The notes under the pieces: generated by a model
The model's database searches: none
Seen by the model: only the letters and a program-made list of their open reading frames with translations
What the model was told of the DNA's origin: nothing
From: Kineothrix alysoides
GTDB lineage: Bacteria; Bacillota; Clostridia; Lachnospirales; Lachnospiraceae
Assembly: GCF_000732725.1 (NCBI RefSeq)
Contig: NZ_JPNB01000002.1
Span: 1,860,001 to 1,924,000, forward strand
Length of the DNA: 64,000 bases
Direction of reading: 5' to 3'
Shown: positions 1 to 64,000 of the stretch, in pieces
How positions within the stretch are numbered: position 1 is the first letter of the stretch
Layout: each line of letters starts with the position of its first letter
Translations under genes and position numbers: made by a program

Positions 1-201
1 AAAAAAAGCGGAAATATACTTGTAAAAGTGAATAAGGATTTTTTCCGTCCGGCAGAAGTCGATATTTTACTGGGCAATCCCCAAAAGGCAGAGAAAGAAA
101 TGGGATGGGAACGCCAGATTTCTTTTGATGAACTGGTGGAGCGTATGGTAGAAAATGATATGTCTTTAGTAGCCAAAGAAATTGTTGCTATAAACTTATA
201 A
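1..201 (+). CDS. gmd: GDP-mannose 4,6-dehydratase, C-terminal end (partial)
   Basis: The frame is open from the left window edge to TAA at 199-201, giving the last 66 residues. The segment FFRPAEVDILLGNPQKA followed by an acidic helix and MGWE is the typical C-terminus of GDP-mannose 4,6-dehydratase, a short-chain dehydrogenase that converts GDP-D-mannose to GDP-4-keto-6-deoxy-D-mannose in the cytoplasm. The catalytic part lies outside the window. The next gene, 62 bases downstream, is the reductase that would use its product, which supports the call. An 11-bp hairpin lies between the two. Confidence 0.85.
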   Translation, partial: KKSGNILVKVNKDFFRPAEVDILLGNPQKAEKEMGWERQISFDELVERMVENDMSLVAKEIVAINL

Positions 202-222
202 ACTAACAAGATAAAATTGGAG

Positions 223-250
223 AAGGGAATTCTGTATGAGAATTCCCTTT
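223..250 (+). terminator. Hairpin between gmd and rmd (terminator or attenuator)
   Basis: A perfect 11-bp stem (AAGGGAATTCT at 223-233 with its complement at 239-249) closes a 5-base loop and ends in a short T run. It could end gmd transcripts or reduce read-through into the reductase gene 14 bases later. Confidence 0.5.
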
Positions 251-263
251 TATGGTATAAAAG

Positions 264-1205
264 ATGAAAAAAGCATTAATTATAGGGGCATCAGGATTTG
301 TCGGTGGTTATCTCGCAAGACATCTTCTGGATGAATGCGATATGGAGGTATATGCTACGAAGCTTCCGTATCAGGATATCGAGGATGAAAATATTAAAAA
401 ATATGATTTGGATATTTTAGAGAAGGAAGAGATTGTATCTCTTTTGTTTGAAATACGTCCGGATTATATATTTCATTTGGCAGCGCAAAGCTCAGTGGGT
501 ATGGCATGGAAAAATCCAGGAGTGACGATTGACATAAATATTAAAGGCAGCGTCAATGTGATGGATGCCGTAAGGGAACTTTATTACAAGCCTCGAGTTT
601 TATTGATTGGTTCAGGTGAAGAATATGGACATATAAAGTCAGATGAGATTCCTATTAGTGAGGAAACGATGATCCGTCCCGGAAATATCTATGCGGCAAC
701 CAAGGTATGCCAAAATATGATTGGCAGTATTTATGCACAGGCATATGATATGGAAATTATGATGGTGCGTGCCTTTAATCATATTGGGCCAACTCAGGCC
801 CCAATCTTTGTGGTATCCGACTTTTGTAAGCAGGTAGCAGAAATCGAAAAGGGCATGCGAGATCCTGTAATGTATGTGGGGAATCTCGATTCTATGCGGG
901 ACTTTACAGATGTGCGCGATGTGGTGCGGGCATATGCGCTTTTAATGGAAATTGGGAAACCGGGAGAAACATATAATGTGGGCAGTGGACGTGCAGTGGC
1001 AATAAGAGAAATATTGAACCTGATAATATCCTTATCCGATAAAGATATAAAGGTAGAAATTGATCAAAATAAGATACGCCCGGTGGATGTCCCTATTATA
1101 GAGGCGGATATAGCAAAAATAAAGGAGCTTACAGGCTGGAAACCTAAAATTCCTTTACAGCAGACTATTAAAGAAACGTTAAATTATTGGAGAGAAAGGG
1201 TATAA
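264..1205 (+). CDS. rmd: GDP-4-keto-6-deoxy-D-mannose reductase (NAD-dependent epimerase/dehydratase family)
   Basis: The 313-residue protein has the extended short-chain dehydrogenase layout: the nucleotide-binding motif GASGFVG at residues 8-14, HLAAQSSVG near residue 72, a serine in GSGEEYG near 118, and the YxxxK pair in YAATK near 143. The best fit is RMD, which reduces the 4-keto sugar made by Gmd to GDP-D-rhamnose; GDP-6-deoxy-D-talose or another 6-deoxyhexose is possible. It lacks the look of GDP-fucose synthase. It follows gmd directly and sits a few kb from manC-manA, so the window holds most of a GDP-mannose to GDP-D-rhamnose route. The ribosome site before 264 is weak, suggesting coupling to gmd. 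Confidence 0.75.
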   Translation: MKKALIIGASGFVGGYLARHLLDECDMEVYATKLPYQDIEDENIKKYDLDILEKEEIVSLLFEIRPDYIFHLAAQSSVGMAWKNPGVTIDINIKGSVNVMDAVRELYYKPRVLLIGSGEEYGHIKSDEIPISEETMIRPGNIYAATKVCQNMIGSIYAQAYDMEIMMVRAFNHIGPTQAPIFVVSDFCKQVAEIEKGMRDPVMYVGNLDSMRDFTDVRDVVRAYALLMEIGKPGETYNVGSGRAVAIREILNLIISLSDKDIKVEIDQNKIRPVDVPIIEADIAKIKELTGWKPKIPLQQTIKETLNYWRERV

Positions 1206-1217
1206 GGGAAGGGGCTT

Positions 1218-2105
1218 ATGGATACAAATAATACGCTGTTTACAACTAGTGGAGTAACGGATTCCAACAGAATATTGCATACGCCAGGGGTTTTTGCAAA
1301 AAAAAATCTTTTATATGTTCAGGAGGTTGGAAAGCTCAAGAGTCTTACTCCTCATAAATCACAACGGGAAAATCTTGATTCATATTTATTTTTAAGTGTC
1401 TTAAGTGGTGAAGGGATAGTTACCATTAACGGAAATGAGTATGAAGTAAAGAAGGGAGATTGTGCATTTATAAATTGTAAAAATATTTATTCTCATGAGA
1501 GCAGCGAAAATAAACCGTGGGAGTTAATGTGGGTGCATTTTAATGGGAATATGGCCGACTCGTATTTTGAATTGTTTCATGAACATAATCAGTCGCACGG
1601 TATTTTTAGACCAGCTAGTTTGAGGGAAATTAGGGATATTATAGATAATCTTATGAATTGCCAGAAAGAAAAAGATTTTAAATCAGAATTATTAACTGGG
1701 GAATATTTACTCCGATTGGTGAATTTTTGTTTAATTTCTGTAATGCATCAAGAGAAAGAAGATCACGAAACATATAGAACTATTTGTAAGGAAATCCGGG
1801 AATATATTAATGAGCATTATCAGGAACATGAAATTATTCAGGAGTTGGTTAAAAAGTATAAGATGAAAGAAGAAGAATTAGATTCATATTTCCAAAAAAT
1901 GTATGGTATTGCGCTAAGAGATTACATTATAAATAGACGCTTTACTGCAGCAAAAGAACTCCTTAGATTTACTATAAAGCCAATAGAAAAAGTAGTAGAG
2001 GAGTCAGGAATTAGAAGTGAGGACTTGCTATATAAACTTTTTCAGGATAGTGAAGGAATGACGGCTGAGGAATATCGGATGAAGTGGTCTCAGTGGGTTA
2101 AATGA
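1218..2105 (+). CDS. AraC-family transcriptional regulator
   Basis: The 295-residue protein has an N-terminal cupin-like sensor (residues about 30-130, with GEGIVTINGNEYEVKKGD typical of the AraC_binding fold) and a C-terminal double helix-turn-helix (residues about 190-290: ICKEIREYINEHY, then RRFTAAKELLRFT and a second recognition segment ending in MTAEEYR). Such proteins bind a small ligand and activate or repress nearby promoters. The gene starts 12 bases after rmd with a GGAAGGGG ribosome site and is probably cotranscribed with it. Its target is unknown; rmd itself or the collagen-like genes are plausible. Confidence 0.85.
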   Translation: MDTNNTLFTTSGVTDSNRILHTPGVFAKKNLLYVQEVGKLKSLTPHKSQRENLDSYLFLSVLSGEGIVTINGNEYEVKKGDCAFINCKNIYSHESSENKPWELMWVHFNGNMADSYFELFHEHNQSHGIFRPASLREIRDIIDNLMNCQKEKDFKSELLTGEYLLRLVNFCLISVMHQEKEDHETYRTICKEIREYINEHYQEHEIIQELVKKYKMKEEELDSYFQKMYGIALRDYIINRRFTAAKELLRFTIKPIEKVVEESGIRSEDLLYKLFQDSEGMTAEEYRMKWSQWVK

Positions 2106-2780
2106 GCAATGGTAGTATTTAAGAAAGGCTATTTGTATTATGAGGAGAAGAACCATTTTTAATATTCTCAATGAAAAGGGGAATATAAGCTATCAGATAC
2201 AGAAGAGGTTTTGGGGATATAATAGGCTTCTCCGGTTCCGCTAGGGGAGCAGGAAGAGGAGTGTGTGAAGAAAAGTCTGTAAATACTGATCTTCTATGAT
2301 AATAGCTGCTGCTATTTATTTGTTTATCTGACGCTTTAGGACAACGATCCTGTGTATGGCTTTGAAAAATATCATCTTACATACACCTTTTATGTATCAT
2401 CTCCTATGTTCTACGATAGTCTGCACACTCCGGCTAATCCAATATATGTATTTTCGATGAGTGGAAGTAATGTGTAATGTATAAAAAAACGGCAATAGAG
2501 AATTGATATTGCCGTTTTTCTAATAAAAAATTTATTTATGAAGTCTTTATAATGGAAAAGAATTACTTAGTCTAAACCTGTTTTTATCAGTTTTGGTATT
2601 ATTTTAATGCGCCAGTGCGTTAGAAGAATATTAGTGGTGTTAAAATGTGTCTTATTCTTCTAGAAGAAAAATCATTCATTGGATTAAAGAACAGCAAAAA
2701 TACTTGGATAATGATTTTCTAGAACTAATTTCTTCGCATATCTTTAAAAAAGTGAATGAATAATTGCAACCTAAGATTAC
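2106..2780. other. Intergenic stretch with decayed reading frames
   Basis: No intact gene is seen. An open frame without a start, roughly 2341-2478, encodes NDPVYGFEKYHLTYTF and some 30 further residues before a stop, and looks like the tail of a decayed gene. A second short frame with a GTG start (2647-2763, 38 residues) contains IIHWIKEQQKYLDND; it may also be a gene remnant. A separate 10-bp inverted repeat (TAGAAGAATA at 2621-2630, complement at 2653-2662) overlaps the start of the second frame. I do not recognise either peptide. Confidence 0.35.
2485..2520 (+). terminator. Rho-independent terminator
   Basis: A 12-bp stem (AAAAACGGCAAT at 2485-2496 with its complement at 2508-2519) ends in a T run on the plus strand and is preceded by an A run, so it could work in both directions. 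It could end the rmd-araC transcript. Confidence 0.7.
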
Positions 2781-4358
<1,578 letters not shown>

Positions 4359-4390
4359 TTATGGTATTGCTTATTATTTTATCCTCGTTT

Positions 4391-4417
4391 TATTATATGT
4401 GTATAAATGTAAAAGGT
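4391..4417 (-). promoter_or_regulatory. Sigma-K-type promoter of the first collagen-like gene
   Basis: On the minus strand the -10 element CATATAATA (4391-4399) fits CATAnnnTA, and an AC dinucleotide (4416-4417) lies exactly 16 bases upstream, as in the published sigma-K consensus. The start codon is 45 bases from the -10 and is preceded by an AAGGAG ribosome site. The same arrangement, with the same spacing, lies upstream of the second collagen-like gene. Confidence 0.6.
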
Positions 4418-4441
4418 TAGCATCTTTGTAAGTGTCAAACA

Positions 4442-4908
4442 AGTTAGTATGTAGTTTTTTGAATTCATCTATGTGATTATAACCCTAATTCTAGAAAGTC
4501 TTAATGTTCTTAAGTGCCTTAATGGATTAGAGCCTTATATATGGATTCTTTGGCGTTAACTACCCATGAACGCAGTCTTGACCTTTGATTTTTGCGAATC
4601 CATGAAGGCAAAGCCAGCGGTCAAACAGTGTTTAACTGGTGCAATACCAATAAAATTGGCATTGAATCTTATTGTTACTGAATGCTGAATATTAAACGGG
4701 AAGCATTTGGTGACGGTAAGTATCAAATTAACTAACTATGGAAGGAATCTATTAAGCACTTACGTTGTATAAAAGAGGAGGACTTCCTCAAGTCATTTTA
4801 TGGCTTGTGGAAGTCCTCTTTAGTAACTGTCAATTATAAAAGTAAATTCTATTATCTTCAAATATCTGGCGGAGCTGGTAAGAGGGTCAATTTAAGAAAA
4901 TTGTTACA
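4442..4908. other. Intergenic stretch between the collagen-like genes
   Basis: Apart from the terminator at 4772-4822, nothing intact is seen. A frame around 4598-4690 on the plus strand reads IHEGKASGQTVFNWCNTNKI before a stop and may be a fragment of a decayed gene, but I cannot place it in a family. Confidence 0.3.
4772..4822 (-). terminator. Terminator after the second collagen-like gene
   Basis: The arms AAAGAGG...GACTTCC (4772-4787, with a three-base bulge) and GGAAGTCCTCTTT (4809-4821) form a strong hairpin. On the minus strand it is followed by a TTTTATAC tract, in the right place to end transcription of the gene that stops at 4909. Confidence 0.6.
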
Positions 4909-7029
<2,121 letters not shown>

Positions 7030-7061
7030 TTATGGTATTGTTTATTACTTTATCCTCATTT

Positions 7062-7088
7062 TATTATATGTGTATAAGTGTAAAGTGT
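7062..7088 (-). promoter_or_regulatory. Sigma-K-type promoter of the second collagen-like gene
   Basis: CATATAATA (7062-7070, minus strand) and an AC at 7087-7088 are separated by 16 bases, matching the sigma-K pattern and the promoter of the paralogue base for base in both elements. Confidence 0.6.
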
Positions 7089-7438
7089 TAGCATCTTTTG
7101 TCGCTTTAGGTCATATACTAATATATTAGTCATTTGTTTTGTGAAAAGTGAAAGATGTATAGCACTACTCAGGCGCCGGTATAGCGGAGATTTATGAGCA
7201 GAAGCCTGTTAGGGCATGAGATCAGTTAATGTATAAAAAGTTAGCCGAAAAGAAAAAAATGATAATTCAGAGAGACTTTTGTATACGTTGGAAAGTGGGA
7301 AAAATGGGAGCGATTATAACACAAATCAACTGGGAAATTCCTTGATGCCATTTCTAATAAAATGTAGTATACTTTGATTTATAGAAAGCATGTAGGAACA
7401 ATAGGCAACATATTTTGTGAGATGTTCATGTATTCAGA
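7089..7438. other. Intergenic stretch, no intact gene
   Basis: The stretch is AT-rich. The longest frame with a start (near 7230, 37 codons, MYKKLAEKKKMIIQRDF) lacks a convincing ribosome site and recognisable motifs. I see no defined element until the small RNA that begins further right on the minus strand. Confidence 0.3.
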
Positions 7439-7541
7439 CAAAAAATATATGCCTTGTCTTTCGACAAGGCATATATAAACCACAAGGCGCGCTACCCAAT
7501 GGTTTGGGAGACATCATCGTATGGATGATATAACCTGCTTC
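7439..7541 (-). ncRNA. Predicted small RNA of about 100 nt
   Basis: A near-consensus promoter on the minus strand (7548-7576) predicts a start near 7541. The transcript would run through a short hairpin (ATCATC/GATGAT) and a possible AAACCA/TGGTTT pairing, then end at a perfect 14-bp stem with a 4-base loop (7445-7476) followed by six U. There is no meaningful reading frame. Promoter, folded body and intrinsic terminator in one 140-bp stretch between genes make a free-standing small RNA likely. The family is not recognised. It lies antisense to the leader region of the manC-manA gene. Confidence 0.55.
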
Positions 7542-7547
7542 TACTAA

Positions 7548-7576
7548 AATATAGCACATAGTTACAAAAAAAGCAA
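7548..7576 (-). promoter_or_regulatory. Sigma-A promoter of the predicted small RNA
   Basis: Read on the minus strand: TTGCTT (7571-7576), a 17-base spacer, and TATATT (7548-7553) preceded by an extended -10 TGC. Confidence 0.6.
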
Positions 7577-7637
7577 GAAAAAAATTAAGAATTTATAACA
7601 AAAAAATAAACTTTTTATTACGAGAGGAAATTTTATT

Positions 7638-9986
7638 GTGAAATGTATTGTACTTGCAGGCGGTCGTGGGGATCGTCTTTGGCCATTATCGAGAAAAAAT
7701 TATCCAAAGCAGTTTATTAAGTTGCAGAAAACTCACTCTATGTTTCAAGAGACTATAGCGAGAAATTTACCTTTTTGTGATGAATTTGTAGTGGTTACGA
7801 ATAAAGAGTATGAATTTATCATAGAAAATCAGCTCAGTGTCTTTCAAGGCTTAACGGAAAGTTGCATTTTTGAGGAACTGGGCCGTAAGACAACGGCGGC
7901 AATCATCCTTGCGTGTCTCCAGTTTCCTATGTCTGAAACGGTCCTTGTAGTGCCCACAGACCAGTTGATCGAAGGGGAAGAGTACAAGGAAGCGGTGCTT
8001 CGGGCGAAGGAGCTTAGCAAAGACGGGTATCTTGTGACTTTTGGGATGAAAATTGAGGAGCCGGAGGAGCGATTTGGCTACATTCGTTTTTGCGAAGAGG
8101 ATGTACTTCAGTTTACGGAAAAGCCGGACAGAGCCGAGGCGCTGGAATATCAGAAGAGCGGAGAATATCTGGTAAATAGCGGCACCTTTATGTTCAATGT
8201 AGGTAATATGCTTCAGGAACTTAAAAAGTATTCACCTGAGCTGGAGAAAGCATGCAGGAGCGCTTATAAGGCGAGAAAGCATATAAAGAGCCATGTGCTA
8301 TACACAGAAGGCATACTAAGAACAATACCGGCAGCAGCTATAGAGAAGTCGGTATTTGAGCATACGAAGCGCGCCAAGGTGGTACATTGCAATTTCCGTT
8401 GGAAGGATATCGGCAGTCTGGAGGACTTAAAGGCGACGGAGCTGGAGACTGCAGAAGTAAGCAAGCAGGTAGCTTATCACTGTGAGAATACTGAGATTAT
8501 AAATCAATGCAGCAGAAGCACGGTAGTGGCTAACGAATTGAAGGACATACTGGTGGTAAATACGCCGGATGCTGTTTATATCGGTAAAAAGGGGAAGTCG
8601 GACGAGCTTAAGAGCATTATTAAGGAATCTCCTCAGATTGAAGAATTTGTAAAGAATGGCAGAATCATGTACCGGGCATGGGGAAGTTACGAGCTTGTGG
8701 TAGACGAAGCGACTTACCGTGTTAAGAAGATTATTATTTATCCGGGAAAAACCATTTATGCGCACAGTCATAAATATCGCAGTGAGCATTGGTCCGTGGT
8801 ATCAGGAACGGCTAAGATTGAACTGGATGGAACGTGCGGCAGCTTCGGCATGAACGATGTCATCGATGTGGGCCGGAACATGGTGCATCAGGTATCGAAT
8901 ATAGGAATCGTTCCACTCATCATTATAGAAGTGTCTGTGGGAGAAAACGTATCGGAGGAGGATATGGTTTCCATCGACAGCAAAGACCTTACGGAGACTG
9001 ATTTGGGTTATCAGCTGGAGCCCTACGTTAAGCTCCAGCCATCCTATAAGGACTACCTATGGGGAGGAACAAAGCTCAAGGAGATTTACAGCAAAAATTG
9101 TGATTACGATATCATTGCAGAGAGCTGGGAGCTGTCTGCGCATACAGATGGTCAGAGCACGGTCATGAGTGGCCGTCATAAGGGTATGCTTTTTGCCGAG
9201 TATCTGGAAAAGGTAGGAAGGGAGAGTCTTGGCTGGAAATGCCAGTCCCTGCCTCGTTTTCCTATACTGATTAAGTTTATAGATGCAAGTGCATCTCTTT
9301 CCGTCCAAGTGCATCCTGACGATGAGTATGCGCTGGAAGTGGAGGATGAATATGGAAAGAATGAAATGTGGTATATCGTAGATGCTGAAAAAGAGGCGTA
9401 CATCTACTGCGGCTTTGTAAAAGAAGTGACAAGAGAAGAGGCAGCTGCACGAATAGAGGACAATACCATAACGGAGATACTGAACAAGATTTCGGTAAAA
9501 AAAGGAGAAGTATACTTCATTCCTGCCGGAACCGTGCACGCGATTGGCGGCGGCTTGCTGGTCTGCGAGGTTCAGCAAAGCTCCTCCTGCACATACCGTC
9601 TATATGACTATAATCGCAAAGACCGTTTTGGAAATTATCGTGAGCTTCATATTGAGAAAGCACTGGATGTAATAGATTACAAGCAATATATGCCGCAGAA
9701 ATTTGAAGCAGGGACAGAAAGGTGGGAAACTTATGAATCCCGTTTACTGTGCAGCTGTAAATACTTCGAATGCGTTAAATACACGATAGAAGGCAGTATG
9801 GAAATTCCGCTGATAGAAGACTCCTTTCTCTCTTTAATTTGCATAAACGGAAGCGGAAGCGTTGAAATAAATGAATTAGACTATCCGCCCATGAGCTTTT
9901 ACGGAGGAGAAAGCATCTTTCTTCCTAAGTCGGATAAGATTTGCAGGATAGAGGGCGTTTGCGAAATTCTGATTACAAGAGTATAG
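7638..9986 (+). CDS. Mannose-1-phosphate guanylyltransferase fused to type I mannose-6-phosphate isomerase
   Basis: The 782-residue protein joins three modules. Residues 1-275 are the nucleotidyltransferase with LAGGRGDRLWPLSR at residues 6-19 and NYPKQF. Residues about 340-450 are the cupin isomerase-type domain seen in ManC (MYRAWGSYEL, then AHSHKYRSEHW). Residues about 465-782 are a type I phosphomannose isomerase of the Firmicutes ManA kind (YLWGGTKL, VQVHPDD near 556 and GTVHAIG near 630 with zinc-ligand histidines, then SCTYRLYDYNR). It would interconvert fructose-6-P and mannose-6-P and make GDP-mannose from mannose-1-P; the phosphomannomutase step is not in the window. The start is GTG with GAGAGGA upstream. 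It supplies substrate for Gmd/Rmd. Both isomerase-like modules keep their metal-site motifs. Confidence 0.88.
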   Translation: MKCIVLAGGRGDRLWPLSRKNYPKQFIKLQKTHSMFQETIARNLPFCDEFVVVTNKEYEFIIENQLSVFQGLTESCIFEELGRKTTAAIILACLQFPMSETVLVVPTDQLIEGEEYKEAVLRAKELSKDGYLVTFGMKIEEPEERFGYIRFCEEDVLQFTEKPDRAEALEYQKSGEYLVNSGTFMFNVGNMLQELKKYSPELEKACRSAYKARKHIKSHVLYTEGILRTIPAAAIEKSVFEHTKRAKVVHCNFRWKDIGSLEDLKATELETAEVSKQVAYHCENTEIINQCSRSTVVANELKDILVVNTPDAVYIGKKGKSDELKSIIKESPQIEEFVKNGRIMYRAWGSYELVVDEATYRVKKIIIYPGKTIYAHSHKYRSEHWSVVSGTAKIELDGTCGSFGMNDVIDVGRNMVHQVSNIGIVPLIIIEVSVGENVSEEDMVSIDSKDLTETDLGYQLEPYVKLQPSYKDYLWGGTKLKEIYSKNCDYDIIAESWELSAHTDGQSTVMSGRHKGMLFAEYLEKVGRESLGWKCQSLPRFPILIKFIDASASLSVQVHPDDEYALEVEDEYGKNEMWYIVDAEKEAYIYCGFVKEVTREEAAARIEDNTITEILNKISVKKGEVYFIPAGTVHAIGGGLLVCEVQQSSSCTYRLYDYNRKDRFGNYRELHIEKALDVIDYKQYMPQKFEAGTERWETYESRLLCSCKYFECVKYTIEGSMEIPLIEDSFLSLICINGSGSVEINELDYPPMSFYGGESIFLPKSDKICRIEGVCEILITRV

Positions 9987-10010
9987 AGGTCTTACCGAAG
10001 ACCTTTATAT
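9987..10010 (+). terminator. Terminator of the manC-manA gene
   Basis: AGGTCTT (9987-9993) and AAGACCT (9998-10004) pair around a 4-base loop and are followed by TTTATAT, starting directly after the stop codon. Confidence 0.6.
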
Positions 10011-10014
10011 AAAA

Positions 10015-10042
10015 ATCGCACTTGCGAAACGGCAAGTGCGAT
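10015..10042. terminator. Second hairpin between manC-manA and tRNA-Ala
   Basis: A perfect 11-bp stem (ATCGCACTTGC and complement) with a 6-base loop, flanked on the left by five A (a U tract on the minus strand). It is placed to terminate the tRNA transcript coming from the right. Confidence 0.6.
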
Positions 10043-10087
10043 ACTATTTGTCATTAATCTAAGATAACAGGAATAAATAAATGAGAA

Positions 10088-10160
10088 TGGAGATAGCGAG
10101 ACTCGAACTCGTGACCTATACGTTGCGAACGTATCGCTCTCCCAACTGAGCTATATCCCC
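10088..10160 (-). tRNA. tRNA-Ala (anticodon CGC)
   Basis: The minus strand folds into a full cloverleaf: acceptor stem GGGGATA with TATCTCC, D arm GCTC...GAGC, anticodon stem ATACG/CGTAT with loop TTCGCAA, and T arm with TTCGAGT. The G3-U70 wobble pair, the alanine identity element, is present. The anticodon CGC (10125-10127) reads GCG. The T stem has an A49-C65 mismatch in its first pair. The CCA end is not encoded (TTC follows). Confidence 0.88.
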
Positions 10161-10240
10161 ATACACAAGGATAATTATAGCACTTTTGAACGTAAATGCA
10201 ACTATTTGTTGCGTGAAGTCTTATGGCAGGAAGTTGCCAG

Positions 10241-10373
10241 GTTACTGTTCACACAGTAGCTTAACACTTGCGGTTAAGCTACGTAAGAATATGATTCAAG
10301 AGATGATTCCTGCTTCGCGTAGCGAATCTGCATGCAGAAATCATGCGTTACTGTGAACGGAGTGAACAGTAAC
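10241..10373. repeat. GTTACT-ended repeat element, long copy
   Basis: The 133-bp unit begins with GTTACTGTTCA (10241-10251) and ends with its exact complement TGAACAGTAAC (10363-10373). Inside are a TAGCTTAAC/GTTAAGCTA hairpin and a right-end palindrome (10347-10373). The right 39 bases recur at 15496, 36105 and 53911. Confidence 0.6.
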
Positions 10374-10398
10374 AGCTGCCCGTCATTTTCCCAAATAG

Positions 10399-10445
10399 GA
10401 AAGAAATAGTGACTGAAGCCAAAGCCCCAAGTCACTATTTCTTTC
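10399..10445. terminator. Long perfect hairpin, probable terminator
   Basis: A 16-bp perfect stem (GAAAGAAATAGTGACT at 10399-10414 with its complement at 10430-10445) encloses a 15-base loop. It lies about 15 bases after the minus-strand promoter-like repeat at 10443-10535 and would end that transcript almost at once. Confidence 0.45.
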
Positions 10446-10535
10446 CCCCTTTACAAAATTTATTATAAAACGACAGAGACTTTATTGTAAAGTGTAATCC
10501 ATCGCGCAAAGCTGCATGAATCTGGGCTTGAAGCG
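10443..10535 (-). repeat. Direct repeat copy A with promoter-like core
   Basis: This segment and 10885-10977 are about 80% identical by eye. On the minus strand both carry a TTTAC(A/C) -35 box, an 18-base spacer, TATAAT and a purine-rich GGGGGA stretch resembling a ribosome site. The two copies flank the decayed gene at 10498-10828. Confidence 0.5.
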
Positions 10536-10828
10536 AGGTGGTATCTGGCGACCGGCAAATGTACGTGCCCGCTATGGCAATGCATATAAAACAAAAGGGG
10601 AAAACATAGATAATAAATATCAAGAAACATAAAAATGATGTGTTTCGCCTTGCGGTTAATATTGAGAAAGAAACTGTAAGTAGGATATTGGAACGAATAG
10701 AAGCAGATGTTACAAGTTTCTTGTCGCAGATAGAAAAAGAATTGATTGATGTGAAAAAATTGGGAATACAAGGAGTTACATATCAAGAAGTTCTTGAAGA
10801 AATTAGAAATTATTATGGGTTAAAGTAA
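10498..10828 (+). pseudogene. Decayed AbiEii-like nucleotidyltransferase toxin, C-terminal remnant
   Basis: The last open segment (GTG at 10640 to TAA at 10828, 62 codons) continues upstream in frame as NIKKHKNDVFRLA. A KH(K/R)NDVFRL stretch is typical of AbiEii/AbiGii nucleotidyltransferases (type IV toxin-antitoxin systems). Just upstream a different frame reads KGENIDNK, the part that normally precedes it (GE.IDSK..KKH), and the first frame has a TAG at 10607. At least one frameshift therefore broke the gene, and no N-terminal catalytic domain or antitoxin partner remains. Family assignment comes from remembered motif similarity only. Confidence 0.5.
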
Positions 10829-10884
10829 AGAAAATTTACCAATTATCTCGAGCAGAAAATATAAAGTTTTTCTCTATTTTTCCC

Positions 10885-10977
10885 CCTTTTACAAGAGATA
10901 TTATAAAACGACATAACCTTTTTGGTAAAGTGTAATCCATCGCATAATTTTGCATGAATCTGTGCTTGGAATCGGAT
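10885..10977 (-). repeat. Direct repeat copy B with promoter-like core
   Basis: This is the second copy of the segment at 10443-10535, 442 bases to the right. Read on the minus strand it has TTTACC, an 18-base spacer and TATAAT, then AAAGGGGG. No gene follows within a convincing distance. The rest of 10978-11127 holds a short AT-rich stretch with no recognised element. Confidence 0.45.
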
Positions 10978-11127
10978 GTCTAATTTTGTTTTTGGTTCCA
11001 CTTTCCTCTTCTATATATAGAAATACCCCCATATAAGAATTGTTATATTTCAATATCCTATATAGGGGTAACATATCAATCTGCCAAGGGAACTTTTGTG
11101 ACATTTCTCTATCTTATCATTTATTCA

Positions 11128-14100
11128 TCATTCAAACCCGTCAAACTCATCGTTATCAAAGGCCTTCTGCTTCGTGTCCCCTTTCTCATCCTGCTCTTTC
11201 AGCTTCTTCATTGAAATAATCTTACCGGTCTTTTTAGCATTAACCTCCGGTTCGTGATAATCGTCGATGAAATCGTCTTCTCCGTCTTCATCATACACTT
11301 CATTTTTTGAATCATCTTCGCTTTCGGAATCAATGGGGGAATCGTCCTCATAATCCTCCTCCCTCTTTCTGAAAAAGAAGAATGCAGTAACTCCAACAGC
11401 AGCGCACACCAGAATGATTACGACAATAACAGCAACCGTTCTTGGGCTTATATTGCCGCCTGCCGCCTCCGGAACGTTTTGCGCATCTGTGTCAGCCGCC
11501 TCAGTATCTGCGGCGTTGCCTTCGCCTATGGACGCATCATCGACAGATACCAGCTCAGCCATAGAGGTGTCACTGATAATAACAACATAGTCGGAAGCAT
11601 GATGGAAGGTAAAGGAGATATCTCCTGTTTCAGTGACCTCTACCGCATCCATGAACTCCAGCTTGCCGGCCTCCGGATTATAATAGAATAAGTTCGCCAT
11701 CCGTCCGGCGTTGTCCTTTGCTGTGTTAATAGTAAGTATCGGTGTGAAGTCAAAGGTGCCGTCATGAGACAGGGACAGCTCGATGATCGTATTGTTTTCA
11801 TCGTTCCCCTTCGCAGCATCTAAGAGTCCGGAAGGGATGTTTCCTGCGCCTACCGTTACGCCCATATCGATACCGGTAGCTTCATCAGCTACGATATTGC
11901 TGCCGTTAATAGTCCAACTTATGCTGTTGCCCATGTTAAGTACTACATCCACATCTTGTCCGCGAATGGAGGAAATGGATTCCTCGTACAAAACGGTATT
12001 ATTTTTCATATCGATAGTTGCACGTCCGCTTGTCTCATCCGCTTTTGAGGAGGAACTGTTTCCTTTGGAGGTCGTCGTTTGGCCGGAAGAGCCGGTAGTC
12101 GATGAGCCTTGTGAGGAGGAAGTGCCCCCTGACGAACTGCTGTCTGCAGGTGAAGTAACAGTAGTGCTTTCGGAACTGGTTCCCGTACTGCCTGTATTGG
12201 AGGTTTCAGTAGTCGTTGTAGTCTGTGCAGCCGTAGTCGTTGGTGCCGCAGCAGTACCGGAAGGGGAGGAACCTGACGAATTGTTCTGTACCTCGGTATA
12301 GCCGCAGCGAGTGCAGGTTCCGTTCACCATGTTATGGCCGAGAGCAGGAATGTCCTCGGTATAAGTACTGCCGCAGGAACAGGTGTAGGTTTTGGTCCCG
12401 TTTTCCGTACAAGTAGCAGCTTTCGTCACCGATGACGTATAGCTGTGAGTATGGCTGGCCGGCAGTTTAGCAATGATTTCCGTATAACTGTCACCGCACC
12501 GGATACACGTATAGGTACGGATGCCTGTTTCAGCGGCAGTAGCCTCCTTGGTTACCGTAGAGGTGTAACTATGGCCCAGGGCGGGAATATCCTCCGTGTA
12601 AGTATCGCCACAGGAGCAAAGATAGGTTTTTACACCTTTTACTGTACAAGTAGCTTCCTTTGTTATCGTAGCCGAATAATTGTGCTTGTGGGTGGAAGGC
12701 AGTTTGTCGATGACTTCCGTGTAGGTATCACCGCATACGCTGCACGTATAAGTGCGGATGCCGGTCTCTGTCTCCGTAGGCTGTTTCGTTACGGAAGATG
12801 TATAAAGGTGTCCTGTTGCAGGAACTGTCCTCGTTTCCTTATAGCCGCATACATGGCAGGAACGGGAATCTGTGCCTGATGTTGTACAGGCAGCAGTTGT
12901 TATATGTTCCCATTCACCGAAGGTGTGAGTGGTGCATTTGGTAATAGGAACGGCGTTTACGATAATCGGAATGTCAATGCCCGTTACCGTATTATAGTTA
13001 GTGGCATCTGGATTATAGGAGGCCTTGTAGGAAACAGTTCCTTCCTTAAGGACGGTAGTGGGCGTATCCCATGCAAAGCCCGCAGGCAGTGTAACAGAAG
13101 CAAGTGTATTGCCAGCTACAGTCTGAAGACCGGCAGGAATGATATAGGTAGGAGTACCCTTCGCAACGGTTAGGGTAAGGATCTTGTTTATCGTATTATA
13201 CTTTCCGGTGTCGGAAGGCGTGAATGTAGCCGGATAACCGGAGTTCGTAACCGCAGGAACCGTAGCCGGAGCATCCCAGGTCCAGCGGTCAGGAAGTACG
13301 ATATTGCCTAAAGTCAGAGTTGGACTGTAGGTTACGCTGCCTAAGGACGGTACGGTATAGGCAGGATCGACCTTCTGTACGGTTACCGTGCAGGAGGCTG
13401 TAGAGCCGCCAGGTACAGTAGCGGTAATTGTTGTCGTTCCGGGATACAGTGCTGTCACAGTGCCGTTCACATCCACAGAAGCGATGGATGGATTCGTGCT
13501 GACAAAGGTAACGGTGGATGCCGCGACTTTAGTATTATCTACAAAGACATTCAAGGAAGAAGTCGTGTCGGCTGCCAAAGTGAGAGCAGTATCATACAAA
13601 GTTACGGTCTTTAATTCACTCGGCTTTATACAGGCGCTGCCAGGCATATCGTTGTATACTGGTATTCGGAATGTAAATGCATTATTTGCAGAACCCGCAT
13701 TAGTATAAGCCTTTTTTAAATTTAAAGCCTCGGAAGAAGGAGCCGCTATATTCTGCATATATTGATTGTTGTATCTGTTGTTAGTGGTCACATTAAACTT
13801 TTGCAGGTATAAAGTATCTTGGCCTTTTAGTATGTAGTGATTGGATACGATAGAAGCGCCTCCCTCCAGAGAAAGAGAACGGCTTGTCCAGCCATAGGAT
13901 CTCGCTTTTGTCAATCCGTTCGTGATGACTGCGGTGGCGCCTTTGCCGGTGGCACCAATATTGAAATAATTGTAAAGTCCTTCGTAGCCGGGATAGTTAC
14001 CGGATATTAAACTGGATTTACCTGCTGTCCCCTGCTCCTGCAGCACTCTGGAGGCGAGGTGGAAAGGACTCACTTTCAGCTTTTGCCCAATGGAGGTAAA

Positions 14101-15291
14101 GACCTGAGAGTAAGACGATTGCTCGGACGCTGAAAGAGCACCCGACATAAAGGAGCTGTTAAGCATGCTCTGTACAGCAGCTTCGGTATGATAAGTCGCA
14201 TTATAGGTCAATAATTCGAACTGGAATATGTAATCGCTGTTCAGAAAGTTTCGCGGATCCATATAATAAGCGAGGATTCCGTCGGTAGGATAAGACCAGC
14301 TGCTATCGTAGCTTCCATTTTTCCATGCAATATTTGCAGTAGAGGAAATCAAACTTTTGTCTTTCGTATTTTCAGAGGCAATCACACTGCTCCAATCAAG
14401 TCCTGTATTCATCGCTACAAAGGTCCAGTTCGGATGTTCCGTTTTCAGTGCGGTAAGTGCTTCCTGATAATGTGCGGGAAATGCGCTGATGTCGGCAGAG
14501 ACCATAGTTGCAGAAGCGTTCTGTATGCTGAAGGACCTTAATTTTGAGACTCGGGTAGTCACATATTTTGATTCCCAGGAAAGCAAATCCTCATCGGAAT
14601 AAGCGAGATTCTTCCGTTCAACATACCCATTATATGAGGTACCTCCGTAGGTAAGAGATACCTGATACCATATATTCTTTTGACTGTCTTCACCCACTCC
14701 GGTAATCGATACGGACTGTCCGCTGTAAACGGTAACTGCTGTAGAGGATCGGCTGTAGGGGCTTTGTTTAATATCGTAGGAATCGCTAAGGTAGACGAGG
14801 GCGAGAATCTCCTTGCCCTGAGCCAGCGTAGTCAACTCCGCCTTTGCATTCTCAGCATCCGACAGATAGACGGTGGCCTTCGCTGCATTCACACTGACGC
14901 TGATATGAGGAACATCCTTCGCAGGGTCCAGCGCAGGGGATAAAGAATATAAGGCTTGATCCCAGGACGGGATGAAGTCATAGGTTTCGTAGTCGGTATT
15001 ATCATAATCCGAGCCGCATGTCCACATAATGGGAATGTCAATAGGAGTCTCAGTGGAATCCAGATAGACGGATAAACTTTGAGGCAGCATAGCGGTTATG
15101 GCAGACAGCTCAGGTCTGTCGTTGAAGCTTAAGCCGGAAATATCGGAAGAAAGCTCCTTAAAAGAAGTGATAAGGGGCAGCGCTCCGGCAGTGGCAGCTT
15201 CAGTTGCGTAAACGGGCAATGAATTTCCCAATAGGGCAATCAATGTCATAATAAGAACGGAATGCTGAAGTTTTTTTCGTTTGAATTTCAT
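11128..15291 (-). CDS. Giant membrane-anchored cell-wall protein with glucosaminidase domain
   Basis: The 1387-residue protein starts with a signal peptide (KRKKLQHSVLIMTLIALLG). An SH3-like region (about 165-240) precedes an endo-beta-N-acetylglucosaminidase domain (about 270-515) with HPNWTFVAMNTGLDW, a PFHLASRVLQEQG helix and YNYFNIGA. Then come a Big_2 domain (about 550-640, VASVDVNGTVTALYPGTTTI), two beta repeats containing FAWDTPTT/WTWDAPAT (640-790), six or so CxxC modules each like TYTCSVCGDTYTE (about 795-1010), a Ser/Thr linker, a beta domain (1100-1260), a transmembrane helix (about 1287-1309) and an acidic cytoplasmic tail rich in D/E and K. It would cut peptidoglycan glycan strands on the outer face while anchored by its C-terminus. 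A TTGACA-N17-TATAGT promoter precedes it. Confidence 0.82.
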   Translation of the reverse strand: MKFKRKKLQHSVLIMTLIALLGNSLPVYATEAATAGALPLITSFKELSSDISGLSFNDRPELSAITAMLPQSLSVYLDSTETPIDIPIMWTCGSDYDNTDYETYDFIPSWDQALYSLSPALDPAKDVPHISVSVNAAKATVYLSDAENAKAELTTLAQGKEILALVYLSDSYDIKQSPYSRSSTAVTVYSGQSVSITGVGEDSQKNIWYQVSLTYGGTSYNGYVERKNLAYSDEDLLSWESKYVTTRVSKLRSFSIQNASATMVSADISAFPAHYQEALTALKTEHPNWTFVAMNTGLDWSSVIASENTKDKSLISSTANIAWKNGSYDSSWSYPTDGILAYYMDPRNFLNSDYIFQFELLTYNATYHTEAAVQSMLNSSFMSGALSASEQSSYSQVFTSIGQKLKVSPFHLASRVLQEQGTAGKSSLISGNYPGYEGLYNYFNIGATGKGATAVITNGLTKARSYGWTSRSLSLEGGASIVSNHYILKGQDTLYLQKFNVTTNNRYNNQYMQNIAAPSSEALNLKKAYTNAGSANNAFTFRIPVYNDMPGSACIKPSELKTVTLYDTALTLAADTTSSLNVFVDNTKVAASTVTFVSTNPSIASVDVNGTVTALYPGTTTITATVPGGSTASCTVTVQKVDPAYTVPSLGSVTYSPTLTLGNIVLPDRWTWDAPATVPAVTNSGYPATFTPSDTGKYNTINKILTLTVAKGTPTYIIPAGLQTVAGNTLASVTLPAGFAWDTPTTVLKEGTVSYKASYNPDATNYNTVTGIDIPIIVNAVPITKCTTHTFGEWEHITTAACTTSGTDSRSCHVCGYKETRTVPATGHLYTSSVTKQPTETETGIRTYTCSVCGDTYTEVIDKLPSTHKHNYSATITKEATCTVKGVKTYLCSCGDTYTEDIPALGHSYTSTVTKEATAAETGIRTYTCIRCGDSYTEIIAKLPASHTHSYTSSVTKAATCTENGTKTYTCSCGSTYTEDIPALGHNMVNGTCTRCGYTEVQNNSSGSSPSGTAAAPTTTAAQTTTTTETSNTGSTGTSSESTTVTSPADSSSSGGTSSSQGSSTTGSSGQTTTSKGNSSSSKADETSGRATIDMKNNTVLYEESISSIRGQDVDVVLNMGNSISWTINGSNIVADEATGIDMGVTVGAGNIPSGLLDAAKGNDENNTIIELSLSHDGTFDFTPILTINTAKDNAGRMANLFYYNPEAGKLEFMDAVEVTETGDISFTFHHASDYVVIISDTSMAELVSVDDASIGEGNAADTEAADTDAQNVPEAAGGNISPRTVAVIVVIILVCAAVGVTAFFFFRKREEDYEDDSPIDSESEDDSKNEVYDEDGEDDFIDDYHEPEVNAKKTGKIISMKKLKEQDEKGDTKQKAFDNDEFDGFE

Positions 15292-15348
15292 TTTATTTCT
15301 CCCTGCTACTTTGGTAATTTTGTATAATTAGCCTATTATGATAAATAT

Positions 15349-15377
15349 ACTATATTATACCAAAATCATTATGTCAA
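15349..15377 (-). promoter_or_regulatory. Sigma-A promoter of the glucosaminidase gene
   Basis: The minus strand has a perfect TTGACA (15372-15377), a 17-base spacer and TATAGT (15349-15354), about 57 bases before the start codon. Confidence 0.7.
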
Positions 15378-15495
15378 CCATAACGGGACGAAAATCCACG
15401 AATTTACGCAAAAAAGAAAGAAAAAGAGAGTAACATAAATCAAATGCAGAGTAACGTTTTCGAGGGAGTAAATTTACATGCAAAGATTTTGTATT

Positions 15496-15535
15496 GCAGA
15501 AATCATGCGTTACTGAGAACGGAATGAACAGTAAC
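15496..15535 (+). repeat. GTTACT palindromic repeat, short copy
   Basis: The segment GCAGAAATCATGCGTTACTG and what follows to ACAGTAAC matches the right end of the 10241-10373 element with three differences. It lies in the gap between the divergent glucosaminidase and tagA-like genes. No other element is obvious in 15378-15620 apart from AT-rich promoter-like sequence. Confidence 0.6.
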
Positions 15536-15620
15536 AAATTAATATTTTCAATAATATTTGAAAAAAAGATATAATAATGGTAAAGTATTATATTATGACT
15601 TTTAAAGAGGTTTCTTTTTT

Positions 15621-17129
15621 ATGAGTGAGAAGCGAATGAAGTTTCTGAATACACATGTTGACAATTTAACGATGGAAGAAGCGGTAAGAGAAGCCAAAAG
15701 GCTTATTCTGAAAGGTAAGAACAGTTATGTTGTCACGCCGAATGTGGATCATATTGTAAAAATAGAACATGACGGGCTGTTCCGTGACATATATGAAAAG
15801 GCTGATTTGGTTCTGACGGACGGAAAGCCTCTTATTTGGATGTCCAGATGGATGGGGACGCCGATTAAGGAGAAGATTTCCGGTTCCGATTACTTTCCGG
15901 AGGTATGCAGGATGGCCGCGCAGGAAGGTTTTTCGGTGTTCCTGTTAGGAGCCGCCGAAGGAGTTGCCAAGAAAGCGGCCATTAATCTCATGAAAAAGTA
16001 TAAAAATCTTAAGATTGCCGGAGTATATTCTCCGAGCTACGCGTTTGAGAACGACGTGGAGGAGATTTCTTATATTATAAAGAAAATCAACGCGGCGAAG
16101 CCGGATATTCTCTGTATCGGCTTGGGAACACCCAAGCAGGAGAAATTCTATCATCGCTACAAGGAGCAGCTGAAAGTGCCGCTTACATTGCATATAGGAG
16201 CCACTATCGACTTTGAGGCCGGGGTGGTAAAACGAGCTCCTAAGTGGATCAGCTATGTAGGACTGGAATGGTTCTACAGACTAGTAAAGGAGCCGAGGAG
16301 ATTATATAAGCGCTATCTATTAGAGGACGTGGAGATATTCCCCATTTTCCTGAAATATAGAAAATATGGAAGCGGAAGTAAGGTAAGTGCAATCCAGCCG
16401 GAGACCTGCAGCATATTGGGCGTGGACATTGCGGTAACGAATATGCGGTCCGTAATCGGTTATTTGACCAAGAATCTGGAGCGGCTGCGAGGTGAATATG
16501 TGTGCGTATCCAACGTGCATACTACTGTAATGGCATATAACGACGAAGCGTATTGCCGGATACAGAACGAGGCGGCTTTAGCAATTCCTGATGGAAAGCC
16601 ATTGTCTCTCATGTGCAGGCTGCGGGGATATAAGGATGCCCAGCGCGTGGCAGGCCCTGATTTAATGCCCGAGATATTGAAGCTGTCGGAGGAAAAGGGA
16701 TATCGGCATTATTTTTATGGAAGTACGGAGGAGACGTTGAATTCCCTGGAGGCTAATCTCAGGGAGCGTTATCCAAGATTAAATATTGTAGGAATTTATT
16801 CACCTCCTTTTCGAAAGTTGACACCGGAAGAGGATGCTGAAATCATGGAGAAAATAAGTCTGACAAAGCCCGATTTCCTTTGGGTAGGATTGGGAGCGCC
16901 CAAGCAGGAGCGCTGGATGTATGAACACAAAGGAAAGGTCGATGCAGTTATGCTGGGCGTAGGTGCGGCTTTCGATTTCCATGCAGGAACGGCGAAACGT
17001 GCACCGAAATGGATTCAGGAATTCTATTTGGAATGGCTGTACCGCCTGATTCAGGATCCGAAGCGCTTATTGAAGAGATATGTGCGCTCCAACATACAGT
17101 TTATATGGCTGATACTTACGGGACGATGA
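15621..17129 (+). CDS. Tandem WecG/TagA/CpsF glycosyltransferase fusion
   Basis: The 502-residue protein is two complete TagA-family (GT26) domains in a row: residues about 8-245 and about 262-500. Each has the TDGKP or PDGKP segment carrying the proposed catalytic aspartate, a GVYSP/GIYSP stretch, a GLG(T/A)PKQE motif, a GxxxDFxAGxxKRAPKW loop and a basic amphipathic tail (YRLVKEPRRLYKRY, YRLIQDPKRLLKRY). Single-domain members transfer ManNAc or ManNAcA from UDP-sugars to an undecaprenyl-PP-linked GlcNAc at the inner membrane face. Both halves look catalytically intact, so it could add two sugars or form an obligate intramolecular pair. Usual family length is about 240-260 residues. Ribosome site AAAGAGG at 15603. 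Confidence 0.85.
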   Translation: MSEKRMKFLNTHVDNLTMEEAVREAKRLILKGKNSYVVTPNVDHIVKIEHDGLFRDIYEKADLVLTDGKPLIWMSRWMGTPIKEKISGSDYFPEVCRMAAQEGFSVFLLGAAEGVAKKAAINLMKKYKNLKIAGVYSPSYAFENDVEEISYIIKKINAAKPDILCIGLGTPKQEKFYHRYKEQLKVPLTLHIGATIDFEAGVVKRAPKWISYVGLEWFYRLVKEPRRLYKRYLLEDVEIFPIFLKYRKYGSGSKVSAIQPETCSILGVDIAVTNMRSVIGYLTKNLERLRGEYVCVSNVHTTVMAYNDEAYCRIQNEAALAIPDGKPLSLMCRLRGYKDAQRVAGPDLMPEILKLSEEKGYRHYFYGSTEETLNSLEANLRERYPRLNIVGIYSPPFRKLTPEEDAEIMEKISLTKPDFLWVGLGAPKQERWMYEHKGKVDAVMLGVGAAFDFHAGTAKRAPKWIQEFYLEWLYRLIQDPKRLLKRYVRSNIQFIWLILTGR

Positions 17130-17167
17130 CCCATTAGGCAGGCAAAAACAAATACGGGAGAGCATCT

Positions 17168-17430
17168 ATGAAGCGATTGGATGAAAATAAGGTTTATTTG
17201 ATTACCGGTGGCTAAAGCTTCATCGGTTTTCATTTGTCAAAAAGTCTGCTTAAAAAGGGGATAACGGGTCATCAGCCTCAAAAAAATGGACGATTATTAC
17301 GAGGTTTTGCTGAAGAAAGTGCATCTTGCTATTTTAGAAAAATATGAGCATCATATATATTTGTAAGCGTGATTTAGCGGATAAGGAAGAACTGCTCTCT
17401 TCGTTTGAAAAAGAGCGACCGGATACGGTT
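17168..17430 (+). pseudogene. Decayed nucleotide-sugar epimerase (UDP-glucuronate 4-epimerase-like)
   Basis: An ATG at 17168 opens a frame reading MKRLDENKVYLITGG, stopped by TAA at 17213 where the GAGFIG loop should continue. After the stop the same frame gives SFIGFHLSKSLLKKGI, and another frame gives KRDLADKEELLSSFEKERPD, which corresponds to the D-L-A-D-K segment after the second strand of epimerases. MDDYYEV between them fits the IDN.NDYYD region of UDP-glucuronate epimerases. The gene is truncated at about 90 codons with several frame changes. Its tail runs into the upstream frame of the GtrA gene, so it must not be read as a GtrA N-terminus. Confidence 0.65.
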
Positions 17431-17475
17431 ATGGAAGATGGATTAAAAAATTTACGGATTGGTTTAAGGAGTATT

Positions 17476-17925
17476 ATGGATATTAAGAAGCTATTTGAAG
17501 AAGTTTTGCACTTTGGCATAATAGGGGTTATTAACACTTTACTGGGGTTTTTCCTTATCATGGTTTTTTATAACGTTTTGCATCTGAATTATTGGGTGGC
17601 CAGCGCGACCTCTTATGTGATTGGAAGTGTTTTTTCCTATTTTGCCAATAAGAAGCTTACCTTTAAGGTTCAGGAGAACAGCAGAGAATATGTGATTAAA
17701 TTTGCACTCAATATTGCGATATGTTACCTTCTTGCTTATGGCGTAGCCAGACCGTTAGTAAGAAGTGTACTGAGTGAATATTCGCAGACAATTATAGAAA
17801 ATGTGGCAATAGTAATGGGAACGGGAATTTTTATTGTTTTAAATTTTATAGGACAAAAGTTTTTTGTATTTAAAGGTAAAGATAAAAATATCGTTAGCTC
17901 ACAGAATGGAATGGAAAGCAAATGA
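17476..17925 (+). CDS. GtrA-family membrane protein
   Basis: The start chosen is ATG 17476, with AAGGAG five bases upstream, giving 149 residues, the normal size for GtrA proteins. The frame is open further left, but that part encodes epimerase remnant. Four transmembrane helices are visible: FGIIGVINTLLGFFLIMVF, YWVASATSYVIGSVFSYFA, an IKFALNIAICYLLAYG helix, and VAIVMGTGIFIVLNFIG; NKKLTFK after helix two and KFFVFK at the end are family features. GtrA-like proteins are thought to help flip or present polyprenyl-linked sugars. The stop overlaps the next start (ATGA), so the two are translationally coupled. Confidence 0.85.
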   Translation: MDIKKLFEEVLHFGIIGVINTLLGFFLIMVFYNVLHLNYWVASATSYVIGSVFSYFANKKLTFKVQENSREYVIKFALNIAICYLLAYGVARPLVRSVLSEYSQTIIENVAIVMGTGIFIVLNFIGQKFFVFKGKDKNIVSSQNGMESK

Positions 17926-19157
17926 AAAAAGTAAAGTATTTGATACTGGGAGCAGGCCCGGCGGGACTGGCATTTGCAAATCGGTTAAAGCAAATGGGCG
18001 AGGAATCCTTTCTCGTCTTGGAAAAAGAAGAAGAGGCCGGCGGCTTATGCCGCAGCTCCCAGGTGGACGGTTCTCCGCTGGACATCGGCGGCGGACATTT
18101 TCTCGACGTGAGAAGGCCTGAGGTGGTGGACTTCTTATTCGGTTTTATGCCAAAGGAGGAGTGGGATGCGTACGAACGTGATTCAAGGATATCCTTTGAC
18201 GGGAGCTTCATTCATCATCCCTTCGAAGCTAATATATGGGAGATGAAGCCGGAGAAGCAGAAGGAATATTTGGACTCCATCGCGGATGCAGGCTGCAATA
18301 GGGGCGCGGCGATGCCGGGGGAGTTTGTGGATTGGATTTATTGGAAGCTGGGGCAGAAGATCGCGGAAGATTACATGCTTCCATATAATGAGAAAATGTT
18401 CGGCGACAACTTAAACGCCTTGGGAACCTATTGGTTGGAGAAACTGCCTAACGTTTCCTACGAGGAGACAAAGCGCAGCTGTGAAGAAAAAAGGGCTTAT
18501 GGCAAACAACCTGGACATGCACAGTTCTATTATCCGAAAAAGTACGGCTACGGAGAGCTTTGGCTCAGAATGCAGGAGACGATTAAGGATAAGCTTATGC
18601 TTGGTGTGGCTGTAAACGGACTTAGCTTAACGGATAAAACAGTATCTTGCACAGATGGAAACAGCTATGCCGGAGAAAATATCATAACCACCATACCGTG
18701 GATGGAATTTTCACGGATCGAAGGAATGTCTGAGGAAATGAAAGCGGATATCGGAAGGCTGAAATATAGCTCTATACAGACTGAATACAACCCCGAACGG
18801 CTGGATACTCAGACACATTGGATTTATTACCCCCAGAGGGAGATTTCCTATCATAGAATATTGGTGCGGCATAATTTCTGTCCGGACTCAAAGGGCTATT
18901 GGACAGAGACAAACAAGGAGAGAATCCTGCCTGCGAACGGAAGGTTCCGGTACATGAATGAATATGCCTATCCGTTAAATACAGTGGATAAGCCAAGGAT
19001 TATGGAGCAGTTGTTAGCTTATGCGAAAAAGGAGAGGGTTTACGGCCTCGGCAGATGGGGAGAGCATGAGCATTACAATTCTGACGCTGTTGTGGAGCTT
19101 TCCATGAAGCTGGCTGAAGAGCTTTTAGAAAGGGATGGCAATTCGTATGAACCGTGA
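17922..19157 (+). CDS. FAD/NAD(P)-binding amine-oxidase-like oxidoreductase
   Basis: The 411-residue protein begins with a Rossmann FAD motif (LGAGPAGLAFANRL, residues 9-22), an acidic end of strand two (VLEKEEEAGGLCRSS), and GGGHFLDVRRPEV near residue 47. This is the layout of protoporphyrinogen oxidase-like and UDP-galactopyranose mutase-like flavoproteins. The substrate-binding middle (HPFEANIWEM, then YNEKMFG) resembles enzymes found in polysaccharide loci, where they act on nucleotide or lipid-linked sugars. No membrane helix. It overlaps GtrA upstream and the membrane gene downstream, suggesting one operon with a shared glycan substrate. The exact reaction is unknown. Confidence 0.75.
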   Translation: MKKVKYLILGAGPAGLAFANRLKQMGEESFLVLEKEEEAGGLCRSSQVDGSPLDIGGGHFLDVRRPEVVDFLFGFMPKEEWDAYERDSRISFDGSFIHHPFEANIWEMKPEKQKEYLDSIADAGCNRGAAMPGEFVDWIYWKLGQKIAEDYMLPYNEKMFGDNLNALGTYWLEKLPNVSYEETKRSCEEKRAYGKQPGHAQFYYPKKYGYGELWLRMQETIKDKLMLGVAVNGLSLTDKTVSCTDGNSYAGENIITTIPWMEFSRIEGMSEEMKADIGRLKYSSIQTEYNPERLDTQTHWIYYPQREISYHRILVRHNFCPDSKGYWTETNKERILPANGRFRYMNEYAYPLNTVDKPRIMEQLLAYAKKERVYGLGRWGEHEHYNSDAVVELSMKLAEELLERDGNSYEP

Positions 19158-20514
19158 TGCTTTTGATATAAAGAACGAAAATTTTAGGAGAATTATTTTT
19201 TATTTCTTAATCGTATCTTCCTTTTTGATGATTTTTATTTATAATATGTTTACTCCGGCGATGACCGATGATTTATCCTATGGGAAAATCGTTGCGGGTG
19301 CCAGTTCCTTCCTCGACTTGATCAGGCAGGAGATGCAACAGTATGCAACGTGGACGGGAAGAAGCGTCAACCATATGATACTCCGAACCTTCTTAACGGG
19401 AGATAAATGGATTTTTAATATCTTCAACAGTATGGCGTTCGTGGCGCTTACGCTTTTTATGTATTACAACATTGAGTTTAAGAAAAAATACGACGTTTTC
19501 GTATATCTTCTTATCAACCTTTTTCTCTGGACGTTTTCGGTGTCCTTTGCCCAGACGGTTCTGTGGGAAACGGGAGCCTGCAATTATTTGTGGGGGAGCA
19601 CGATCATCCTCGGTTATGTTTCAGCATTTCGCTATTGCCTGAAAAAGAATTACAGAGATTCACAGCAGACAGCGCCGGCAATCGGCTTATTCCTGGTGGG
19701 AATCGCGGCGGGCTGGTGCAATGAGAATACCTCCGGCGGCTGCATTTTGTTGACACTTATATGGATCGGCTTTTATTTCTGGGAGAAGAAAAAGGTGCGT
19801 CTCTGGATGATGAGCGGGGTGACGGGAAATATAATTGGCTTCCTCTTTATGATACTGGCGCCGGGAAATGCTAACAGGCAGCAGTATATGGAAGAGGAGC
19901 ATACGGGACTTCTTGCTATCGCTTCCAGATGGCTGAAATGCAATCTGGCGATTCGAAATCACTTCTTTATCCTTCTGGCAATCTGCATTGCAGTGTTTGT
20001 TCTCGTCAGACTGCAGCAGACCCAGTGGAAGCGCAGCAAGAACATGCTTATCTTTTTCCTTGTTTTTATAGCCACCTGCTATGCATTGGTACTGACTCCT
20101 GAACCGGTCGCAAGAGCTTATTTTGGAGCCGGCATTTTTCTCATGATTAGTTGTATTCAGGGGATTGTCGATGTGTCGGACAAGGACTTGTATTTGAAGG
20201 CGCTGAAAATTGGAATAACGGCGATCTTTACCCTTTCGTTCCTCTTTACGTATATGGACAGCGGGGCGAATCTGGTAAGAATTTATAGAGAGAGTGAGGA
20301 GCGATTTGCCTATATCGAAGAGCAGAAGGCATCAGGCAATATGGACATCACCGTACCTCTGCTTCGCCCGGCCTTTGAGACGAAGTACAGCGACGCTTAC
20401 AATTCCGAGCTCTGTGAGGATAGCGGTTACTGGGTAAACGTCGCATATGCTACTTATTATGAGGTGAATAGTGTCTCGGCGGTGCCAAGGGAGAATTGGG
20501 AACAATTAAAGTAA
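19135..20514 (+). CDS. Polytopic membrane protein, DUF6056/GT-C-like
   Basis: The 459-residue protein has about ten hydrophobic helices, an N-terminal one (IIFYFLIVSSFLMIFIYNMF) followed by MTDDLSYG, and an outward loop with WTGRSVNHM. An acidic pair after the first helix is typical of GT-C glycosyltransferases that use lipid-linked donors, and the overall pattern resembles DUF6056 as I remember it. It overlaps the flavoenzyme gene by 23 bases. A second in-frame ATG at 19147 has slightly better spacing from AAAGGG, so the start is uncertain by four codons. The 3' end overlaps the convergent gene by nine bases. Confidence 0.65.
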   Translation: MAIRMNRDAFDIKNENFRRIIFYFLIVSSFLMIFIYNMFTPAMTDDLSYGKIVAGASSFLDLIRQEMQQYATWTGRSVNHMILRTFLTGDKWIFNIFNSMAFVALTLFMYYNIEFKKKYDVFVYLLINLFLWTFSVSFAQTVLWETGACNYLWGSTIILGYVSAFRYCLKKNYRDSQQTAPAIGLFLVGIAAGWCNENTSGGCILLTLIWIGFYFWEKKKVRLWMMSGVTGNIIGFLFMILAPGNANRQQYMEEEHTGLLAIASRWLKCNLAIRNHFFILLAICIAVFVLVRLQQTQWKRSKNMLIFFLVFIATCYALVLTPEPVARAYFGAGIFLMISCIQGIVDVSDKDLYLKALKIGITAIFTLSFLFTYMDSGANLVRIYRESEERFAYIEEQKASGNMDITVPLLRPAFETKYSDAYNSELCEDSGYWVNVAYATYYEVNSVSAVPRENWEQLK

Positions 20515-21768
20515 AAATAATATCGTGCGCAGGAGCTTGTACACAGAGGCGAAGAATACGGGTGCATCCGGCATAAGTGTAGTCTGGAACTTGCTTAAGG
20601 AAGCCATCCAGAACCCTGCAGCGATAAACATATAAGGATGTTTGTGAAAGCAGGTTCGAAGCTCGGTAAGTCCTGCTAAAACCACAGCATCCTTTTTTGC
20701 AGCCAGAAGGACGATTTGCAATGCCTGAACCGTAAGAAAAGCGCCAAACCACCGTCCCCAGTCTATGGCAAGCAGGAACGCCGGGACGAAGCACAACTGG
20801 CTTAGTAAAAACAGTGAATATTTTAATTTCTCAGCACCGGCCGCTTTTAAGATGCGATTCCAAAGGTAACCGTAGATAAGAGCTAAGGGGGACAGAAGAA
20901 AGATGGTCACTGCGCCGTAGCGAATACGTTCCGGGAGCTGGTTTAGCATAAGCTCGTAAAAGGCAGTGTCGATGGTGCAAAAATATTCATAACGGAGCGC
21001 TGTTTCATTTACATTCAAGTCCGTTCTGGAGGACAAAAGTGCGGTAAGATCACCTAATGTGCCGGTGTTAAGATGAGAGAAAACCTGCAGATAAACAAAA
21101 GCTACACACAAAAGAAAAAGGCCTTGGATTCCCAGAACAAAATCGGATTTTCTGCACTTTTCCGAGACAGTATCCACAAACATAGTAAATAAAAGAGGCA
21201 GGAAAATAAACATAAATACTTGGTGAACGCACAGAGCTATAAGGCCGATAACTGTAAAGGAAATCAGCCGCATTGTCACAGAAGATATTTTTATGTAAAG
21301 AATGGCTGCAAAAACGGTCAGTATAATGAGATATAGGTCAAACCGCCCCATATTCTCGCTGGTCCACAAGTAGGCAGGAGAGCCGGGGCCCAGCAAATAA
21401 AGTGCGATGAGAAGGAGTAAGGCCGTATTTGCAGGCAGTTTGTCTGTCCTTCTTAACGCGGAGCCGAGAACGTAGGAAAGCAGCATCAGGAATACGATAA
21501 TGGAGCAAAATACAAAGGTATATGCGCTTTCCGCAGGCAGATAGTCGGGATAAAATAAACGAAGCAGTGACCCGATAAGAAGCCTGGAATCGAAGCCAAG
21601 GGAATAGTCCATGACATACCAGCCGCTGTTCCAATCGTGAAGCGCGGACGGCGCCGAACTAAGAAAGGAGAGAAGAAGGAAGAGAAAAATGCAGCCTTCT
21701 CTCCGGAAAGAGTAACATTTAGATAAAATTTTATGAATAAATACTTTACTTTTTGTGGTGCTTATCAT
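20506..21768 (-). CDS. Polytopic membrane protein of unknown family
   Basis: The 420-residue protein has a short basic N-terminus, then about ten hydrophobic segments (GCIFLFLLLSFLSSAPSAL first). A loop after helix one has HDWNSGWYVMDYSLGFDSR, which may be a substrate loop because aromatic and acidic residues cluster there. I do not recognise the family; size and context suggest a GT-C-like transferase or polymerase for a surface glycan. It is the only minus-strand gene of this stretch and has its own promoter (21798-21826) and a GGAGG ribosome site. Confidence 0.6.
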   Translation of the reverse strand: MISTTKSKVFIHKILSKCYSFRREGCIFLFLLLSFLSSAPSALHDWNSGWYVMDYSLGFDSRLLIGSLLRLFYPDYLPAESAYTFVFCSIIVFLMLLSYVLGSALRRTDKLPANTALLLLIALYLLGPGSPAYLWTSENMGRFDLYLIILTVFAAILYIKISSVTMRLISFTVIGLIALCVHQVFMFIFLPLLFTMFVDTVSEKCRKSDFVLGIQGLFLLCVAFVYLQVFSHLNTGTLGDLTALLSSRTDLNVNETALRYEYFCTIDTAFYELMLNQLPERIRYGAVTIFLLSPLALIYGYLWNRILKAAGAEKLKYSLFLLSQLCFVPAFLLAIDWGRWFGAFLTVQALQIVLLAAKKDAVVLAGLTELRTCFHKHPYMFIAAGFWMASLSKFQTTLMPDAPVFFASVYKLLRTILFLL

Positions 21769-21797
21769 GTGTATACCTCCGGTATTTTATAAAATTA

Positions 21798-21826
21798 ACT
21801 GTAACACACCTCATTTCGTTTGACAA
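21798..21826 (-). promoter_or_regulatory. Promoter of the minus-strand membrane gene
   Basis: Read on the minus strand: TTGTCA (21821-21826), 17-base spacer, TACAGT (21798-21803), 30 bases from the start codon at 21768. Confidence 0.5.
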
Positions 21827-21852
21827 TTCGGTTTGTATGAAGTTGGAAGTTT

Positions 21853-21881
21853 TTGACATTAGACGTAGCATGTATTAATAT
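21853..21881 (+). promoter_or_regulatory. Sigma-A promoter of the 21.9-27.9 kb operon
   Basis: TTGACA (21853-21858), 17-base spacer and TAATAT (21876-21881), 45 bases before the next start codon. It faces away from the promoter at 21798-21826. The genes at 21927-27896 follow with gaps of no more than 22 bases or with overlaps. Confidence 0.7.
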
Positions 21882-21926
21882 TGTGTAGGAAGATTGAAAG
21901 AATTTTGAAGGAGTACAAGGGGTACG

Positions 21927-23954
21927 ATGATAAAGATAAAAAAGAAGCTTGTTGACAATAAGCCGGTATGGATTTGCGCGCTGCTGGGAGCGGTAGTATT
22001 TGTATTGATTTACGGCGTACATATTTTGAATCCCTGTTATACGGACTGGCTTATGACCAGCGAAGACGGAGATTTGACTCAACATTATCTCGGCTGGAAG
22101 TTCTTTCGGCATGCGGGCTGGAAATTTCCTTTTGGACTCATCGATACGATAGCATATCCCAATATGACCTCGGTTATCTTTACCGATTCTATCCCGCTTT
22201 TCGCAGTGTTTTTTAAAGCGATTCGATTTATGCTGCCGGCACAATTCCAGTATTTCGGATGGTTCGGTCTCTTATGCTTCATGCTTCAGGGGGGGATCGG
22301 CGCGGTTCTCGTGAAGAAATATTTGAAAAATGATTTTTTGGTAGTGCTTGGTGGGATGCTATTTATACTGAGTCCCGTATTTATTGACAGAATGTACTGG
22401 ATGACGTCTCTTTCCGCTCATTTTTTGTGTCTCATGGCGCTTACGTTTATCGTATATTATGACGAAGTATTCGGCAAGACGAGGAATGCGATGATTGCCT
22501 GGGCAATGTTAGGAGCGTTGTGCGCAAGTATTCACATATATTTTCTGCCCATGTGCGGAATTATCCTTCTCGGATTTACGCTGATCGACTTCGTAAGAGG
22601 AAGGAAGAAGTGGAAAGTGCTGCTGCCGCTTTTGTCCTACATAGGATCAGCATCGGCTGTGGTTTTCCTCTTAGGAGGCTTCGGCTCAGGAATGCAGGCC
22701 GGGAACGACGGAGTAGGGTACTACAGTTTTAATTTGAATGGATTCTTTAATCCCCAGGGATGGTCAGGTTATTGGAAGGACATGCCTTATACGGACAGCC
22801 AGTACGAGGGCTTCGCATACTTGGGACTTGGAATTTTGGTGTTGCTTTTCCTCTCTTTTGTTTTATGGCTGGGAAGTATAGCGATAAAGAAGGTGCGGAT
22901 ATCCATATGGATGAAGGAGCATGTTCAGGGACTTTCCTTTGCACTTATCATCATGGTCACACTCATTGTATCGGCTTCCAATATCGTAATGTACAACGAC
23001 AAGGTATTATACGAGCTGCCCGTTTCCGGCTTTATTTATAAAATGTGGAGCGTTTTCCGGGCTACAGGGCGTCTAATATGGCCGGCAGTATATCTCCTTG
23101 TGCTCGGTGCAGTATGCATGGATATAAAGACGATAGGCAAGCGGACGAAAGGGCTTTTGCTGACATTCTGCCTGCTTTTACAGATTGCGGATATCAAGGG
23201 AATGCTGGCACAGAAGAATGAGGTATACAATAAAGTAAATAGCTATCAGACTTTATTGCCCTCGGAGGCTTGGAGAATGCTGGCCGAGGAGACGGATGCA
23301 GAGCATATATGCTTCGTATCGGATGTGGCAAATAACAGGAAGCTGCTATTTTCTTTCGGCGATTATGGGTCGAATTACGGGCTGACCCTAAGCAATTTTT
23401 ATTTTGCCCGTTCTATTGGGGATAAGGAGCGGATAGCTAGGGATGAGGCCCTTCAGGAGCTTCCTGCAGATACCGTTTTTATCTTTTTCAAAAATGAAGC
23501 GCAGAAATGTCTGAATTACGGGATAAACTATTATGAGATAGATGGATTGATCGTCGGATGCAGTGTTCCCCTCGGGGATATGCAGACCATTACAGAGAAA
23601 GACCTGACCACATACCGTTATGAGCTTGAAAGTGGCCAGTTCATGAATAACGGAGAGGTCGTGGACGGCACATGGAACATACATTCCTATGGAAATACTT
23701 ATGGACCGTATCTGAATGCTGAGGCGGGAAAATATAAGGTTACGGTAATGGGAGGTAATCTTGTATCTACAGATATAAAATGCTATTATAGCGGCGGAGA
23801 TAAGAATCTCGAACCGCAGAATGTAATTCTAGGGGATACGCAGATAACCTATGAGGTGGAACTTTTAGAGCACGCAGAGGATTTGGAATTCGCCTTGTGG
23901 AATATAGGCGGTGCGGATATGATCGTTTCCGATATCATCATTGAAAAGGAATAA
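21927..23954 (+). CDS. Large polytopic membrane glycosyltransferase-like protein (DUF6311-like)
   Basis: The 675-residue protein has a first helix (VWICALLGAVVFVLIYGV), then a loop with TSEDGDLTQHYLGWKFFRHA in which the D-L-T-Q-H acidic/histidine cluster recalls the donor site of GT-C enzymes. About ten more helices reach residue 420, followed by a mostly soluble, beta-rich C-terminal domain of about 240 residues expected outside the membrane. The arrangement resembles DUF6311 proteins, remembered as predicted surface-glycan transferases. It is first in an operon with a flavoenzyme, two GT2 enzymes and an aminotransferase, so it probably acts on the product of those enzymes. Confidence 0.65.
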   Translation: MIKIKKKLVDNKPVWICALLGAVVFVLIYGVHILNPCYTDWLMTSEDGDLTQHYLGWKFFRHAGWKFPFGLIDTIAYPNMTSVIFTDSIPLFAVFFKAIRFMLPAQFQYFGWFGLLCFMLQGGIGAVLVKKYLKNDFLVVLGGMLFILSPVFIDRMYWMTSLSAHFLCLMALTFIVYYDEVFGKTRNAMIAWAMLGALCASIHIYFLPMCGIILLGFTLIDFVRGRKKWKVLLPLLSYIGSASAVVFLLGGFGSGMQAGNDGVGYYSFNLNGFFNPQGWSGYWKDMPYTDSQYEGFAYLGLGILVLLFLSFVLWLGSIAIKKVRISIWMKEHVQGLSFALIIMVTLIVSASNIVMYNDKVLYELPVSGFIYKMWSVFRATGRLIWPAVYLLVLGAVCMDIKTIGKRTKGLLLTFCLLLQIADIKGMLAQKNEVYNKVNSYQTLLPSEAWRMLAEETDAEHICFVSDVANNRKLLFSFGDYGSNYGLTLSNFYFARSIGDKERIARDEALQELPADTVFIFFKNEAQKCLNYGINYYEIDGLIVGCSVPLGDMQTITEKDLTTYRYELESGQFMNNGEVVDGTWNIHSYGNTYGPYLNAEAGKYKVTVMGGNLVSTDIKCYYSGGDKNLEPQNVILGDTQITYEVELLEHAEDLEFALWNIGGADMIVSDIIIEKE

Positions 23955-23976
23955 AAATAAAGGGTAGAAGATTAGT

Positions 23977-25107
23977 ATGAGGAAGGTATATGATAAGGTT
24001 ATTATAGGGGCAGGATTGTATGGAATGTATGCAGCGTTATACTGCGCCAAAAAGGGCGAGCAGATTTTAATCCTTGAATGTGAGGATGCTCCGTTTAAAA
24101 GAGCTACGTATATTAACCAGGCAAGAGTTCACATGGGGTATCATTATCCGAGAAGTATTTCAACAGCAGTAAAATCGGCCGGGTATTTCAGACGGTTTGC
24201 GGAAGAATTCGATTTTTGTATTTACTCGTCATTTCAGCAGATTTATGCTACTTCGGCACAGTATTCATGGACTGATGCGAAGCAGTTTACCGCATTTTGT
24301 GAAGCGGCATGCATTCGCTGTGAGGAAATGCCGGTGTCGAGATATTTCAGGGAAGGTCAGTGCGACGGAGCATTTCTGACGGAGGAATACACTTATGATG
24401 CGATGCTCTTAAGAGATTTTTATGTGAAAGAGCTGGCCGGACAAAGCAAAGTCGAAGAAATATACGGTGCGAAGATAGAAAGCATAAGAAAAAGTGGAGA
24501 CAAGTTTGAAGTAAGCGTAAAGAACAGAGGATGCTTTGAAACCGAATTTGTATTAAATGCTACTTATGCTTCGGCCAATCAGATATTGCGATTGCTTCAG
24601 CCGGAAAGTGAAAGCAAAGAGCTTTTTGACATTAAATATGAATTATGTGAAATTATTCTTTGTAAGCCGGGAGATAAGTTGAAGGATGTTGGAATTACGG
24701 TAATGGATGGCCCTTTTTTTTCCATTATGCCTTTTGGGAAGACGGGGTATCATTCTTTGACGTCGGTAACGTTCACCCCCCATGTAACCAGTTATGACAG
24801 ATTACCTGTTTTTTCCTGTCAGAAGGAATTGGAATGCAGCGAAAATCAGTTGATAAATTGTAACGAATGTGAGAATAAACCGCCCACTGCATGGCAATAT
24901 ATGGATCATTTAGCAAGAAAATATTTAAAGGATGAATATCAATACGAATATGTAGATTCTTTGTTTTCTATGAAACCGATTTTGAAATCTTCTGAGGTGG
25001 ATGATTCGCGGCCGACAAAAATCCGGATAGATTCGGAAAAACCATACTTTGTTAGCGTATTATCGGGAAAAATCAATACGGTGTATGATTTGGAGGAGCT
25101 TTTATAA
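23977..25107 (+). CDS. FAD-dependent oxidoreductase, DAO-like
   Basis: The 376-residue protein opens with an FAD-binding GAGLYGMYAALYCAKKG motif (residues 12-28) and an E at the end of strand two (LILECED), then NQARVHMGYHYPRS, which resembles the flavin-contact region of D-amino-acid-oxidase-like proteins. The C-terminal half has a second flavin-contact segment but no cofactor-independent motif. Members of this kind occur in O-antigen and capsule loci, where the substrate is usually unknown. The stop codon overlaps the next start (TAATG), so expression is coupled to the GT2 gene. The exact reaction cannot be inferred. Confidence 0.65.
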   Translation: MRKVYDKVIIGAGLYGMYAALYCAKKGEQILILECEDAPFKRATYINQARVHMGYHYPRSISTAVKSAGYFRRFAEEFDFCIYSSFQQIYATSAQYSWTDAKQFTAFCEAACIRCEEMPVSRYFREGQCDGAFLTEEYTYDAMLLRDFYVKELAGQSKVEEIYGAKIESIRKSGDKFEVSVKNRGCFETEFVLNATYASANQILRLLQPESESKELFDIKYELCEIILCKPGDKLKDVGITVMDGPFFSIMPFGKTGYHSLTSVTFTPHVTSYDRLPVFSCQKELECSENQLINCNECENKPPTAWQYMDHLARKYLKDEYQYEYVDSLFSMKPILKSSEVDDSRPTKIRIDSEKPYFVSVLSGKINTVYDLEELL

Positions 25108-26054
25108 TGGAAAAAAAAGAAAGCAAGTTTATATCTATTGTTGTGTACGTACATAACGACAGCTCGAATATAGTTCGTTTTTTTGAGCAGACATTGCGGG
25201 TATTTATGAATACCTTTGAGAAATATGAAGTTATTTGTGTGAATGATTCATCGGTAGATGATGGTATAGAGATATTAAAAGAATATTTTTCACACTGTGA
25301 AGAGAATAATATAATAAATATCGTGCATATGAGTCATTTTCAAGGATTGGAAGCGTCAATGAATGCAGGAAGGGATCTGGCAATCGGTGACTTTGTATAC
25401 GAATTTGACGATATGAACTGCGATTATGCTCCTGAGCTTATCGTGAAGGTATATAAAAGGCTGCTGGATGGGTATGATATCGTCTCTACCAGTTGTAAAA
25501 GTCGAATTAAGCTGACCTCGAAGTTGTTTTACTTTTTTTATAACCTGACCAGTTGGTCAAAGAATAAAATCGGTCCGGAAACATTTCGAATTCTATCCAG
25601 AAGGGCAATTAACAGAGTGAATACGCTCGGTACCTATATTCCTTATAGGAAGGCGGTATATATGAATTGCGGTTTAAAAACGGATACGATATATTATGAG
25701 GATATCCGAAAGAGCGGAAGAGCGCGGAATAAGACAAATCGAAATGAGCGCACAAGTCTTGCAATGGACTCTTTTATTTATTTTACTAATGTACTGGAGA
25801 AAGCGGCATTACTGATCAGCGGAGCGTTTTTAATTTTTTCTTTTGGTGTTCTGATTTACATTATCAGTTCCATTTTTAGTTCGTATAAGCCGGTGGAAGG
25901 TTGGATATCCACTATGGGATTTCTTGCATTCGGTTTTTTTGGCGTATTTATTTTACTCGCGATTATTTTGAAGTACCTATCGGTACTATTGAATCTCATA
26001 TTTAAACATCAGAGGTATTTAGTGGAGTATGTGGAAAAGATCTCAAAAAGGTAA
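25107..26054 (+). CDS. GT2 glycosyltransferase with C-terminal membrane helices
   Basis: The 315-residue protein is a GT-A fold family 2 enzyme: ISIVVYVHNDSSNI at the start, ICVNDSSVDDG near residue 49, and EFDDMNCDY near residue 97 in place of the metal-binding DxD. Two C-terminal helices (ALLISGAFLIFSFGVLIYI and GFLAFGFFGVFILLAIIL) give the layout of polyprenyl-phosphate sugar transferases of the DPM1/GtrB type. The sequence is more divergent than the enzyme at 36174. It would load a sugar on polyprenyl phosphate at the inner face of the membrane. Confidence 0.75.
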   Translation: MEKKESKFISIVVYVHNDSSNIVRFFEQTLRVFMNTFEKYEVICVNDSSVDDGIEILKEYFSHCEENNIINIVHMSHFQGLEASMNAGRDLAIGDFVYEFDDMNCDYAPELIVKVYKRLLDGYDIVSTSCKSRIKLTSKLFYFFYNLTSWSKNKIGPETFRILSRRAINRVNTLGTYIPYRKAVYMNCGLKTDTIYYEDIRKSGRARNKTNRNERTSLAMDSFIYFTNVLEKAALLISGAFLIFSFGVLIYIISSIFSSYKPVEGWISTMGFLAFGFFGVFILLAIILKYLSVLLNLIFKHQRYLVEYVEKISKR

Positions 26055-26074
26055 AGGCAGTGAAGGAGCTGAAA

Positions 26075-26815
26075 ATGGATATTACTATTTTATTTCCGGT
26101 ATTGAATGAGAAACGCAGACTTAAAAACGGTATTGTTACGACAGTTGAGTATTTGCGAGAAAATTGCAATGTGCCGTGCAAGCTTATGATTTTAGATAAC
26201 GGATCGACAGATGAAACACCTGAAATTGCAGAGGAACTTTGTAAAATGTATGAAGAAGTAACATATGTGAGGGTGGAAGAACGCGGGGTTGGAGTGGCTT
26301 TCAGAGAAGGTATAAAGAGAAACACCAGTGATATTGTGGGGTATATGGATATCGACTTATCCACGAATATTAAACATCTGGGAGAGGCCATCCGCATTTT
26401 TGAGAACAGAGAGGATGTAGAATACATTAATGGCACAAGATTCAGCAGACAGTCGGATACACAAGGAAGGAAATGGTATCGGAAAATCACATCAAAAGGC
26501 CTTCTGATACTTTTAAAAAGTATTTTAAAAATGAAATCCACTGACGCAGTCTGTGGTTTTACTTTCATGCGTAAAAGAGTAGCAGACGAATTAATCGAAG
26601 TATCGGGGAATGAGAACGGGTGGTTCTATACGGTTGAAATGCTGCTCCGCGCAGAGAGGGGAGGCATACGTATCATGGATATGCCGGTGGAATGGCAGGA
26701 GGATTATAATACTACGGTAAAGTTATGGAAAACGATAAGAAATTATCTAATGCAAATAAAAAGGCTCTACAGGGAATTTAAGAAAGAGGACAAAGCAAAT
26801 GCTAAAAAGAGTTGA
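26075..26815 (+). CDS. GT2 glycosyltransferase, DPM/GtrB-like without membrane domain
   Basis: ATG 26075 is chosen because AAGGAG lies six bases upstream; a GTG at 26060 is in frame but overlaps that site. The 246-residue enzyme has ITILFPVLNEKRRL, LDNGSTDETPEI and the metal-binding DIDLS near residue 90, followed by VCGFTFMRKRV, which fits the acceptor-binding region of family 2 enzymes that make dolichyl- or undecaprenyl-phosphate sugars. It has no transmembrane helix. It overlaps the aminotransferase gene by 17 bases. Donor sugar unknown. Confidence 0.75.
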   Translation: MDITILFPVLNEKRRLKNGIVTTVEYLRENCNVPCKLMILDNGSTDETPEIAEELCKMYEEVTYVRVEERGVGVAFREGIKRNTSDIVGYMDIDLSTNIKHLGEAIRIFENREDVEYINGTRFSRQSDTQGRKWYRKITSKGLLILLKSILKMKSTDAVCGFTFMRKRVADELIEVSGNENGWFYTVEMLLRAERGGIRIMDMPVEWQEDYNTTVKLWKTIRNYLMQIKRLYREFKKEDKANAKKS

Positions 26816-27896
26816 TTTAGGGAGAAATTATAGAAATCATAAGGACGAGTATATGAAGGCGATAGAGGAAGTCTGCGAAGAAACGGCTTTTTCAGGAGGA
26901 AAGTTCGCAGATAAGTTCGATCAGGAATTTGCAGAATATATTGGGGTCAGAGCGGCAACGGGAGTGGATAACGGAACATCCGCCATTCAGCTTGCGATGC
27001 TGGCACTTGGTATCGGTCCCGGAGATGAGGTCATTGTTCCTGCAAATACTTATATCGCTACCGCATGGGGAGTTACCTATACCGGAGCGATTCCGGTTTT
27101 TGTAGATTGTACTGAGGATACATGGGAAATTGATCCTGCAGCCATTGAAAAAAGGATTACGGAAAAAACGAAAGCGATTATCGGCGTACACCTTTATGGA
27201 CAGCCCTTCGAATTTGGGGAGGTAAAGGAAATCGCGGACAGGCATGGTTTGTATGTGGTGGAGGATTGTGCGCAAGCCCATAATGCCAGATATGAAGGAA
27301 GAATGGTGGGAGGCCTTGGTGATATCGGATGCTTTAGCTTTTATCCCGGAAAGAACCTTTATGCTTTTGGAGAAGCGGGCAGCGTGACATCGAATAATAA
27401 GAAATATATAGACTACATCGACATATTAAAGAACCAGGGATGCAAGGTGAGATATTACCACGATGTAGTGGGATATAACATGCGCATGGAAGGAATTCAG
27501 GGAGCTGTTCTCAGCGTTAGTCTGAAGTATTTGGATGAATGGACACGCAGAAGGCAAGATATTGGGTATCGTTATCTGAGAGGGATAGTTAACCCGATGA
27601 TCAGAAGGCAGGAACACCCTGGCAATACCGAATCAGTGTTTCATCTATTTGTCATTACCGTACCGGATGCAGAAGACTTTCTTCGTTTTATGGATGAGCG
27701 GGAAATTGAATGCAATAGGCATTACCCGGTGCCCTGTCATTTACAGCAGGCATATGCGCACTTGAACTATCGAAAAGGAGATTGTCCAAATGCAGAATAT
27801 TTGGCAGAGCACTGCATTACTCTTCCTATGTTCCCGGAAATGACAGAGGATGAAATTAACCTTGTCATAGATGCTTGTAATGAATATAACAATTAA
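26799..27896 (+). CDS. DegT/DnrJ/EryC1/StrS-family sugar aminotransferase
   Basis: The 365-residue PLP enzyme has the family features in order: TAFSGGKFADKF, GVDNGTSAIQLAM (phosphate-binding), PANTYIATAWGV, DCAQAHNA (Asp contacting the pyridine nitrogen), and SFYPGKNLYAFGEAG with the Schiff-base lysine near residue 184. Such enzymes put an amino group at C3 or C4 of a keto nucleotide sugar. With dTDP-glucose 4,6-dehydratase (rmlB) and Rmd in the window, a 4-keto-6-deoxysugar is a natural substrate, but the 3- or 4-keto choice cannot be read from sequence. It ends the plus-strand operon. Confidence 0.85.
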   Translation: MLKRVDLGRNYRNHKDEYMKAIEEVCEETAFSGGKFADKFDQEFAEYIGVRAATGVDNGTSAIQLAMLALGIGPGDEVIVPANTYIATAWGVTYTGAIPVFVDCTEDTWEIDPAAIEKRITEKTKAIIGVHLYGQPFEFGEVKEIADRHGLYVVEDCAQAHNARYEGRMVGGLGDIGCFSFYPGKNLYAFGEAGSVTSNNKKYIDYIDILKNQGCKVRYYHDVVGYNMRMEGIQGAVLSVSLKYLDEWTRRRQDIGYRYLRGIVNPMIRRQEHPGNTESVFHLFVITVPDAEDFLRFMDEREIECNRHYPVPCHLQQAYAHLNYRKGDCPNAEYLAEHCITLPMFPEMTEDEINLVIDACNEYNN

Positions 27897-28948
27897 AAAG
27901 GGGGCTGCCAGTTAGGATCTCCGTTATGAATAGGATCGTTATTTTGAAGGAATTCCCGATATTCGGGAATTTCTTCTTTTATTGTATTCATAAAAACGAT
28001 GGAACCCTCTGTATTCAAGTGGTCCGCATCTGCAAAGTATTCCAGGTGGCTGGTAAAGCGCTCGTCCTGCGAATAATCATAATAAGGAACACCGGTGGAG
28101 CCCGTTACGGTATGAATCGTATCATAAAACTCTGTTTTGAATTCGGCGGAAACCATATCGGTGTAATAAGAGGTGTAAGGTGTAGTAACGAGTACAGGAG
28201 TAATGCTGTTTTCCATGCAAAGATTTATTATATCATACAGATTGTCTATACGCTCCTGCATGAAATACTCCTCTTTATTTTCCATATGCCTTTGATACCT
28301 ATTCAGTGCCTTTTCGTAAAACTTAGCCTCCGCCTCTGCTTTTTCCTCGGGAGTAAGAACGCTGCTTTCTGCGGCAAAGGCTTTTAGGGGCATGAACGAG
28401 TATAAAATACTCGGGGGGAAAAGCTTTACAATATCTTCTCCGGCGGACAGAATGGGCATCCTATGTGTTACCAAATCGATATAAGGGCTGTAGCCGGGGA
28501 TATACCGTGGGGAAAGGAAGGTATAATATTTGGCGTTCAAGGATTGCATCTCCGTTTCGTTAACAACCTCGTTGTTAAAGGAAAAGTAAGAAACCGGAAT
28601 AAACAGGATGCTGTCCTTGGCGAAATGATTCCGATACATGGAGAGTATCGCGAGGTCATAGTTATAGGTCTGACTCGCCATGGCGAAGTTGAAGCACTCG
28701 TAGCCACTCTGTTTTGTCAGCTCCTCATAATAAAAAGCATATTCCCCATGAGAACTGCCGATATTAGCAATCTGGATATTGTTAAAAGTGGAATCCATAA
28801 AGTCGAATTTATGTGCGTCTGCATAAGGGTCTTCCATTACTTGCTTATAACGGTAATTTAACAAAAGCAAAAGCAAAAAGGCGATACCGCTTACTGTGAT
28901 ACATTTCATGAGAAAATTGATATAAGATTTTTTCATAAGCTCCATCAA
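27893..28948 (-). CDS. Membrane-anchored SGNH-like partner of the MBOAT at 28945
   Basis: The 351-residue protein has one N-terminal membrane helix (CITVSGIAFLLLLLLNYRY), then an extracytoplasmic domain whose first strand ends in IANIGSSHGEYAF, matching the GxSx block of SGNH-type acyltransferase partners (DltD, AlgX/AlgJ, PatB kind). The C-terminal part has DADHLNTEGS, the Asp-x-x-His block. It overlaps the MBOAT gene by four bases. In known systems the MBOAT moves an acyl group across the membrane and the SGNH protein transfers it to the polymer. The polymer and acyl group are unknown. Confidence 0.65.
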   Translation of the reverse strand: MMELMKKSYINFLMKCITVSGIAFLLLLLLNYRYKQVMEDPYADAHKFDFMDSTFNNIQIANIGSSHGEYAFYYEELTKQSGYECFNFAMASQTYNYDLAILSMYRNHFAKDSILFIPVSYFSFNNEVVNETEMQSLNAKYYTFLSPRYIPGYSPYIDLVTHRMPILSAGEDIVKLFPPSILYSFMPLKAFAAESSVLTPEEKAEAEAKFYEKALNRYQRHMENKEEYFMQERIDNLYDIINLCMENSITPVLVTTPYTSYYTDMVSAEFKTEFYDTIHTVTGSTGVPYYDYSQDERFTSHLEYFADADHLNTEGSIVFMNTIKEEIPEYREFLQNNDPIHNGDPNWQPPF

Positions 28949-30396
28949 AACTGAAAATAATAGAATTCAGTCGATACTCCTTTCTCCGAAAATAAAAGAA
29001 TGACAAGTAAAAACAGGATATAAATGGGGTAGCGCACCCATATTTTCTTCGAGGAAATATAGGAAATAACATCCGTTTTCAAGGAGGCATAATCATAAAT
29101 CCCGAGTAAAATAACGGGAATGGAGATATATACCATATGAGTGTAAGTCATATCCAGACAAATTACCGCTGTTTTCAAATATTCGTTCAAATCGTTGATC
29201 TGGAATAAACTTAAGCTGATCATTCGCCATGCATCTGCAAGGTTGCCCGCACGGAAGAAAACCCATGCAAAGCAGACGAGAAAAAAGGTCAAGGCGAGAG
29301 AGAGAAAACTAAAGAAGCCTTTGCGGGAAGCAGTATGTCCCCTTTTTTTACCAGGAAATAAAAGATCTTGTATAATCTGGTAGAGACCGTGCAAGCCTCC
29401 CCATACGAGGAAGTTCAGTCCCGCGCCGTGCCAAAGACCGCTTACCAAAAACGTGACCATCAAATTCAAAGCGTGCCGGAACCGGCCGACCCGATTGCCG
29501 CCCATAGGAATGTATAGATAATCCCGAAACCATGTGGAAAGGGATATGTGCCAGCGGCTCCAGAATTCTTTTATGCTGTGAGAAAAATAAGGACTTTTGA
29601 AGTTCTGGGTCAATTCGATGCCAAACAGCATAGCAGTGCCTACCGCGATATCCGTATAGCCGGAAAAATCACAATAAATCTGAATGGCAAACATGATCGT
29701 AACAATGATATAAACAAGCCCGATATAACTGTTTACATTGTCGAATACAGAATCCACGCTGGATACGAGCAGATTTGCCACAACCAGCTTCTTAAAATAG
29801 CCGACGGCCATGAGCTTTAAGCCATAGGCGGCCTTGGAAGAGTCGAAGAGACGTATTTTTTTAAATTGAGGAAGCAGCTTGTCTCCCCGCCCGATAGGAC
29901 CGGACAGGAGCTGTGGGAAAAAGGACACAAATAAGCTGTAATAACCGAAATGCTTTTCGGCAGGATACTTGCCCTTATATACATCAATCAGATATCCGAG
30001 AGTCTGGAAAGTATAGAATGAAATACCTACGGGCAGCATAAGCTTTAGGGTAGGGGTTTGTATGGGAATTGAAAACGACTGCGCAGCGGTATTTATAATT
30101 TCGAAGAAAAAGTCTAAATACTTATATAATAAGAGAACACCCGTTAAAGAAAGAATTCCCGAAGCAAGCCCAATCCTCTTGGTACGCAGACTTTTTGATA
30201 TGTTGAAGCTTCTGGCTAACAAATAAGAAATCACGGTAGTAAACAGCAGAAGGAATACATACCTTACGTCGAGGCTCATATAGAAGTAATAGCTGACCGC
30301 TAATAAAAAAACATATCGGTATTTAGAAGGACATATCCAGTATAATAAAAAAACTACAGGTAAAAATATGGCAAAGGCCATAGAATTAAATAGCAT
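28945..30396 (-). CDS. MBOAT-family O-acyltransferase (AlgI/DltB/PatA type)
   Basis: The 483-residue protein has about eleven membrane helices and the MBOAT hallmarks: LPVGISFYTFQTLGYLIDVY near residue 125, SGPIGRGDKLLPQF, FCDFSGYTDIAVG near residue 240, FWSRWHISLSTWFRDYLYIP, and SGLWHGAG with the invariant histidine near residue 315. It transfers an acyl group from a cytoplasmic donor across the membrane for O-acylation of a surface glycan. Its own promoter lies at 30437-30465, and the SGNH partner follows with a four-base overlap. This is the first of three MBOAT genes. Confidence 0.9.
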   Translation of the reverse strand: MLFNSMAFAIFLPVVFLLYWICPSKYRYVFLLAVSYYFYMSLDVRYVFLLLFTTVISYLLARSFNISKSLRTKRIGLASGILSLTGVLLLYKYLDFFFEIINTAAQSFSIPIQTPTLKLMLPVGISFYTFQTLGYLIDVYKGKYPAEKHFGYYSLFVSFFPQLLSGPIGRGDKLLPQFKKIRLFDSSKAAYGLKLMAVGYFKKLVVANLLVSSVDSVFDNVNSYIGLVYIIVTIMFAIQIYCDFSGYTDIAVGTAMLFGIELTQNFKSPYFSHSIKEFWSRWHISLSTWFRDYLYIPMGGNRVGRFRHALNLMVTFLVSGLWHGAGLNFLVWGGLHGLYQIIQDLLFPGKKRGHTASRKGFFSFLSLALTFFLVCFAWVFFRAGNLADAWRMISLSLFQINDLNEYLKTAVICLDMTYTHMVYISIPVILLGIYDYASLKTDVISYISSKKIWVRYPIYILFLLVILLFSEKGVSTEFYYFQF

Positions 30397-30436
30397 AAGT
30401 TACCTCAGTGCTTTCCGAAAATAATGCTGATAATAT

Positions 30437-30465
30437 ATTATAGATGATTTTAAAAGTTATGGCAA
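30437..30465 (-). promoter_or_regulatory. Sigma-A promoter of the MBOAT/SGNH pair
   Basis: On the minus strand: TTGCCA (30460-30465), 17-base spacer, TATAAT (30437-30442), 40 bases before the MBOAT start codon. Confidence 0.7.
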
Positions 30466-30599
30466 TTAGCATAAAATATCAATTTTTATACATTATCGAT
30501 TCATATTATATCAAATTTATTAAAACAAATATTTATTAAGTTTTTTTTAAGTCCATGGGAATAATTCCTTAATTATTTTACGGAGAAAGTTATTAATGA

Positions 30600-30615
30600 A
30601 AAAATGTGCTATAAT
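30600..30615 (+). promoter_or_regulatory. Extended -10 promoter of the GDSL lipoprotein gene
   Basis: TGCTATAAT (30607-30615) is an extended -10 element; the -35 region is weak (AAGTTA at 17 bases). It lies 75 bases before the start codon at 30690. Confidence 0.4.
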
Positions 30616-30689
30616 TTCAGTGTGCACATAAGTCAGTCTGATTTATACTTTGGTAACTAAAAAATTTATAAATTCCGGGAGGAATAACA

Positions 30690-31706
30690 ATGAGGAGAAA
30701 AATGAAAAAATATATTCTCTTAGCGATGCTTTTGTTTGTCGCAGGCTGTGGAACAGCAGCGAAAGAGCAGGATTTAGGAGAAGAGACGTCGCAGGGGGAG
30801 GTAACAGCGCAGGAAACGCCCAAGGCTACGGAAGAAATGAACAAGGAGAATGAGAAAGAACGGGAAGAATCCCAGCCGGAGGAAGGAATAGTGGTCGTTT
30901 CGCCGGAGGATTTAATAGAACCCGAAATCGAGGAGAAAGAAGTGACAGAAGCACCACCGGAGGTGCCTGATGGCAGCCGCCTGCAGATTGTCTTTCTTGG
31001 AGACAGCATTCTTGACGGTTATCGGAATGAAACCGGAATCGCGTCGATTACAGGGGCACTGTGCAATGCCGATGTGTACAATCTCGCGATGGGGGGAACG
31101 ACGGCGGCGTTAACGGAGTATGAAAGTGCTGTATATGAGAACTGGAGTTCCCGCAGCCTTCAAGGGGTAGTGCATGCGATTTGCGGTAACGTAGATGAGG
31201 GTATATTGAATGGCAGCAGGGCAGGAGAGGTGTTTGCTACCTGTGATTTCGACAAAACGGACTATTTTATTATTGAATACGGAATGAATGATTTTCTCAG
31301 TGCCATTCCGATAAACAACGATTCCAATACCAATCAGGAGTATACCTATGTTGGAGCTTTGAGAATTGCCATTAATCAGTTGCGGAGCAACTATCCCAAC
31401 GCGCAGATCGTTCTGTGTTCTCCAAACTATGCGCAGTTTTGGGGAAAGGATGGAGCATATCTGGGAGACGGTAACATGGTGGATAACGGGGGCGGTACGC
31501 TGGCGGCTTACTACCGTGTATGCGGCAATGTTTCCGCAGATGAGCACACGTTATTCCTAAATGCCTACGAAGGAATAGGTTTGAATACCTATTCGGCGGA
31601 TGAGTATTTGGAGGATGGCATCCATTTGTCGGAAAAAGGCCGCAGGAAATATGCGGAGAAGCTTTCGGAAGTTATTTTAGGATATGAAGAAACAAGGAAT
31701 AATTAA
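30690..31706 (+). CDS. SGNH/GDSL hydrolase lipoprotein
   Basis: The 338-residue protein has a lipoprotein signal (MKKYILLAMLLFVAGC, cysteine at about 21), a Glu/Gln-rich linker of about 75 residues, and an SGNH hydrolase domain from residue 95: FLGDSILDGYRNE (catalytic serine), a GG block, YGMNDFL (the GxND block) and DGIHLSEKGRRKYAE (Asp-His). It would remove or move acyl groups on an extracellular polymer. It is transcribed away from the MBOAT/SGNH pair on its left and ends at the hairpin at 31761-31790. Confidence 0.85.
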   Translation: MRRKMKKYILLAMLLFVAGCGTAAKEQDLGEETSQGEVTAQETPKATEEMNKENEKEREESQPEEGIVVVSPEDLIEPEIEEKEVTEAPPEVPDGSRLQIVFLGDSILDGYRNETGIASITGALCNADVYNLAMGGTTAALTEYESAVYENWSSRSLQGVVHAICGNVDEGILNGSRAGEVFATCDFDKTDYFIIEYGMNDFLSAIPINNDSNTNQEYTYVGALRIAINQLRSNYPNAQIVLCSPNYAQFWGKDGAYLGDGNMVDNGGGTLAAYYRVCGNVSADEHTLFLNAYEGIGLNTYSADEYLEDGIHLSEKGRRKYAEKLSEVILGYEETRNN

Positions 31707-31729
31707 TATTTGAACAATGCAATGTGAGA

Positions 31730-31758
31730 TTGCGGCAAATAGTAAAATATGTTAAAAT
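31730..31758 (+). promoter_or_regulatory. Promoter of the FkbH-ACP module
   Basis: TTGCGG (31730-31735), a 17-base spacer and TAAAAT (31753-31758). The predicted start (near 31765) lies downstream of an ATG at 31749, so that ATG cannot begin the FkbH protein. Confidence 0.5.
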
Positions 31759-31760
31759 AC

Positions 31761-31790
31761 AAGGCGGATGTTTTAGCATCCGTCTTTTTT
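31761..31790 (+). terminator. Terminator of the GDSL lipoprotein gene, overlapping the next promoter
   Basis: The stem AAGGCGGATG (31761-31770) with CATCCGTCTT (31777-31786), then TTTT. A transcript started at about 31765 would lose part of the left arm, so new transcripts could escape while those from the lipoprotein gene stop. Confidence 0.55.
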
Positions 31791-31877
31791 CATATAATTA
31801 GGAAAGTGGACGAAGCCTCCTTTTGTTCACCCAGAAAAAGAACTGATTCTAAAAAGAATTTGCAGGAGAAGCATAGA

Positions 31878-33656
31878 GTGAAAGCATTGGAGTATCCCTT
31901 TAATAGTGAATATATTTTAAAAAAGTCCAAGAGACTGAAGCGTGAACTTTTGGAAGAGTCTATGCCGCGCCTTAAGAAAAAGATAGCGGTACTGGGCGGG
32001 AGCACTACCCATGACATCGTACGTATGCTGGAGCTGTTTCTTTTGAATCAGGGAATCGAACCGGAATTTTATGAATCGGAATACGGGCAGTATTTTCAGG
32101 AAGCTATGTTCGAAAACGAGGAACTTTCTTCCTTTGCGCCGGATATCATCTTTTTTCATACGAGTAACCGGAATATTGCAGCATATCCGCAGATAGAGGA
32201 CAGCAAGGAGCAGGTCGAAGAATTGTTAGAAGAGCAATACGGACATTTTTCCTGTATGTGGGACAAGCTGAGAGATACGTACCATTGCCCGATCATACAG
32301 AATAACTTCGAATATCCGTTCTATCGCATGCTGGGAAATAAGGATGCCAGTGACATTCATGGACGCATCCGCTTTATCACGAGATTGAACGAGCGGTTTT
32401 ATGATTATGCACAGAATCATGAAAATTTTTATATTAACGATATAAACTATATGGCGGCGGCTTACGGCCTCGACAGATGGTCGGATCCATTTTACTGGCA
32501 TATGTATAAGTATTGCATGTGCATGCAGGCGATTCCTGAGTTCGCATTTAATTTATCCAATATTATCAAAGCTGTTTTCGGCAAAAATAAAAAGGCTCTG
32601 GTATTGGATTTGGACAACACGCTGTGGGGCGGCGTTGTGGGAGATGACGGAGCCGAGAATTTGGAAATCGGTCAGGAGACTTCCCTTGGACAGGTGTATT
32701 CCGAATTCCAGGGATATATAAAAGCGCAGAAGGAAATCGGAGTGATGCTAAATGTAAGCTCCAAGAATGAAGAGGAGAATGCGCTTGCCGGCCTGAGCCA
32801 CCCGGAAGGAATCTTGAAGCCCGAGGATTTTATTCTGATAAAGGCTAATTGGGAGCCGAAGAGCATAAATATAGACGCGATTGCCTCGGAGCTGAATATT
32901 TTGCCGGACAGCCTTGTGTTCGTAGACGATAATCCTGCGGAGCGGGAGATTGTCAGTGTGGATGTACCGGGAGTGGCTGTGCCGGATATAGGAAGGCCGG
33001 AACAATACATTCATATTCTTGATCGCTCCGGCTTCTTTGAAGTAACAGGGCTTTCACAGGACGATAGAAAGAGAAACGAAATGTACAAGGCCAATTTGCT
33101 CCGTGAAAAGCAGCAGGCAGGATTTGCAGATTACGCGCAGTACCTCCTCTCTCTTAGCATGCATGCAGTCATAAAGGCCTTCGAACCGATGTACATGTCG
33201 AGAATTGCCCAGCTTACTAATAAAAGCAATCAATTCAACCTGACGACCAAAAGATATACCCAAAGCGAAATCGAGCAGACCGCAGCGTCTGCAGATCACA
33301 TCGCCCTATATGGCAGGCTTGAGGATAAATTCGGAGATAACGGAATAGTTTCCGTTGTTATAGGCCGAAAGGAAAGCAGAGCACTGCATATTGAATTATG
33401 GATTATGAGCTGCCGCGTACTGAAAAGAGATATGGAATACGCCATGATGGATTGTCTTGTACAGGAGTGCAAGAAGGAAGACCTTCATACGATCTTAGGT
33501 TATTACTATCCCACGGCCAAAAACCAAATGGTAAAAAACTTTTATGACCTGCAAGGCTTCAGCAAGATAGAAGAGGATTCCGAAGGGAATACTACATGGG
33601 AATATAAAATTCCCGAAAACTATGAAAATAAGAATAAGGTCATAGAAGTAGTATAG
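31878..33656 (+). CDS. FkbH-like HAD-superfamily (HAD-IIIC) acyl-loading enzyme
   Basis: The GTG at 31878 has AGGAGA eight bases upstream and gives the usual N-terminus (KALEYPFNSEYILKKSKRLKRELLE); 592 residues. An N-terminal SGNH-like domain (VLGGSTTHD near residue 34) is followed by a HAD domain with LDLDNTLWGGVVGDDG near residue 240 (nucleophile and acid Asp), SSKNEEE and FVDDNPAERE. A GNAT-like C-terminal domain (about 420-592) includes NKSNQFNLTTKRY and YYYPTAKNQMV. FkbH-type proteins load glyceryl units from 1,3-bisphosphoglycerate onto a carrier protein. The adjacent carrier protein supports that role here. The acyl group is inferred. Confidence 0.85.
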   Translation: MKALEYPFNSEYILKKSKRLKRELLEESMPRLKKKIAVLGGSTTHDIVRMLELFLLNQGIEPEFYESEYGQYFQEAMFENEELSSFAPDIIFFHTSNRNIAAYPQIEDSKEQVEELLEEQYGHFSCMWDKLRDTYHCPIIQNNFEYPFYRMLGNKDASDIHGRIRFITRLNERFYDYAQNHENFYINDINYMAAAYGLDRWSDPFYWHMYKYCMCMQAIPEFAFNLSNIIKAVFGKNKKALVLDLDNTLWGGVVGDDGAENLEIGQETSLGQVYSEFQGYIKAQKEIGVMLNVSSKNEEENALAGLSHPEGILKPEDFILIKANWEPKSINIDAIASELNILPDSLVFVDDNPAEREIVSVDVPGVAVPDIGRPEQYIHILDRSGFFEVTGLSQDDRKRNEMYKANLLREKQQAGFADYAQYLLSLSMHAVIKAFEPMYMSRIAQLTNKSNQFNLTTKRYTQSEIEQTAASADHIALYGRLEDKFGDNGIVSVVIGRKESRALHIELWIMSCRVLKRDMEYAMMDCLVQECKKEDLHTILGYYYPTAKNQMVKNFYDLQGFSKIEEDSEGNTTWEYKIPENYENKNKVIEVV

Positions 33657-33736
33657 GAAAAGAATTGAAAGTCAAGAAGGTGTGAAAGCAAATCACTCAA
33701 AACGTGGCTTACTGTATGAAAAGGAAGGAAGTAATT

Positions 33737-33976
33737 ATGACTAGAGAAGAAGTATTTAAGACTTTAAGCGAAGTGTTTCAGGACGTATTTGACGATGAAA
33801 CCATTACAGTGAATGGAACGACTACCTCAGAGGATATCGAAGATTGGGATTCTCTGGAGCATATTAATCTGATTGCTGCAGTAGAGCAGGAATTCGGTAT
33901 GAAGTTTACCATGGGACAAGTGGTCACGATGAAGAATGTAGGCGAAATGGCTGATATTATTATCAGCCAGATTTAA
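33737..33976 (+). CDS. Acyl carrier protein
   Basis: ATG 33737 is preceded by AAGGAAG and gives 79 residues of typical carrier-protein length: MTREEVFKTLSEVFQDVF, then DIEDWDSLEHINLIAAVEQEFG with the serine of the D-S-L motif as the phosphopantetheine site, and FTMGQVVTMKNVGEMADII. An upstream in-frame start at 33704 has no good ribosome site. It follows the FkbH-like gene by 80 bases and is expected to carry the acyl group that FkbH loads, in the way DltC carries D-alanine. Confidence 0.85.
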   Translation: MTREEVFKTLSEVFQDVFDDETITVNGTTTSEDIEDWDSLEHINLIAAVEQEFGMKFTMGQVVTMKNVGEMADIIISQI

Positions 33977-33984
33977 GAGAAGCG

Positions 33985-34389
33985 TTAGGAGCGGACCTCC
34001 AACAGCTCTATCATCCCAAGACTTGCGTTCATTAAAAAGGTCACGCGCATATTCTCCAGAGCAGGAGCAGGTGTGGGCATATCGATGGCGGTATATCCGT
34101 TTTCGGTAAGGTATGCCAGGTCGTTTTCGAAGTTGCGTGATTCGTAGCAAAGATGATAAGGTGTGTTTTTATATTTTTTTAAAAGCCCGGCAACGACGGA
34201 GTCGGAACTGACCGGGGAGACAAGCTCTACTACGTATCCATCCTTCTCCATAAAACAAATATTGATCTTGCGGTAATCGTCATAGATGATATCCTGACGG
34301 AGCACATATCCCAGCTGCTGGAACTGTGCTGCTGCCGCATTTATTTTTTTCACTAAATATCCGATATGGTGTACTTTTAAATCTATCAT
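33985..34389 (-). CDS. VOC (glyoxalase/methylmalonyl-CoA epimerase-like) protein
   Basis: The 134-residue protein has the paired beta-alpha-beta-beta-beta layout of the vicinal-oxygen-chelate fold: VHHIGYLVKKINAAAAQFQQLGY in the first half and YHLCYESRNFENDLAYL in the second, with metal-ligand candidates His7 (in HHIGY), Glu near 59 (YVVELVSP), His near 78 and Glu near 128 (GMIELLE). This set of ligands matches methylmalonyl-CoA epimerase and glyoxalase-like proteins. It is on the opposite strand, nine bases after the carrier protein, yet sits inside the FkbH-ACP-MBOAT stretch. A role in epimerising or preparing the loaded acyl group is possible; that is inference. Confidence 0.7.
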   Translation of the reverse strand: MIDLKVHHIGYLVKKINAAAAQFQQLGYVLRQDIIYDDYRKINICFMEKDGYVVELVSPVSSDSVVAGLLKKYKNTPYHLCYESRNFENDLAYLTENGYTAIDMPTPAPALENMRVTFLMNASLGMIELLEVRS

Positions 34390-34418
34390 TGTATTTTCGG
34401 GTCCTCCTCATATTCGAT

Positions 34419-34449
34419 ATTACTATTCAGCCTTCGGCTTCCTGATAAC
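34419..34449. repeat. Fragment of the GTTACTATTCAGCC repeat element
   Basis: ATTACTATTCAGCC followed by TTCGGCTTCCTG is the complement of the right end of the element at 57698-57809 (CCAGGAAGCC...GGCTGAATAGTAAC). It also forms a small GCC/GGC hairpin. Confidence 0.5.
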
Positions 34450-34491
34450 AATTGATACCACGCTTGCAAGCCCGGAAAGGATTTCTTTTTT

Positions 34492-36027
34492 ATGGGAGCT
34501 ACGTTTACATCCTTTTATTTTTTGTGCTTTTATGCATGTATATTAATTATATATTATCTGATTCCCCCAAAAACGCAATGGGTATTTTTGCTTTTATCCA
34601 GCATCGCGTATTATTTGCTTTCCGGAAACGGCATACTAATTTTGTATCCGGTCTGCGCATGCCTTGCAGCATACGCGGGTATACGAATTATGAGCGGGAC
34701 GGATAACCTGAAGAAAAAAAGAGCTGCTATGGCAGGTGTGGTCTTACTGCTCGTCGGTTCTTTGGTGATGCTTAAGTATGTGAACTTCGGCATCAATACG
34801 GTAAATGGAATTGCAGGGATATTTGGAAGTGAGGAGGCGGTACTTACCGGATTTAAGTTTATGGTGCCGCTCGGAATTTCCTTTTATACTTTTTCCATCC
34901 TCGGCTATGTGATAGATGTGTATAATGGAATTGCCGTGCCTCAGAAGAACTTTTTCAAAACGGCGCTGTACGGCATGTATTTTCCTTCTATTTTATCAGG
35001 ACCGATTCTGCGGTATAGGGAGGACGGAGAACAATTTTTCACACATCATCCCTTCAATTATAGGGAAGTGACCTTCGGTTTACAGCGAATGGTGTGGGGA
35101 TTTTTCAAGACCTTGGTAATTTCCGAGAGAATGCGCTTTGTGGTGGATACGGTTTACGGTAATTACGGAGATTATCCCGGTGCATACATATGGCTGGCTA
35201 CGGTATGTTATGCGTTTCAGCTCTATACTAATTTCTCCGGCTGTATGGATATCGTCCTAGGAATGTCTCAGACTTTCGGTCTAAAGCTTCCCGAAAATTT
35301 CGAGACTCCCTTTTTTGCAAAGAATATTTCGGAATACTGGAGAAGATGGCATATTACGCTGGGCGTATGGATGAAGGAATATGTATTTTATCCGCTGCTT
35401 CGTACCGGAGTCTTTACCCGTCTTTCCAAAAATATGAGAGAACGGTTCGGTAAGAAGCGGGGAAAACAGCTCACGACCTTTCTTGCAATGTTCGTGCTTT
35501 GGTTTTCGGTGGGCATCTGGCATGGCGGGGATTGGAAGTATGTCATCGGTTCCGGTCTGCTGCACTGGTTCTACATCGTATCAGGAGAGCTTCTGACCCC
35601 TTTTTTTAATAAGTTTATGGAAAAGCTTCATATCGATCCGAAGAAAAGGTGGGTGGATGTACTGCGCATGCTGCGCACATTCTTCCTCGTAAACATCGGC
35701 TTCGTGTTCTTTCGGGCGGATAGCGCAGCGGATGCTTTTTATATGCTAAAGGGGGCGGTAAGCGTATGGAATGCCGTAATATTGTTTGACGGCTCCGTGT
35801 TTACGCTGGGGCTGGATTTTATAGAATTTACAATAGCGATAGTATCCCTGCTCATTCTGTTTGCGGTATCTGTTATGCAGCAGAAGGAAAGCGTCAGGGA
35901 ACGGATTGAGAAGAAGAAACTTCCCGTTCGGTGGATTATCTGGTATGCTCTTTTATTCTATACCATATTGCTTGGAAATTATGGACCGGGGTATAGTGCG
36001 GCGGAGTTTATCTATCAGGGCTTTTAA
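34492..36027 (+). CDS. MBOAT-family O-acyltransferase, second copy
   Basis: The 511-residue protein has about eleven helices and the family signatures: MVPLGISFYTFSILGYVIDVY near residue 125, PSILSGPILRYREDGEQFF, NFSGCMDIVLGMSQTFG near residue 250, YWRRWHITLGVWMKEYVFYP, and WFSVGIWHGGDW with the catalytic histidine near residue 345. It follows the FkbH, carrier protein and VOC genes with no dedicated SGNH gene next to it, unlike the two other MBOATs. In the Dlt system the MBOAT (DltB) uses an acyl-carrier protein as donor; the adjacent ACP suggests the same here. Ribosome site AAAGGAT at 34479. Confidence 0.88.
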   Translation: MGATFTSFYFLCFYACILIIYYLIPPKTQWVFLLLSSIAYYLLSGNGILILYPVCACLAAYAGIRIMSGTDNLKKKRAAMAGVVLLLVGSLVMLKYVNFGINTVNGIAGIFGSEEAVLTGFKFMVPLGISFYTFSILGYVIDVYNGIAVPQKNFFKTALYGMYFPSILSGPILRYREDGEQFFTHHPFNYREVTFGLQRMVWGFFKTLVISERMRFVVDTVYGNYGDYPGAYIWLATVCYAFQLYTNFSGCMDIVLGMSQTFGLKLPENFETPFFAKNISEYWRRWHITLGVWMKEYVFYPLLRTGVFTRLSKNMRERFGKKRGKQLTTFLAMFVLWFSVGIWHGGDWKYVIGSGLLHWFYIVSGELLTPFFNKFMEKLHIDPKKRWVDVLRMLRTFFLVNIGFVFFRADSAADAFYMLKGAVSVWNAVILFDGSVFTLGLDFIEFTIAIVSLLILFAVSVMQQKESVRERIEKKKLPVRWIIWYALLFYTILLGNYGPGYSAAEFIYQGF

Positions 36028-36104
36028 GAGCGGGAACGGGTTGTCTGCCGGTTATTTTGATAGACGGGCATGCGATACTCTGCTAAAATAGAAATAGTAT
36101 AAAG

Positions 36105-36141
36105 GAAATTATGTGTTACTGAAAACAAAGTGAACAGTAAC
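36105..36141 (+). repeat. GTTACT palindromic repeat, third copy
   Basis: GAAATTATGTGTTACTGAAAA...TGAACAGTAAC repeats the right end of the 10241-10373 element with several base changes. It ends three bases before an in-frame ATG at 36144 that is not the gene start. Confidence 0.55.
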
Positions 36142-36173
36142 ACATGATTGGAAGGAAACTGGAGAGAGTTAAA

Positions 36174-37115
36174 ATGGATAAAATTGCGGTTTTGATACCA
36201 TGCTACAATGAGGAAAAGACGATTGCAAAGGTAGTGGCCGATACGAAGAAGGCGCTGCCAGAGGCGGTGGTTTATGTATATGATAACAATTCTACGGATC
36301 GTACGGTTGAACTGGCGGCTGCGGCGGGTGCCGTAGTGCGGCATGAATATATGCAGGGAAAAGGGAATGTAATCCGCCGGATGTTCCGCGAAATCGATGC
36401 CCAGTGCTATGTCATGGTGGATGGAGATGACACTTATCCTATGGAATATGCTCCGGAGATGGTGGAGAAGGTGCTTGAACACCATGCGGATATGGTGGTG
36501 GGAGACAGGCTTTCCTCCACATATTTTACTGAGAATAAAAGGCCCTTTCACAATTTGGGAAACAGTCTTGTACGAGGCACGATCAATCGCCTGTTCGGAT
36601 GTAAAATCAAGGATATCATGACGGGATTTCGAGCATTCAGCTACGGCTTTGTCAAGACTTTTCCGGTACTTTCCAAGGGCTTTGAGATAGAGACAGAGAT
36701 GACCATACACGCAGTGTTTAACAACATGCAAATTGAAAATGTCATTGTGGATTACAGGGACAGGCCCGAGGGCAGCCAATCCAAGCTGAACACTTACTCG
36801 GACGGAATGAGAGTGCTTGGAACGATTGGAAGGCTGTATAAGGACTACAAGCCTTTCGGCTTTTTTTCTCTTCTGGCGCTTATTCTTGCGGTAATCGCTA
36901 CCGTATTCTTCATTCCAATACTGGTGGCTTTTATAAGAACGGGTGTGGTGGATAAGTTTCCTACGCTGTTTGTTTGCTGTTTCGTTATGCTGGCGGCAGT
37001 TCAGGCCTTTTTCTCCGGAATGATTTTGTCCAATATGGCACTGAAAAACAGAAGGGACTTCGAATTCCGTTTGAATATGATTCAGGGGAAGATAAAAAAT
37101 GATGACGTGGATTAA
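36174..37115 (+). CDS. GT2 polyprenyl-phosphate glycosyltransferase (GtrB-like)
   Basis: Start ATG 36174 follows GGAGAG at good spacing; the ATG ten codons upstream abuts a repeat and has none. The 313-residue enzyme has IAVLIPCYNEEKTI, YDNNSTDRTVE, the metal motif DGDDTY near residue 84, TGFRAFSYGF, and two C-terminal helices (FFSLLALILAVIATVFFIPI; FVCCFVMLAAVQAFFSGMI). It closely fits DPM1/GtrB enzymes that charge undecaprenyl phosphate with a hexose. It overlaps the following membrane gene by 17 bases and probably supplies its donor. Confidence 0.85.
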   Translation: MDKIAVLIPCYNEEKTIAKVVADTKKALPEAVVYVYDNNSTDRTVELAAAAGAVVRHEYMQGKGNVIRRMFREIDAQCYVMVDGDDTYPMEYAPEMVEKVLEHHADMVVGDRLSSTYFTENKRPFHNLGNSLVRGTINRLFGCKIKDIMTGFRAFSYGFVKTFPVLSKGFEIETEMTIHAVFNNMQIENVIVDYRDRPEGSQSKLNTYSDGMRVLGTIGRLYKDYKPFGFFSLLALILAVIATVFFIPILVAFIRTGVVDKFPTLFVCCFVMLAAVQAFFSGMILSNMALKNRRDFEFRLNMIQGKIKNDDVD

Positions 37116-38523
37116 TAAAATAAAAAAATATACAGCTTCTTTGGAAAAATGGGATATGGGCCTGCTCATCGTATGCTTGGGCTTCTATCTCTTTTTTCCG
37201 TTTTACGACGGACCGGTGTGGTGCGCGGATTCTCCCAGCTATGCAACTATGAACATTACGAGGGAGCCTTTGTATCCTACGTTTTTATGGATATTCCGCA
37301 GCCTGTTCGGCGAAGAAGGGTATCTCATGCCCGTGGTGATTGTTCAGAGCCTCTTGGCAGCGTATGCGACATGGAAGCTGGCTGTTACCGTAAAGAAATA
37401 TAAAGCCGGCAGCCGGCTGCTGGCTTTTTTGTCCGTATGCTTTCAGTTCGGTGTGACGTTTCTTTGCCGCTTTGTGGCAATTAGGGGTTCTTCGTATATC
37501 GACAGCATTATGACCGAAGGGCTCGGATTATCTCTCTATGTACTTTTTATCGTTCAGCTATACAAATATATCATGGAAGAAAAGAAGCAGAATCTGGCAG
37601 CTGCAGCATGCTTTGCCCTGCTTCTCGTTAATCTTCGCAAGCAGATGCTCCTCTCGCTTGCTTTGATGGCAGCAGTATTTATCCTGTATTATCTCATAAA
37701 AAAGAGGAACATGAAAAAGCTGCTGTTATTGCTGGGACTGACCGTATGCCTATTTTTTGCCGGCAAGCTTTCAGACCGCTTTTACAATTATTGTGTCAGG
37801 GGCGTTTGGATCGAACATTCCGGCAATTCTATGGGGATGCTGTGCACATTAATTTATACCTCTAAGGAGGGGGACGCTTCTTTGTTCGAGGATGAAACGG
37901 TGCGCGGTCTATATGAGGAGATACTTGCTCAGGCAAATGAGCAGGGACTTCGCAAGATGTATGCGCCTGAAGGATGGGTGGATTTATCTACTCATTATGC
38001 TGACAGCTACGATGCCATAGGTTATGGTATCATTAATCCGGTGGTTCAGGACTATATTGCAGAGCATTTCGAATATTCGGAAATAGATGCGGTACTTCAA
38101 TATGATGTATATTGTAATGCGATGGCAAAGACGCTGCTTTCCCAAGCAACACACTTTGATACGGGCGATTTGCTTCAGGTCTTTTTGGCAAATACGTGGA
38201 AGGGCTTTGTTAATTCTATCGCACGGGTGAATACTTATCTGAATTTTTACGCGGTTTTGGCATATGTGCTCTATCTTCTTTTGTACGTGTATTCTTCTTG
38301 CGAAGGCAACGAGCCAAAGGCAAGGCGAAAGAGGTGGAGGTTACCGGACAGTACGCTGACTATGGCAGAGATTGTGATTGGCGGAGTGATTGTGAATTCG
38401 ATTGTGGTAGGCGCCATGATATTTACGCAGCCCCGCTATATGATTTATAATATGGGGGTGTTTTATACAGCATTGTCTTTGTTGGCATATGATTTACTTC
38501 CTTGGAAGGGGAGAAAGCCGTGA
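37099..38523 (+). CDS. Polytopic membrane protein, GT-C-like
   Basis: The 474-residue protein has about ten helices. After the first (WDMGLLIVCLGFYLFFPFYDG) comes an outward loop with CADSPSYATMNITREPLYP, where D-S-P and the R-E-P-L-Y-P segment resemble the lipid-donor loop of GT-C (PMT/ArnT-like) enzymes. The last 110 residues are again hydrophobic. No specific family is recognised. It is coupled to the GT2 gene (overlap of 17 bases), so it likely uses that enzyme's polyprenyl-phosphate sugar to modify a glycan outside the membrane. Confidence 0.65.
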   Translation: MMTWINKIKKYTASLEKWDMGLLIVCLGFYLFFPFYDGPVWCADSPSYATMNITREPLYPTFLWIFRSLFGEEGYLMPVVIVQSLLAAYATWKLAVTVKKYKAGSRLLAFLSVCFQFGVTFLCRFVAIRGSSYIDSIMTEGLGLSLYVLFIVQLYKYIMEEKKQNLAAAACFALLLVNLRKQMLLSLALMAAVFILYYLIKKRNMKKLLLLLGLTVCLFFAGKLSDRFYNYCVRGVWIEHSGNSMGMLCTLIYTSKEGDASLFEDETVRGLYEEILAQANEQGLRKMYAPEGWVDLSTHYADSYDAIGYGIINPVVQDYIAEHFEYSEIDAVLQYDVYCNAMAKTLLSQATHFDTGDLLQVFLANTWKGFVNSIARVNTYLNFYAVLAYVLYLLLYVYSSCEGNEPKARRKRWRLPDSTLTMAEIVIGGVIVNSIVVGAMIFTQPRYMIYNMGVFYTALSLLAYDLLPWKGRKP

Positions 38524-38601
38524 GGTGTATTTCGGTAAAAATTTGGGGATTTTGAAGAAATATAATTTGAATGCGGATAAGGAAAAGGGTAAGGATGATA
38601 G

Positions 38602-40374
38602 ATGATTAAGAGGGTGCTTAACTATTGGTATTTGGTTTTGATCGGAGCATTTTTCGTAGTATCGATAGGGGTTTATGCTTGCTTTGGAGAAGAAAGTTAT
38701 ATTGCGGTACACGATAATCTCGATTTGTTCGTGGCACAGTTTCAGATGCTGAAAAATACGGGGAGCTTTTTTGCTCATAATGTGGAAGTTCCCTTTTTAG
38801 GGGGAATCAGCAGGGATAATCTTCCTTCGGAGCTTTCGCTTTATACAGTGCTGTTTATGTGTCTGCCTTCCTTCGCAGCGTATATAACGGGATATTTTCT
38901 TAAGATAGTGATAGCGATGGTTTCGGTATGGCTGCTGGCAGGGGACTGGTATGCAGAGAAGAGGAAGGAGTATCGTTCGCTTATAGCACTGCTTGGTTTT
39001 GCCTATGGGGCCTTGAACATGTTTCCTGCTTTTGGAATTTCGTTCACCTCTATCCCGCTTGTCATTTACTTGCTGAGAAGGATATATAAGAAGCCTTCCG
39101 TTTGGTTGTATTTGGCCCTTTTTTGCTATCCCTTTTTGTCTTATTTTTCTTATTTCGGCTTCTTTATTCTCGCTTACCTTACCGTTGCAGTTATCTGGCT
39201 TGCGGTTCGGGATAAAAAGCTTTCCAAAGCCTTACTGCTTGCACTTTTCGTGCTTGGGGCAGGGTATGTGGCCTTTGAATACCGGCTGTTTGGCATAATG
39301 CTTTTTAGCGATACGGAGACGATCCGTTCTACCATGGTGGAGGCAGATCTAACGGCGGGAGAGGTCCTGAGACAGATCGGGGATGTGTGGAAAAATGGGA
39401 TGTTCCATGCGGAAAGTGTACATGGGAAGCTGGTACTTCCTGTTTGCATCTTATATTTTATTTATCTGAACGGTAAATATATGAAGGACAAAAATTGGAG
39501 GGGGATTTTCCATGATAGCTACAACCTTCTCATATTTGTGATTTTATTTAACAGCATAATATATGGAATTTATAATTGGGGTGGATTTCGCAGACTGGTG
39601 GAAACTCTTCTGCCGCCGCTCAAAGGATTTCAATTTAATAGGACCGTATTTTTCAGCCCGTTTTTATGGTATGCATCTTTTTTTATAGTGCTGCAGCGTC
39701 TTTATGATTGTCGGAGCCTGCCTTTTCCGGGAAAAATAAAAGGGAATGATGTGATGAAACGGCTGGCAAGCAGTCTTGCGAACGGACTTGCATTAACTTC
39801 GATTGCCATTATTCTTCTGACTCCCGGCAGGTATAACGATTGGTATGCCACCTGCAAAAATAAGACGTTAGAGCTGGCCAAGGGAAAAGTGGCCGACGAT
39901 ATGTCCTACGGGGAATTCTATTCTACGGAATTATTTGCGGAAATCAAAGAGGATATCGGTTATGGCGGCGAATGGGCCGCGGCATATGGAATTCATCCGG
40001 CGGTATTAGAATATAACGGCATTGCTACGCTGGACGGTTATCTGGGTTTTTATTCCCAGCAATATAAAGAGAAGTTTCGCAAGGTGATAGCGCCTGCGCT
40101 GGAAAGGGTAGAAGCCAGCAGAATTTATTATGACGACTGGGGGGCACGGGTGTATGTGTATTCCGGGACGGATGCTTCGGTGGTAAGCGCGACAAAGACG
40201 ATACATGTAACTGATTATGATTTATATATGGATACCGAGGCCTTTGAGAAATTGGGGGGGAAATATATTTTTTCCCGGATTGAGCTTGGAAACGCGAAGG
40301 CTCTGGGGCTTACGCTCGTGAAGGCATATGAGCAGGAGAAGTCGCCTTATATAATTTATCTATACGAGAAATAG
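38602..40374 (+). CDS. Large polytopic membrane protein, DUF6044-like
   Basis: The 590-residue protein has about twelve helices and, after the first, the loop SYIAVHDNLDLFVAQFQML. The H-D-N-L-D stretch is the most conserved part of the DUF6044-type proteins as I remember them, and an acidic loop at this point is typical of GT-C folds. A soluble, outward C-terminal domain of about 150 residues follows (from about 440). It is probably a surface-glycan transferase; donor and acceptor are unknown. It stands alone between a 78-base gap and the next repeat, in the same direction as its neighbours. Confidence 0.6.
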   Translation: MIKRVLNYWYLVLIGAFFVVSIGVYACFGEESYIAVHDNLDLFVAQFQMLKNTGSFFAHNVEVPFLGGISRDNLPSELSLYTVLFMCLPSFAAYITGYFLKIVIAMVSVWLLAGDWYAEKRKEYRSLIALLGFAYGALNMFPAFGISFTSIPLVIYLLRRIYKKPSVWLYLALFCYPFLSYFSYFGFFILAYLTVAVIWLAVRDKKLSKALLLALFVLGAGYVAFEYRLFGIMLFSDTETIRSTMVEADLTAGEVLRQIGDVWKNGMFHAESVHGKLVLPVCILYFIYLNGKYMKDKNWRGIFHDSYNLLIFVILFNSIIYGIYNWGGFRRLVETLLPPLKGFQFNRTVFFSPFLWYASFFIVLQRLYDCRSLPFPGKIKGNDVMKRLASSLANGLALTSIAIILLTPGRYNDWYATCKNKTLELAKGKVADDMSYGEFYSTELFAEIKEDIGYGGEWAAAYGIHPAVLEYNGIATLDGYLGFYSQQYKEKFRKVIAPALERVEASRIYYDDWGARVYVYSGTDASVVSATKTIHVTDYDLYMDTEAFEKLGGKYIFSRIELGNAKALGLTLVKAYEQEKSPYIIYLYEK

Positions 40375-40391
40375 TTTTTAAATCTTAGTTT

Positions 40392-40492
40392 GTTACTATT
40401 TGGCCGTCCACATCGCGAGATAATTTTTGTGAGCGAAGCGCATTTTTGTTCTACATTAGTTGTTACTATGGTGCCGTAGGCTGAATAGTTGC
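40392..40492. repeat. Degenerate GTTACTATT-ended repeat element
   Basis: The unit begins GTTACTATTTGGCC and ends GGCTGAATAGTTGC, which are near-complements. The inside shares the CCA.ATCGC..GATA.TTTTTGT run with the element at 57698-57809. It lies in the gap between two plus-strand membrane genes. Confidence 0.5.
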
Positions 40493-40511
40493 AGAAGGAG
40501 AAATGTAATTT

Positions 40512-42032
40512 ATGAAAGGTTTGACATTTACGCGGGAAGGGAATGAAAGGAAGTGGGAACTGGCGGCAGAGATCGTTTTTTATTTGCTCGTGTTTGCGGC
40601 GATTGCTTGTTTTGCTATGATTCAGACCTATGGAGACCCGCCGGATGAAATCAATCGGTTCAAGGTGGTAAACTTTATTAGGAATCATGGAAGGCTGCCT
40701 TATGGCGGGGACCCGGAGGTAATATTAAACGGTTATGGGGCTTCGTATGCTTTTCAGCCTATATTGACTTATATTATACAAGGATATCTGCTTCGTTTTC
40801 TGGGGCTGTTTACTGCTGACGGATATGTGCTTCTTCTTGCGGCGCGGATGGTGAATGTGTGTTTCGGTGTACTAATGGCATATTTTGTGCGCATTATTTC
40901 CAAGGAGGCGTGGAGGAACCCGTATATTCAGTGGACTTTTACGCTGTTGGTGGTTTTCCTGCCGCAGAATATATTTATCCATTCCTATGTCAATACGGAT
41001 TCTATGGCGATGCTATCGGTCTCTATAATATTTTATGCTCTTTTGCGTGCACAGCGCAGGGGCTATGATAAGAAGGACTGTCTTCTGTTGGCGGCAGGAA
41101 TTATACTGTGTGCAATGTCCTACTATAATGCTTACGGTATTATTTTGGCGGCGATACTTATTTTTATCATAAGTTTTATAAACATGGTGCCGGCTCAGGA
41201 TGGCGAAGACGGGAACATGAAGCTAAAGGTAAAATGGCGGCAAATGTTACGAAATGGCGGCTTTATATCCGTTATTGTTTTGCTCGGTATCGGCTGGTGG
41301 TTTATCCGCAATGCGATTCTTTACGGAGGAGATATGATAGCGATGAATGCCCGCCTGGAATGCGCCATAGAGACCGCTACGGCGGAGTTTAATCCCTTGA
41401 CACGCTTTACCTATCAGAAAGAGGGGATTCCTTTAAATGAGATGTTGTTCGATACGGGATATATCACCCTGCTCAGAGACAGTTTCATCGCGATGTTCGG
41501 GCCGATGCTGATTCCTACGCATGGGTTGATTTATATATTTTATAAGCGTCTGTGGATAATAGCTTGTGTATTGGCGTTATTGCCGGTTAAGGCAATAGGG
41601 GGGATACTTGCAAGAAGGAGTGAAGGATTTGAGAAAGGCGGGAGAAATCTGCAGGAGGAAGCTTCAATATGGGAGTCTTATCGCAATACGGGTAAAAAGG
41701 ATACGGTTGTTTTTTATGCTTGTATGGCCTTGTTCTGCGCGATAACGATTGGACTTAGCATTTATTATTCTTATACATGGGAATTTCAGCCTCAGGGAAG
41801 GTATGTCCTGCCGGTTTTGATTCCGTTCATGTATCTGGTGGCGATAGGAGTTCAAAAGGCGTGTATAGTACTTGAACGGATTCGGATGAGAAGTGCCGGT
41901 AAATTGCTTTGCCTGGGAATTATGGCATATGTGATGCTTTCCTTTTCCTACAGTCTTTTTAACCGCTTTATACCGTATTATTTGCAGGGAGAAAACATGT
42001 TTTCCATGTATGGGAATGTCTTTGTGCCATAA
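40512..42032 (+). CDS. Polytopic membrane protein, DUF2142/ArnT-like
   Basis: The 506-residue protein has about eleven helices. The loop after helix one, TYGDPPDEINRFKVVNFIRNHG, contains the PDE.xR-type motif seen in DUF2142 and other GT-C relatives, and a later segment reads FLPQNIFIHSYVNTDSMAML, a typical second motif. Near the end the run PQGRYVLPVLIPFMYLVAIG matches the conserved QGRYLxP helix of this group. A glycosyltransferase using a polyprenyl-phosphate sugar is likely. It follows a degenerate repeat and has its own AAGGAG site. Confidence 0.7.
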   Translation: MKGLTFTREGNERKWELAAEIVFYLLVFAAIACFAMIQTYGDPPDEINRFKVVNFIRNHGRLPYGGDPEVILNGYGASYAFQPILTYIIQGYLLRFLGLFTADGYVLLLAARMVNVCFGVLMAYFVRIISKEAWRNPYIQWTFTLLVVFLPQNIFIHSYVNTDSMAMLSVSIIFYALLRAQRRGYDKKDCLLLAAGIILCAMSYYNAYGIILAAILIFIISFINMVPAQDGEDGNMKLKVKWRQMLRNGGFISVIVLLGIGWWFIRNAILYGGDMIAMNARLECAIETATAEFNPLTRFTYQKEGIPLNEMLFDTGYITLLRDSFIAMFGPMLIPTHGLIYIFYKRLWIIACVLALLPVKAIGGILARRSEGFEKGGRNLQEEASIWESYRNTGKKDTVVFYACMALFCAITIGLSIYYSYTWEFQPQGRYVLPVLIPFMYLVAIGVQKACIVLERIRMRSAGKLLCLGIMAYVMLSFSYSLFNRFIPYYLQGENMFSMYGNVFVP

Positions 42033-42208
42033 ATACCTATATATAGCATGCGATATACCTTATCTTGACCATATTCAGGTTGGATGGTATGATAGAAATC
42101 GGCGTTACTATTGAGCAATATACGATAATATCTTGCATGATTTGCGGTTTTTAGAATCAGAATTACTTCAGAGTTTCTTTTACTTTTGAAAGGAGAACGT
42201 TTACAGAC

Positions 42209-43189
42209 ATGGCGGTAAGAATACATAACTTTTTGGGAAGATTAGGATGGAACGCGAGGAAATATCTCCCGATGCTGTCCAGTGAAAGCTATCTGAAGCT
42301 TCAGTTTATAACAAGAAGAAAATTACAGAAAAATTACATAGATCATTTTATGGAAAGAGAAGAGGTTCCCATGCCGTTAGTCGTAAATTTGGAGACGATT
42401 AACCGCTGCAATAGCACGTGTGAGTTCTGTACGGCTAATAAAAATGCGGAAAAGAGGCCTTATAAGCGCATGGAAGACGAGCTGTTCTACAGCATCATCG
42501 ACCAGTTAGCAGAGTGGGGATATAAAGGGCATCTGACGATGTATGGTAATAATGAGCCGTGGCTGGACACCCGCATCGTGGAATTTCATAAATATGCAAG
42601 GGAAAAGCTTCCTGAGGCGTTCATTTTCATGTCTACGAATGGACTTTTGCTGGATGTAGATAAGGTGAAATCGGTTATCCCATATGTAGACCAGCTCATT
42701 ATAAATAATTACAGTCTGGAGATGAAGCTGCACGAAAACATTCAGGTGGTCTATGATTATATCAAGGCTCATCCGCAGGAGTTTGGAGATGTGGATATAC
42801 TAATTCAGATGCGCTATTTAAAAGAGGTACTTACGAACCGTGCGGGCAGCGCTCCGAATAAGAAAGCCACTGAGAAGGTAATTACTGAAACTTGCCTTAT
42901 GCCTTACACGGATATGTGGATTATGCCGAACGGGAAATTGGGAATTTGCTGCTGCGATAATTTAGAGGTGACGGATTTGGCAGATTTGCATGAGATGCCG
43001 TTAAAAGAGGCGTGGAACAGCAAGAAGTATCAGAAGCTTCGAGAGGCGATTCGGACGGGGAGACAGAACTATCCGTTCTGCAAGCACTGTGACTTTATCG
43101 ATGCAGGACTCCGTATGGATGCGGTGGACGATGTACTGAGGAATAATGATGAAATACACGGGGCTAGACAGTCCATGTTTAAAAGGTAG
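42209..43189 (+). CDS. Radical SAM/SPASM-domain protein
   Basis: The 326-residue protein has the radical-SAM CxxxCxxC motif (CNSTCEFC, residues about 68-75) after LVVNLETINR, a GNNEPWLD segment near residue 114 and a C-terminal SPASM-type domain with further cysteines (CLMPYTDMWIMPNGKLGICCCDN, then CKHCDF) for auxiliary iron-sulfur clusters. Such enzymes modify peptides, sugars or other substrates by radical chemistry. No peptide precursor gene is seen next to it. The surrounding genes suggest a glycan or lipid-linked substrate, which is inference. The gap 42033-42208 holds no recognised element. Confidence 0.85.
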   Translation: MAVRIHNFLGRLGWNARKYLPMLSSESYLKLQFITRRKLQKNYIDHFMEREEVPMPLVVNLETINRCNSTCEFCTANKNAEKRPYKRMEDELFYSIIDQLAEWGYKGHLTMYGNNEPWLDTRIVEFHKYAREKLPEAFIFMSTNGLLLDVDKVKSVIPYVDQLIINNYSLEMKLHENIQVVYDYIKAHPQEFGDVDILIQMRYLKEVLTNRAGSAPNKKATEKVITETCLMPYTDMWIMPNGKLGICCCDNLEVTDLADLHEMPLKEAWNSKKYQKLREAIRTGRQNYPFCKHCDFIDAGLRMDAVDDVLRNNDEIHGARQSMFKR

Positions 43190-43195
43190 ATAAGT

Positions 43196-43226
43196 AAAAG
43201 GGACGGCAGTGGCAGTCCCTTTTATT
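43196..43226 (+). terminator. Terminator of the radical SAM gene
   Basis: AAAAGGGAC (43196-43204) pairs with GTCCCTTTT (43215-43223) around an 11-base loop and is followed by TATTA. Confidence 0.6.
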
Positions 43227-43262
43227 AGTAGGGGCTCGGATTAGGAGAAGGAGAATGGTGGA

Positions 43263-44282
43263 GTGAAATCTAAAAAGAGAAATATGATTTATATGGCAGC
43301 AATGGTATTAGCGTTTGCGTTGATGTTAACATCCTGCGCAGCGAGTGCCGGTACAGAAGAAAACACAGTAGAAAATATTTCGAATAATTCTTCGGAACAA
43401 AAAGATTCACAAGATAATTCGCCCCAGTCGGGTACTGCACAGGAGGAAGGCAGTACTCAGGCGGAAGATAGTGTACAGAATAAAACGGATGCACAAAGAG
43501 AGGGAAATTCCGGGGATAAAACCAGTATGACGGATGATGAAGCAAAAAATGAAGAGCAGCAGCCCCTCTCTCCTTGGGCCGGCAAAAAAGTCTCTATCTG
43601 CGGCGACAGCATTTCTACCTTCACCGGTTTTATTCCGGACTATTACAGTAAATTCTATCCGGAAAACGGCGATATTACGGATGTGAACGATACCTGGTGG
43701 ATGCAGGTGATAAAACGTACAGGAATGGAGCTTTGCCGGAATGCGTCCTTTTCAGGAAGCACGGTAAGCGGGCAGTCTCAGGACAATCATGAAGGAAGGT
43801 ATTCCTGCGGCAATCAGAGGATGGCGGATTTGGCAAGCGAGGAGGGGGACTGGCCGGATATAATTATCATTTTGATGGGTGCCAATGACTTGCTTAACCA
43901 TATCCCGTTAGGAGCTTATAACAGCGCTTCAGCAGTGGAAGAAGGATATATACAGACCTTCAGCGAAGCTTATGCGCTGATGTTGGATAAGATGAAGACG
44001 TGGTATCCCGATGCTGAAATTTATTGCTGCACCATTGCGGAGGTATCCCGCTGGAACGATGCGGGAGAAAAGTTCCCATTTATGAACGAGCACGGCCTGA
44101 CAGTGAAGGACTATAATGCATGGATAACTGCCATTGCACAGGAAAAGGGAGCGAAGCTTATCGATGTGTATAACTGCGGAATAACGTATGAAAATGCGCA
44201 GGAATATACCAGTGACGGAACGCATCCTAATGCGGCAGGGGCGAAGCTCATTGCGGATAAGGTCTGCGAGACTTTTCAATAA
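43263..44282 (+). CDS. SGNH/GDSL hydrolase lipoprotein, second
   Basis: A GTG start follows GGAGAATGGTGGA. The 339-residue protein has a lipoprotein signal ending LMLTSC (cysteine about residue 25), a Glu/Ser-rich linker to about residue 95, and an SGNH domain with VSICGDSISTFTGFIPD (nucleophile serine), GANDLL, and DGTHPNAAGAKLIADKV (Asp-His). It resembles the lipoprotein at 30690 in layout but not closely in sequence. Likely an extracellular esterase for acylated glycan. It ends at a strong bidirectional terminator. Confidence 0.85.
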   Translation: MKSKKRNMIYMAAMVLAFALMLTSCAASAGTEENTVENISNNSSEQKDSQDNSPQSGTAQEEGSTQAEDSVQNKTDAQREGNSGDKTSMTDDEAKNEEQQPLSPWAGKKVSICGDSISTFTGFIPDYYSKFYPENGDITDVNDTWWMQVIKRTGMELCRNASFSGSTVSGQSQDNHEGRYSCGNQRMADLASEEGDWPDIIIILMGANDLLNHIPLGAYNSASAVEEGYIQTFSEAYALMLDKMKTWYPDAEIYCCTIAEVSRWNDAGEKFPFMNEHGLTVKDYNAWITAIAQEKGAKLIDVYNCGITYENAQEYTSDGTHPNAAGAKLIADKVCETFQ

Positions 44283-44286
44283 GAAG

Positions 44287-44324
44287 AAGGTATCCCAATC
44301 GTGTTGTGGTTGGGATACCTTTTC
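44287..44324. terminator. Bidirectional terminator between convergent genes
   Basis: AAGGTATCCCAA (44287-44298) pairs with TTGGGATACCTT (44310-44321); T follows on the plus strand and a complementary A run precedes. It serves both the lipoprotein gene and the minus-strand flavoenzyme. Confidence 0.7.
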
Positions 44325-44333
44325 TATATTTGG

Positions 44334-45926
44334 TTATTCTATTTCGTTGGTTTTGGCGTCTTCGTGATACTCTTTTTCCGTATTCACGTTCCATATGTTA
44401 CGCTTGTCCTTTATGCCGTTTTTGATATTTTTTACGGCTTCGAAGGAGGTGCACATGGAATGGTCGATATTGTTATAACGATGCTGGCCGTTGCGGCCTA
44501 CGCAATACAGGTTATCGATCGTATTTAAGTAATCGATGAGCTTATCTATATCCTTGTAAGTATCGAAGTAAGCGGGATATGCCTTTTTCACACGCTCCAC
44601 ATGGGTGTCTAACACCTCGGAGGCGCTGTCGATAAGCTGTATTTTTATCATTTCGGCAATAGCGTATTCGGAAAATTGTTCATCGGTCATGGACCAGAAG
44701 CGGTCCCCTTCGTTACAAAAATATTCCAGTCCTACCCATATAGTATGTTCCAAATCCTTAATCATATAAGGAGACCAGTTGTTATATATCTGCAAACGCC
44801 CCATATCTACAGTTCTGTCATGAACGTAAATCCAGCAGTCGGGGACGATGTCTCCCACGGTCCTCATTTTTGTCAGGTTTTTAAGGTTCAGCTTCGGAAC
44901 GAGAACGCCGAGGGTCATGTAATCGCGGTAAGGTAGTCCTGACGCTACTGCGGCGATATTCTCGGGCACATCGTTCATGCCGCCCACTAAATCTTTAACC
45001 GGCATGGAGGAGATAAAAATATCGCCTTCCATGGTGGAGGTTATTCCGTCGTGGGTATAGGTAAGGGCTGTGATGCGGCCTGTTTCGTCTTTGGTAAGGC
45101 TCGTTACTTCGCTGTTTTTCAATATTTTTCCGCCAAGTTTGATGATTTCTTCGGCGGTTACCTCCCAGAGCTGGCCAGGACCGAGCTTAGGATACTTGAA
45201 CTGCTCGATTAGAGATGTCTCCACCTTGCGTCTCTCTTTTCCGGGAAGCATTTTTGAGAAAACGTCCTTAATAATTGCGATAATAGATAGTCCTTTTACC
45301 CGCTGGGAGCCCCAATCGGGAGCAATTTCACTGGGATTTCTTCCCCAGAGATTTTCGGTGTAGTTTTCAAAGAACATGGAATAAAGTTTTCGCCCGAAGC
45401 GGTTGATATAAAAATCTTCCAGAGAATTTTCTTTTCTTTTGTAGACAAGAGCCTTTAAATAACTGAATCCAACGATGATGGTCGTAATAAATCCCATATT
45501 TTTAATCGTTTCGAACTTTAAAGAAATCGGATAATCGAAGAACTTTCGGTTGAAGTAAATGCGGGATACGCGATTTCTGTTCAGCATGACACGGTCTTCT
45601 TTTTCCGGGTCCGGTCCGCTTTCGGCAAGCGGCATAGAGCGGCTTAGCAAAATATCGTCGTAGGATGGGTTGCCCTGCTCCGGCAGCATGCTTTCCCACC
45701 ACCTGTTAACTTCGGGCACCTTGGAGAAGAAGCGGTGTCCTCCCATATCCATGCGGTTTCCATTGTGGTTTACCGTTCTGGAGATACCGCCAAAGGCAGA
45801 GCTTTCCTCGAATATGACCACTTCGAACTCATTATTGCCATGGTCATCTGCCTGTTTGTTTGTCAGCAATTCATAGGCAGCAGTCAATCCGGCAGGACCA
45901 GCCCCTATGATAAGAACCTTCTTCAT
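44334..45926 (-). CDS. UDP-galactopyranose-mutase-like FAD oxidoreductase
   Basis: The 530-residue protein starts with the FAD motif [16 protein letters not shown] (residues 6-21), [20 protein letters not shown] near residue 46, then a long middle with [14 protein letters not shown] and [20 protein letters not shown], and a C-terminal FAD-contact stretch [16 protein letters not shown]. The N-terminal part matches the protoporphyrinogen-oxidase/Glf superfamily. Members of this length in glycan loci are usually annotated as NAD(P)/FAD-dependent oxidoreductases near UDP-galactopyranose mutase. It is monocistronic, with a terminator on each side. Substrate uncertain. Confidence 0.75.
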
Positions 45927-46492
45927 ATATTAAAATTCCTCTCATATCAACTAATTATTTGTATTTTCCCAATTCGTAACAAAAACAAATGTTACAGTTT
46001 AGATGAAGACTGAACCGTAACAAATAAGCCACAATTAAGATATATTTTAACATGTAATCGATAGAATGTCTATTCTCAATCTCGGGTATGAAACCGCCTG
46101 TATCGGGTTTTCGATTGTTTATATATAAATTTATATAAAAAATAAGCTGGACAAATATTCCTGAGATGGTAATATTTTTATGAGAAGCTATGAAAGATAT
46201 CTGGTTTTAAGGTATAATACCTTGTAGTTACTGTTTCAAACCATTATAATAAAATGAAATAAAAACAAATGAATTTATCGCAGAAAATAAAACATATTCC
46301 ACAAAGAAATGGGAAAGCTTGCAGTTATGGCTCCACTATCTTGTCAGCAGCGCCTTGGAAAATCCGGAAGAGGAAAGAGTCGTTCGGATACGGTTATGTT
46401 GAAAGTGACAAGAAGAAAATTACAGCAAACAAAAAAGAAGCGTTGGAGGCATTGATAGAAAGAGAAAATTGTGGGAAGAAGGGGATGCGAAT
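45927..46492. other. Intergenic stretch before the nucleoside operon
   Basis: The left part has a degenerate palindrome (GTTACAGTTTAG at 45991-46002 with CTGAACCGTAAC at 46010-46021) related to the GTTACT repeats. The middle is AT-rich. From 46269 an open frame of 102 codons ends inside the 18-bp repeat array; it reads as unremarkable sequence before MSTKHS repeats, and I do not consider it a gene. An alternative frame (YSTKKWESLQLWLHYLVSS) suggests decay of an unidentified gene. Confidence 0.3.
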
Positions 46493-47317
46493 ATGGAGAA
46501 TGAGCATAAAACACTCAATGAGTACAAAACACTCAATGAGTACAAAACACTCAATGAGTACAAAACACTCATAGAAGAAAGACAGGCTCACATCCGTTTA
46601 TCGGTGCAGGACGGAGCAAAATACGCGATTTTACCGGGAGATCCGGGAAGAATCGACCATATTAAGAAGTTTTTGACGGATGCGAAGGAGCTCCAATATA
46701 ACAGGGAAATGCGAAGTGCCAGCGGATATTACAAGGGCATTAAGATACTGGCAGTTTCTACCGGAATGGGCGGGGCTTCCACAGGAATTACCGTAGAGGA
46801 GCTGCGCAATATCGGAGTGGAATATATGATTCGCATCGGGAGCTGTGGTGCTCTTGACCCTTCCATACGCCTCGGGGATCTGGTCCTCGTAAACGGGGCG
46901 GTAAGGGATGACGGAGCCTCTAAAGCCTATATTGAGCCGGTATATCCGGCCATTCCGGATACCCGTCTTCTTATGGCTACTATTCGGTCGGCGGAGGAGA
47001 AGGGATTTCCTTTCCACATCGGGAAAGCGAGAAGCCATGACAGTTTTTATACCGACAAAGAAGAAGCCATCGATGCCTACTGGTCGGCGAAAGGAATTTT
47101 GGGAGCGGATATGGAGACGGCCGCGCTGTTCACAATTGGAGCTCTGCGGGGGGTAAAATGTGCCTCTATTTTGAATACGGTGGTGGAGTTCGAGGCCGAT
47201 TTAAAGCAGAATATCAACGATTATGTGGACGGAGAATCTATCGTAAAACAAGGCGAGGAAAATGAAATCATTACAGCATTGGAAGCCTTTGTCATACAAA
47301 ACAATACGAACAATTAA
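46493..47317 (+). CDS. udp: Uridine phosphorylase-like nucleoside phosphorylase
   Basis: Start ATG 46493 has AAGGGG upstream; an in-frame TTG at 46469 is less likely. After a repeat-encoded N-terminus (NEYKTL repeated three times) comes the phosphorylase: LPGDPGRIDHI near residue 42, VSTGMGGASTGITVEEL near residue 85 (phosphate and ribose contacts), RIGSCGALDPSI, and GADMETAALFTIGALRG near residue 203. This is the NP-I family fold; it splits uridine or a related nucleoside with phosphate. With the ECF transporter that follows, it suggests uptake and use of nucleosides. The 274-residue length is ordinary once the repeat part is removed. Confidence 0.8.
   Translation: MENEHKTLNEYKTLNEYKTLNEYKTLIEERQAHIRLSVQDGAKYAILPGDPGRIDHIKKFLTDAKELQYNREMRSASGYYKGIKILAVSTGMGGASTGITVEELRNIGVEYMIRIGSCGALDPSIRLGDLVLVNGAVRDDGASKAYIEPVYPAIPDTRLLMATIRSAEEKGFPFHIGKARSHDSFYTDKEEAIDAYWSAKGILGADMETAALFTIGALRGVKCASILNTVVEFEADLKQNINDYVDGESIVKQGEENEIITALEAFVIQNNTNN
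46500..46571 (+). repeat. Tandem 18-bp palindromic repeat array at the 5' end of udp
   Basis: Three perfect copies of ATGAGTACAAAACACTCA (46518-46571) and one degenerate copy (46500-46517) lie in a row inside the coding region. Each unit has the inverted ends ATGAGT/ACTCA(T). Read in the udp frame they give NEYKTL; in the +1 frame they give MSTKHS. The array has multiples of 18, so copy changes keep the frame. The same unit recurs at 48752, 49622 and 49653. Confidence 0.85.
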
Positions 47318-47334
47318 ACGGAGGGAATAAGGAA

Positions 47335-47949
47335 ATGAGTAAAAATGGAAAGAGTTTATGGTCACTGAAATTTAACACGGCGACGCTGGTATTGATTCCG
47401 GCGGCCATCGGAATCAACTATCTGGGCAAGCTGTTTGCCGGCGCGCTGAAGCTTCCGCTGTGGCTGGATGCCATCGGAACCTGCCTGGCAGCGGTGCTTG
47501 CAGGCCCGATTGTGGGCGCGCTATGTGGTGCTGCCAATAACATTATTTACGGACTTACGATGGATCCGATTTCGACGGTATACGCCTTGACGAACATCGC
47601 TATCGGTCTTGTGGTCGGTGTATTGTCTTACAAGGGCTTTATGAAAAATATCAAGCTGTCACTAGTTACCGCCATCATAGTCGGTTTTGTTGCCGTTGTG
47701 GTATCCACGCCCCTTAACATGATTTTCTGGGGAGGAACTACCGGAAATATATGGGGCGATGCCGTTTATGCATGGGCACTGGCACAGAATATACCGGTAT
47801 TTATCGCTTCATTTCTGGATGAAGTTATCGTAGACCTTCCGGATAAGATTGCAGTTATACTGATCGTATTTGGAATCAGCAAGAGCCTGCCTAAGAGCCT
47901 GGTGGCACTGTATCAGAGCGGAGATACGATTGAAAGTCTGGACGATTAA
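47335..47949 (+). CDS. ECF transporter S component (substrate-binding)
   Basis: The 204-residue protein has six membrane helices: ATLVLIPAAIGINYLG, LPLWLDAIGTCLAAVLAGPIVGALCGA, STVYALTNIAIGLVVGVL and others. The L-P-L-W-L-D-A-I-G run and the G-P-I-V-G-A-L pattern fit the S-component fold of energy-coupling factor transporters. Position between a uridine phosphorylase and the EcfT/ATPase genes suggests a nucleoside substrate. It has a strong GGAGGGAATAAGGA ribosome site 17 bases after the phosphorylase gene. Confidence 0.8.
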   Translation: MSKNGKSLWSLKFNTATLVLIPAAIGINYLGKLFAGALKLPLWLDAIGTCLAAVLAGPIVGALCGAANNIIYGLTMDPISTVYALTNIAIGLVVGVLSYKGFMKNIKLSLVTAIIVGFVAVVVSTPLNMIFWGGTTGNIWGDAVYAWALAQNIPVFIASFLDEVIVDLPDKIAVILIVFGISKSLPKSLVALYQSGDTIESLDD

Positions 47950-47981
47950 TCTAAGGAATCTAAGGAAGGCATATTTATAAA

Positions 47982-48755
47982 ATGAAGAGTATTAGTTTGT
48001 ATGAAGAAAAAGGTTCGTTGCTGAATAAGATGGCGCCGGAAAGTAAAATACTTTATATCGTGGTCGCTCTCTTGCTGCCTGTTATCATGGGCAGCAAGTG
48101 GGTCAGCGTCGGATTCATTGTCTTCAGCGCTTGTTTGCTGCTCATATCCAAGGTGCTTAGAAAGACTGTGCCGATTTTGAGCATTTCGGGCTTTGTCCTG
48201 CTTACCGTTGTTATCATTCAGGGAATATTCCGCGCCGGAAATGTTACTCCGGTGCTTACTGTCGGTCCTGTCAGTTTTTACGAAGAGGGACTTTATTTTG
48301 CTTTGGGAATCGTGATCAATGTGCTCAATATCCTGCTGAGCTTCTGTGTGCTGATTCTTACTGCAAAGCCCTCAGATATTGTGGAGAATTTCGTGAGGAA
48401 GGGTTTTTCGTCCAGGTTCGGATACGTGTTCATATCTGTTTTTCAGATCATTCCTCAGATGACGGAGACCATGTCTACCATTACCGATGCGCAGAGAAGC
48501 AGAGGAATGGAGACAGAGGGAAATCTTCTGGTGCGTATCAAGGCGTTTATTCCCTTGATTTCGCCGGTAGTTATGAGTTCGCTGATCAATACGAAGGAAC
48601 GCGCTTTGGCGCTGGAGGTACGAGGATTTAACGCGAAAAATAAAAAGACATTCTTAAATGATGAAAAAAAATGCGGTGCTGACAGATACGTTCAGCTCGG
48701 GATGCTTATCCTGCTCGCCGCGGGCATTGTGTGGAGGATTGCAGGATGGAAATGA
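47982..48755 (+). CDS. ecfT: ECF transporter T component
   Basis: The 257-residue protein has five or so helices (KILYIVVALLLPVIMGSKWV first) and the EcfT cytoplasmic motifs that contact the ATPases: QRSRGMETEG near residue 169 and ALEVRGFNAKNK near residue 210 (the A-R-G type coupling motifs). It connects the S component with the two ATPases. The stop overlaps the next start by ten bases. Confidence 0.88.
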   Translation: MKSISLYEEKGSLLNKMAPESKILYIVVALLLPVIMGSKWVSVGFIVFSACLLLISKVLRKTVPILSISGFVLLTVVIIQGIFRAGNVTPVLTVGPVSFYEEGLYFALGIVINVLNILLSFCVLILTAKPSDIVENFVRKGFSSRFGYVFISVFQIIPQMTETMSTITDAQRSRGMETEGNLLVRIKAFIPLISPVVMSSLINTKERALALEVRGFNAKNKKTFLNDEKKCGADRYVQLGMLILLAAGIVWRIAGWK

Positions 48756-49615
48756 GTACAAAACACCCAAAGATAATCGTAGAAAATTTAAAATACAAAT
48801 ATCTTGCAACGGATTTTTTGGCTCTGGATGGTATCTCCTTTTCTGTGGAGCAGGGTGAATTTATCGGAATCATAGGAAAAAATGACTCCGGAAAGAGTAC
48901 TCTCTGTCAAGCTATTGCGGGGCTGGTTCCTAATTTTTACAAGGGAGCCTACGGGGGAAGGATTCTGATTGACGAGCTGGAAGTAAAGAATGTGGATTTG
49001 GACGAGCTTTGCAAAAAAGTCGGCATCGTATTTCAGAATCCTTTCAATCAGGTTACCGGCTCTAAGCTCACGGTATATGAAGAAATTGCCTTCGGGCTTG
49101 AGAACTTGGGAATCGAAAGGCAGGAAATGATACATCGTATCGACGAGGCGATGGAGCTTTTGGATATCATGAAGTACAAGGATAGGGAACCCTTCGATTT
49201 GTCGGGCGGACAGATGCAGCGTATGGCCATTGCCGGAATTATCGCAATGCAGCCTGAAGTCATCGTATTGGACGAGCCTACTTCACAGCTAGATCCGCAA
49301 GGCAGAGAGGAAGTGTATCAAGCGGTACAGAAGTTGAGCAAAAAAGGAATTACCATATTCATGGTGGAACATAACGTGGAAAAAATCGCATCATACAGCG
49401 ATAGGGTTCTGCTTTTGGACGGCGGGAAGCTCATCGATTTCGATACACCCCAGAGAATTTTTTCGAGAGAAGATTTGGACACATACGGAGTAGAGCCCCC
49501 GGCGTTCACGAAGATTTGCAGAGAACTGAATCTTAAAAATGCTGAGACCGGCTGTTATCCCGTAACACTGGAGGAGGCTTATGATTTACTTAGCAAGGAA
49601 AAGAGGGGGATGTAG
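48746..49615 (+). CDS. ecfA1: ECF transporter ATPase A1
   Basis: Start ATG 48746 has GGAGG eight bases upstream. A GTG at 48731 is in frame but lacks a better site. The 289-residue ATPase has GKNDSGKSTL (Walker A, near residue 50), the Q-loop GIVFQNPFNQVTG, the signature LSGGQMQRMAIAG near residue 149, VIVLDEPTSQLDPQG (Walker B) and a switch histidine in VEHNVEK. The C-terminal EcfA extension is present. Residues 3-8 (MSTKHP) come from one copy of the 18-bp repeat. Confidence 0.88.
   Translation: MEMSTKHPKIIVENLKYKYLATDFLALDGISFSVEQGEFIGIIGKNDSGKSTLCQAIAGLVPNFYKGAYGGRILIDELEVKNVDLDELCKKVGIVFQNPFNQVTGSKLTVYEEIAFGLENLGIERQEMIHRIDEAMELLDIMKYKDREPFDLSGGQMQRMAIAGIIAMQPEVIVLDEPTSQLDPQGREEVYQAVQKLSKKGITIFMVEHNVEKIASYSDRVLLLDGGKLIDFDTPQRIFSREDLDTYGVEPPAFTKICRELNLKNAETGCYPVTLEEAYDLLSKEKRGM
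48752..48769 (+). repeat. Single 18-bp repeat unit at the start of ecfA1
   Basis: ATGAGTACAAAACACCCA differs by one base from the units of the array at 46518. It starts six bases after the ATG of ecfA1 and is read as MSTKHP. Confidence 0.7.
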
Positions 49616-50479
49616 ATGGAAATGAGTATGGGACACTCAGGAAAAAACATAAATGAGTACAGGACACTCATGCAAATCAAGGATTTACATTTTTCTTACA
49701 CCGAAGGGGAGGAGATTTTAAAAGGGCTTAATTTTGCTATCGATGAGAGGACGACTGCTATTATCGGGCAAAATGGTGCGGGAAAGACCACCTTTGTAAA
49801 GCTGCTGAAAGGTTTGCTTCGGCCTACAGAGGGGGCTGTGGAGTTCGACGGAAAGGATATACGCGATATAACGGTGGCACAACTGGCCAGACATATCGGT
49901 ATGGTTTTCCAGAATCCCAACGATCAGATTTTTAAGAACCGGGTTCTTGACGAGGTCATGTTCGGTCCGCTTAAAATCGGTATGGGAGAGGCCGCAGCCA
50001 GAGAAAAATCGTTAGAGGCGCTGGAACTGGTGGGACTGTCCGGCCATGAGGATAAAAATCCTTACGACCTTGGCTTGTCCAGCCGGAAGCTCGTGGCAAT
50101 CGCTTCCATCGTAGCGATGGATCCCAAGGTAATCATATTTGACGAGCCAACAATCGCTCAGGATTACTATGGAAAAGAGCGGATCAAGTCGGTAATCCGC
50201 AAGTTAAGGAGTGAAGGTGTCACTGTCATTACCATCATTCATGATATGGATTTTGTGGCGGATGTTTTCGAGCGTGTTATTGTATTTGCCAAGGGGGGAG
50301 TGCTTCTCGACGGCAGTGCGAAAGAGGTTTTCGCGGACGAGACCATTCTGAAGGAGGCTTATTTGGAGCAGCCAAATGTGACCAGACTTTGCCAGAGTCT
50401 CGGTTATGAAGAGGTCTTTTTAAATGCCGGTGAATTTGTGGCTTATCAGCGTGAGAAACAAAATCTAATCACTAACTGA
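49616..50479 (+). CDS. ecfA2: ECF transporter ATPase A2
   Basis: The 287-residue ATPase has GQNGAGKTTFVK (Walker A), GMVFQNPNDQIFKN (Q-loop), VIIFDEPTIAQDYYG (Walker B) and a switch histidine in IIHDMDFV. The signature is not LSGGQ but GLSSRKLVAIASI. The pair of ATPases normally shares composite sites, and a changed signature in one partner makes one site unlikely to be the main hydrolysis site. The AGAGGGGG ribosome site lies over the ecfA1 stop. The first 20 codons include two copies of the 18-bp repeat, read in two different frames (MSMGHS and NEYRTL). Confidence 0.85.
   Translation: MEMSMGHSGKNINEYRTLMQIKDLHFSYTEGEEILKGLNFAIDERTTAIIGQNGAGKTTFVKLLKGLLRPTEGAVEFDGKDIRDITVAQLARHIGMVFQNPNDQIFKNRVLDEVMFGPLKIGMGEAAAREKSLEALELVGLSGHEDKNPYDLGLSSRKLVAIASIVAMDPKVIIFDEPTIAQDYYGKERIKSVIRKLRSEGVTVITIIHDMDFVADVFERVIVFAKGGVLLDGSAKEVFADETILKEAYLEQPNVTRLCQSLGYEEVFLNAGEFVAYQREKQNLITN
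49622..49670 (+). repeat. Two 18-bp repeat units at the start of ecfA2
   Basis: ATGAGTATGGGACACTCA (49622-49639) and ATGAGTACAGGACACTCA (49653-49670) keep the ATGAGT/ACTCA(T) ends while the seven-base centre varies. They are read in different frames, so selection or spread acts on the DNA unit. Confidence 0.7.
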
Positions 50480-50590
50480 CCAGGTTTTTGCTTCCTCCAT
50501 ATCGGTACAAAAATAAATTTGTCCTTTTCCTAAGGAAGTCCCTTTTATAATGCGGGTGCTTATCTTTGCAATATGCTCCGCTCGGAGATT
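50465..50590 (-). pseudogene. C-terminal fragment of a STAS/SpoIIAA-like gene
   Basis: A minus-strand frame without a start, stopped at TAG overlapping the 3' end of ecfA2, reads AEHIAKISTRIIKGTSL then GQIYFCTDMEEAKTWSVSD. The last part has the same pattern as the C-terminus of the intact gene at 50683 (KAYFTDAELAKEWLV), so it is probably the tail of a lost relative. The remaining gap (50591-50682) shows nothing else. Confidence 0.35.
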
Positions 50591-50682
50591 TTGTTATCAT
50601 AATTATACCTTATGTCCGCTTTGGCGGACGGGGAATCAATAGTTGAAAGCGCTTTTCTTTCACACTTATCACCTTTAGCCTG

Positions 50683-51084
50683 TCAGACAAGCCATTCTTT
50701 CGCTAACTCTGCATCTGTAAAATATGCCTTTGTAATGCCTCTATTCTCCGGAGTCTGTTCTAAAATATTATGAAATCTCCACTTTGTAAATCCATCTAAA
50801 CCTATAAACGCTATCTTGTATGTATGTTCCCGAAGCCGGGAAATGCTTTCAATTATTAATCTCATAGTTTGCTTATCTAAACTGTTTTCGTCCATGTTAT
50901 ACCATATCCTGAACATGACATGAGAAGGCTTGGATGAGAAGAATGCTTCAATTTTTGACAGGCGGTCAAGAAGCGCTTTTCTGTTTGTCTTATATCCGTC
51001 CAAATGGCAGCAATATATTTCACAGTTACGATAGGAAATAATTATGATTGGTGTTTTGGATTCCACAATTTCCATAATATTCAC
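50683..51084 (-). CDS. Small STAS/SpoIIAA-like protein coupled to PadR
   Basis: The 133-residue protein reads as alternating strands and helices: IIIISYRNCEIYCCHLDGYKT, then HVMFRIWYNMDENS, ESISRLREHTYKIAFIGLDGFTKW, and a C-terminal AYFTDAELAKEWL. This resembles the SpoIIAA-like/STAS group from memory, but no hallmark serine is clear. The GTG start overlaps the PadR stop by four bases (GTGA), so it is translated with the regulator. It may be a cytoplasmic partner of the sensor arm. Function unknown. Confidence 0.5.
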   Translation of the reverse strand: MNIMEIVESKTPIIIISYRNCEIYCCHLDGYKTNRKALLDRLSKIEAFFSSKPSHVMFRIWYNMDENSLDKQTMRLIIESISRLREHTYKIAFIGLDGFTKWRFHNILEQTPENRGITKAYFTDAELAKEWLV

Positions 51085-51623
51085 TCGCTTTCAATCAAAT
51101 CCGATAAAGGTCTTTGCATACGGATATGCTGGCACCACCCAATCGCTTTTTGCATAATACCGATTCCGTAATAGAGAGTAGACAGTTTGTAATAAAAACA
51201 TTCGCTATTCTCTAATTCGTTAAATTTCTTTTCTAAGTCAAGGAGCTTTTTCAAATAATTTCTGTTGTTTATTTCATACTCAAATAGCTGGCGCTCACGA
51301 ATTTCCGGTGATAATTTGTCAAAAAAATAGACCTTGGACAGATGGGTATTGGTACCTTCAAATATATCCATTGGTGAAGAAAGCCACTCAAAAAAATGGT
51401 CCTGTCCCTCCTTTGTAATGTGATAAAATATTTTTTTTCTGCCGCCCTGTGGTTTTTCAGACGTTGTTAAAAAACCTTTTTCGGTCAATCTTTTTAAGGC
51501 GGGATACAGACTGCCATAGCTCGCCTTATAGAAAACACCGATGCCGTTTTCTATCATTTTTTTGATGTCATAGCCTGTTAAGTCATGTTCCAATACCATA
51601 CCTAAAATAATAGATTCTAACAT
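51081..51623 (-). CDS. PadR-family transcriptional regulator
   Basis: The 180-residue protein has the PadR winged helix (residues 1-80: ESIILGMVLEHDLTGYDIKKMIENGIG, SYGSLYPALKRLTEKGFLTTS, then GGRKKIFYHITKEG) and an alpha-helical dimerisation domain (about 95-175). Such proteins usually repress their own promoter and a nearby gene. A perfect palindrome (51642-51660) lies 18 bases upstream of its start codon. The only coupled gene is the small partner downstream; the plus-strand neighbour at 51931 is a possible target. Confidence 0.88.
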   Translation of the reverse strand: MLESIILGMVLEHDLTGYDIKKMIENGIGVFYKASYGSLYPALKRLTEKGFLTTSEKPQGGRKKIFYHITKEGQDHFFEWLSSPMDIFEGTNTHLSKVYFFDKLSPEIRERQLFEYEINNRNYLKKLLDLEKKFNELENSECFYYKLSTLYYGIGIMQKAIGWCQHIRMQRPLSDLIESE

Positions 51624-51641
51624 TTTAAAACCTCCGAATTG

Positions 51642-51660
51642 ATATATCTATTAGATATAT
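51642..51660. promoter_or_regulatory. Palindromic operator candidate for PadR
   Basis: ATATATCTA (51642-51650) and its complement TAGATATAT (51652-51660) are separated by one base and overlap the likely promoter of the padR gene. The position fits autoregulation. Confidence 0.45.
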
Positions 51661-51827
51661 TGTAATGTTGGTTTTGTGCTATGTCAAGCCAATAATAGGA
51701 AGGCATGTATACAGATACGTCTTATTTTAGTTTCCTAAATGGTTTATTATCACCCATCAGAGCACGAAAAGTGAGTGGTAATATGTAGCAGGATGAAATA
51801 ACAGGAGGAAGGAAAAGGAGAAAAGCG

Positions 51828-51911
51828 ATGTATAAAATAGATGTATGGACAGATAATGCGAATTGGGTTAAACTTACAAATAGCAACCTGCAATCTGGGT
51901 ATAAAGAATAG
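51828..51911 (+). CDS. Possible small protein or leader peptide (27 residues)
   Basis: An ATG at 51828 follows an unusually strong purine run (GGAGGAAGGAAAAGGAG) at seven to eight bases and encodes MYKIDVWTDNANWVKLTNSN plus seven residues, ending 19 bases before the next gene. No family is recognised. The good ribosome site and close spacing argue for translation, either as a small protein or as a leader controlling the following membrane gene. Confidence 0.4.
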   Translation: MYKIDVWTDNANWVKLTNSNLQSGYKE

Positions 51912-51930
51912 TGAAACGGAGCAGACAGTA

Positions 51931-53040
51931 ATGATCGTAGTTAAAATTTTAGGCATTATATTATGGATGTTTGTGCTTCCCTTTTGTATCGGGCTGATCC
52001 CTTTGCGGTGGATACCGAAGGAAAAGAAAAATATAGGAGTGGTATTCATCGCCGGTTATGTTATTATGCTTCCGATGTGCTGGCTGGTAACAGTGCCTGC
52101 GATACTTCTTGTAAAATACAGCAGCTTCCTTGTTATGGTACGCATTTTTACTGTGGGTATGGCGATTGCGGCAGCAGCAGGCGTAGCCTTAAGCGCATGG
52201 GCTGTTAGGAAGAAACAGTGGGTGTCCTTAAAACCAGTATTTCGGTGGACGGATGTTTCCATAGAAGAGAAAATAGAATGGATCTTATTTTTGGCACTCA
52301 TTGCATTCCAGCTTTATAAAGCGTTTACTCTCACCTCTTTTGACGGAGACGATGCAGAATACGTGGCGCAGTCTCTGGTGACTCAGCAGAGCAATACAAT
52401 GTATTTGATCAAACCCTATACAGGAGGGACAACCTCTCTGGATATCAGACATTCTCTGGCAGTGCTGCCTATATGGATTGCATACGTGGGAAGGATGACG
52501 GGAATCCATACAACGATATTGGCGCATAGTGTCATTCCTTTTGTGTTTATCCCTCTGACCTATGTGGTTTACTTTGAAATCGGTAAACAGCTTTTGCGTA
52601 AGAAGAAAGAACTCTTGCCGGCATTTATGGTGTTTATGGCTCTTTTGCAAATATTTGGAAACGTGTCCATATATACCAACGAGACCTTTTTCCTGACGAG
52701 AACATGGCAGGGAAAATCTCTGGCGGCAAATTTCGTGCTTCCTCTTATCGTATGTCTGCTGCTGTGGATATTCGATAAGGAGAATGAACATAAGACACGA
52801 AAAGAGGGACGCTTGGAAGAAAAGGAAAACACCTTTGGCCTATGGCTCCTCTTATGGCTTGCAAATATGACAGCGGGCGTATGTACCTCCATGGTGGTAT
52901 TCCTCGGAGCGGTGATGATAGCAGTTATCGCATTCTGGATGATGATAGCGGAGCGGAAATTCAGCGTGCTCATCAAGGCAGGAATCGTGTGCATACCTAA
53001 TGTGGCATATATGATATTGTACTTACTTTTGCACATTTAA
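51931..53040 (+). CDS. Polytopic membrane protein, DUF6077-like
   Basis: The start ATG 51931 is preceded by CGGAGC; the 30 codons in front of it, from an ATG at 51841, have no support. The 369-residue protein has about nine helices. A loop with FDGDDAEYVAQSLVTQQ near residue 133 is the acidic segment expected in a GT-C-like enzyme, and YTGGTTSLDIRHSL follows. From memory this pattern belongs to DUF6077. The following gene at 53065 continues in a related style (24-base gap), as if two parts of one transferase system. Confidence 0.55.
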   Translation: MIVVKILGIILWMFVLPFCIGLIPLRWIPKEKKNIGVVFIAGYVIMLPMCWLVTVPAILLVKYSSFLVMVRIFTVGMAIAAAAGVALSAWAVRKKQWVSLKPVFRWTDVSIEEKIEWILFLALIAFQLYKAFTLTSFDGDDAEYVAQSLVTQQSNTMYLIKPYTGGTTSLDIRHSLAVLPIWIAYVGRMTGIHTTILAHSVIPFVFIPLTYVVYFEIGKQLLRKKKELLPAFMVFMALLQIFGNVSIYTNETFFLTRTWQGKSLAANFVLPLIVCLLLWIFDKENEHKTRKEGRLEEKENTFGLWLLLWLANMTAGVCTSMVVFLGAVMIAVIAFWMMIAERKFSVLIKAGIVCIPNVAYMILYLLLHI

Positions 53041-53064
53041 GAATATAATAGGAGAATTTTTGGT

Positions 53065-53886
53065 ATGTATGGAATTTTTATGGAGAGCGTGGTCATTTTT
53101 AAAAACTATACGGGAAATCGCCTGACGATAATCTTGTTTTTATTGTCGTTAGTCTTTCTGCTTTTTATGGAAAAGGATAGAAGGCGGAGAGCTATCTTCG
53201 TGTATACGCCGCTTACACTGCTGTTTTTGTTTTTCTTTCCCATCTTCCGAAAAGTGTTCGTGCGGTTGATGAGCGGAGAGGGGGATACCTATTACAGGGT
53301 ACTCTGGCTCATTCCTATGGGTATTATTATCGCTTACGCGGGGGTGAAGCTGGCTGCCTTATTGTATGATAAATTGGAAGGAAGGATATCATCCAATCAG
53401 GGAAATTGGATGAAGAGGGCGGTGCTGGCCGCTTTGGCAATAGCAATCGCTTTTTGCGGAAAATACGTGTATGCCAGTCAATATATGTCGAAGGCGGAGA
53501 ATCTCTATCATCTTCCTCAGACCGTAATCGATATTTGCGACCTGATAGCTCCTGAGGACGGCGAAGAAAGAATTTGGTCTGTCTTTCCCACTGATTTGGT
53601 TTATTTCGTAAGACAGTACGATACGGATATACAGATGCTTTACGGCAGGGAAATGGTAGAACCGAAATGGCAGTATGCGGAGCCGGTGCATACGATTATG
53701 AACAATCCGACGATTATCGATATCGAGGAGCTGTTAAAGCTGACGCGGGAAAGATATTGCACGTATATCGTGCTTCCTAATAACAAGGAAGTGACGCAGG
53801 CCCCTGAGAATTTTGGTCTGGAGCTTCTGGATACGATAGACGGCTATCCGGTTTATTACGATCCGGTAGCAGCAAGCACGAAATAA
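53065..53886 (+). CDS. Membrane protein, companion of the DUF6077-like gene
   Basis: The 273-residue protein has four to five helices (LTIILFLLSLVFLLFMEK; TPLTLLFLFFFPIF; LWLIPMGIIIAYAGVKLAALLY; AVLAALAIAIAFCGKYVYA) and a soluble C-terminal part of about 120 residues that would face outward. In larger relatives of the previous gene such a tail is part of the same polypeptide, so this may be a gene split, although it has its own AGGAG site. No family is recognised with confidence. Confidence 0.5.
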   Translation: MYGIFMESVVIFKNYTGNRLTIILFLLSLVFLLFMEKDRRRRAIFVYTPLTLLFLFFFPIFRKVFVRLMSGEGDTYYRVLWLIPMGIIIAYAGVKLAALLYDKLEGRISSNQGNWMKRAVLAALAIAIAFCGKYVYASQYMSKAENLYHLPQTVIDICDLIAPEDGEERIWSVFPTDLVYFVRQYDTDIQMLYGREMVEPKWQYAEPVHTIMNNPTIIDIEELLKLTRERYCTYIVLPNNKEVTQAPENFGLELLDTIDGYPVYYDPVAASTK

Positions 53887-53910
53887 AATAATGCGGAATG
53901 CATATTTTTT

Positions 53911-53948
53911 ATGCATCATTTGTTGCTGAGAACGGAGTGAACAGTAAC
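53911..53948 (+). repeat. GTTACT palindromic repeat, fourth copy
   Basis: ATGCATCATTTGTTGCTGAG...GTGAACAGTAAC matches the right end of the element at 10241-10373 with a few changes. It lies between two plus-strand genes, 40 bases before the third MBOAT. Confidence 0.55.
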
Positions 53949-53988
53949 AGCGAAAGGCTGAATAGGAACTGATTGGGCGGGTGTAAAG

Positions 53989-55503
53989 ATGTTATTTAAC
54001 TCATATAAATTTGTATTTGCTTTTCTGCCGGCGTGCCTTCTGATCTATTACTTGCTGGAAAAAAGGGGCAGAGGCGCGAAGCTCTGGCTGATAGCAATAT
54101 CCCTATGGTTTTACGGGAGTTTTCGGACAGGGTATCTGCTGATTCTTATAGCGAGTATGGCTTTTAATTATGGGGCGGTTCATGGGATGAGCCGGGTGAA
54201 AGAAAGTGTTTCATACTGTAAAAAAGGGCTGTTGGCAGTCGGAATCCTTGGTAATCTGGGGCTTTTGTCCTATTTTAAATATGTCAATTTCTTTATTGAT
54301 AATATAAACGCATTGGGGGGCAATTTGCCGCTTTTACAAGCGGCACTACCTATCGGAATCAGTTTTTTTACCTTTTCACAAATTTCTTTTTTGGTGGATA
54401 ACTATAGGGGGGAAATAAAGTCCTGTGGATTTATGGATTATGTGCTGTATATTTCTTATTTCCCTAAGCTGGTGGAAGGACCTATCGTTTTCCATGCCCA
54501 GATGCTGCCGGAATTTACACAAATCGGGAAAAGAGGATTCGATGCGGAACGTTTTATGCGAGGACTTTGCCTGTTTGTTTTCGGTATGTTAAAAAAGGTA
54601 GTATTGGCAGATACCTTCGGCGGAGCTGTAGACTATGGCTATTCCAATCTGGGAAGCATGCACGGCACCGATGCCTTACTTTTGGTGATTTTTTATGCGC
54701 TTCAGCTTTATTTCGATTTCAGCGGTTATATAGATATGGCGATAGGAATCAGCCGCATGTTCAATATAGATCTTCCGATAAACTTCAACTCGCCCTATAA
54801 GGCACAAAATATTGTGGATTTCTGGAAGCGGTGGCATATTACTTTGAGCCGATTTTTCACGAAATATGTATATATTCCTCTGGGGGGGAACAGAGAAGGA
54901 GTATGGAGAATGTATCGCAATCTGCTGATCGTATTTTTGCTCAGCGGTCTGTGGCATGGGTCGGGAATGGGTATAAACCACTCATGGAACTTCATTTTAT
55001 GGGGAATGCTTCACGGGGTATTGTACGTATTTACCCGTATGTGGCAAAGAAGGATAGCGAAACCGAAGGAAGGAAGCACAGTACATAACTTGAAGACATC
55101 ATTCCTTCATGGGATGAGCGTACTGCTCACCTTTGGATATGTCAGTGTTACGTGGGTATATTTCCGGGCAGAAAGTGTGGCGCAGGGGAACGAGCTTTTG
55201 CGCTTGGTAATAAAGGGTGGATTTGCCCGCATAAATAAGAATCTTGCTGAATACTTTAACCTGGATGAGTTCTGGTATGTCTTAAAGGTGCTTCATCTGG
55301 ATAGCTGGGAATACGGACATTATATTATGATGTTCGTCATCACGGCGTTCTCCCTTCTGCTCGTGTTTTTCGGCAAAAATGCGATGGAAATTTCCGAAAA
55401 AATAAAGCCGAAAGTGTGGTCGGCAGTGATAATGGCGGGACTGTTCCTGTGGTGTGTCCTGGCCTTTTCAAATGTCAGCAGTTTTCTTTACTTTAACTTT
55501 TAA
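53989..55503 (+). CDS. MBOAT-family O-acyltransferase, third copy
   Basis: The 504-residue protein has about eleven helices and the family motifs: ALPIGISFFTFSQISFLVDNY near residue 120, KLVEGPIVFHAQMLPEF, YFDFSGYIDMAIGISRMF near residue 243, FWKRWHITLSRFFTKYVYIP and SGLWHGSG with the catalytic histidine near residue 322. The closest pattern is AlgI/PatA-like. It is followed after 64 bases by an SGNH-like partner in the same direction, so the pair probably O-acylates a surface polymer. Confidence 0.88.
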   Translation: MLFNSYKFVFAFLPACLLIYYLLEKRGRGAKLWLIAISLWFYGSFRTGYLLILIASMAFNYGAVHGMSRVKESVSYCKKGLLAVGILGNLGLLSYFKYVNFFIDNINALGGNLPLLQAALPIGISFFTFSQISFLVDNYRGEIKSCGFMDYVLYISYFPKLVEGPIVFHAQMLPEFTQIGKRGFDAERFMRGLCLFVFGMLKKVVLADTFGGAVDYGYSNLGSMHGTDALLLVIFYALQLYFDFSGYIDMAIGISRMFNIDLPINFNSPYKAQNIVDFWKRWHITLSRFFTKYVYIPLGGNREGVWRMYRNLLIVFLLSGLWHGSGMGINHSWNFILWGMLHGVLYVFTRMWQRRIAKPKEGSTVHNLKTSFLHGMSVLLTFGYVSVTWVYFRAESVAQGNELLRLVIKGGFARINKNLAEYFNLDEFWYVLKVLHLDSWEYGHYIMMFVITAFSLLLVFFGKNAMEISEKIKPKVWSAVIMAGLFLWCVLAFSNVSSFLYFNF

Positions 55504-55567
55504 TGGGAGCAATGCTTGGGAGTATGCCGATTGGTATGCACTTGAAAAGCTTGAGGAATAAAAGAGA

Positions 55568-56620
55568 ATGAAACAATATAAAAAGTGGCTATTAACATTT
55601 ATTGTAACGCTTGCGGCGGCAGCGGCAGCAGTAATACTTCTTGTGGTGTATGTGGATCCGTTTTTTCAATATCATGAACCATTGGAGGACTTTCCTTACG
55701 TGGTGGATAATCAGATCAATCAGAATCCGGGGATGGCTAAACACATGGACTACGACAGTGTGATTCTCGGCTCCTCCATGACGGTAAACTTCAATACGGA
55801 CTGGTTTCAGGAGCTAATGGGACTTGAGACCTTGAAGCTCAGTTATAGCGGCGCGTTTCCCAAGGATCAGGCGAACATCATGGACATTGTTTTTGGAAGC
55901 GGCCATAAGGTAAAGGCAGCCTTTTTGGGAATCGATGTGATTACCTATACAGGAGGGGTGGAGGAAACGAAGTATCCGATTCCGAAATACTTGTATGATG
56001 ATAATGTGTGGAATGATATTTCCTATGTACTGAATAAAGATGTGCTTCTGGAATATATTCTAAGGCCGCTTGCGGATCCGGACAAGACGGATCTGGCTAC
56101 CGTTTATGCAAGCTGGTGGACGGAGGAATATTATAATAAACAATGGGTAATGCATAACTATGAGCAGCCGGAGCTGGTGCAGGAGGGGGCGGATCCCGAA
56201 AATTACGTGCGCAATGTAAAGGCGAATCTGGATACGAACATCTGTCCTTATATTGAAGCGAATCCGGATACGGAATTTTATATTTTTTATCCTCCTTACA
56301 GTATTTTGTTCTGGAATGACGTTTTGAGGGAAAATCATATGGAAGCTACCTTGAGGGAATACGAGTACCTGACGGAGCGTTTGCTGGAATATGATAATGT
56401 AAGAGTATTCTTTTTTTGCGATCAGGAATGGATTATAAGCGATTTGGACAATTATGCGGATTACAGTCATTACCATCCGGATATTAACCGCTATATGACG
56501 GAATGCTTCGCTTCAGGCGAGTGCGAAGTGACAAAAGTGAATCTTCATAAGGAGCTTGCAAAGATGAGGGATATTGTTGCCTCTTATGATTTTGAAGAGT
56601 TATTTTCGGTAGAATACTAG
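55568..56620 (+). CDS. Membrane-anchored SGNH-like partner of the third MBOAT
   Basis: The 350-residue protein has a basic start and one helix (LLTFIVTLAAAAAAVILLVVYV), then an outside domain with DSVILGSSMTVNFNTDWFQ (GSS as nucleophile block) and a C-terminal DYSHYHPDINRYM with the histidine and aspartate of the last SGNH block. It has the same overall plan as the protein at 27893 without close sequence match. Ribosome site GAGG at 55554. It ends at a strong bidirectional terminator. Confidence 0.65.
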   Translation: MKQYKKWLLTFIVTLAAAAAAVILLVVYVDPFFQYHEPLEDFPYVVDNQINQNPGMAKHMDYDSVILGSSMTVNFNTDWFQELMGLETLKLSYSGAFPKDQANIMDIVFGSGHKVKAAFLGIDVITYTGGVEETKYPIPKYLYDDNVWNDISYVLNKDVLLEYILRPLADPDKTDLATVYASWWTEEYYNKQWVMHNYEQPELVQEGADPENYVRNVKANLDTNICPYIEANPDTEFYIFYPPYSILFWNDVLRENHMEATLREYEYLTERLLEYDNVRVFFFCDQEWIISDLDNYADYSHYHPDINRYMTECFASGECEVTKVNLHKELAKMRDIVASYDFEELFSVEY

Positions 56621-56627
56621 TTATAAA

Positions 56628-56664
56628 AAACGGGAGCGACAGAACTAAACTGTCGTTCCCGTTT
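56628..56664. terminator. Bidirectional terminator between convergent genes
   Basis: AAACGGGAGCGACAG (56628-56642) pairs with CTGTCGTTCCCGTTT (56650-56664) with one G-T pair, flanked by A and T runs. Confidence 0.7.
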
Positions 56665-56680
56665 CGTTAACTGAAAGATT

Positions 56681-57667
56681 TTATTTGGAAGAAGTGTGTC
56701 CGGTATTTATAACTTCTGCCAGCCGATCGGCGAGAGCATTTCTTCCGGCATCGTTTAAATGGATATAGTCGGTCATATAATCCCTGTAATTATCCTCGTT
56801 TATCGTGCCGTAATAGTTGTCGATGATGGACACTCCGCAGGAAATTGCCACATCTACTTCCTTCACAAGATAATGAGGAAGAGCGCCGTTTCCAAGGTCC
56901 ACAGTGCCTCCGTTCTGGTAATTGCCGTTCTCATCGATGCACTGCGCAAAGGTATGGGACATGACGAAGATACGGATATAGGGGTAAGCTTCCTGAATTG
57001 TCTCAATGGCGTTTCGGAGGCCTCCGGTATAAGCGCTGAGCTCATAAGGGTCGTTTGGATTGTCGGAAGGAACTTTTTCTAAATAATCGATAGCATCATA
57101 CATGATGACGATGGTATCTATCTTATTGTAATCGATGGATGCCAAGATTTCTGCCGACTGTGCATATTTTTCATCTTGTTCCGCTGCCGCTGCGGATGTT
57201 AAAGCAGTGAAGTCCTTGCTTGCGATGCTTTTTGCCACGTAAGGAAGATTAAAGTTATCCCTTGGATACCCTTCGGTGTAAGCGGAGTGTTTCGCTGCGA
57301 TACCGGAATCAGGAAATCCACCGTTATATACGGTAGCTCCCGTTTTTTGCGCTAAGAGGGCGGTAAAGCCATTTTGCCCCATTTCATCGGTAAGAGGATT
57401 GCCTCCAAGACAGAGAATAGTGTTCTCTCCGTCGTCCGTTCGTCCCTGCAGTTTAGTTTCGCTTAAGGGAATGATGGTGTCCAGTGCTTCGATGTCATAA
57501 CCCTCTGCCAGATTGTTCGGGTCGTAATCGGACCGGGTTCCGATGTTCCAGATAACGAGTTTTATGATGGCAACCGCCGCAATGATAAGAATTGCGCCGA
57601 GAAGTATATAATGCCAGTTAAAGGATAATTTCTTATTTTCATTTTTATTTTCAGTTCCATTTTCCAT
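56681..57667 (-). CDS. Membrane-anchored SGNH-like protein without the usual serine
   Basis: The 328-residue protein has a short charged start, one helix (YILLGAILIIAAVAIIKLVIW) and an outside domain. Where SGNH enzymes have GDSL, it reads LCLGGNPLTDEMG, so the nucleophile serine is missing. The downstream part has IVMYDAIDYL and a C-terminal DYIHLNDAGRNALA, the normal Asp-x-x-His block. It may be a non-catalytic polymer-binding relative or use another residue. It stands alone between terminator and repeat; a promoter is not clear. Confidence 0.6.
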   Translation of the reverse strand: MENGTENKNENKKLSFNWHYILLGAILIIAAVAIIKLVIWNIGTRSDYDPNNLAEGYDIEALDTIIPLSETKLQGRTDDGENTILCLGGNPLTDEMGQNGFTALLAQKTGATVYNGGFPDSGIAAKHSAYTEGYPRDNFNLPYVAKSIASKDFTALTSAAAAEQDEKYAQSAEILASIDYNKIDTIVIMYDAIDYLEKVPSDNPNDPYELSAYTGGLRNAIETIQEAYPYIRIFVMSHTFAQCIDENGNYQNGGTVDLGNGALPHYLVKEVDVAISCGVSIIDNYYGTINEDNYRDYMTDYIHLNDAGRNALADRLAEVINTGHTSSK

Positions 57668-57697
57668 AACGATTCCTCCGATGAGTGTATATTATAC

Positions 57698-57809
57698 GTT
57701 ACTATTCAGCATTCCATATCGCAAAGTATTTTTTGTTTCGCGCGTGAAGTAACGGGACAATGTTCCTGTGAATGCATTGCTGCCAGGAAGCCACAGGCTG
57801 AATAGTAAC
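57698..57809. repeat. Inverted-repeat-ended element (112 bp)
   Basis: Perfect 13-bp inverted ends (GTTACTATTCAGC at 57698-57710 and its complement at 57797-57809) bound a 112-bp unit. The interior shares sequence with the degenerate copy at 40392-40492, and the right end with the fragment at 34419. No coding capacity. This has the look of a very small non-autonomous mobile element. Confidence 0.6.
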
Positions 57810-57847
57810 TATTGTACTATTATTTATTTCAAAAATCCATACAAAAT

Positions 57848-57889
57848 ATGAGCCGGATAAAATTTTAAGATTTATTTTATCCGGCTCAT
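57848..57889. terminator. Bidirectional terminator
   Basis: ATGAGCCGGATAAAAT (57848-57863) pairs perfectly with the complement at 57874-57889. It lies 38 bases beyond the stop of the minus-strand zinc-ribbon gene. Confidence 0.65.
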
Positions 57890-57926
57890 ATTCCTTCTCT
57901 TTCTTCTTTGTAATACCCCAATTTTG

Positions 57927-58184
57927 TCAGCAGTGCTGATTATTAAGCTCCTTGTACCACTTGCTGTACTTATACATGCGATAGGTGGTGCTGAGCTCCT
58001 TTAATTGTTCCTTATCGGCACATTGCTCTTTAAAAGCGCTTCTCTGTGCCATATCCATACAAACGTAATCCATGTATGGAATGCGAAGCTCAATAATGGC
58101 TCCTCCGCATTTTGGACATGTCATCTTGTGACCATTTAGCATGTGAACCCGATGACAAGGTTTGCAATAGTGCATGTACATCAT
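57927..58184 (-). CDS. Small zinc-ribbon protein
   Basis: The start chosen is ATG 58184, after AAGGGG at eight bases, giving 85 residues; the longer frame to 58370 begins with a hydrophobic run of low-quality sequence and lacks a site. The protein has CKPCHRVHMLNGHKMTCPKCGG, a four-cysteine zinc ribbon, and a C-terminal tail with many charged and aromatic residues. It is cytoplasmic by prediction. No specific family is recognised; small zinc ribbons of this kind often act as nucleic-acid or partner-protein adaptors. Confidence 0.6.
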   Translation of the reverse strand: MMYMHYCKPCHRVHMLNGHKMTCPKCGGAIIELRIPYMDYVCMDMAQRSAFKEQCADKEQLKELSTTYRMYKYSKWYKELNNQHC

Positions 58185-58434
58185 GAAAAAAATCCCCTTT
58201 TCCAATAACATAATATAATTAAGCCTGTTTTTAATTGTGTCAGTTATGACGAAAAAAGTCAATAACTTAATCGAGTAATTCATCGACAAAATTCGAAAAA
58301 ATACTAATTTAATCATACAATTGATGAAAAATATGTAAATCATGAAAAAAGTACGGCAAAATGCCCTCATAGATTTAGGATATACGTTGCACTAGGAGAA
58401 GAAGTCAGAAAAAGGAGCGATATGGTGAAAAACA

Positions 58435-58463
58435 TTGAAAAAATGGATTTTTTATGTTAATAT
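58435..58463 (+). promoter_or_regulatory. Sigma-A promoter of the GH25 gene
   Basis: TTGAAA (58435-58440), a 17-base spacer and TAATAT (58458-58463), 38 bases before the start codon. Confidence 0.55.
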
Positions 58464-58501
58464 GTTACCAAATGATTATTTTGGAGGGGTTTACATAAGC
58501 A

Positions 58502-61336
58502 ATGAAAAAAGAGTATAGAAGATTTGATAATGTTATTATGGACATGGACAACGAAATTAATAATTTTGATAATATAAAAGATTTAAATTTCATGGATTTA
58601 GATGAAAATGACTATTATGATGAGGACGAGTTTTACGATGAAGATGAGTACTCTGAGAGAAGTGAATATCTGGAGGAAAAAAGGTATTCCAAGGAGAGAG
58701 AAAGCGCTCCGTTAAAGAAGAGAACATCGGCTGAGAAGAAAGAAACTCCGACAGAGAAGAAGATAACGGTCAGGAAGAAAGAGGCGCCGGCTGAGAAGAA
58801 GATATCGGTCAGGAAGAAAGAGGCGCCGACTGGGAAAAAGATATCAGTCAAGGAGAAAGAACTATCGGTCAAGAAGAAAGAAATGCCGGCCGGGAAGAAG
58901 ACATCGTCTAAGAAAGAATACGCATTGGAGAAGCGAAAAAGCACTTCGGGCAAAAAGACAAAGGCGGCAGCTAAGAACTCCCGGGATAGAAGGAATAATG
59001 GTAAAGAAAGTCGTCTATGGTATAAAATAAAGCATATGGATACCATCGATAGAATCGTGGCATCTACCGGTGCCCTGATTATGGTTTTTGCCATTGTGAC
59101 ATGTACGATGTATGCGGACGCGAAGGCGTCTGATATGCAGGTAGCTTCCTTTCAGGAGATAGGCGCCGGAATGGAAGGAATCGAGGTTATCGGAGAAAGC
59201 GGACTTTTGGCAGTGGCTGACGCGCAGGCAGCTAAGGTGGCTGTTCAGGAAGAAATGACCGAGGCGGTGACGGAGTACGAGGAGAAAGAGCTGGAGACGA
59301 CGGAGGCGGTCAAGGTAGAGATGCACCTTAGCTCCATGCAAAAGGACTTAAAGATAAAGTTCGTGAACAGCGCGACCGGCAAGCTGGTAGCAAGCGTGCC
59401 CTTTGAAGTAAATATTACGGATGGGGGAGGGAAAACCTACACGCTGAAGGATGAAGACAAAGACGGAATTATTTATCGGACCGATATGGCGGCGGGTAAA
59501 TGCAGTGTTGCCATGGCAAGCATTTCCGGTGCGGAGGATTATACCTTTTCCACCGAAAGCGTGTCGGTTACCATAAAGGATAAAATCGAATATAAGAAGG
59601 TAGATGTTTCCGATGAGGTAAAGAAGGAATCGGACGTTAACGTTGCGGCAGAGGATACGAAGAAGCAGGAAACGGCGGTTGAATCCGTTCTTACGGATAC
59701 GGTAGCGTGGGTGGAATCCACGAAGACGGCATTAAACGGATCGGGAACCGAGGCCGGTTATGAGGAAGTATCGAAGGATAAGATTACGGACCCTAACACC
59801 CTTGTAAAAGCAAGCGGATTCATTCGTTTTGCGGCAGCGACCACAGATCAAACGGCTGCAGGTACTACAGTGCCAACGACCGATACGACAGCTTCGGGCA
59901 CCGCAACAACACCTACGGATACAGGGACGCCACCCACAGATACAACACCACCGCCTGTGGTCACAGAGATAAAGGTCAGTCTGGACAAAACCAGCCTTTC
60001 TTTGAAAACGGGAGAGACTGCTGTTTTGACGGCAACCACGGATCCTGCAGGAAATGCGGTGGAGTGGAACAGCAGCAATGCAGGAATCGTATCGGTAGCC
60101 GGAGGAACTATTGCGGCAGTGAGCGCCGGAACGGCGGATATTACAGCCAAAACATCTACCGGACATATAGCGACCTGTACGGTAACAGTTATAGAGCCTG
60201 AGAAGGTGAAGCCTTCGATTACAATCAGCGCAGCGACCGGAAAGGTGCTTACGGAAAAGACGTTTAAGCTTACTGCGGAAGTAAAAAATGCGTCAGATGT
60301 CTCCATCACATGGTCCTCCAGCAACAGTGCGGCAGCGACAGTGTCAGGTGACGGCACGGTAACCGGTGTGAGTGCCGGAACTACGACGATTAAGGCGATG
60401 AGCAATGCAGATAATTCTATCGCAGCGACCTGCGAAGTTACCGTTAAGACTAATCCGGAAAAGGACAGCTCCACAAAGTTGAAAGACAACTCCGGCAATC
60501 AGCTCTATGTTAAGGAAACGGACAGCAAATTCAGAGAAGCCGTTTACTCCGATTATTTTAAAGCGGATAAATTTTATAAATTATCATCGGCGACTGCCGA
60601 GTACAAATATACCGGCTGGCAGACCATCGACGGCAAGACTTATTATTTCAATGCGGACGGCAGCAAGGTAACCGGTGAACAGATTATTAAAGGAGCGAAA
60701 TATAATTTCGGCAGTGACGGAGCATTATCTTCCTCCTCAGGCAATATGGGAATCGACGTATCCAAGTGGAACGGAAATATTGATTGGAACGCCGTGAAGA
60801 ATTCCGGCGTATCCTATGTTATCATTCGCTGCGGTTACCGCGGCTCCAGTACGGGAGCTTTGATTGAGGATCCGAAGTTCCGCTCCAATATTCAAGGAGC
60901 TTCGGCAGCAGGCCTTAAGGTGGGCGTGTATTTCTTTACGCAGGCGGTAAACGAGGTGGAAGCGGTTGAGGAAGCCTCCATGGTAGCAAGCCTGGTCAGC
61001 GGTTATAAAATTTCTTATCCTGTATTTTTGGATGTAGAGCCTAGCGGCGGACGGGCGGATAACATCGGTAAAGATGCAAGAACTGCAGTCTGCAAAGCAT
61101 TCTGCCAGACTATTCAGAACTCAGGATATACGGCAGGAATCTATGCGAACAAGACATGGCTGACCTCCTATATCAATACGGCAAGCCTTACCAGCTATAA
61201 AATATGGCTGGCTCAATACGCGGCTGCCCCTAGCTACTCGGCGACGAAGTACGATCTGTGGCAGTATTCATCCAAAGGTTCCGTATCGGGCATAAGCGGT
61301 TCTGTAGATTTGAATATCAGTTACTTGGGATATTAA
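58502..61336 (+). CDS. Membrane-anchored GH25 lysozyme-like protein
   Basis: The 944-residue protein is multi-part. Residues 1-180 are cytoplasmic: an acidic start, then Lys/Glu-rich repeats (KKEAPAEKKISVR and variants). A transmembrane helix (about 183-203, IVASTGALIMVFAIVTCTMYA) follows. Outside come a coiled region, a beta domain (KDLKIKFVNSATGKLVASVP near residue 280), Pro/Thr linker, two Big_2 domains (about 495-560 and 575-650), a choline-binding-like repeat (YTGWQTIDGKTYYFNADGSK near 701), and a GH25 muramidase (about 749-944) with GIDVSKWNG, VGVYFFTQAV and the catalytic FLDVEP. It would cut peptidoglycan. The GGAGGGG ribosome site is 12 bases from the start, longer than usual. Confidence 0.85.
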   Translation: MKKEYRRFDNVIMDMDNEINNFDNIKDLNFMDLDENDYYDEDEFYDEDEYSERSEYLEEKRYSKERESAPLKKRTSAEKKETPTEKKITVRKKEAPAEKKISVRKKEAPTGKKISVKEKELSVKKKEMPAGKKTSSKKEYALEKRKSTSGKKTKAAAKNSRDRRNNGKESRLWYKIKHMDTIDRIVASTGALIMVFAIVTCTMYADAKASDMQVASFQEIGAGMEGIEVIGESGLLAVADAQAAKVAVQEEMTEAVTEYEEKELETTEAVKVEMHLSSMQKDLKIKFVNSATGKLVASVPFEVNITDGGGKTYTLKDEDKDGIIYRTDMAAGKCSVAMASISGAEDYTFSTESVSVTIKDKIEYKKVDVSDEVKKESDVNVAAEDTKKQETAVESVLTDTVAWVESTKTALNGSGTEAGYEEVSKDKITDPNTLVKASGFIRFAAATTDQTAAGTTVPTTDTTASGTATTPTDTGTPPTDTTPPPVVTEIKVSLDKTSLSLKTGETAVLTATTDPAGNAVEWNSSNAGIVSVAGGTIAAVSAGTADITAKTSTGHIATCTVTVIEPEKVKPSITISAATGKVLTEKTFKLTAEVKNASDVSITWSSSNSAAATVSGDGTVTGVSAGTTTIKAMSNADNSIAATCEVTVKTNPEKDSSTKLKDNSGNQLYVKETDSKFREAVYSDYFKADKFYKLSSATAEYKYTGWQTIDGKTYYFNADGSKVTGEQIIKGAKYNFGSDGALSSSSGNMGIDVSKWNGNIDWNAVKNSGVSYVIIRCGYRGSSTGALIEDPKFRSNIQGASAAGLKVGVYFFTQAVNEVEAVEEASMVASLVSGYKISYPVFLDVEPSGGRADNIGKDARTAVCKAFCQTIQNSGYTAGIYANKTWLTSYINTASLTSYKIWLAQYAAAPSYSATKYDLWQYSSKGSVSGISGSVDLNISYLGY

Positions 61337-61519
61337 TTATTTTTTATAAATTGTATAGAATATTGCAAAGGGGAAAAGAATGAGCTATATTTATCTACAG
61401 GTATTAATCAAAGACTTCACGGGCAGCCGCCATATTGAGCTTGTTTGATATTAGTAAAGCCGGCAACCCCGGTTAGTTGTCTTCGTGAGAATAAAAAATG
61501 GAAAGGCATGCAAAACATT

Positions 61520-62602
61520 ATGAAAACTTATCTGGTAACAGGCGGAGCAGGCTTTATCGGCTCCAATTACATTCATTACATGTTTAAAAAATATGGGAGC
61601 GATATTAAGATTATCAATGTGGATGCGCTTACTTACGCAGGAAATCCCGAGAATCTGAAGGAAATAGAAAACAGAGACAATTACGAATTCGTCAAAGCGG
61701 ATATCTGCGATAAGGAAGCAATTTCTAAGATATTTGAAACCAATGACATCGATAGAGTTGTGCACTTTGCAGCGGAAAGTCATGTGGACAGAAGTATCCG
61801 TAATCCGGAGGTGTTTGTACAGACCAATGTTCTTGGAACCGCAGTGATGCTGAACTGTGCGAAGAGTGCATGGGAACTGGGAGACGGCAGCTTTAAGCCG
61901 GATAAGAAGTTTCTGCATGTATCCACGGACGAGGTATACGGCTCCCTGGAAGAGGAAGGTGAGTATTTTTATGAGACTACGCCATACGATCCTCATAGCC
62001 CTTATTCTGCCAGCAAGGCCAGCTCAGATATGTTGGTAAAGGCATATATGGATACCTATCATTTTCCTGCGAATATAACCAATTGCTCCAATAATTACGG
62101 CCCTTATCAGTTTCCTGAGAAATTGATTCCCCTCATTATCAATAATGCACTTCAGGGGAAAAAGCTTCCGGTGTACGGAGACGGTAAGAATGTCAGAGAC
62201 TGGCTGTACGTGGAAGACCATGCGAAAGCAATCGATATGGTTCAGGAAAAGGGAAGGCTTTTCGAAACCTATAATGTAGGCGGGCATAACGAGAAACAGA
62301 ATATCGAAATTATCAATATTATTATAGAAACCTTGCAGGATATGCTTCCTGAGAATGATCCCAGAAAAGAGCTGATAAGCAAGGACTTGATTACTTATGT
62401 GGAAGATAGAAAAGGTCATGACAGAAGATATGCCATCGCACCGGATAAAATCAAAGCGGAAATAGGCTGGGAACCGGAGACCATGTTCAAGGAAGGTATC
62501 AGGCTGACAATCCAGTGGTTCTTTGAGAATGAGGACTGGATGAAGAATGTTACCAGCGGAGAATATCAGAAATATTATAAGGATATGTACAGCGGAAAGT
62601 AA
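61520..62602 (+). CDS. rmlB: dTDP-glucose 4,6-dehydratase
   Basis: Start ATG 61520 gives the standard N-terminus MKTYLVTGGAGFIGSNY; upstream in-frame starts at 61445 and 61508 are less likely. The 360-residue enzyme has the NAD motif, ALTYAGNPENL, HFAAESHVDRSI, HVSTDEVYG with the T-D-E catalytic triad, YSASKASSDML (Tyr-xxx-Lys), NITNCSNNYGPYQFPEKLIP and GDGKNVRDWLYVEDH. It makes dTDP-4-keto-6-deoxyglucose, the precursor of dTDP-rhamnose and of amino-deoxysugars. rmlA is next; rmlC and rmlD are not in the window. In 61337-61519 only a possible 22-codon frame (61380) and a GC-rich hairpin are seen. Confidence 0.93.
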   Translation: MKTYLVTGGAGFIGSNYIHYMFKKYGSDIKIINVDALTYAGNPENLKEIENRDNYEFVKADICDKEAISKIFETNDIDRVVHFAAESHVDRSIRNPEVFVQTNVLGTAVMLNCAKSAWELGDGSFKPDKKFLHVSTDEVYGSLEEEGEYFYETTPYDPHSPYSASKASSDMLVKAYMDTYHFPANITNCSNNYGPYQFPEKLIPLIINNALQGKKLPVYGDGKNVRDWLYVEDHAKAIDMVQEKGRLFETYNVGGHNEKQNIEIINIIIETLQDMLPENDPRKELISKDLITYVEDRKGHDRRYAIAPDKIKAEIGWEPETMFKEGIRLTIQWFFENEDWMKNVTSGEYQKYYKDMYSGK

Positions 62603-62619
62603 AATGCTGTCATTCGGGT

Positions 62620-62646
62620 GGGAACGGTTTTAAATCGTTCCCATTT
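62620..62646 (+). terminator. Hairpin between rmlB and rmlA
   Basis: GGGAACG (62620-62626) pairs with CGTTCCC (62636-62642) followed by ATTTT. It may reduce read-through from rmlB to rmlA. Confidence 0.5.
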
Positions 62647-62722
62647 TACGTTTTCAATCCAGATATTTTGTGATATACTAAATGATAATGTAGACGACCT
62701 TGAAAGGAGAACGATTTTTATC

Positions 62723-63592
62723 ATGAAAGGAATTATTCTTGCAGGTGGAAGCGGAACGCGCCTCTATCCATTGACAAAAGCGATTTCGAAACAGATAATG
62801 CCGGTTTATGACAAGCCGATGATATATTATCCGCTGTCAACCCTTATGCTGGCGGGGATCAGGGAGATACTGATTATATCTACTCCCAGGGATGTGCCCG
62901 TATTCGAGGAATTGTTCGGCACGGGAGAGCAGCTTGGACTCGAGATTCAATATGCGGTTCAGGAATATCCGAGAGGACTCGCGGACGCTTTTATCATCGG
63001 AGCGGATTTCATAGGAAACGACAGTGTGGCGCTGGTGCTCGGCGACAATATTTTTTATGGACAGAGCTTCTCCAGGGTGCTTCGCGAAGTTGCACAGAGA
63101 GAAAAAGGAGCGACTATTTTCGGGTATTATGTCCGCGACCCGAGGGAATATGGAGTGGTGGAGTTCGATGAGAACGGGAAAGCCCTTTCGATAGAAGAAA
63201 AGCCGGAAAAACCGAAGAGCAACTATGCGGTGCCGGGTCTGTATTTTTATGACAATGACGTAGTGGAAATAGCTAAGAACGTAAAGCCTTCCGCACGCGG
63301 TGAAATAGAGATTACGAGTATCAACAACGAATACCTGCGCCGTGGAACCCTGATGGTGGAGACTCTCGGAAGAGGCTTCGCATGGCTTGATACAGGGAAT
63401 CACGATTCTCTCCTGGACGCGGCAGATTTCGTGTCGGCTTTCCAGAAAAGGCAGGGTCTGTATATCTCCTGCATCGAAGAGATTGCTTATAAGAGAGGAT
63501 TTATTACGAAGGAACAGCTCCTTAAGCTGGCGGAACCATTGATGAAGACGGACTATGGAAAATACATGATAGAGGTTGCAAATGGGCTCTAG
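62723..63592 (+). CDS. rmlA: Glucose-1-phosphate thymidylyltransferase
   Basis: ATG 62723 follows AAGGAGA and gives 289 residues, the normal length; the open frame extends 35 codons left without a site. Motifs: [76 protein letters not shown] and [17 protein letters not shown]. It forms dTDP-glucose from glucose-1-P and dTTP, the first step of the dTDP-deoxysugar route, and RmlB performs the second. It overlaps the start of the next gene by 11 bases. Confidence 0.95.
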
Positions 63593-64000
63593 GCTGAAGA
63601 ATATGACTGTTTTTCTGGTCATTATAATGTTTGTGGCGGTAATGGGAAGCGTATTATACGCAAACAAGGATTTTTTTAACAAAAGGGAAGAGCAGGAGGT
63701 ATCTGCCGAGGTTCCGGAGAGCACGAAGACGCAGGAAGATGTGCAGACGGCTCAGATTGGATCGGATGAACGGTCATTTTTAACGGACGAAACTTTTTTT
63801 GACCCGGACAAAAAGCCTTATTCCTCCATAGAGAAAATGAGTGAAAAGAATCTGTCACTGCTCATGACTTCGGTGGAAAAGGATTTGCGCATTCAGGTCG
63901 TTGATAATGCGGGCAAGCTCGTGAAGGGAGAGTCCTTTTGTGCGGTCTTGAACGGTGATAAGGAATATCCGGATGAGGATCAGGACGGCGTCATTTACAT
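63582..64000 (+). CDS. Membrane-anchored envelope protein, N-terminal part (cut by window end)
   Basis: ATG 63582 overlaps the rmlA stop; GAGG lies five bases upstream. The visible 139 residues have a helix ([20 protein letters not shown]), an acidic linker, and [21 protein letters not shown] followed by DEDQDGVIY. This last part matches the beta domain near residue 280 of the GH25 protein at 58502, so a related cell-wall enzyme probably follows beyond the window. Confidence 0.7.

Follow-up and report, generated by a model that had tools for sequence, protein, structure and literature searches.

Which acyl group might an FkbH protein, an acyl carrier protein (ACP), a VOC protein and an MBOAT handle together where no polyketide synthase accompanies them, and where would it be delivered? 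The four genes lie in a 64,000-nt window (the whole stretch analysed) of Kineothrix alysoides (assembly GCF_000732725.1, contig NZ_JPNB01000002.1, positions 1,860,001-1,924,000 of the forward strand), to which all coordinates below refer. The reading that we hold with moderate confidence is a Dlt-like, carrier-dependent surface acylation with FkbH in the place of DltA. Its core, a carrier-loaded acyl group passed on by the MBOAT, was put forward in a preliminary description of the locus and stands, based upon the co-inheritance of the genes and the class of the MBOAT.

Genes of the locus

The four proteins named in the preliminary description are all present, over their Pfam or TIGRFAM cut-offs. 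The FkbH protein (31878-33656, plus strand), the proposed C3-acyl loader, comprises a HAD-IIIC domain with an N-terminal FkbH_N domain. It scores 274 bits against TIGR01686 (cut-off 146.65), is also over the cut-off for PF21211 (FkbH_N), and matches the solved relative 3slr with E 3.2e-53. Its open reading frame opens at 31749; the GTG codon at 31878, preceded by AGGAG and adopted earlier as the start, is likelier. The ACP (33737-33976, plus strand; PF00550, 25.5 bits against a cut-off of 20.8) has the intact DSL phosphopantetheine site ascribed to it. There follow the VOC protein (33985-34389; PF13669, 61 bits against 27), a proposed alpha-carbon epimerase with a methylmalonyl-CoA-epimerase-like fold, and the MBOAT (34492-36027, plus strand; PF03062, 52.7 bits against 27), taken from its motifs, best fold match and place in the tree to be of the carrier-protein (Dlt-like) type. 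The earlier statement that the genes stand in order is right as to their presence, but its wording hid that the VOC gene sits on the minus strand, with 8 bases between its stop and that of the ACP and 102 bases between its start and that of the MBOAT. FkbH and VOC lie on opposite strands in this locus and in 44 of the 51 VOC loci that have FkbH, so the set is not simply one operon. A profile scan of the window found one ACP and one FkbH.

The gene set described earlier was incomplete, overlooking both the alternative MaoC+SDR cassette discussed below and an SGNH gene directly upstream. The SGNH/GDSL lipoprotein (30690-31706, plus strand; PF13472, 48 bits, over the cut-off), the proposed last transferase, has by eye a VAGC lipobox and GDS, GMND and DGIHL blocks; it gave no DltD match with TIGR04092 or PF04914. 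The protein behind the MBOAT in sister loci is DltD-like, unlike this lipoprotein. Order and strands of the five genes SGNH-FkbH-ACP-VOC-MBOAT are identical in a same-genus genome (L073), where the protein at the same place also matches PF13472 over the cut-off. The lipoprotein probably belongs to the unit, and from its position is most likely the partner of this MBOAT. Beyond the window SGNH labels come from our own profiles; when ten were checked in Pfam, two were over the GDSL cut-off, two below it and six had no match.

Downstream lies a GT2 glycosyltransferase (36144-37115, plus strand; PF00535), a context gene of a glycan locus. The window holds three MBOATs, the other two being of AlgI type by motif. 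One of these (28945-30396, minus strand), with a GGNR turn and placed as AlgI type by the tree as well, is taken together with the DltD-like gene behind it (27893-28948, minus strand) as a separate, divergent acylation pair. A Pfam scan of the 20 surrounding ORFs gave no match to PKS or NRPS domains, in agreement with the earlier statement that no polyketide synthase is present, and a polyketide role for the window genes was rejected on this ground. Two ORFs outside that scan, the longest in the list at 1387 and 944 aa, read by eye as surface proteins. Elsewhere FkbH is found within assembly-line ORFs, with 5 of 80 fetched loci having it in ORFs >700 aa and further cases at L236 and L237.

Co-inheritance of the gene set

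VOC relatives were found in 26 of 392 genomes of the order Lachnospirales. FkbH occurs in 73 of the 392, comprising 23 of the 26 with VOC versus 50 of the 366 others (Fisher 1e-15, uncorrected for kinship). Ten candidates were scored per genome in this search, so misses are possible. In the locus counts below VOC was counted by profile, since greedy ORF maps overlook VOC genes that longer ORFs on the reverse strand cover. Two of the three VOC genomes without FkbH have the gene among those of the methylmalonyl-CoA pathway (by eye), and the third has VOC-ACP-AMP-ligase. Within 80 loci selected by VOC, FkbH is present in 51 and an ACP in 57, including all 51 with FkbH. An ACP lies within 2.5 kb in 57 of 80 FkbH loci; seven FkbH matches fall outside the 80-locus set (G139, G098 twice, G070, G079, G163 and G184; G000 is the window). 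For the 29 VOC loci without FkbH, 26 genomes carry FkbH elsewhere, and 13 of these 27 places have an ACP and an MBOAT within about 1.5 kb (one of them, L204, counted through an MBOAT fragment at the edge). Eisenbergiella-type loci have no FkbH within 10 kb of VOC, which is located inside a sugar dehydratase-aminotransferase locus. Outside the order FkbH adjoins VOC in 8/8 VOC genomes (the VOC match of one, G513, contains stop codons), and FkbH-ACP-VOC-MBOAT runs occur at L274, L276 and L278.

Absence of co-occurrence had been set beforehand as a refutation of the idea, and the association was found both within the order and in all eight genomes beyond it. On these comparisons the FkbH-ACP-VOC-MBOAT set is no chance neighbourhood. 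MBOATs are widespread (311 of the 392 genomes, from 5 candidates scored per genome, with misses possible) and three occur in this window, as might be expected if the genes were neighbours merely because surface-glycan loci accumulate acyl genes. That explanation is nevertheless very improbable, given the adjacency of every VOC-FkbH pair outside the order, the four-gene runs, the fusions described below and the AlgI type of the other two window MBOATs.

The acyl group could also have another destination, if FkbH, ACP and VOC supplied an N-acyltransferase in the cytoplasm whose acceptor is an amino sugar, the MBOAT being unrelated and using acyl-CoA. At 14 of 80 FkbH loci NeuB lies no more than 9 kb away, VOC-FkbH-ACP-GNAT-NeuB runs occur in L272 and L273, GNAT-like-VOC fusions exist (L044 and L050), and a GNAT may similarly serve nonulosonate loci; the window itself has a DegT sugar aminotransferase (26799-27896). 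We consider this unlikely, however, as home-made profiles gave no GNAT or NeuB match within the window, the neighbours printed for L274, L276 and L278 carry no glycan-gene label, and FkbH stands with ACP and MBOAT at the 13 of 27 places although VOC is elsewhere in the genome. The class of the MBOAT, Dlt-like and carrier-linked, also argues against it.

Class of the MBOAT

The catalytic histidine noted earlier in the MBOAT is H344, invariant in 19/19 and 31/31 aligned relatives. Y508 is likewise invariant in both alignments (A2 and A4), and the C-terminus, FIYQGF, matches the FxYxxF acyl-shuttle pattern. The protein lacks the PLGGNR turn present in all 22 control MBOATs, which are mostly top PF03062 scorers, a choice that favours the canonical, turn-bearing type. 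By alignment with the DltB helix the missing turn maps to the region where DltB docks DltC, a contact described in PMC11035591.

The turn is missing from 28 of 39 same-strand MBOAT neighbours of FkbH and ACP, versus 0 of 22 controls. The other 11 close neighbours retain it, and its loss was for this reason rejected as an absolute marker of carrier-fed MBOATs. A looser pattern divides 124 MBOATs into 66 without the turn and 58 with it (L200 counting as turn-bearing under this pattern, with its tree label still FkbH_neg). Turn-bearing MBOATs follow FkbH, with no ACP found, at L040/L206 (apparently one place), L200, L201 and L214. The AlgI-like part of the tree also contains turn-less examples (L047, L079, L060, L075, L067, L179 and L187), which means either repeated loss of the turn or an error in that region of the tree. 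The divide is an observation on Lachnospirales MBOATs. Near the 20 turn-less MBOATs picked by profile (4 candidates scored per genome, with misses possible) an ACP was found in 14 stretches, an AMP-ligase in 13 and FkbH in none.

In a quick tree the clade of FkbH-linked MBOATs (20 rows) joins two Dlt-like rows with SH-aLRT 98, and the window protein falls together with MBOATs whose genes adjoin those of an AMP-ligase and a carrier protein; DltB, included as a fragment only and on a very long branch, is unplaced. The best fold match is DltB, from a match list that contained no AlgI or PatA structure. The score against TIGR04091 is 144 bits, under the cut-off of 375, and the other two window MBOATs score alike. 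From the absent turn and the grouping with Dlt-like MBOATs, FkbH appears to have replaced DltA, standing in for it in a Dlt-like carrier-fed system; the same two observations give the analogy with Dlt drawn earlier a firmer footing.

The Dlt system of teichoic acid D-alanylation (DltA-DltC-DltB-DltD) likewise comprises a carrier protein and an MBOAT, with DltC beside the MBOAT, whose counterpart here is the PP-binding protein at 33737-33976; its SGNH-type protein would correspond here to the upstream lipoprotein. Dlt has a DltA-type ligase, whereas the present unit has FkbH and no AMP-ligase. Genome-wide no TIGR01734 (DltA) match was over the cut-off, the best of the candidates (10/10 scored), in a 4433-aa ORF, reaching 265 bits where 559.85 is required. 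DltX is a separate peptide, while the acyl-Tyr motif is here fused to the C-terminus of the MBOAT. A fused C-terminal FxYxxF, a catalytic His and a probable SGNH partner are shared with PatAB and other MBOAT-SGNH O-acetyltransferases. The PatAB type uses an acyl-CoA donor and is said, in PMC12148441, to work without a carrier protein; here, in contrast, a carrier gene is present.

The VOC protein and the proposed pathway

A further difference from Dlt is the probable tailoring by VOC or MaoC+SDR in the present loci. In 23 carrier-type MBOAT loci with FkbH, VOC is present in 10, MaoC in 7 and both in none, while six have neither within 9 kb; no MaoC match was obtained within the window with home-made profiles. 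The sole case of VOC and MaoC together among 80 FkbH loci (L058) has no MBOAT. Fusions, each within a protein of assembly-line type, take the form VOC-FkbH-PP-binding-Condensation (L225) and MaoC-FkbH (L237). VOC and MaoC+SDR thus look to be alternatives in carrier-type MBOAT loci and, as they exclude each other and each is found fused to FkbH, both probably edit the FkbH-loaded acyl group.

H8, E55, H79 and E128 of the VOC protein, the full set of candidate metal ligands recognized earlier, are invariant in 42/42 aligned relatives, which argues that the protein is catalytic. Its model (pLDDT 95.4) best matches PDB entries 3hdp and 2qh0, followed by 3oa4 and by methylmalonyl-CoA epimerases. 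It is far under the equivalog cut-offs of both methylmalonyl-CoA epimerase (TIGR03081, 44.2 bits against 114.95) and glyoxalase I (TIGR00068, 17.5 bits against 120), and both were rejected as names. It shares fold and metal-ligand pattern with these enzymes, which act at the alpha proton of a thioester or a hemithioacetal; its own substrate would be carrier-bound. In the alignment the human enzyme does not keep E43 of the Streptomyces epimerase either, a residue known via PDB titles, which makes that residue unusable as an epimerase test.

At 43% identity the closest solved relative is 3hdp, entered in the PDB as a Ni-bound glyoxalase I; the deposit names of 3hdp and 2qh0 are glyoxalase I and lactoylglutathione lyase, and the 3hdp protein presumably has glyoxalase activity. 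The VOC reaction might therefore be a different one: the hemithioacetal of methylglyoxal and the ACP thiol would be converted to lactoyl-ACP, as a second loading route. The H/E/H/E metal set and a VOC-ACP locus without FkbH (L231) would suit this. Such a route would need neither the nearly constant company of FkbH nor the fusion in L225, though, and the low glyoxalase I score and a fold closer to methylmalonyl-CoA epimerase (TM about 0.8) than to the listed maize glyoxalase I entries (0.36) also make it improbable. We assign a similarly low probability to VOC performing another alpha-carbon step, or merely guarding the acyl-ACP, with plain D-glyceryl delivered. The six loci with neither VOC nor MaoC indicate that the core may need neither; against this, the invariant metal ligands argue for catalysis, and the VOC slot is alternatively filled by a catalytic pair. 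Epimerization of glyceryl-ACP at the alpha carbon is our best guess, at nearly an even chance, and the least certain step of the pathway.

The favoured Dlt-like pathway builds upon genes, co-inheritance, MBOAT class, fusions and exclusivity, which are established by sequence comparison. FkbH would charge the ACP with a glyceryl unit from 1,3-bisphosphoglycerate, as in other FkbH pathways. The VOC protein, a metal enzyme, would strip the C2 proton of the alpha-hydroxyacyl thioester and re-add it on the opposite face, giving the other glyceryl epimer. In sister loci the MaoC dehydratase and SDR reductase in its place would generate a lactyl-type group instead; the 'lactyl' half of the earlier title, glyceryl or lactyl, suits those loci better than the VOC locus. 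The acyl-ACP would dock on the cytoplasmic MBOAT helix, like DltC on DltB, and the Tyr within FIYQGF would receive the acyl group from the MBOAT, by analogy with PatA and DltX. The SGNH protein, likely the upstream lipoprotein, would then transfer the group onto a hydroxyl of a surface glycan, which the surrounding glycosyltransferases would make.

FkbH and a stand-alone ACP are shared with the polyketide glyceryl-ACP pathways (methoxymalonyl-ACP, tetronates) described in PMC7489565; unlike these there is no PKS, and the acyl group is proposed to go to the MBOAT. FkbH and an MBOAT are both named for the suomilide and varlaxin NRPS clusters (PMC10143770), where, unlike in the present locus, FkbH forms a domain of the NRPS and the MBOAT has the peptide product as its substrate. 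The Campylobacter jejuni flagellar glycan locus has cj1302 (FkbH domain) and cj1301 (annotated epimerase) in one region (PMC7099621), a likeness at the level of description. A literature search into which few subscription papers fell found no paper on FkbH and MBOAT in surface glycans.

Carrier-fed MBOAT systems may be a broad class in which loader (AMP-ligase or FkbH) and tailoring (VOC, MaoC+SDR or none) are swappable, reprogramming the identity and handedness of the glycan acyl group; we put this forward tentatively, as slightly less than an even proposition. According to a 2025 paper (PMC12148441), MBOAT-SGNH pathways apart from Dlt work without a carrier protein. The present comparison suggests that in Lachnospirales a carrier-fed version is no rarity, with FkbH able to substitute for the ligase and the acyl group open to editing while still on the carrier, ahead of export. 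If so, hydroxyacyl esters would join the expected chemistry of gut-bacterial surfaces, and loss of the PLGGNR turn would be an imperfect but useful sequence sign of carrier-fed MBOATs. A testable function would also fall to a VOC family represented among solved structures by entries under the name glyoxalase I, and to our knowledge this family would be the first known alpha-epimerase acting on a glyceryl-type ACP.

The gene set and its surroundings

The window (G000:C2:1860001–1924000) belongs to a genome of 4.68 Mb in three contigs. It contains all four genes named in the preliminary description, and each product scores over its Pfam cut-off. FkbH (ORF 31749–33656, with the GTG at 31878 as the likelier start) is also over the NCBIfam cut-off, and is followed by an acyl carrier protein (ACP; 33737–33976), a VOC protein (33985–34389) and an MBOAT (34492–36027). 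The observation is confirmed, and two features that had gone unmentioned can be added. VOC is encoded on the minus strand, so that its gene converges with that of the ACP and diverges from that of the MBOAT. Directly upstream of FkbH, on the same strand, lies the gene for an SGNH lipoprotein (30690–31706). MBOAT–SGNH pairs are common in envelope acylation, according to PMC12148441. The five genes recur with identical order and strands at L073, a locus from a genome of the same genus.

The neighbours within the window form a glycan locus, including WecG, GT2, GtrA, a DegT aminotransferase, a PMT-like protein and several large DUF-family proteins. There are two further MBOATs. The second (28945–30396) is accompanied by a DltD-like protein (27893–28948), and the third (53989–55503) by a protein (55568–56620) that has no family match and appears SGNH-like by eye alone. 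A scan with profiles built from these loci only found no GNAT, NeuB or MaoC match in the window, so that on these profiles the MBOAT is the sole visible taker of acyl-ACP.

Several other genes lie in the window. Two further relatives of the SGNH lipoprotein (43263–44282, plus strand, and 56681–57667, minus strand) have no carrier-type MBOAT adjacent. A 502-aa ORF (15621–17129, plus strand) comprises a tandem pair of WecG/TagA glycosyltransferase domains, and a mannose-1-phosphate guanylyltransferase-like domain is fused to phosphomannose isomerase at 7638–9986 (plus strand). Two collagen-like proteins with GPT repeats (2781–4346, read by eye, and 4909–7017, both minus strand) have nearly identical N-termini and resemble spore-surface glycoproteins; they are possible glycan acceptors.

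The class of the MBOAT

AlgI-type MBOATs carry a turn, PLGGNR or similar, after the RWH motif. This turn is missing from both the window MBOAT and DltB. At this position the window MBOAT has a longer basic stretch with predicted helices 288–303 and 306–319, and it is in that region that DltC docks on DltB, at Met302, Val305, Ile306 and Met309 (PMC11035591). The turn is absent from 66 of 124 different MBOATs: 28 of the 39 that are co-directional with FkbH or ACP and no more than 1.5 kb away, 31 of the 47 in FkbH loci that are further away or on the opposite strand, 7 of the 16 in loci without FkbH, and none of 22 controls, which are biased to the canonical type (20 high scorers whose genomes gave no FkbH match, plus two from the window's genome). 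Five MBOATs are encoded in the latter genome, where 14 of 14 candidates were scored; just the FkbH-linked one is turn-less, and no ligase there exceeds the DltA cut-off.

With an E-value threshold of 1e-130, a turn-less MBOAT profile matches 141 of 383 genomes, an upper bound because turn-bearing MBOATs reach 460 bits on a similar profile, inside the listed range; the class is therefore wider than FkbH. Twenty matches of at least 522 bits were sampled. One is from a genome (G262) with FkbH elsewhere, and the genomes of the other 19 gave no FkbH match. None of these MBOATs has the turn, and none of the 20 sampled stretches contains FkbH. An ACP is present in 14 and an AMP-ligase in 13, the ligases being found by similarity to the enzyme of locus L231, with Pfam run on that of L289 alone. 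Using equal short flanks, an ACP is found in 12 of the 20 versus 0 of 20 controls. A gene labelled by an SGNH profile occurs in all 20 loci, 17 via a profile seeded from the window's DltD-like protein; Pfam gave a weak GDSL match in two of seven such proteins. The sampled ACP, AMP-ligase and MBOAT loci appear to be Dlt-like sets.

A quick tree was computed with the helix columns left out. In it the main clade of FkbH-linked MBOATs (20 rows, SH-aLRT 98) groups with two Dlt-like rows (SH-aLRT 98) within the Dlt-like part. The most economical history from this position would be that a Dlt-like MBOAT exchanged its ligase for FkbH, the direction depending on the root. The interpretation in the preliminary description is supported in part: the Dlt-like reading of the window set is well backed, by the turn-less class and by the tree; the glyceryl or lactyl chemistry attached to it is a proposal.

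The loci L289, L290 and their relatives (L280–L299) hold sets of AMP-ligase, ACP, MBOAT and DltD-like genes without FkbH. The ligase of L289 and that of L290 are each immediately preceded by a gene for an Asp/Glu racemase (PF01177), a hint that the groups could be D-aspartyl or D-glutamyl instead of D-alanyl.

Distribution of the FkbH and VOC loci

FkbH is matched in 73 of 392 Lachnospirales genomes, with 88 matches listed; 80 of the 87 outside the window were examined, with flanks of up to 9 kb per side. An ACP lies within 2.5 kb of FkbH in 57 of these 80 loci, and a turn-less MBOAT within 9 kb in 23, of which 21 have an ACP and 18 a gene labelled SGNH by home-made profiles. A turn-bearing MBOAT alone is found in three. 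At L040/L206, L200, L201 and L214 a turn-bearing MBOAT directly follows FkbH, and no ACP was found between or beside them.

The VOC family is a sharper test of gene linkage, since FkbH plays no part in the search for it; its defining profile, A1, was built on nine VOC proteins encoded at FkbH loci. At E 1e-15 it is present in 26 of the 392 genomes of the order. FkbH occurs in 23 of these, compared with 50 of the other 366, which bears out the co-occurrence named as a check in the preliminary description. Two of the three exceptions, L232 and L233, are probably true epimerases, as inspection by eye suggests that the genes beside VOC encode parts of methylmalonyl-CoA mutase and carboxylase. The third, L231, has VOC, ACP, AMP-binding enzyme and thioesterase together.

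Across the Clostridia the family is found at E 1e-25 in 13 of 391 genomes, eight of them outside the order, and in all eight FkbH is within about 0.4 kb of VOC, domain to domain; in one (G513) stop codons interrupt the VOC match, whose ORF spans just 108 aa. In three of the eight (L274, L276 and L278) FkbH, ACP, VOC and MBOAT form a single same-strand run. This is the gene set first described, and no glycan gene is labelled among the printed neighbours.

The best 80 of 237 VOC relatives in a scan of named genomes are not independent, as nearly all are from Lachnospiraceae, judging from their titles. Within these 80 loci FkbH is found in 51 and ACP in 57, including all 51 with FkbH; FkbH, ACP and turn-less MBOAT occur together in 35, and with an SGNH-labelled gene in 31. 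VOC is on the strand opposite FkbH in 44 of the 51. Where FkbH is out of reach (29 loci), 26 genomes carry it elsewhere in the assembly, and 13 of 27 such distant places have ACP and MBOAT inside 1.5-kb flanks, one of them by virtue of an MBOAT fragment at the edge. In Eisenbergiella-type loci (L149, L141 and similar) VOC is placed between PseB-like dehydratase and LegC-like aminotransferase genes (both under equivalog cut-offs in L149); a sugar-phosphate transferase and an ATP-grasp protein come next, and FkbH is absent within 10 kb. In L121, L122, L136, L147 and L163 VOC and ACP are followed directly by an SGNH gene, and FkbH is elsewhere in each genome.

The probable VOC substrate and the proposed pathway

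Three lines point to the FkbH-loaded carrier as the target of VOC: gene fusions, exchange with MaoC, and the pairing in L231. VOC, FkbH, PP-binding and Condensation domains are joined in a single 1295-aa protein at L225:7936–11823, possibly an NRPS starter module. GNAT-like–VOC fusions adjoin FkbH in L044 and L050, and in L237 MaoC is ahead of FkbH within a longer ORF. Of the 23 FkbH loci that hold a carrier-type MBOAT, ten have VOC, seven have MaoC and none has both; the chance of such a lack of overlap is 0.007 if the loci are taken as independent, which they are not. The two options appear in otherwise similar gene orders (L070, L072 and L074; L063 and L071). Among all 80 FkbH loci SDR accompanies MaoC in 13 of 13, and VOC and MaoC coincide solely in L058, which has no MBOAT; no MaoC was found in the 51 FkbH loci among the best 80 of 237 VOC loci. 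In L231 VOC is paired with an ACP beside a different kind of loading enzyme.

The VOC model (pLDDT 95) is nearest to 3hdp and 2qh0, followed by 3oa4 and methylmalonyl-CoA epimerases, and H8, E55, H79 and E128 are invariant in 42 sequences. In methylmalonyl-CoA epimerase the chemistry is a shift of a thioester's alpha proton, and in glyoxalase I an enediolate leads to an alpha-hydroxyacyl thioester. Since these are exactly the steps required, VOC may be an alpha-epimerase of glyceryl-ACP. By analogy, MaoC with SDR would dehydrate glyceryl-ACP and then reduce it to lactyl-ACP.

In the proposed pathway FkbH would load the acyl group, which VOC would then probably edit. The MBOAT would move it to the tyrosine in the FIYQGF motif at its C-terminus, from which an SGNH protein would hand it on to the glycan. 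The candidates for this partner are the upstream lipoprotein, by its position, and the DltD-like protein encoded next to the second MBOAT. The last step may differ in L274, L276 and L278, because their MBOATs end in FIYARI rather than FxYxxF and no SGNH-labelled gene was found next to these runs. PMC12148441 describes acyl transfer to tyrosine in PatA and in the DltB–DltX pair, and says of MBOAT–SGNH pathways other than Dlt that they lack a carrier protein. Contrary to that statement, the present loci suggest that several Lachnospirales have MBOAT–SGNH pathways with a carrier protein.
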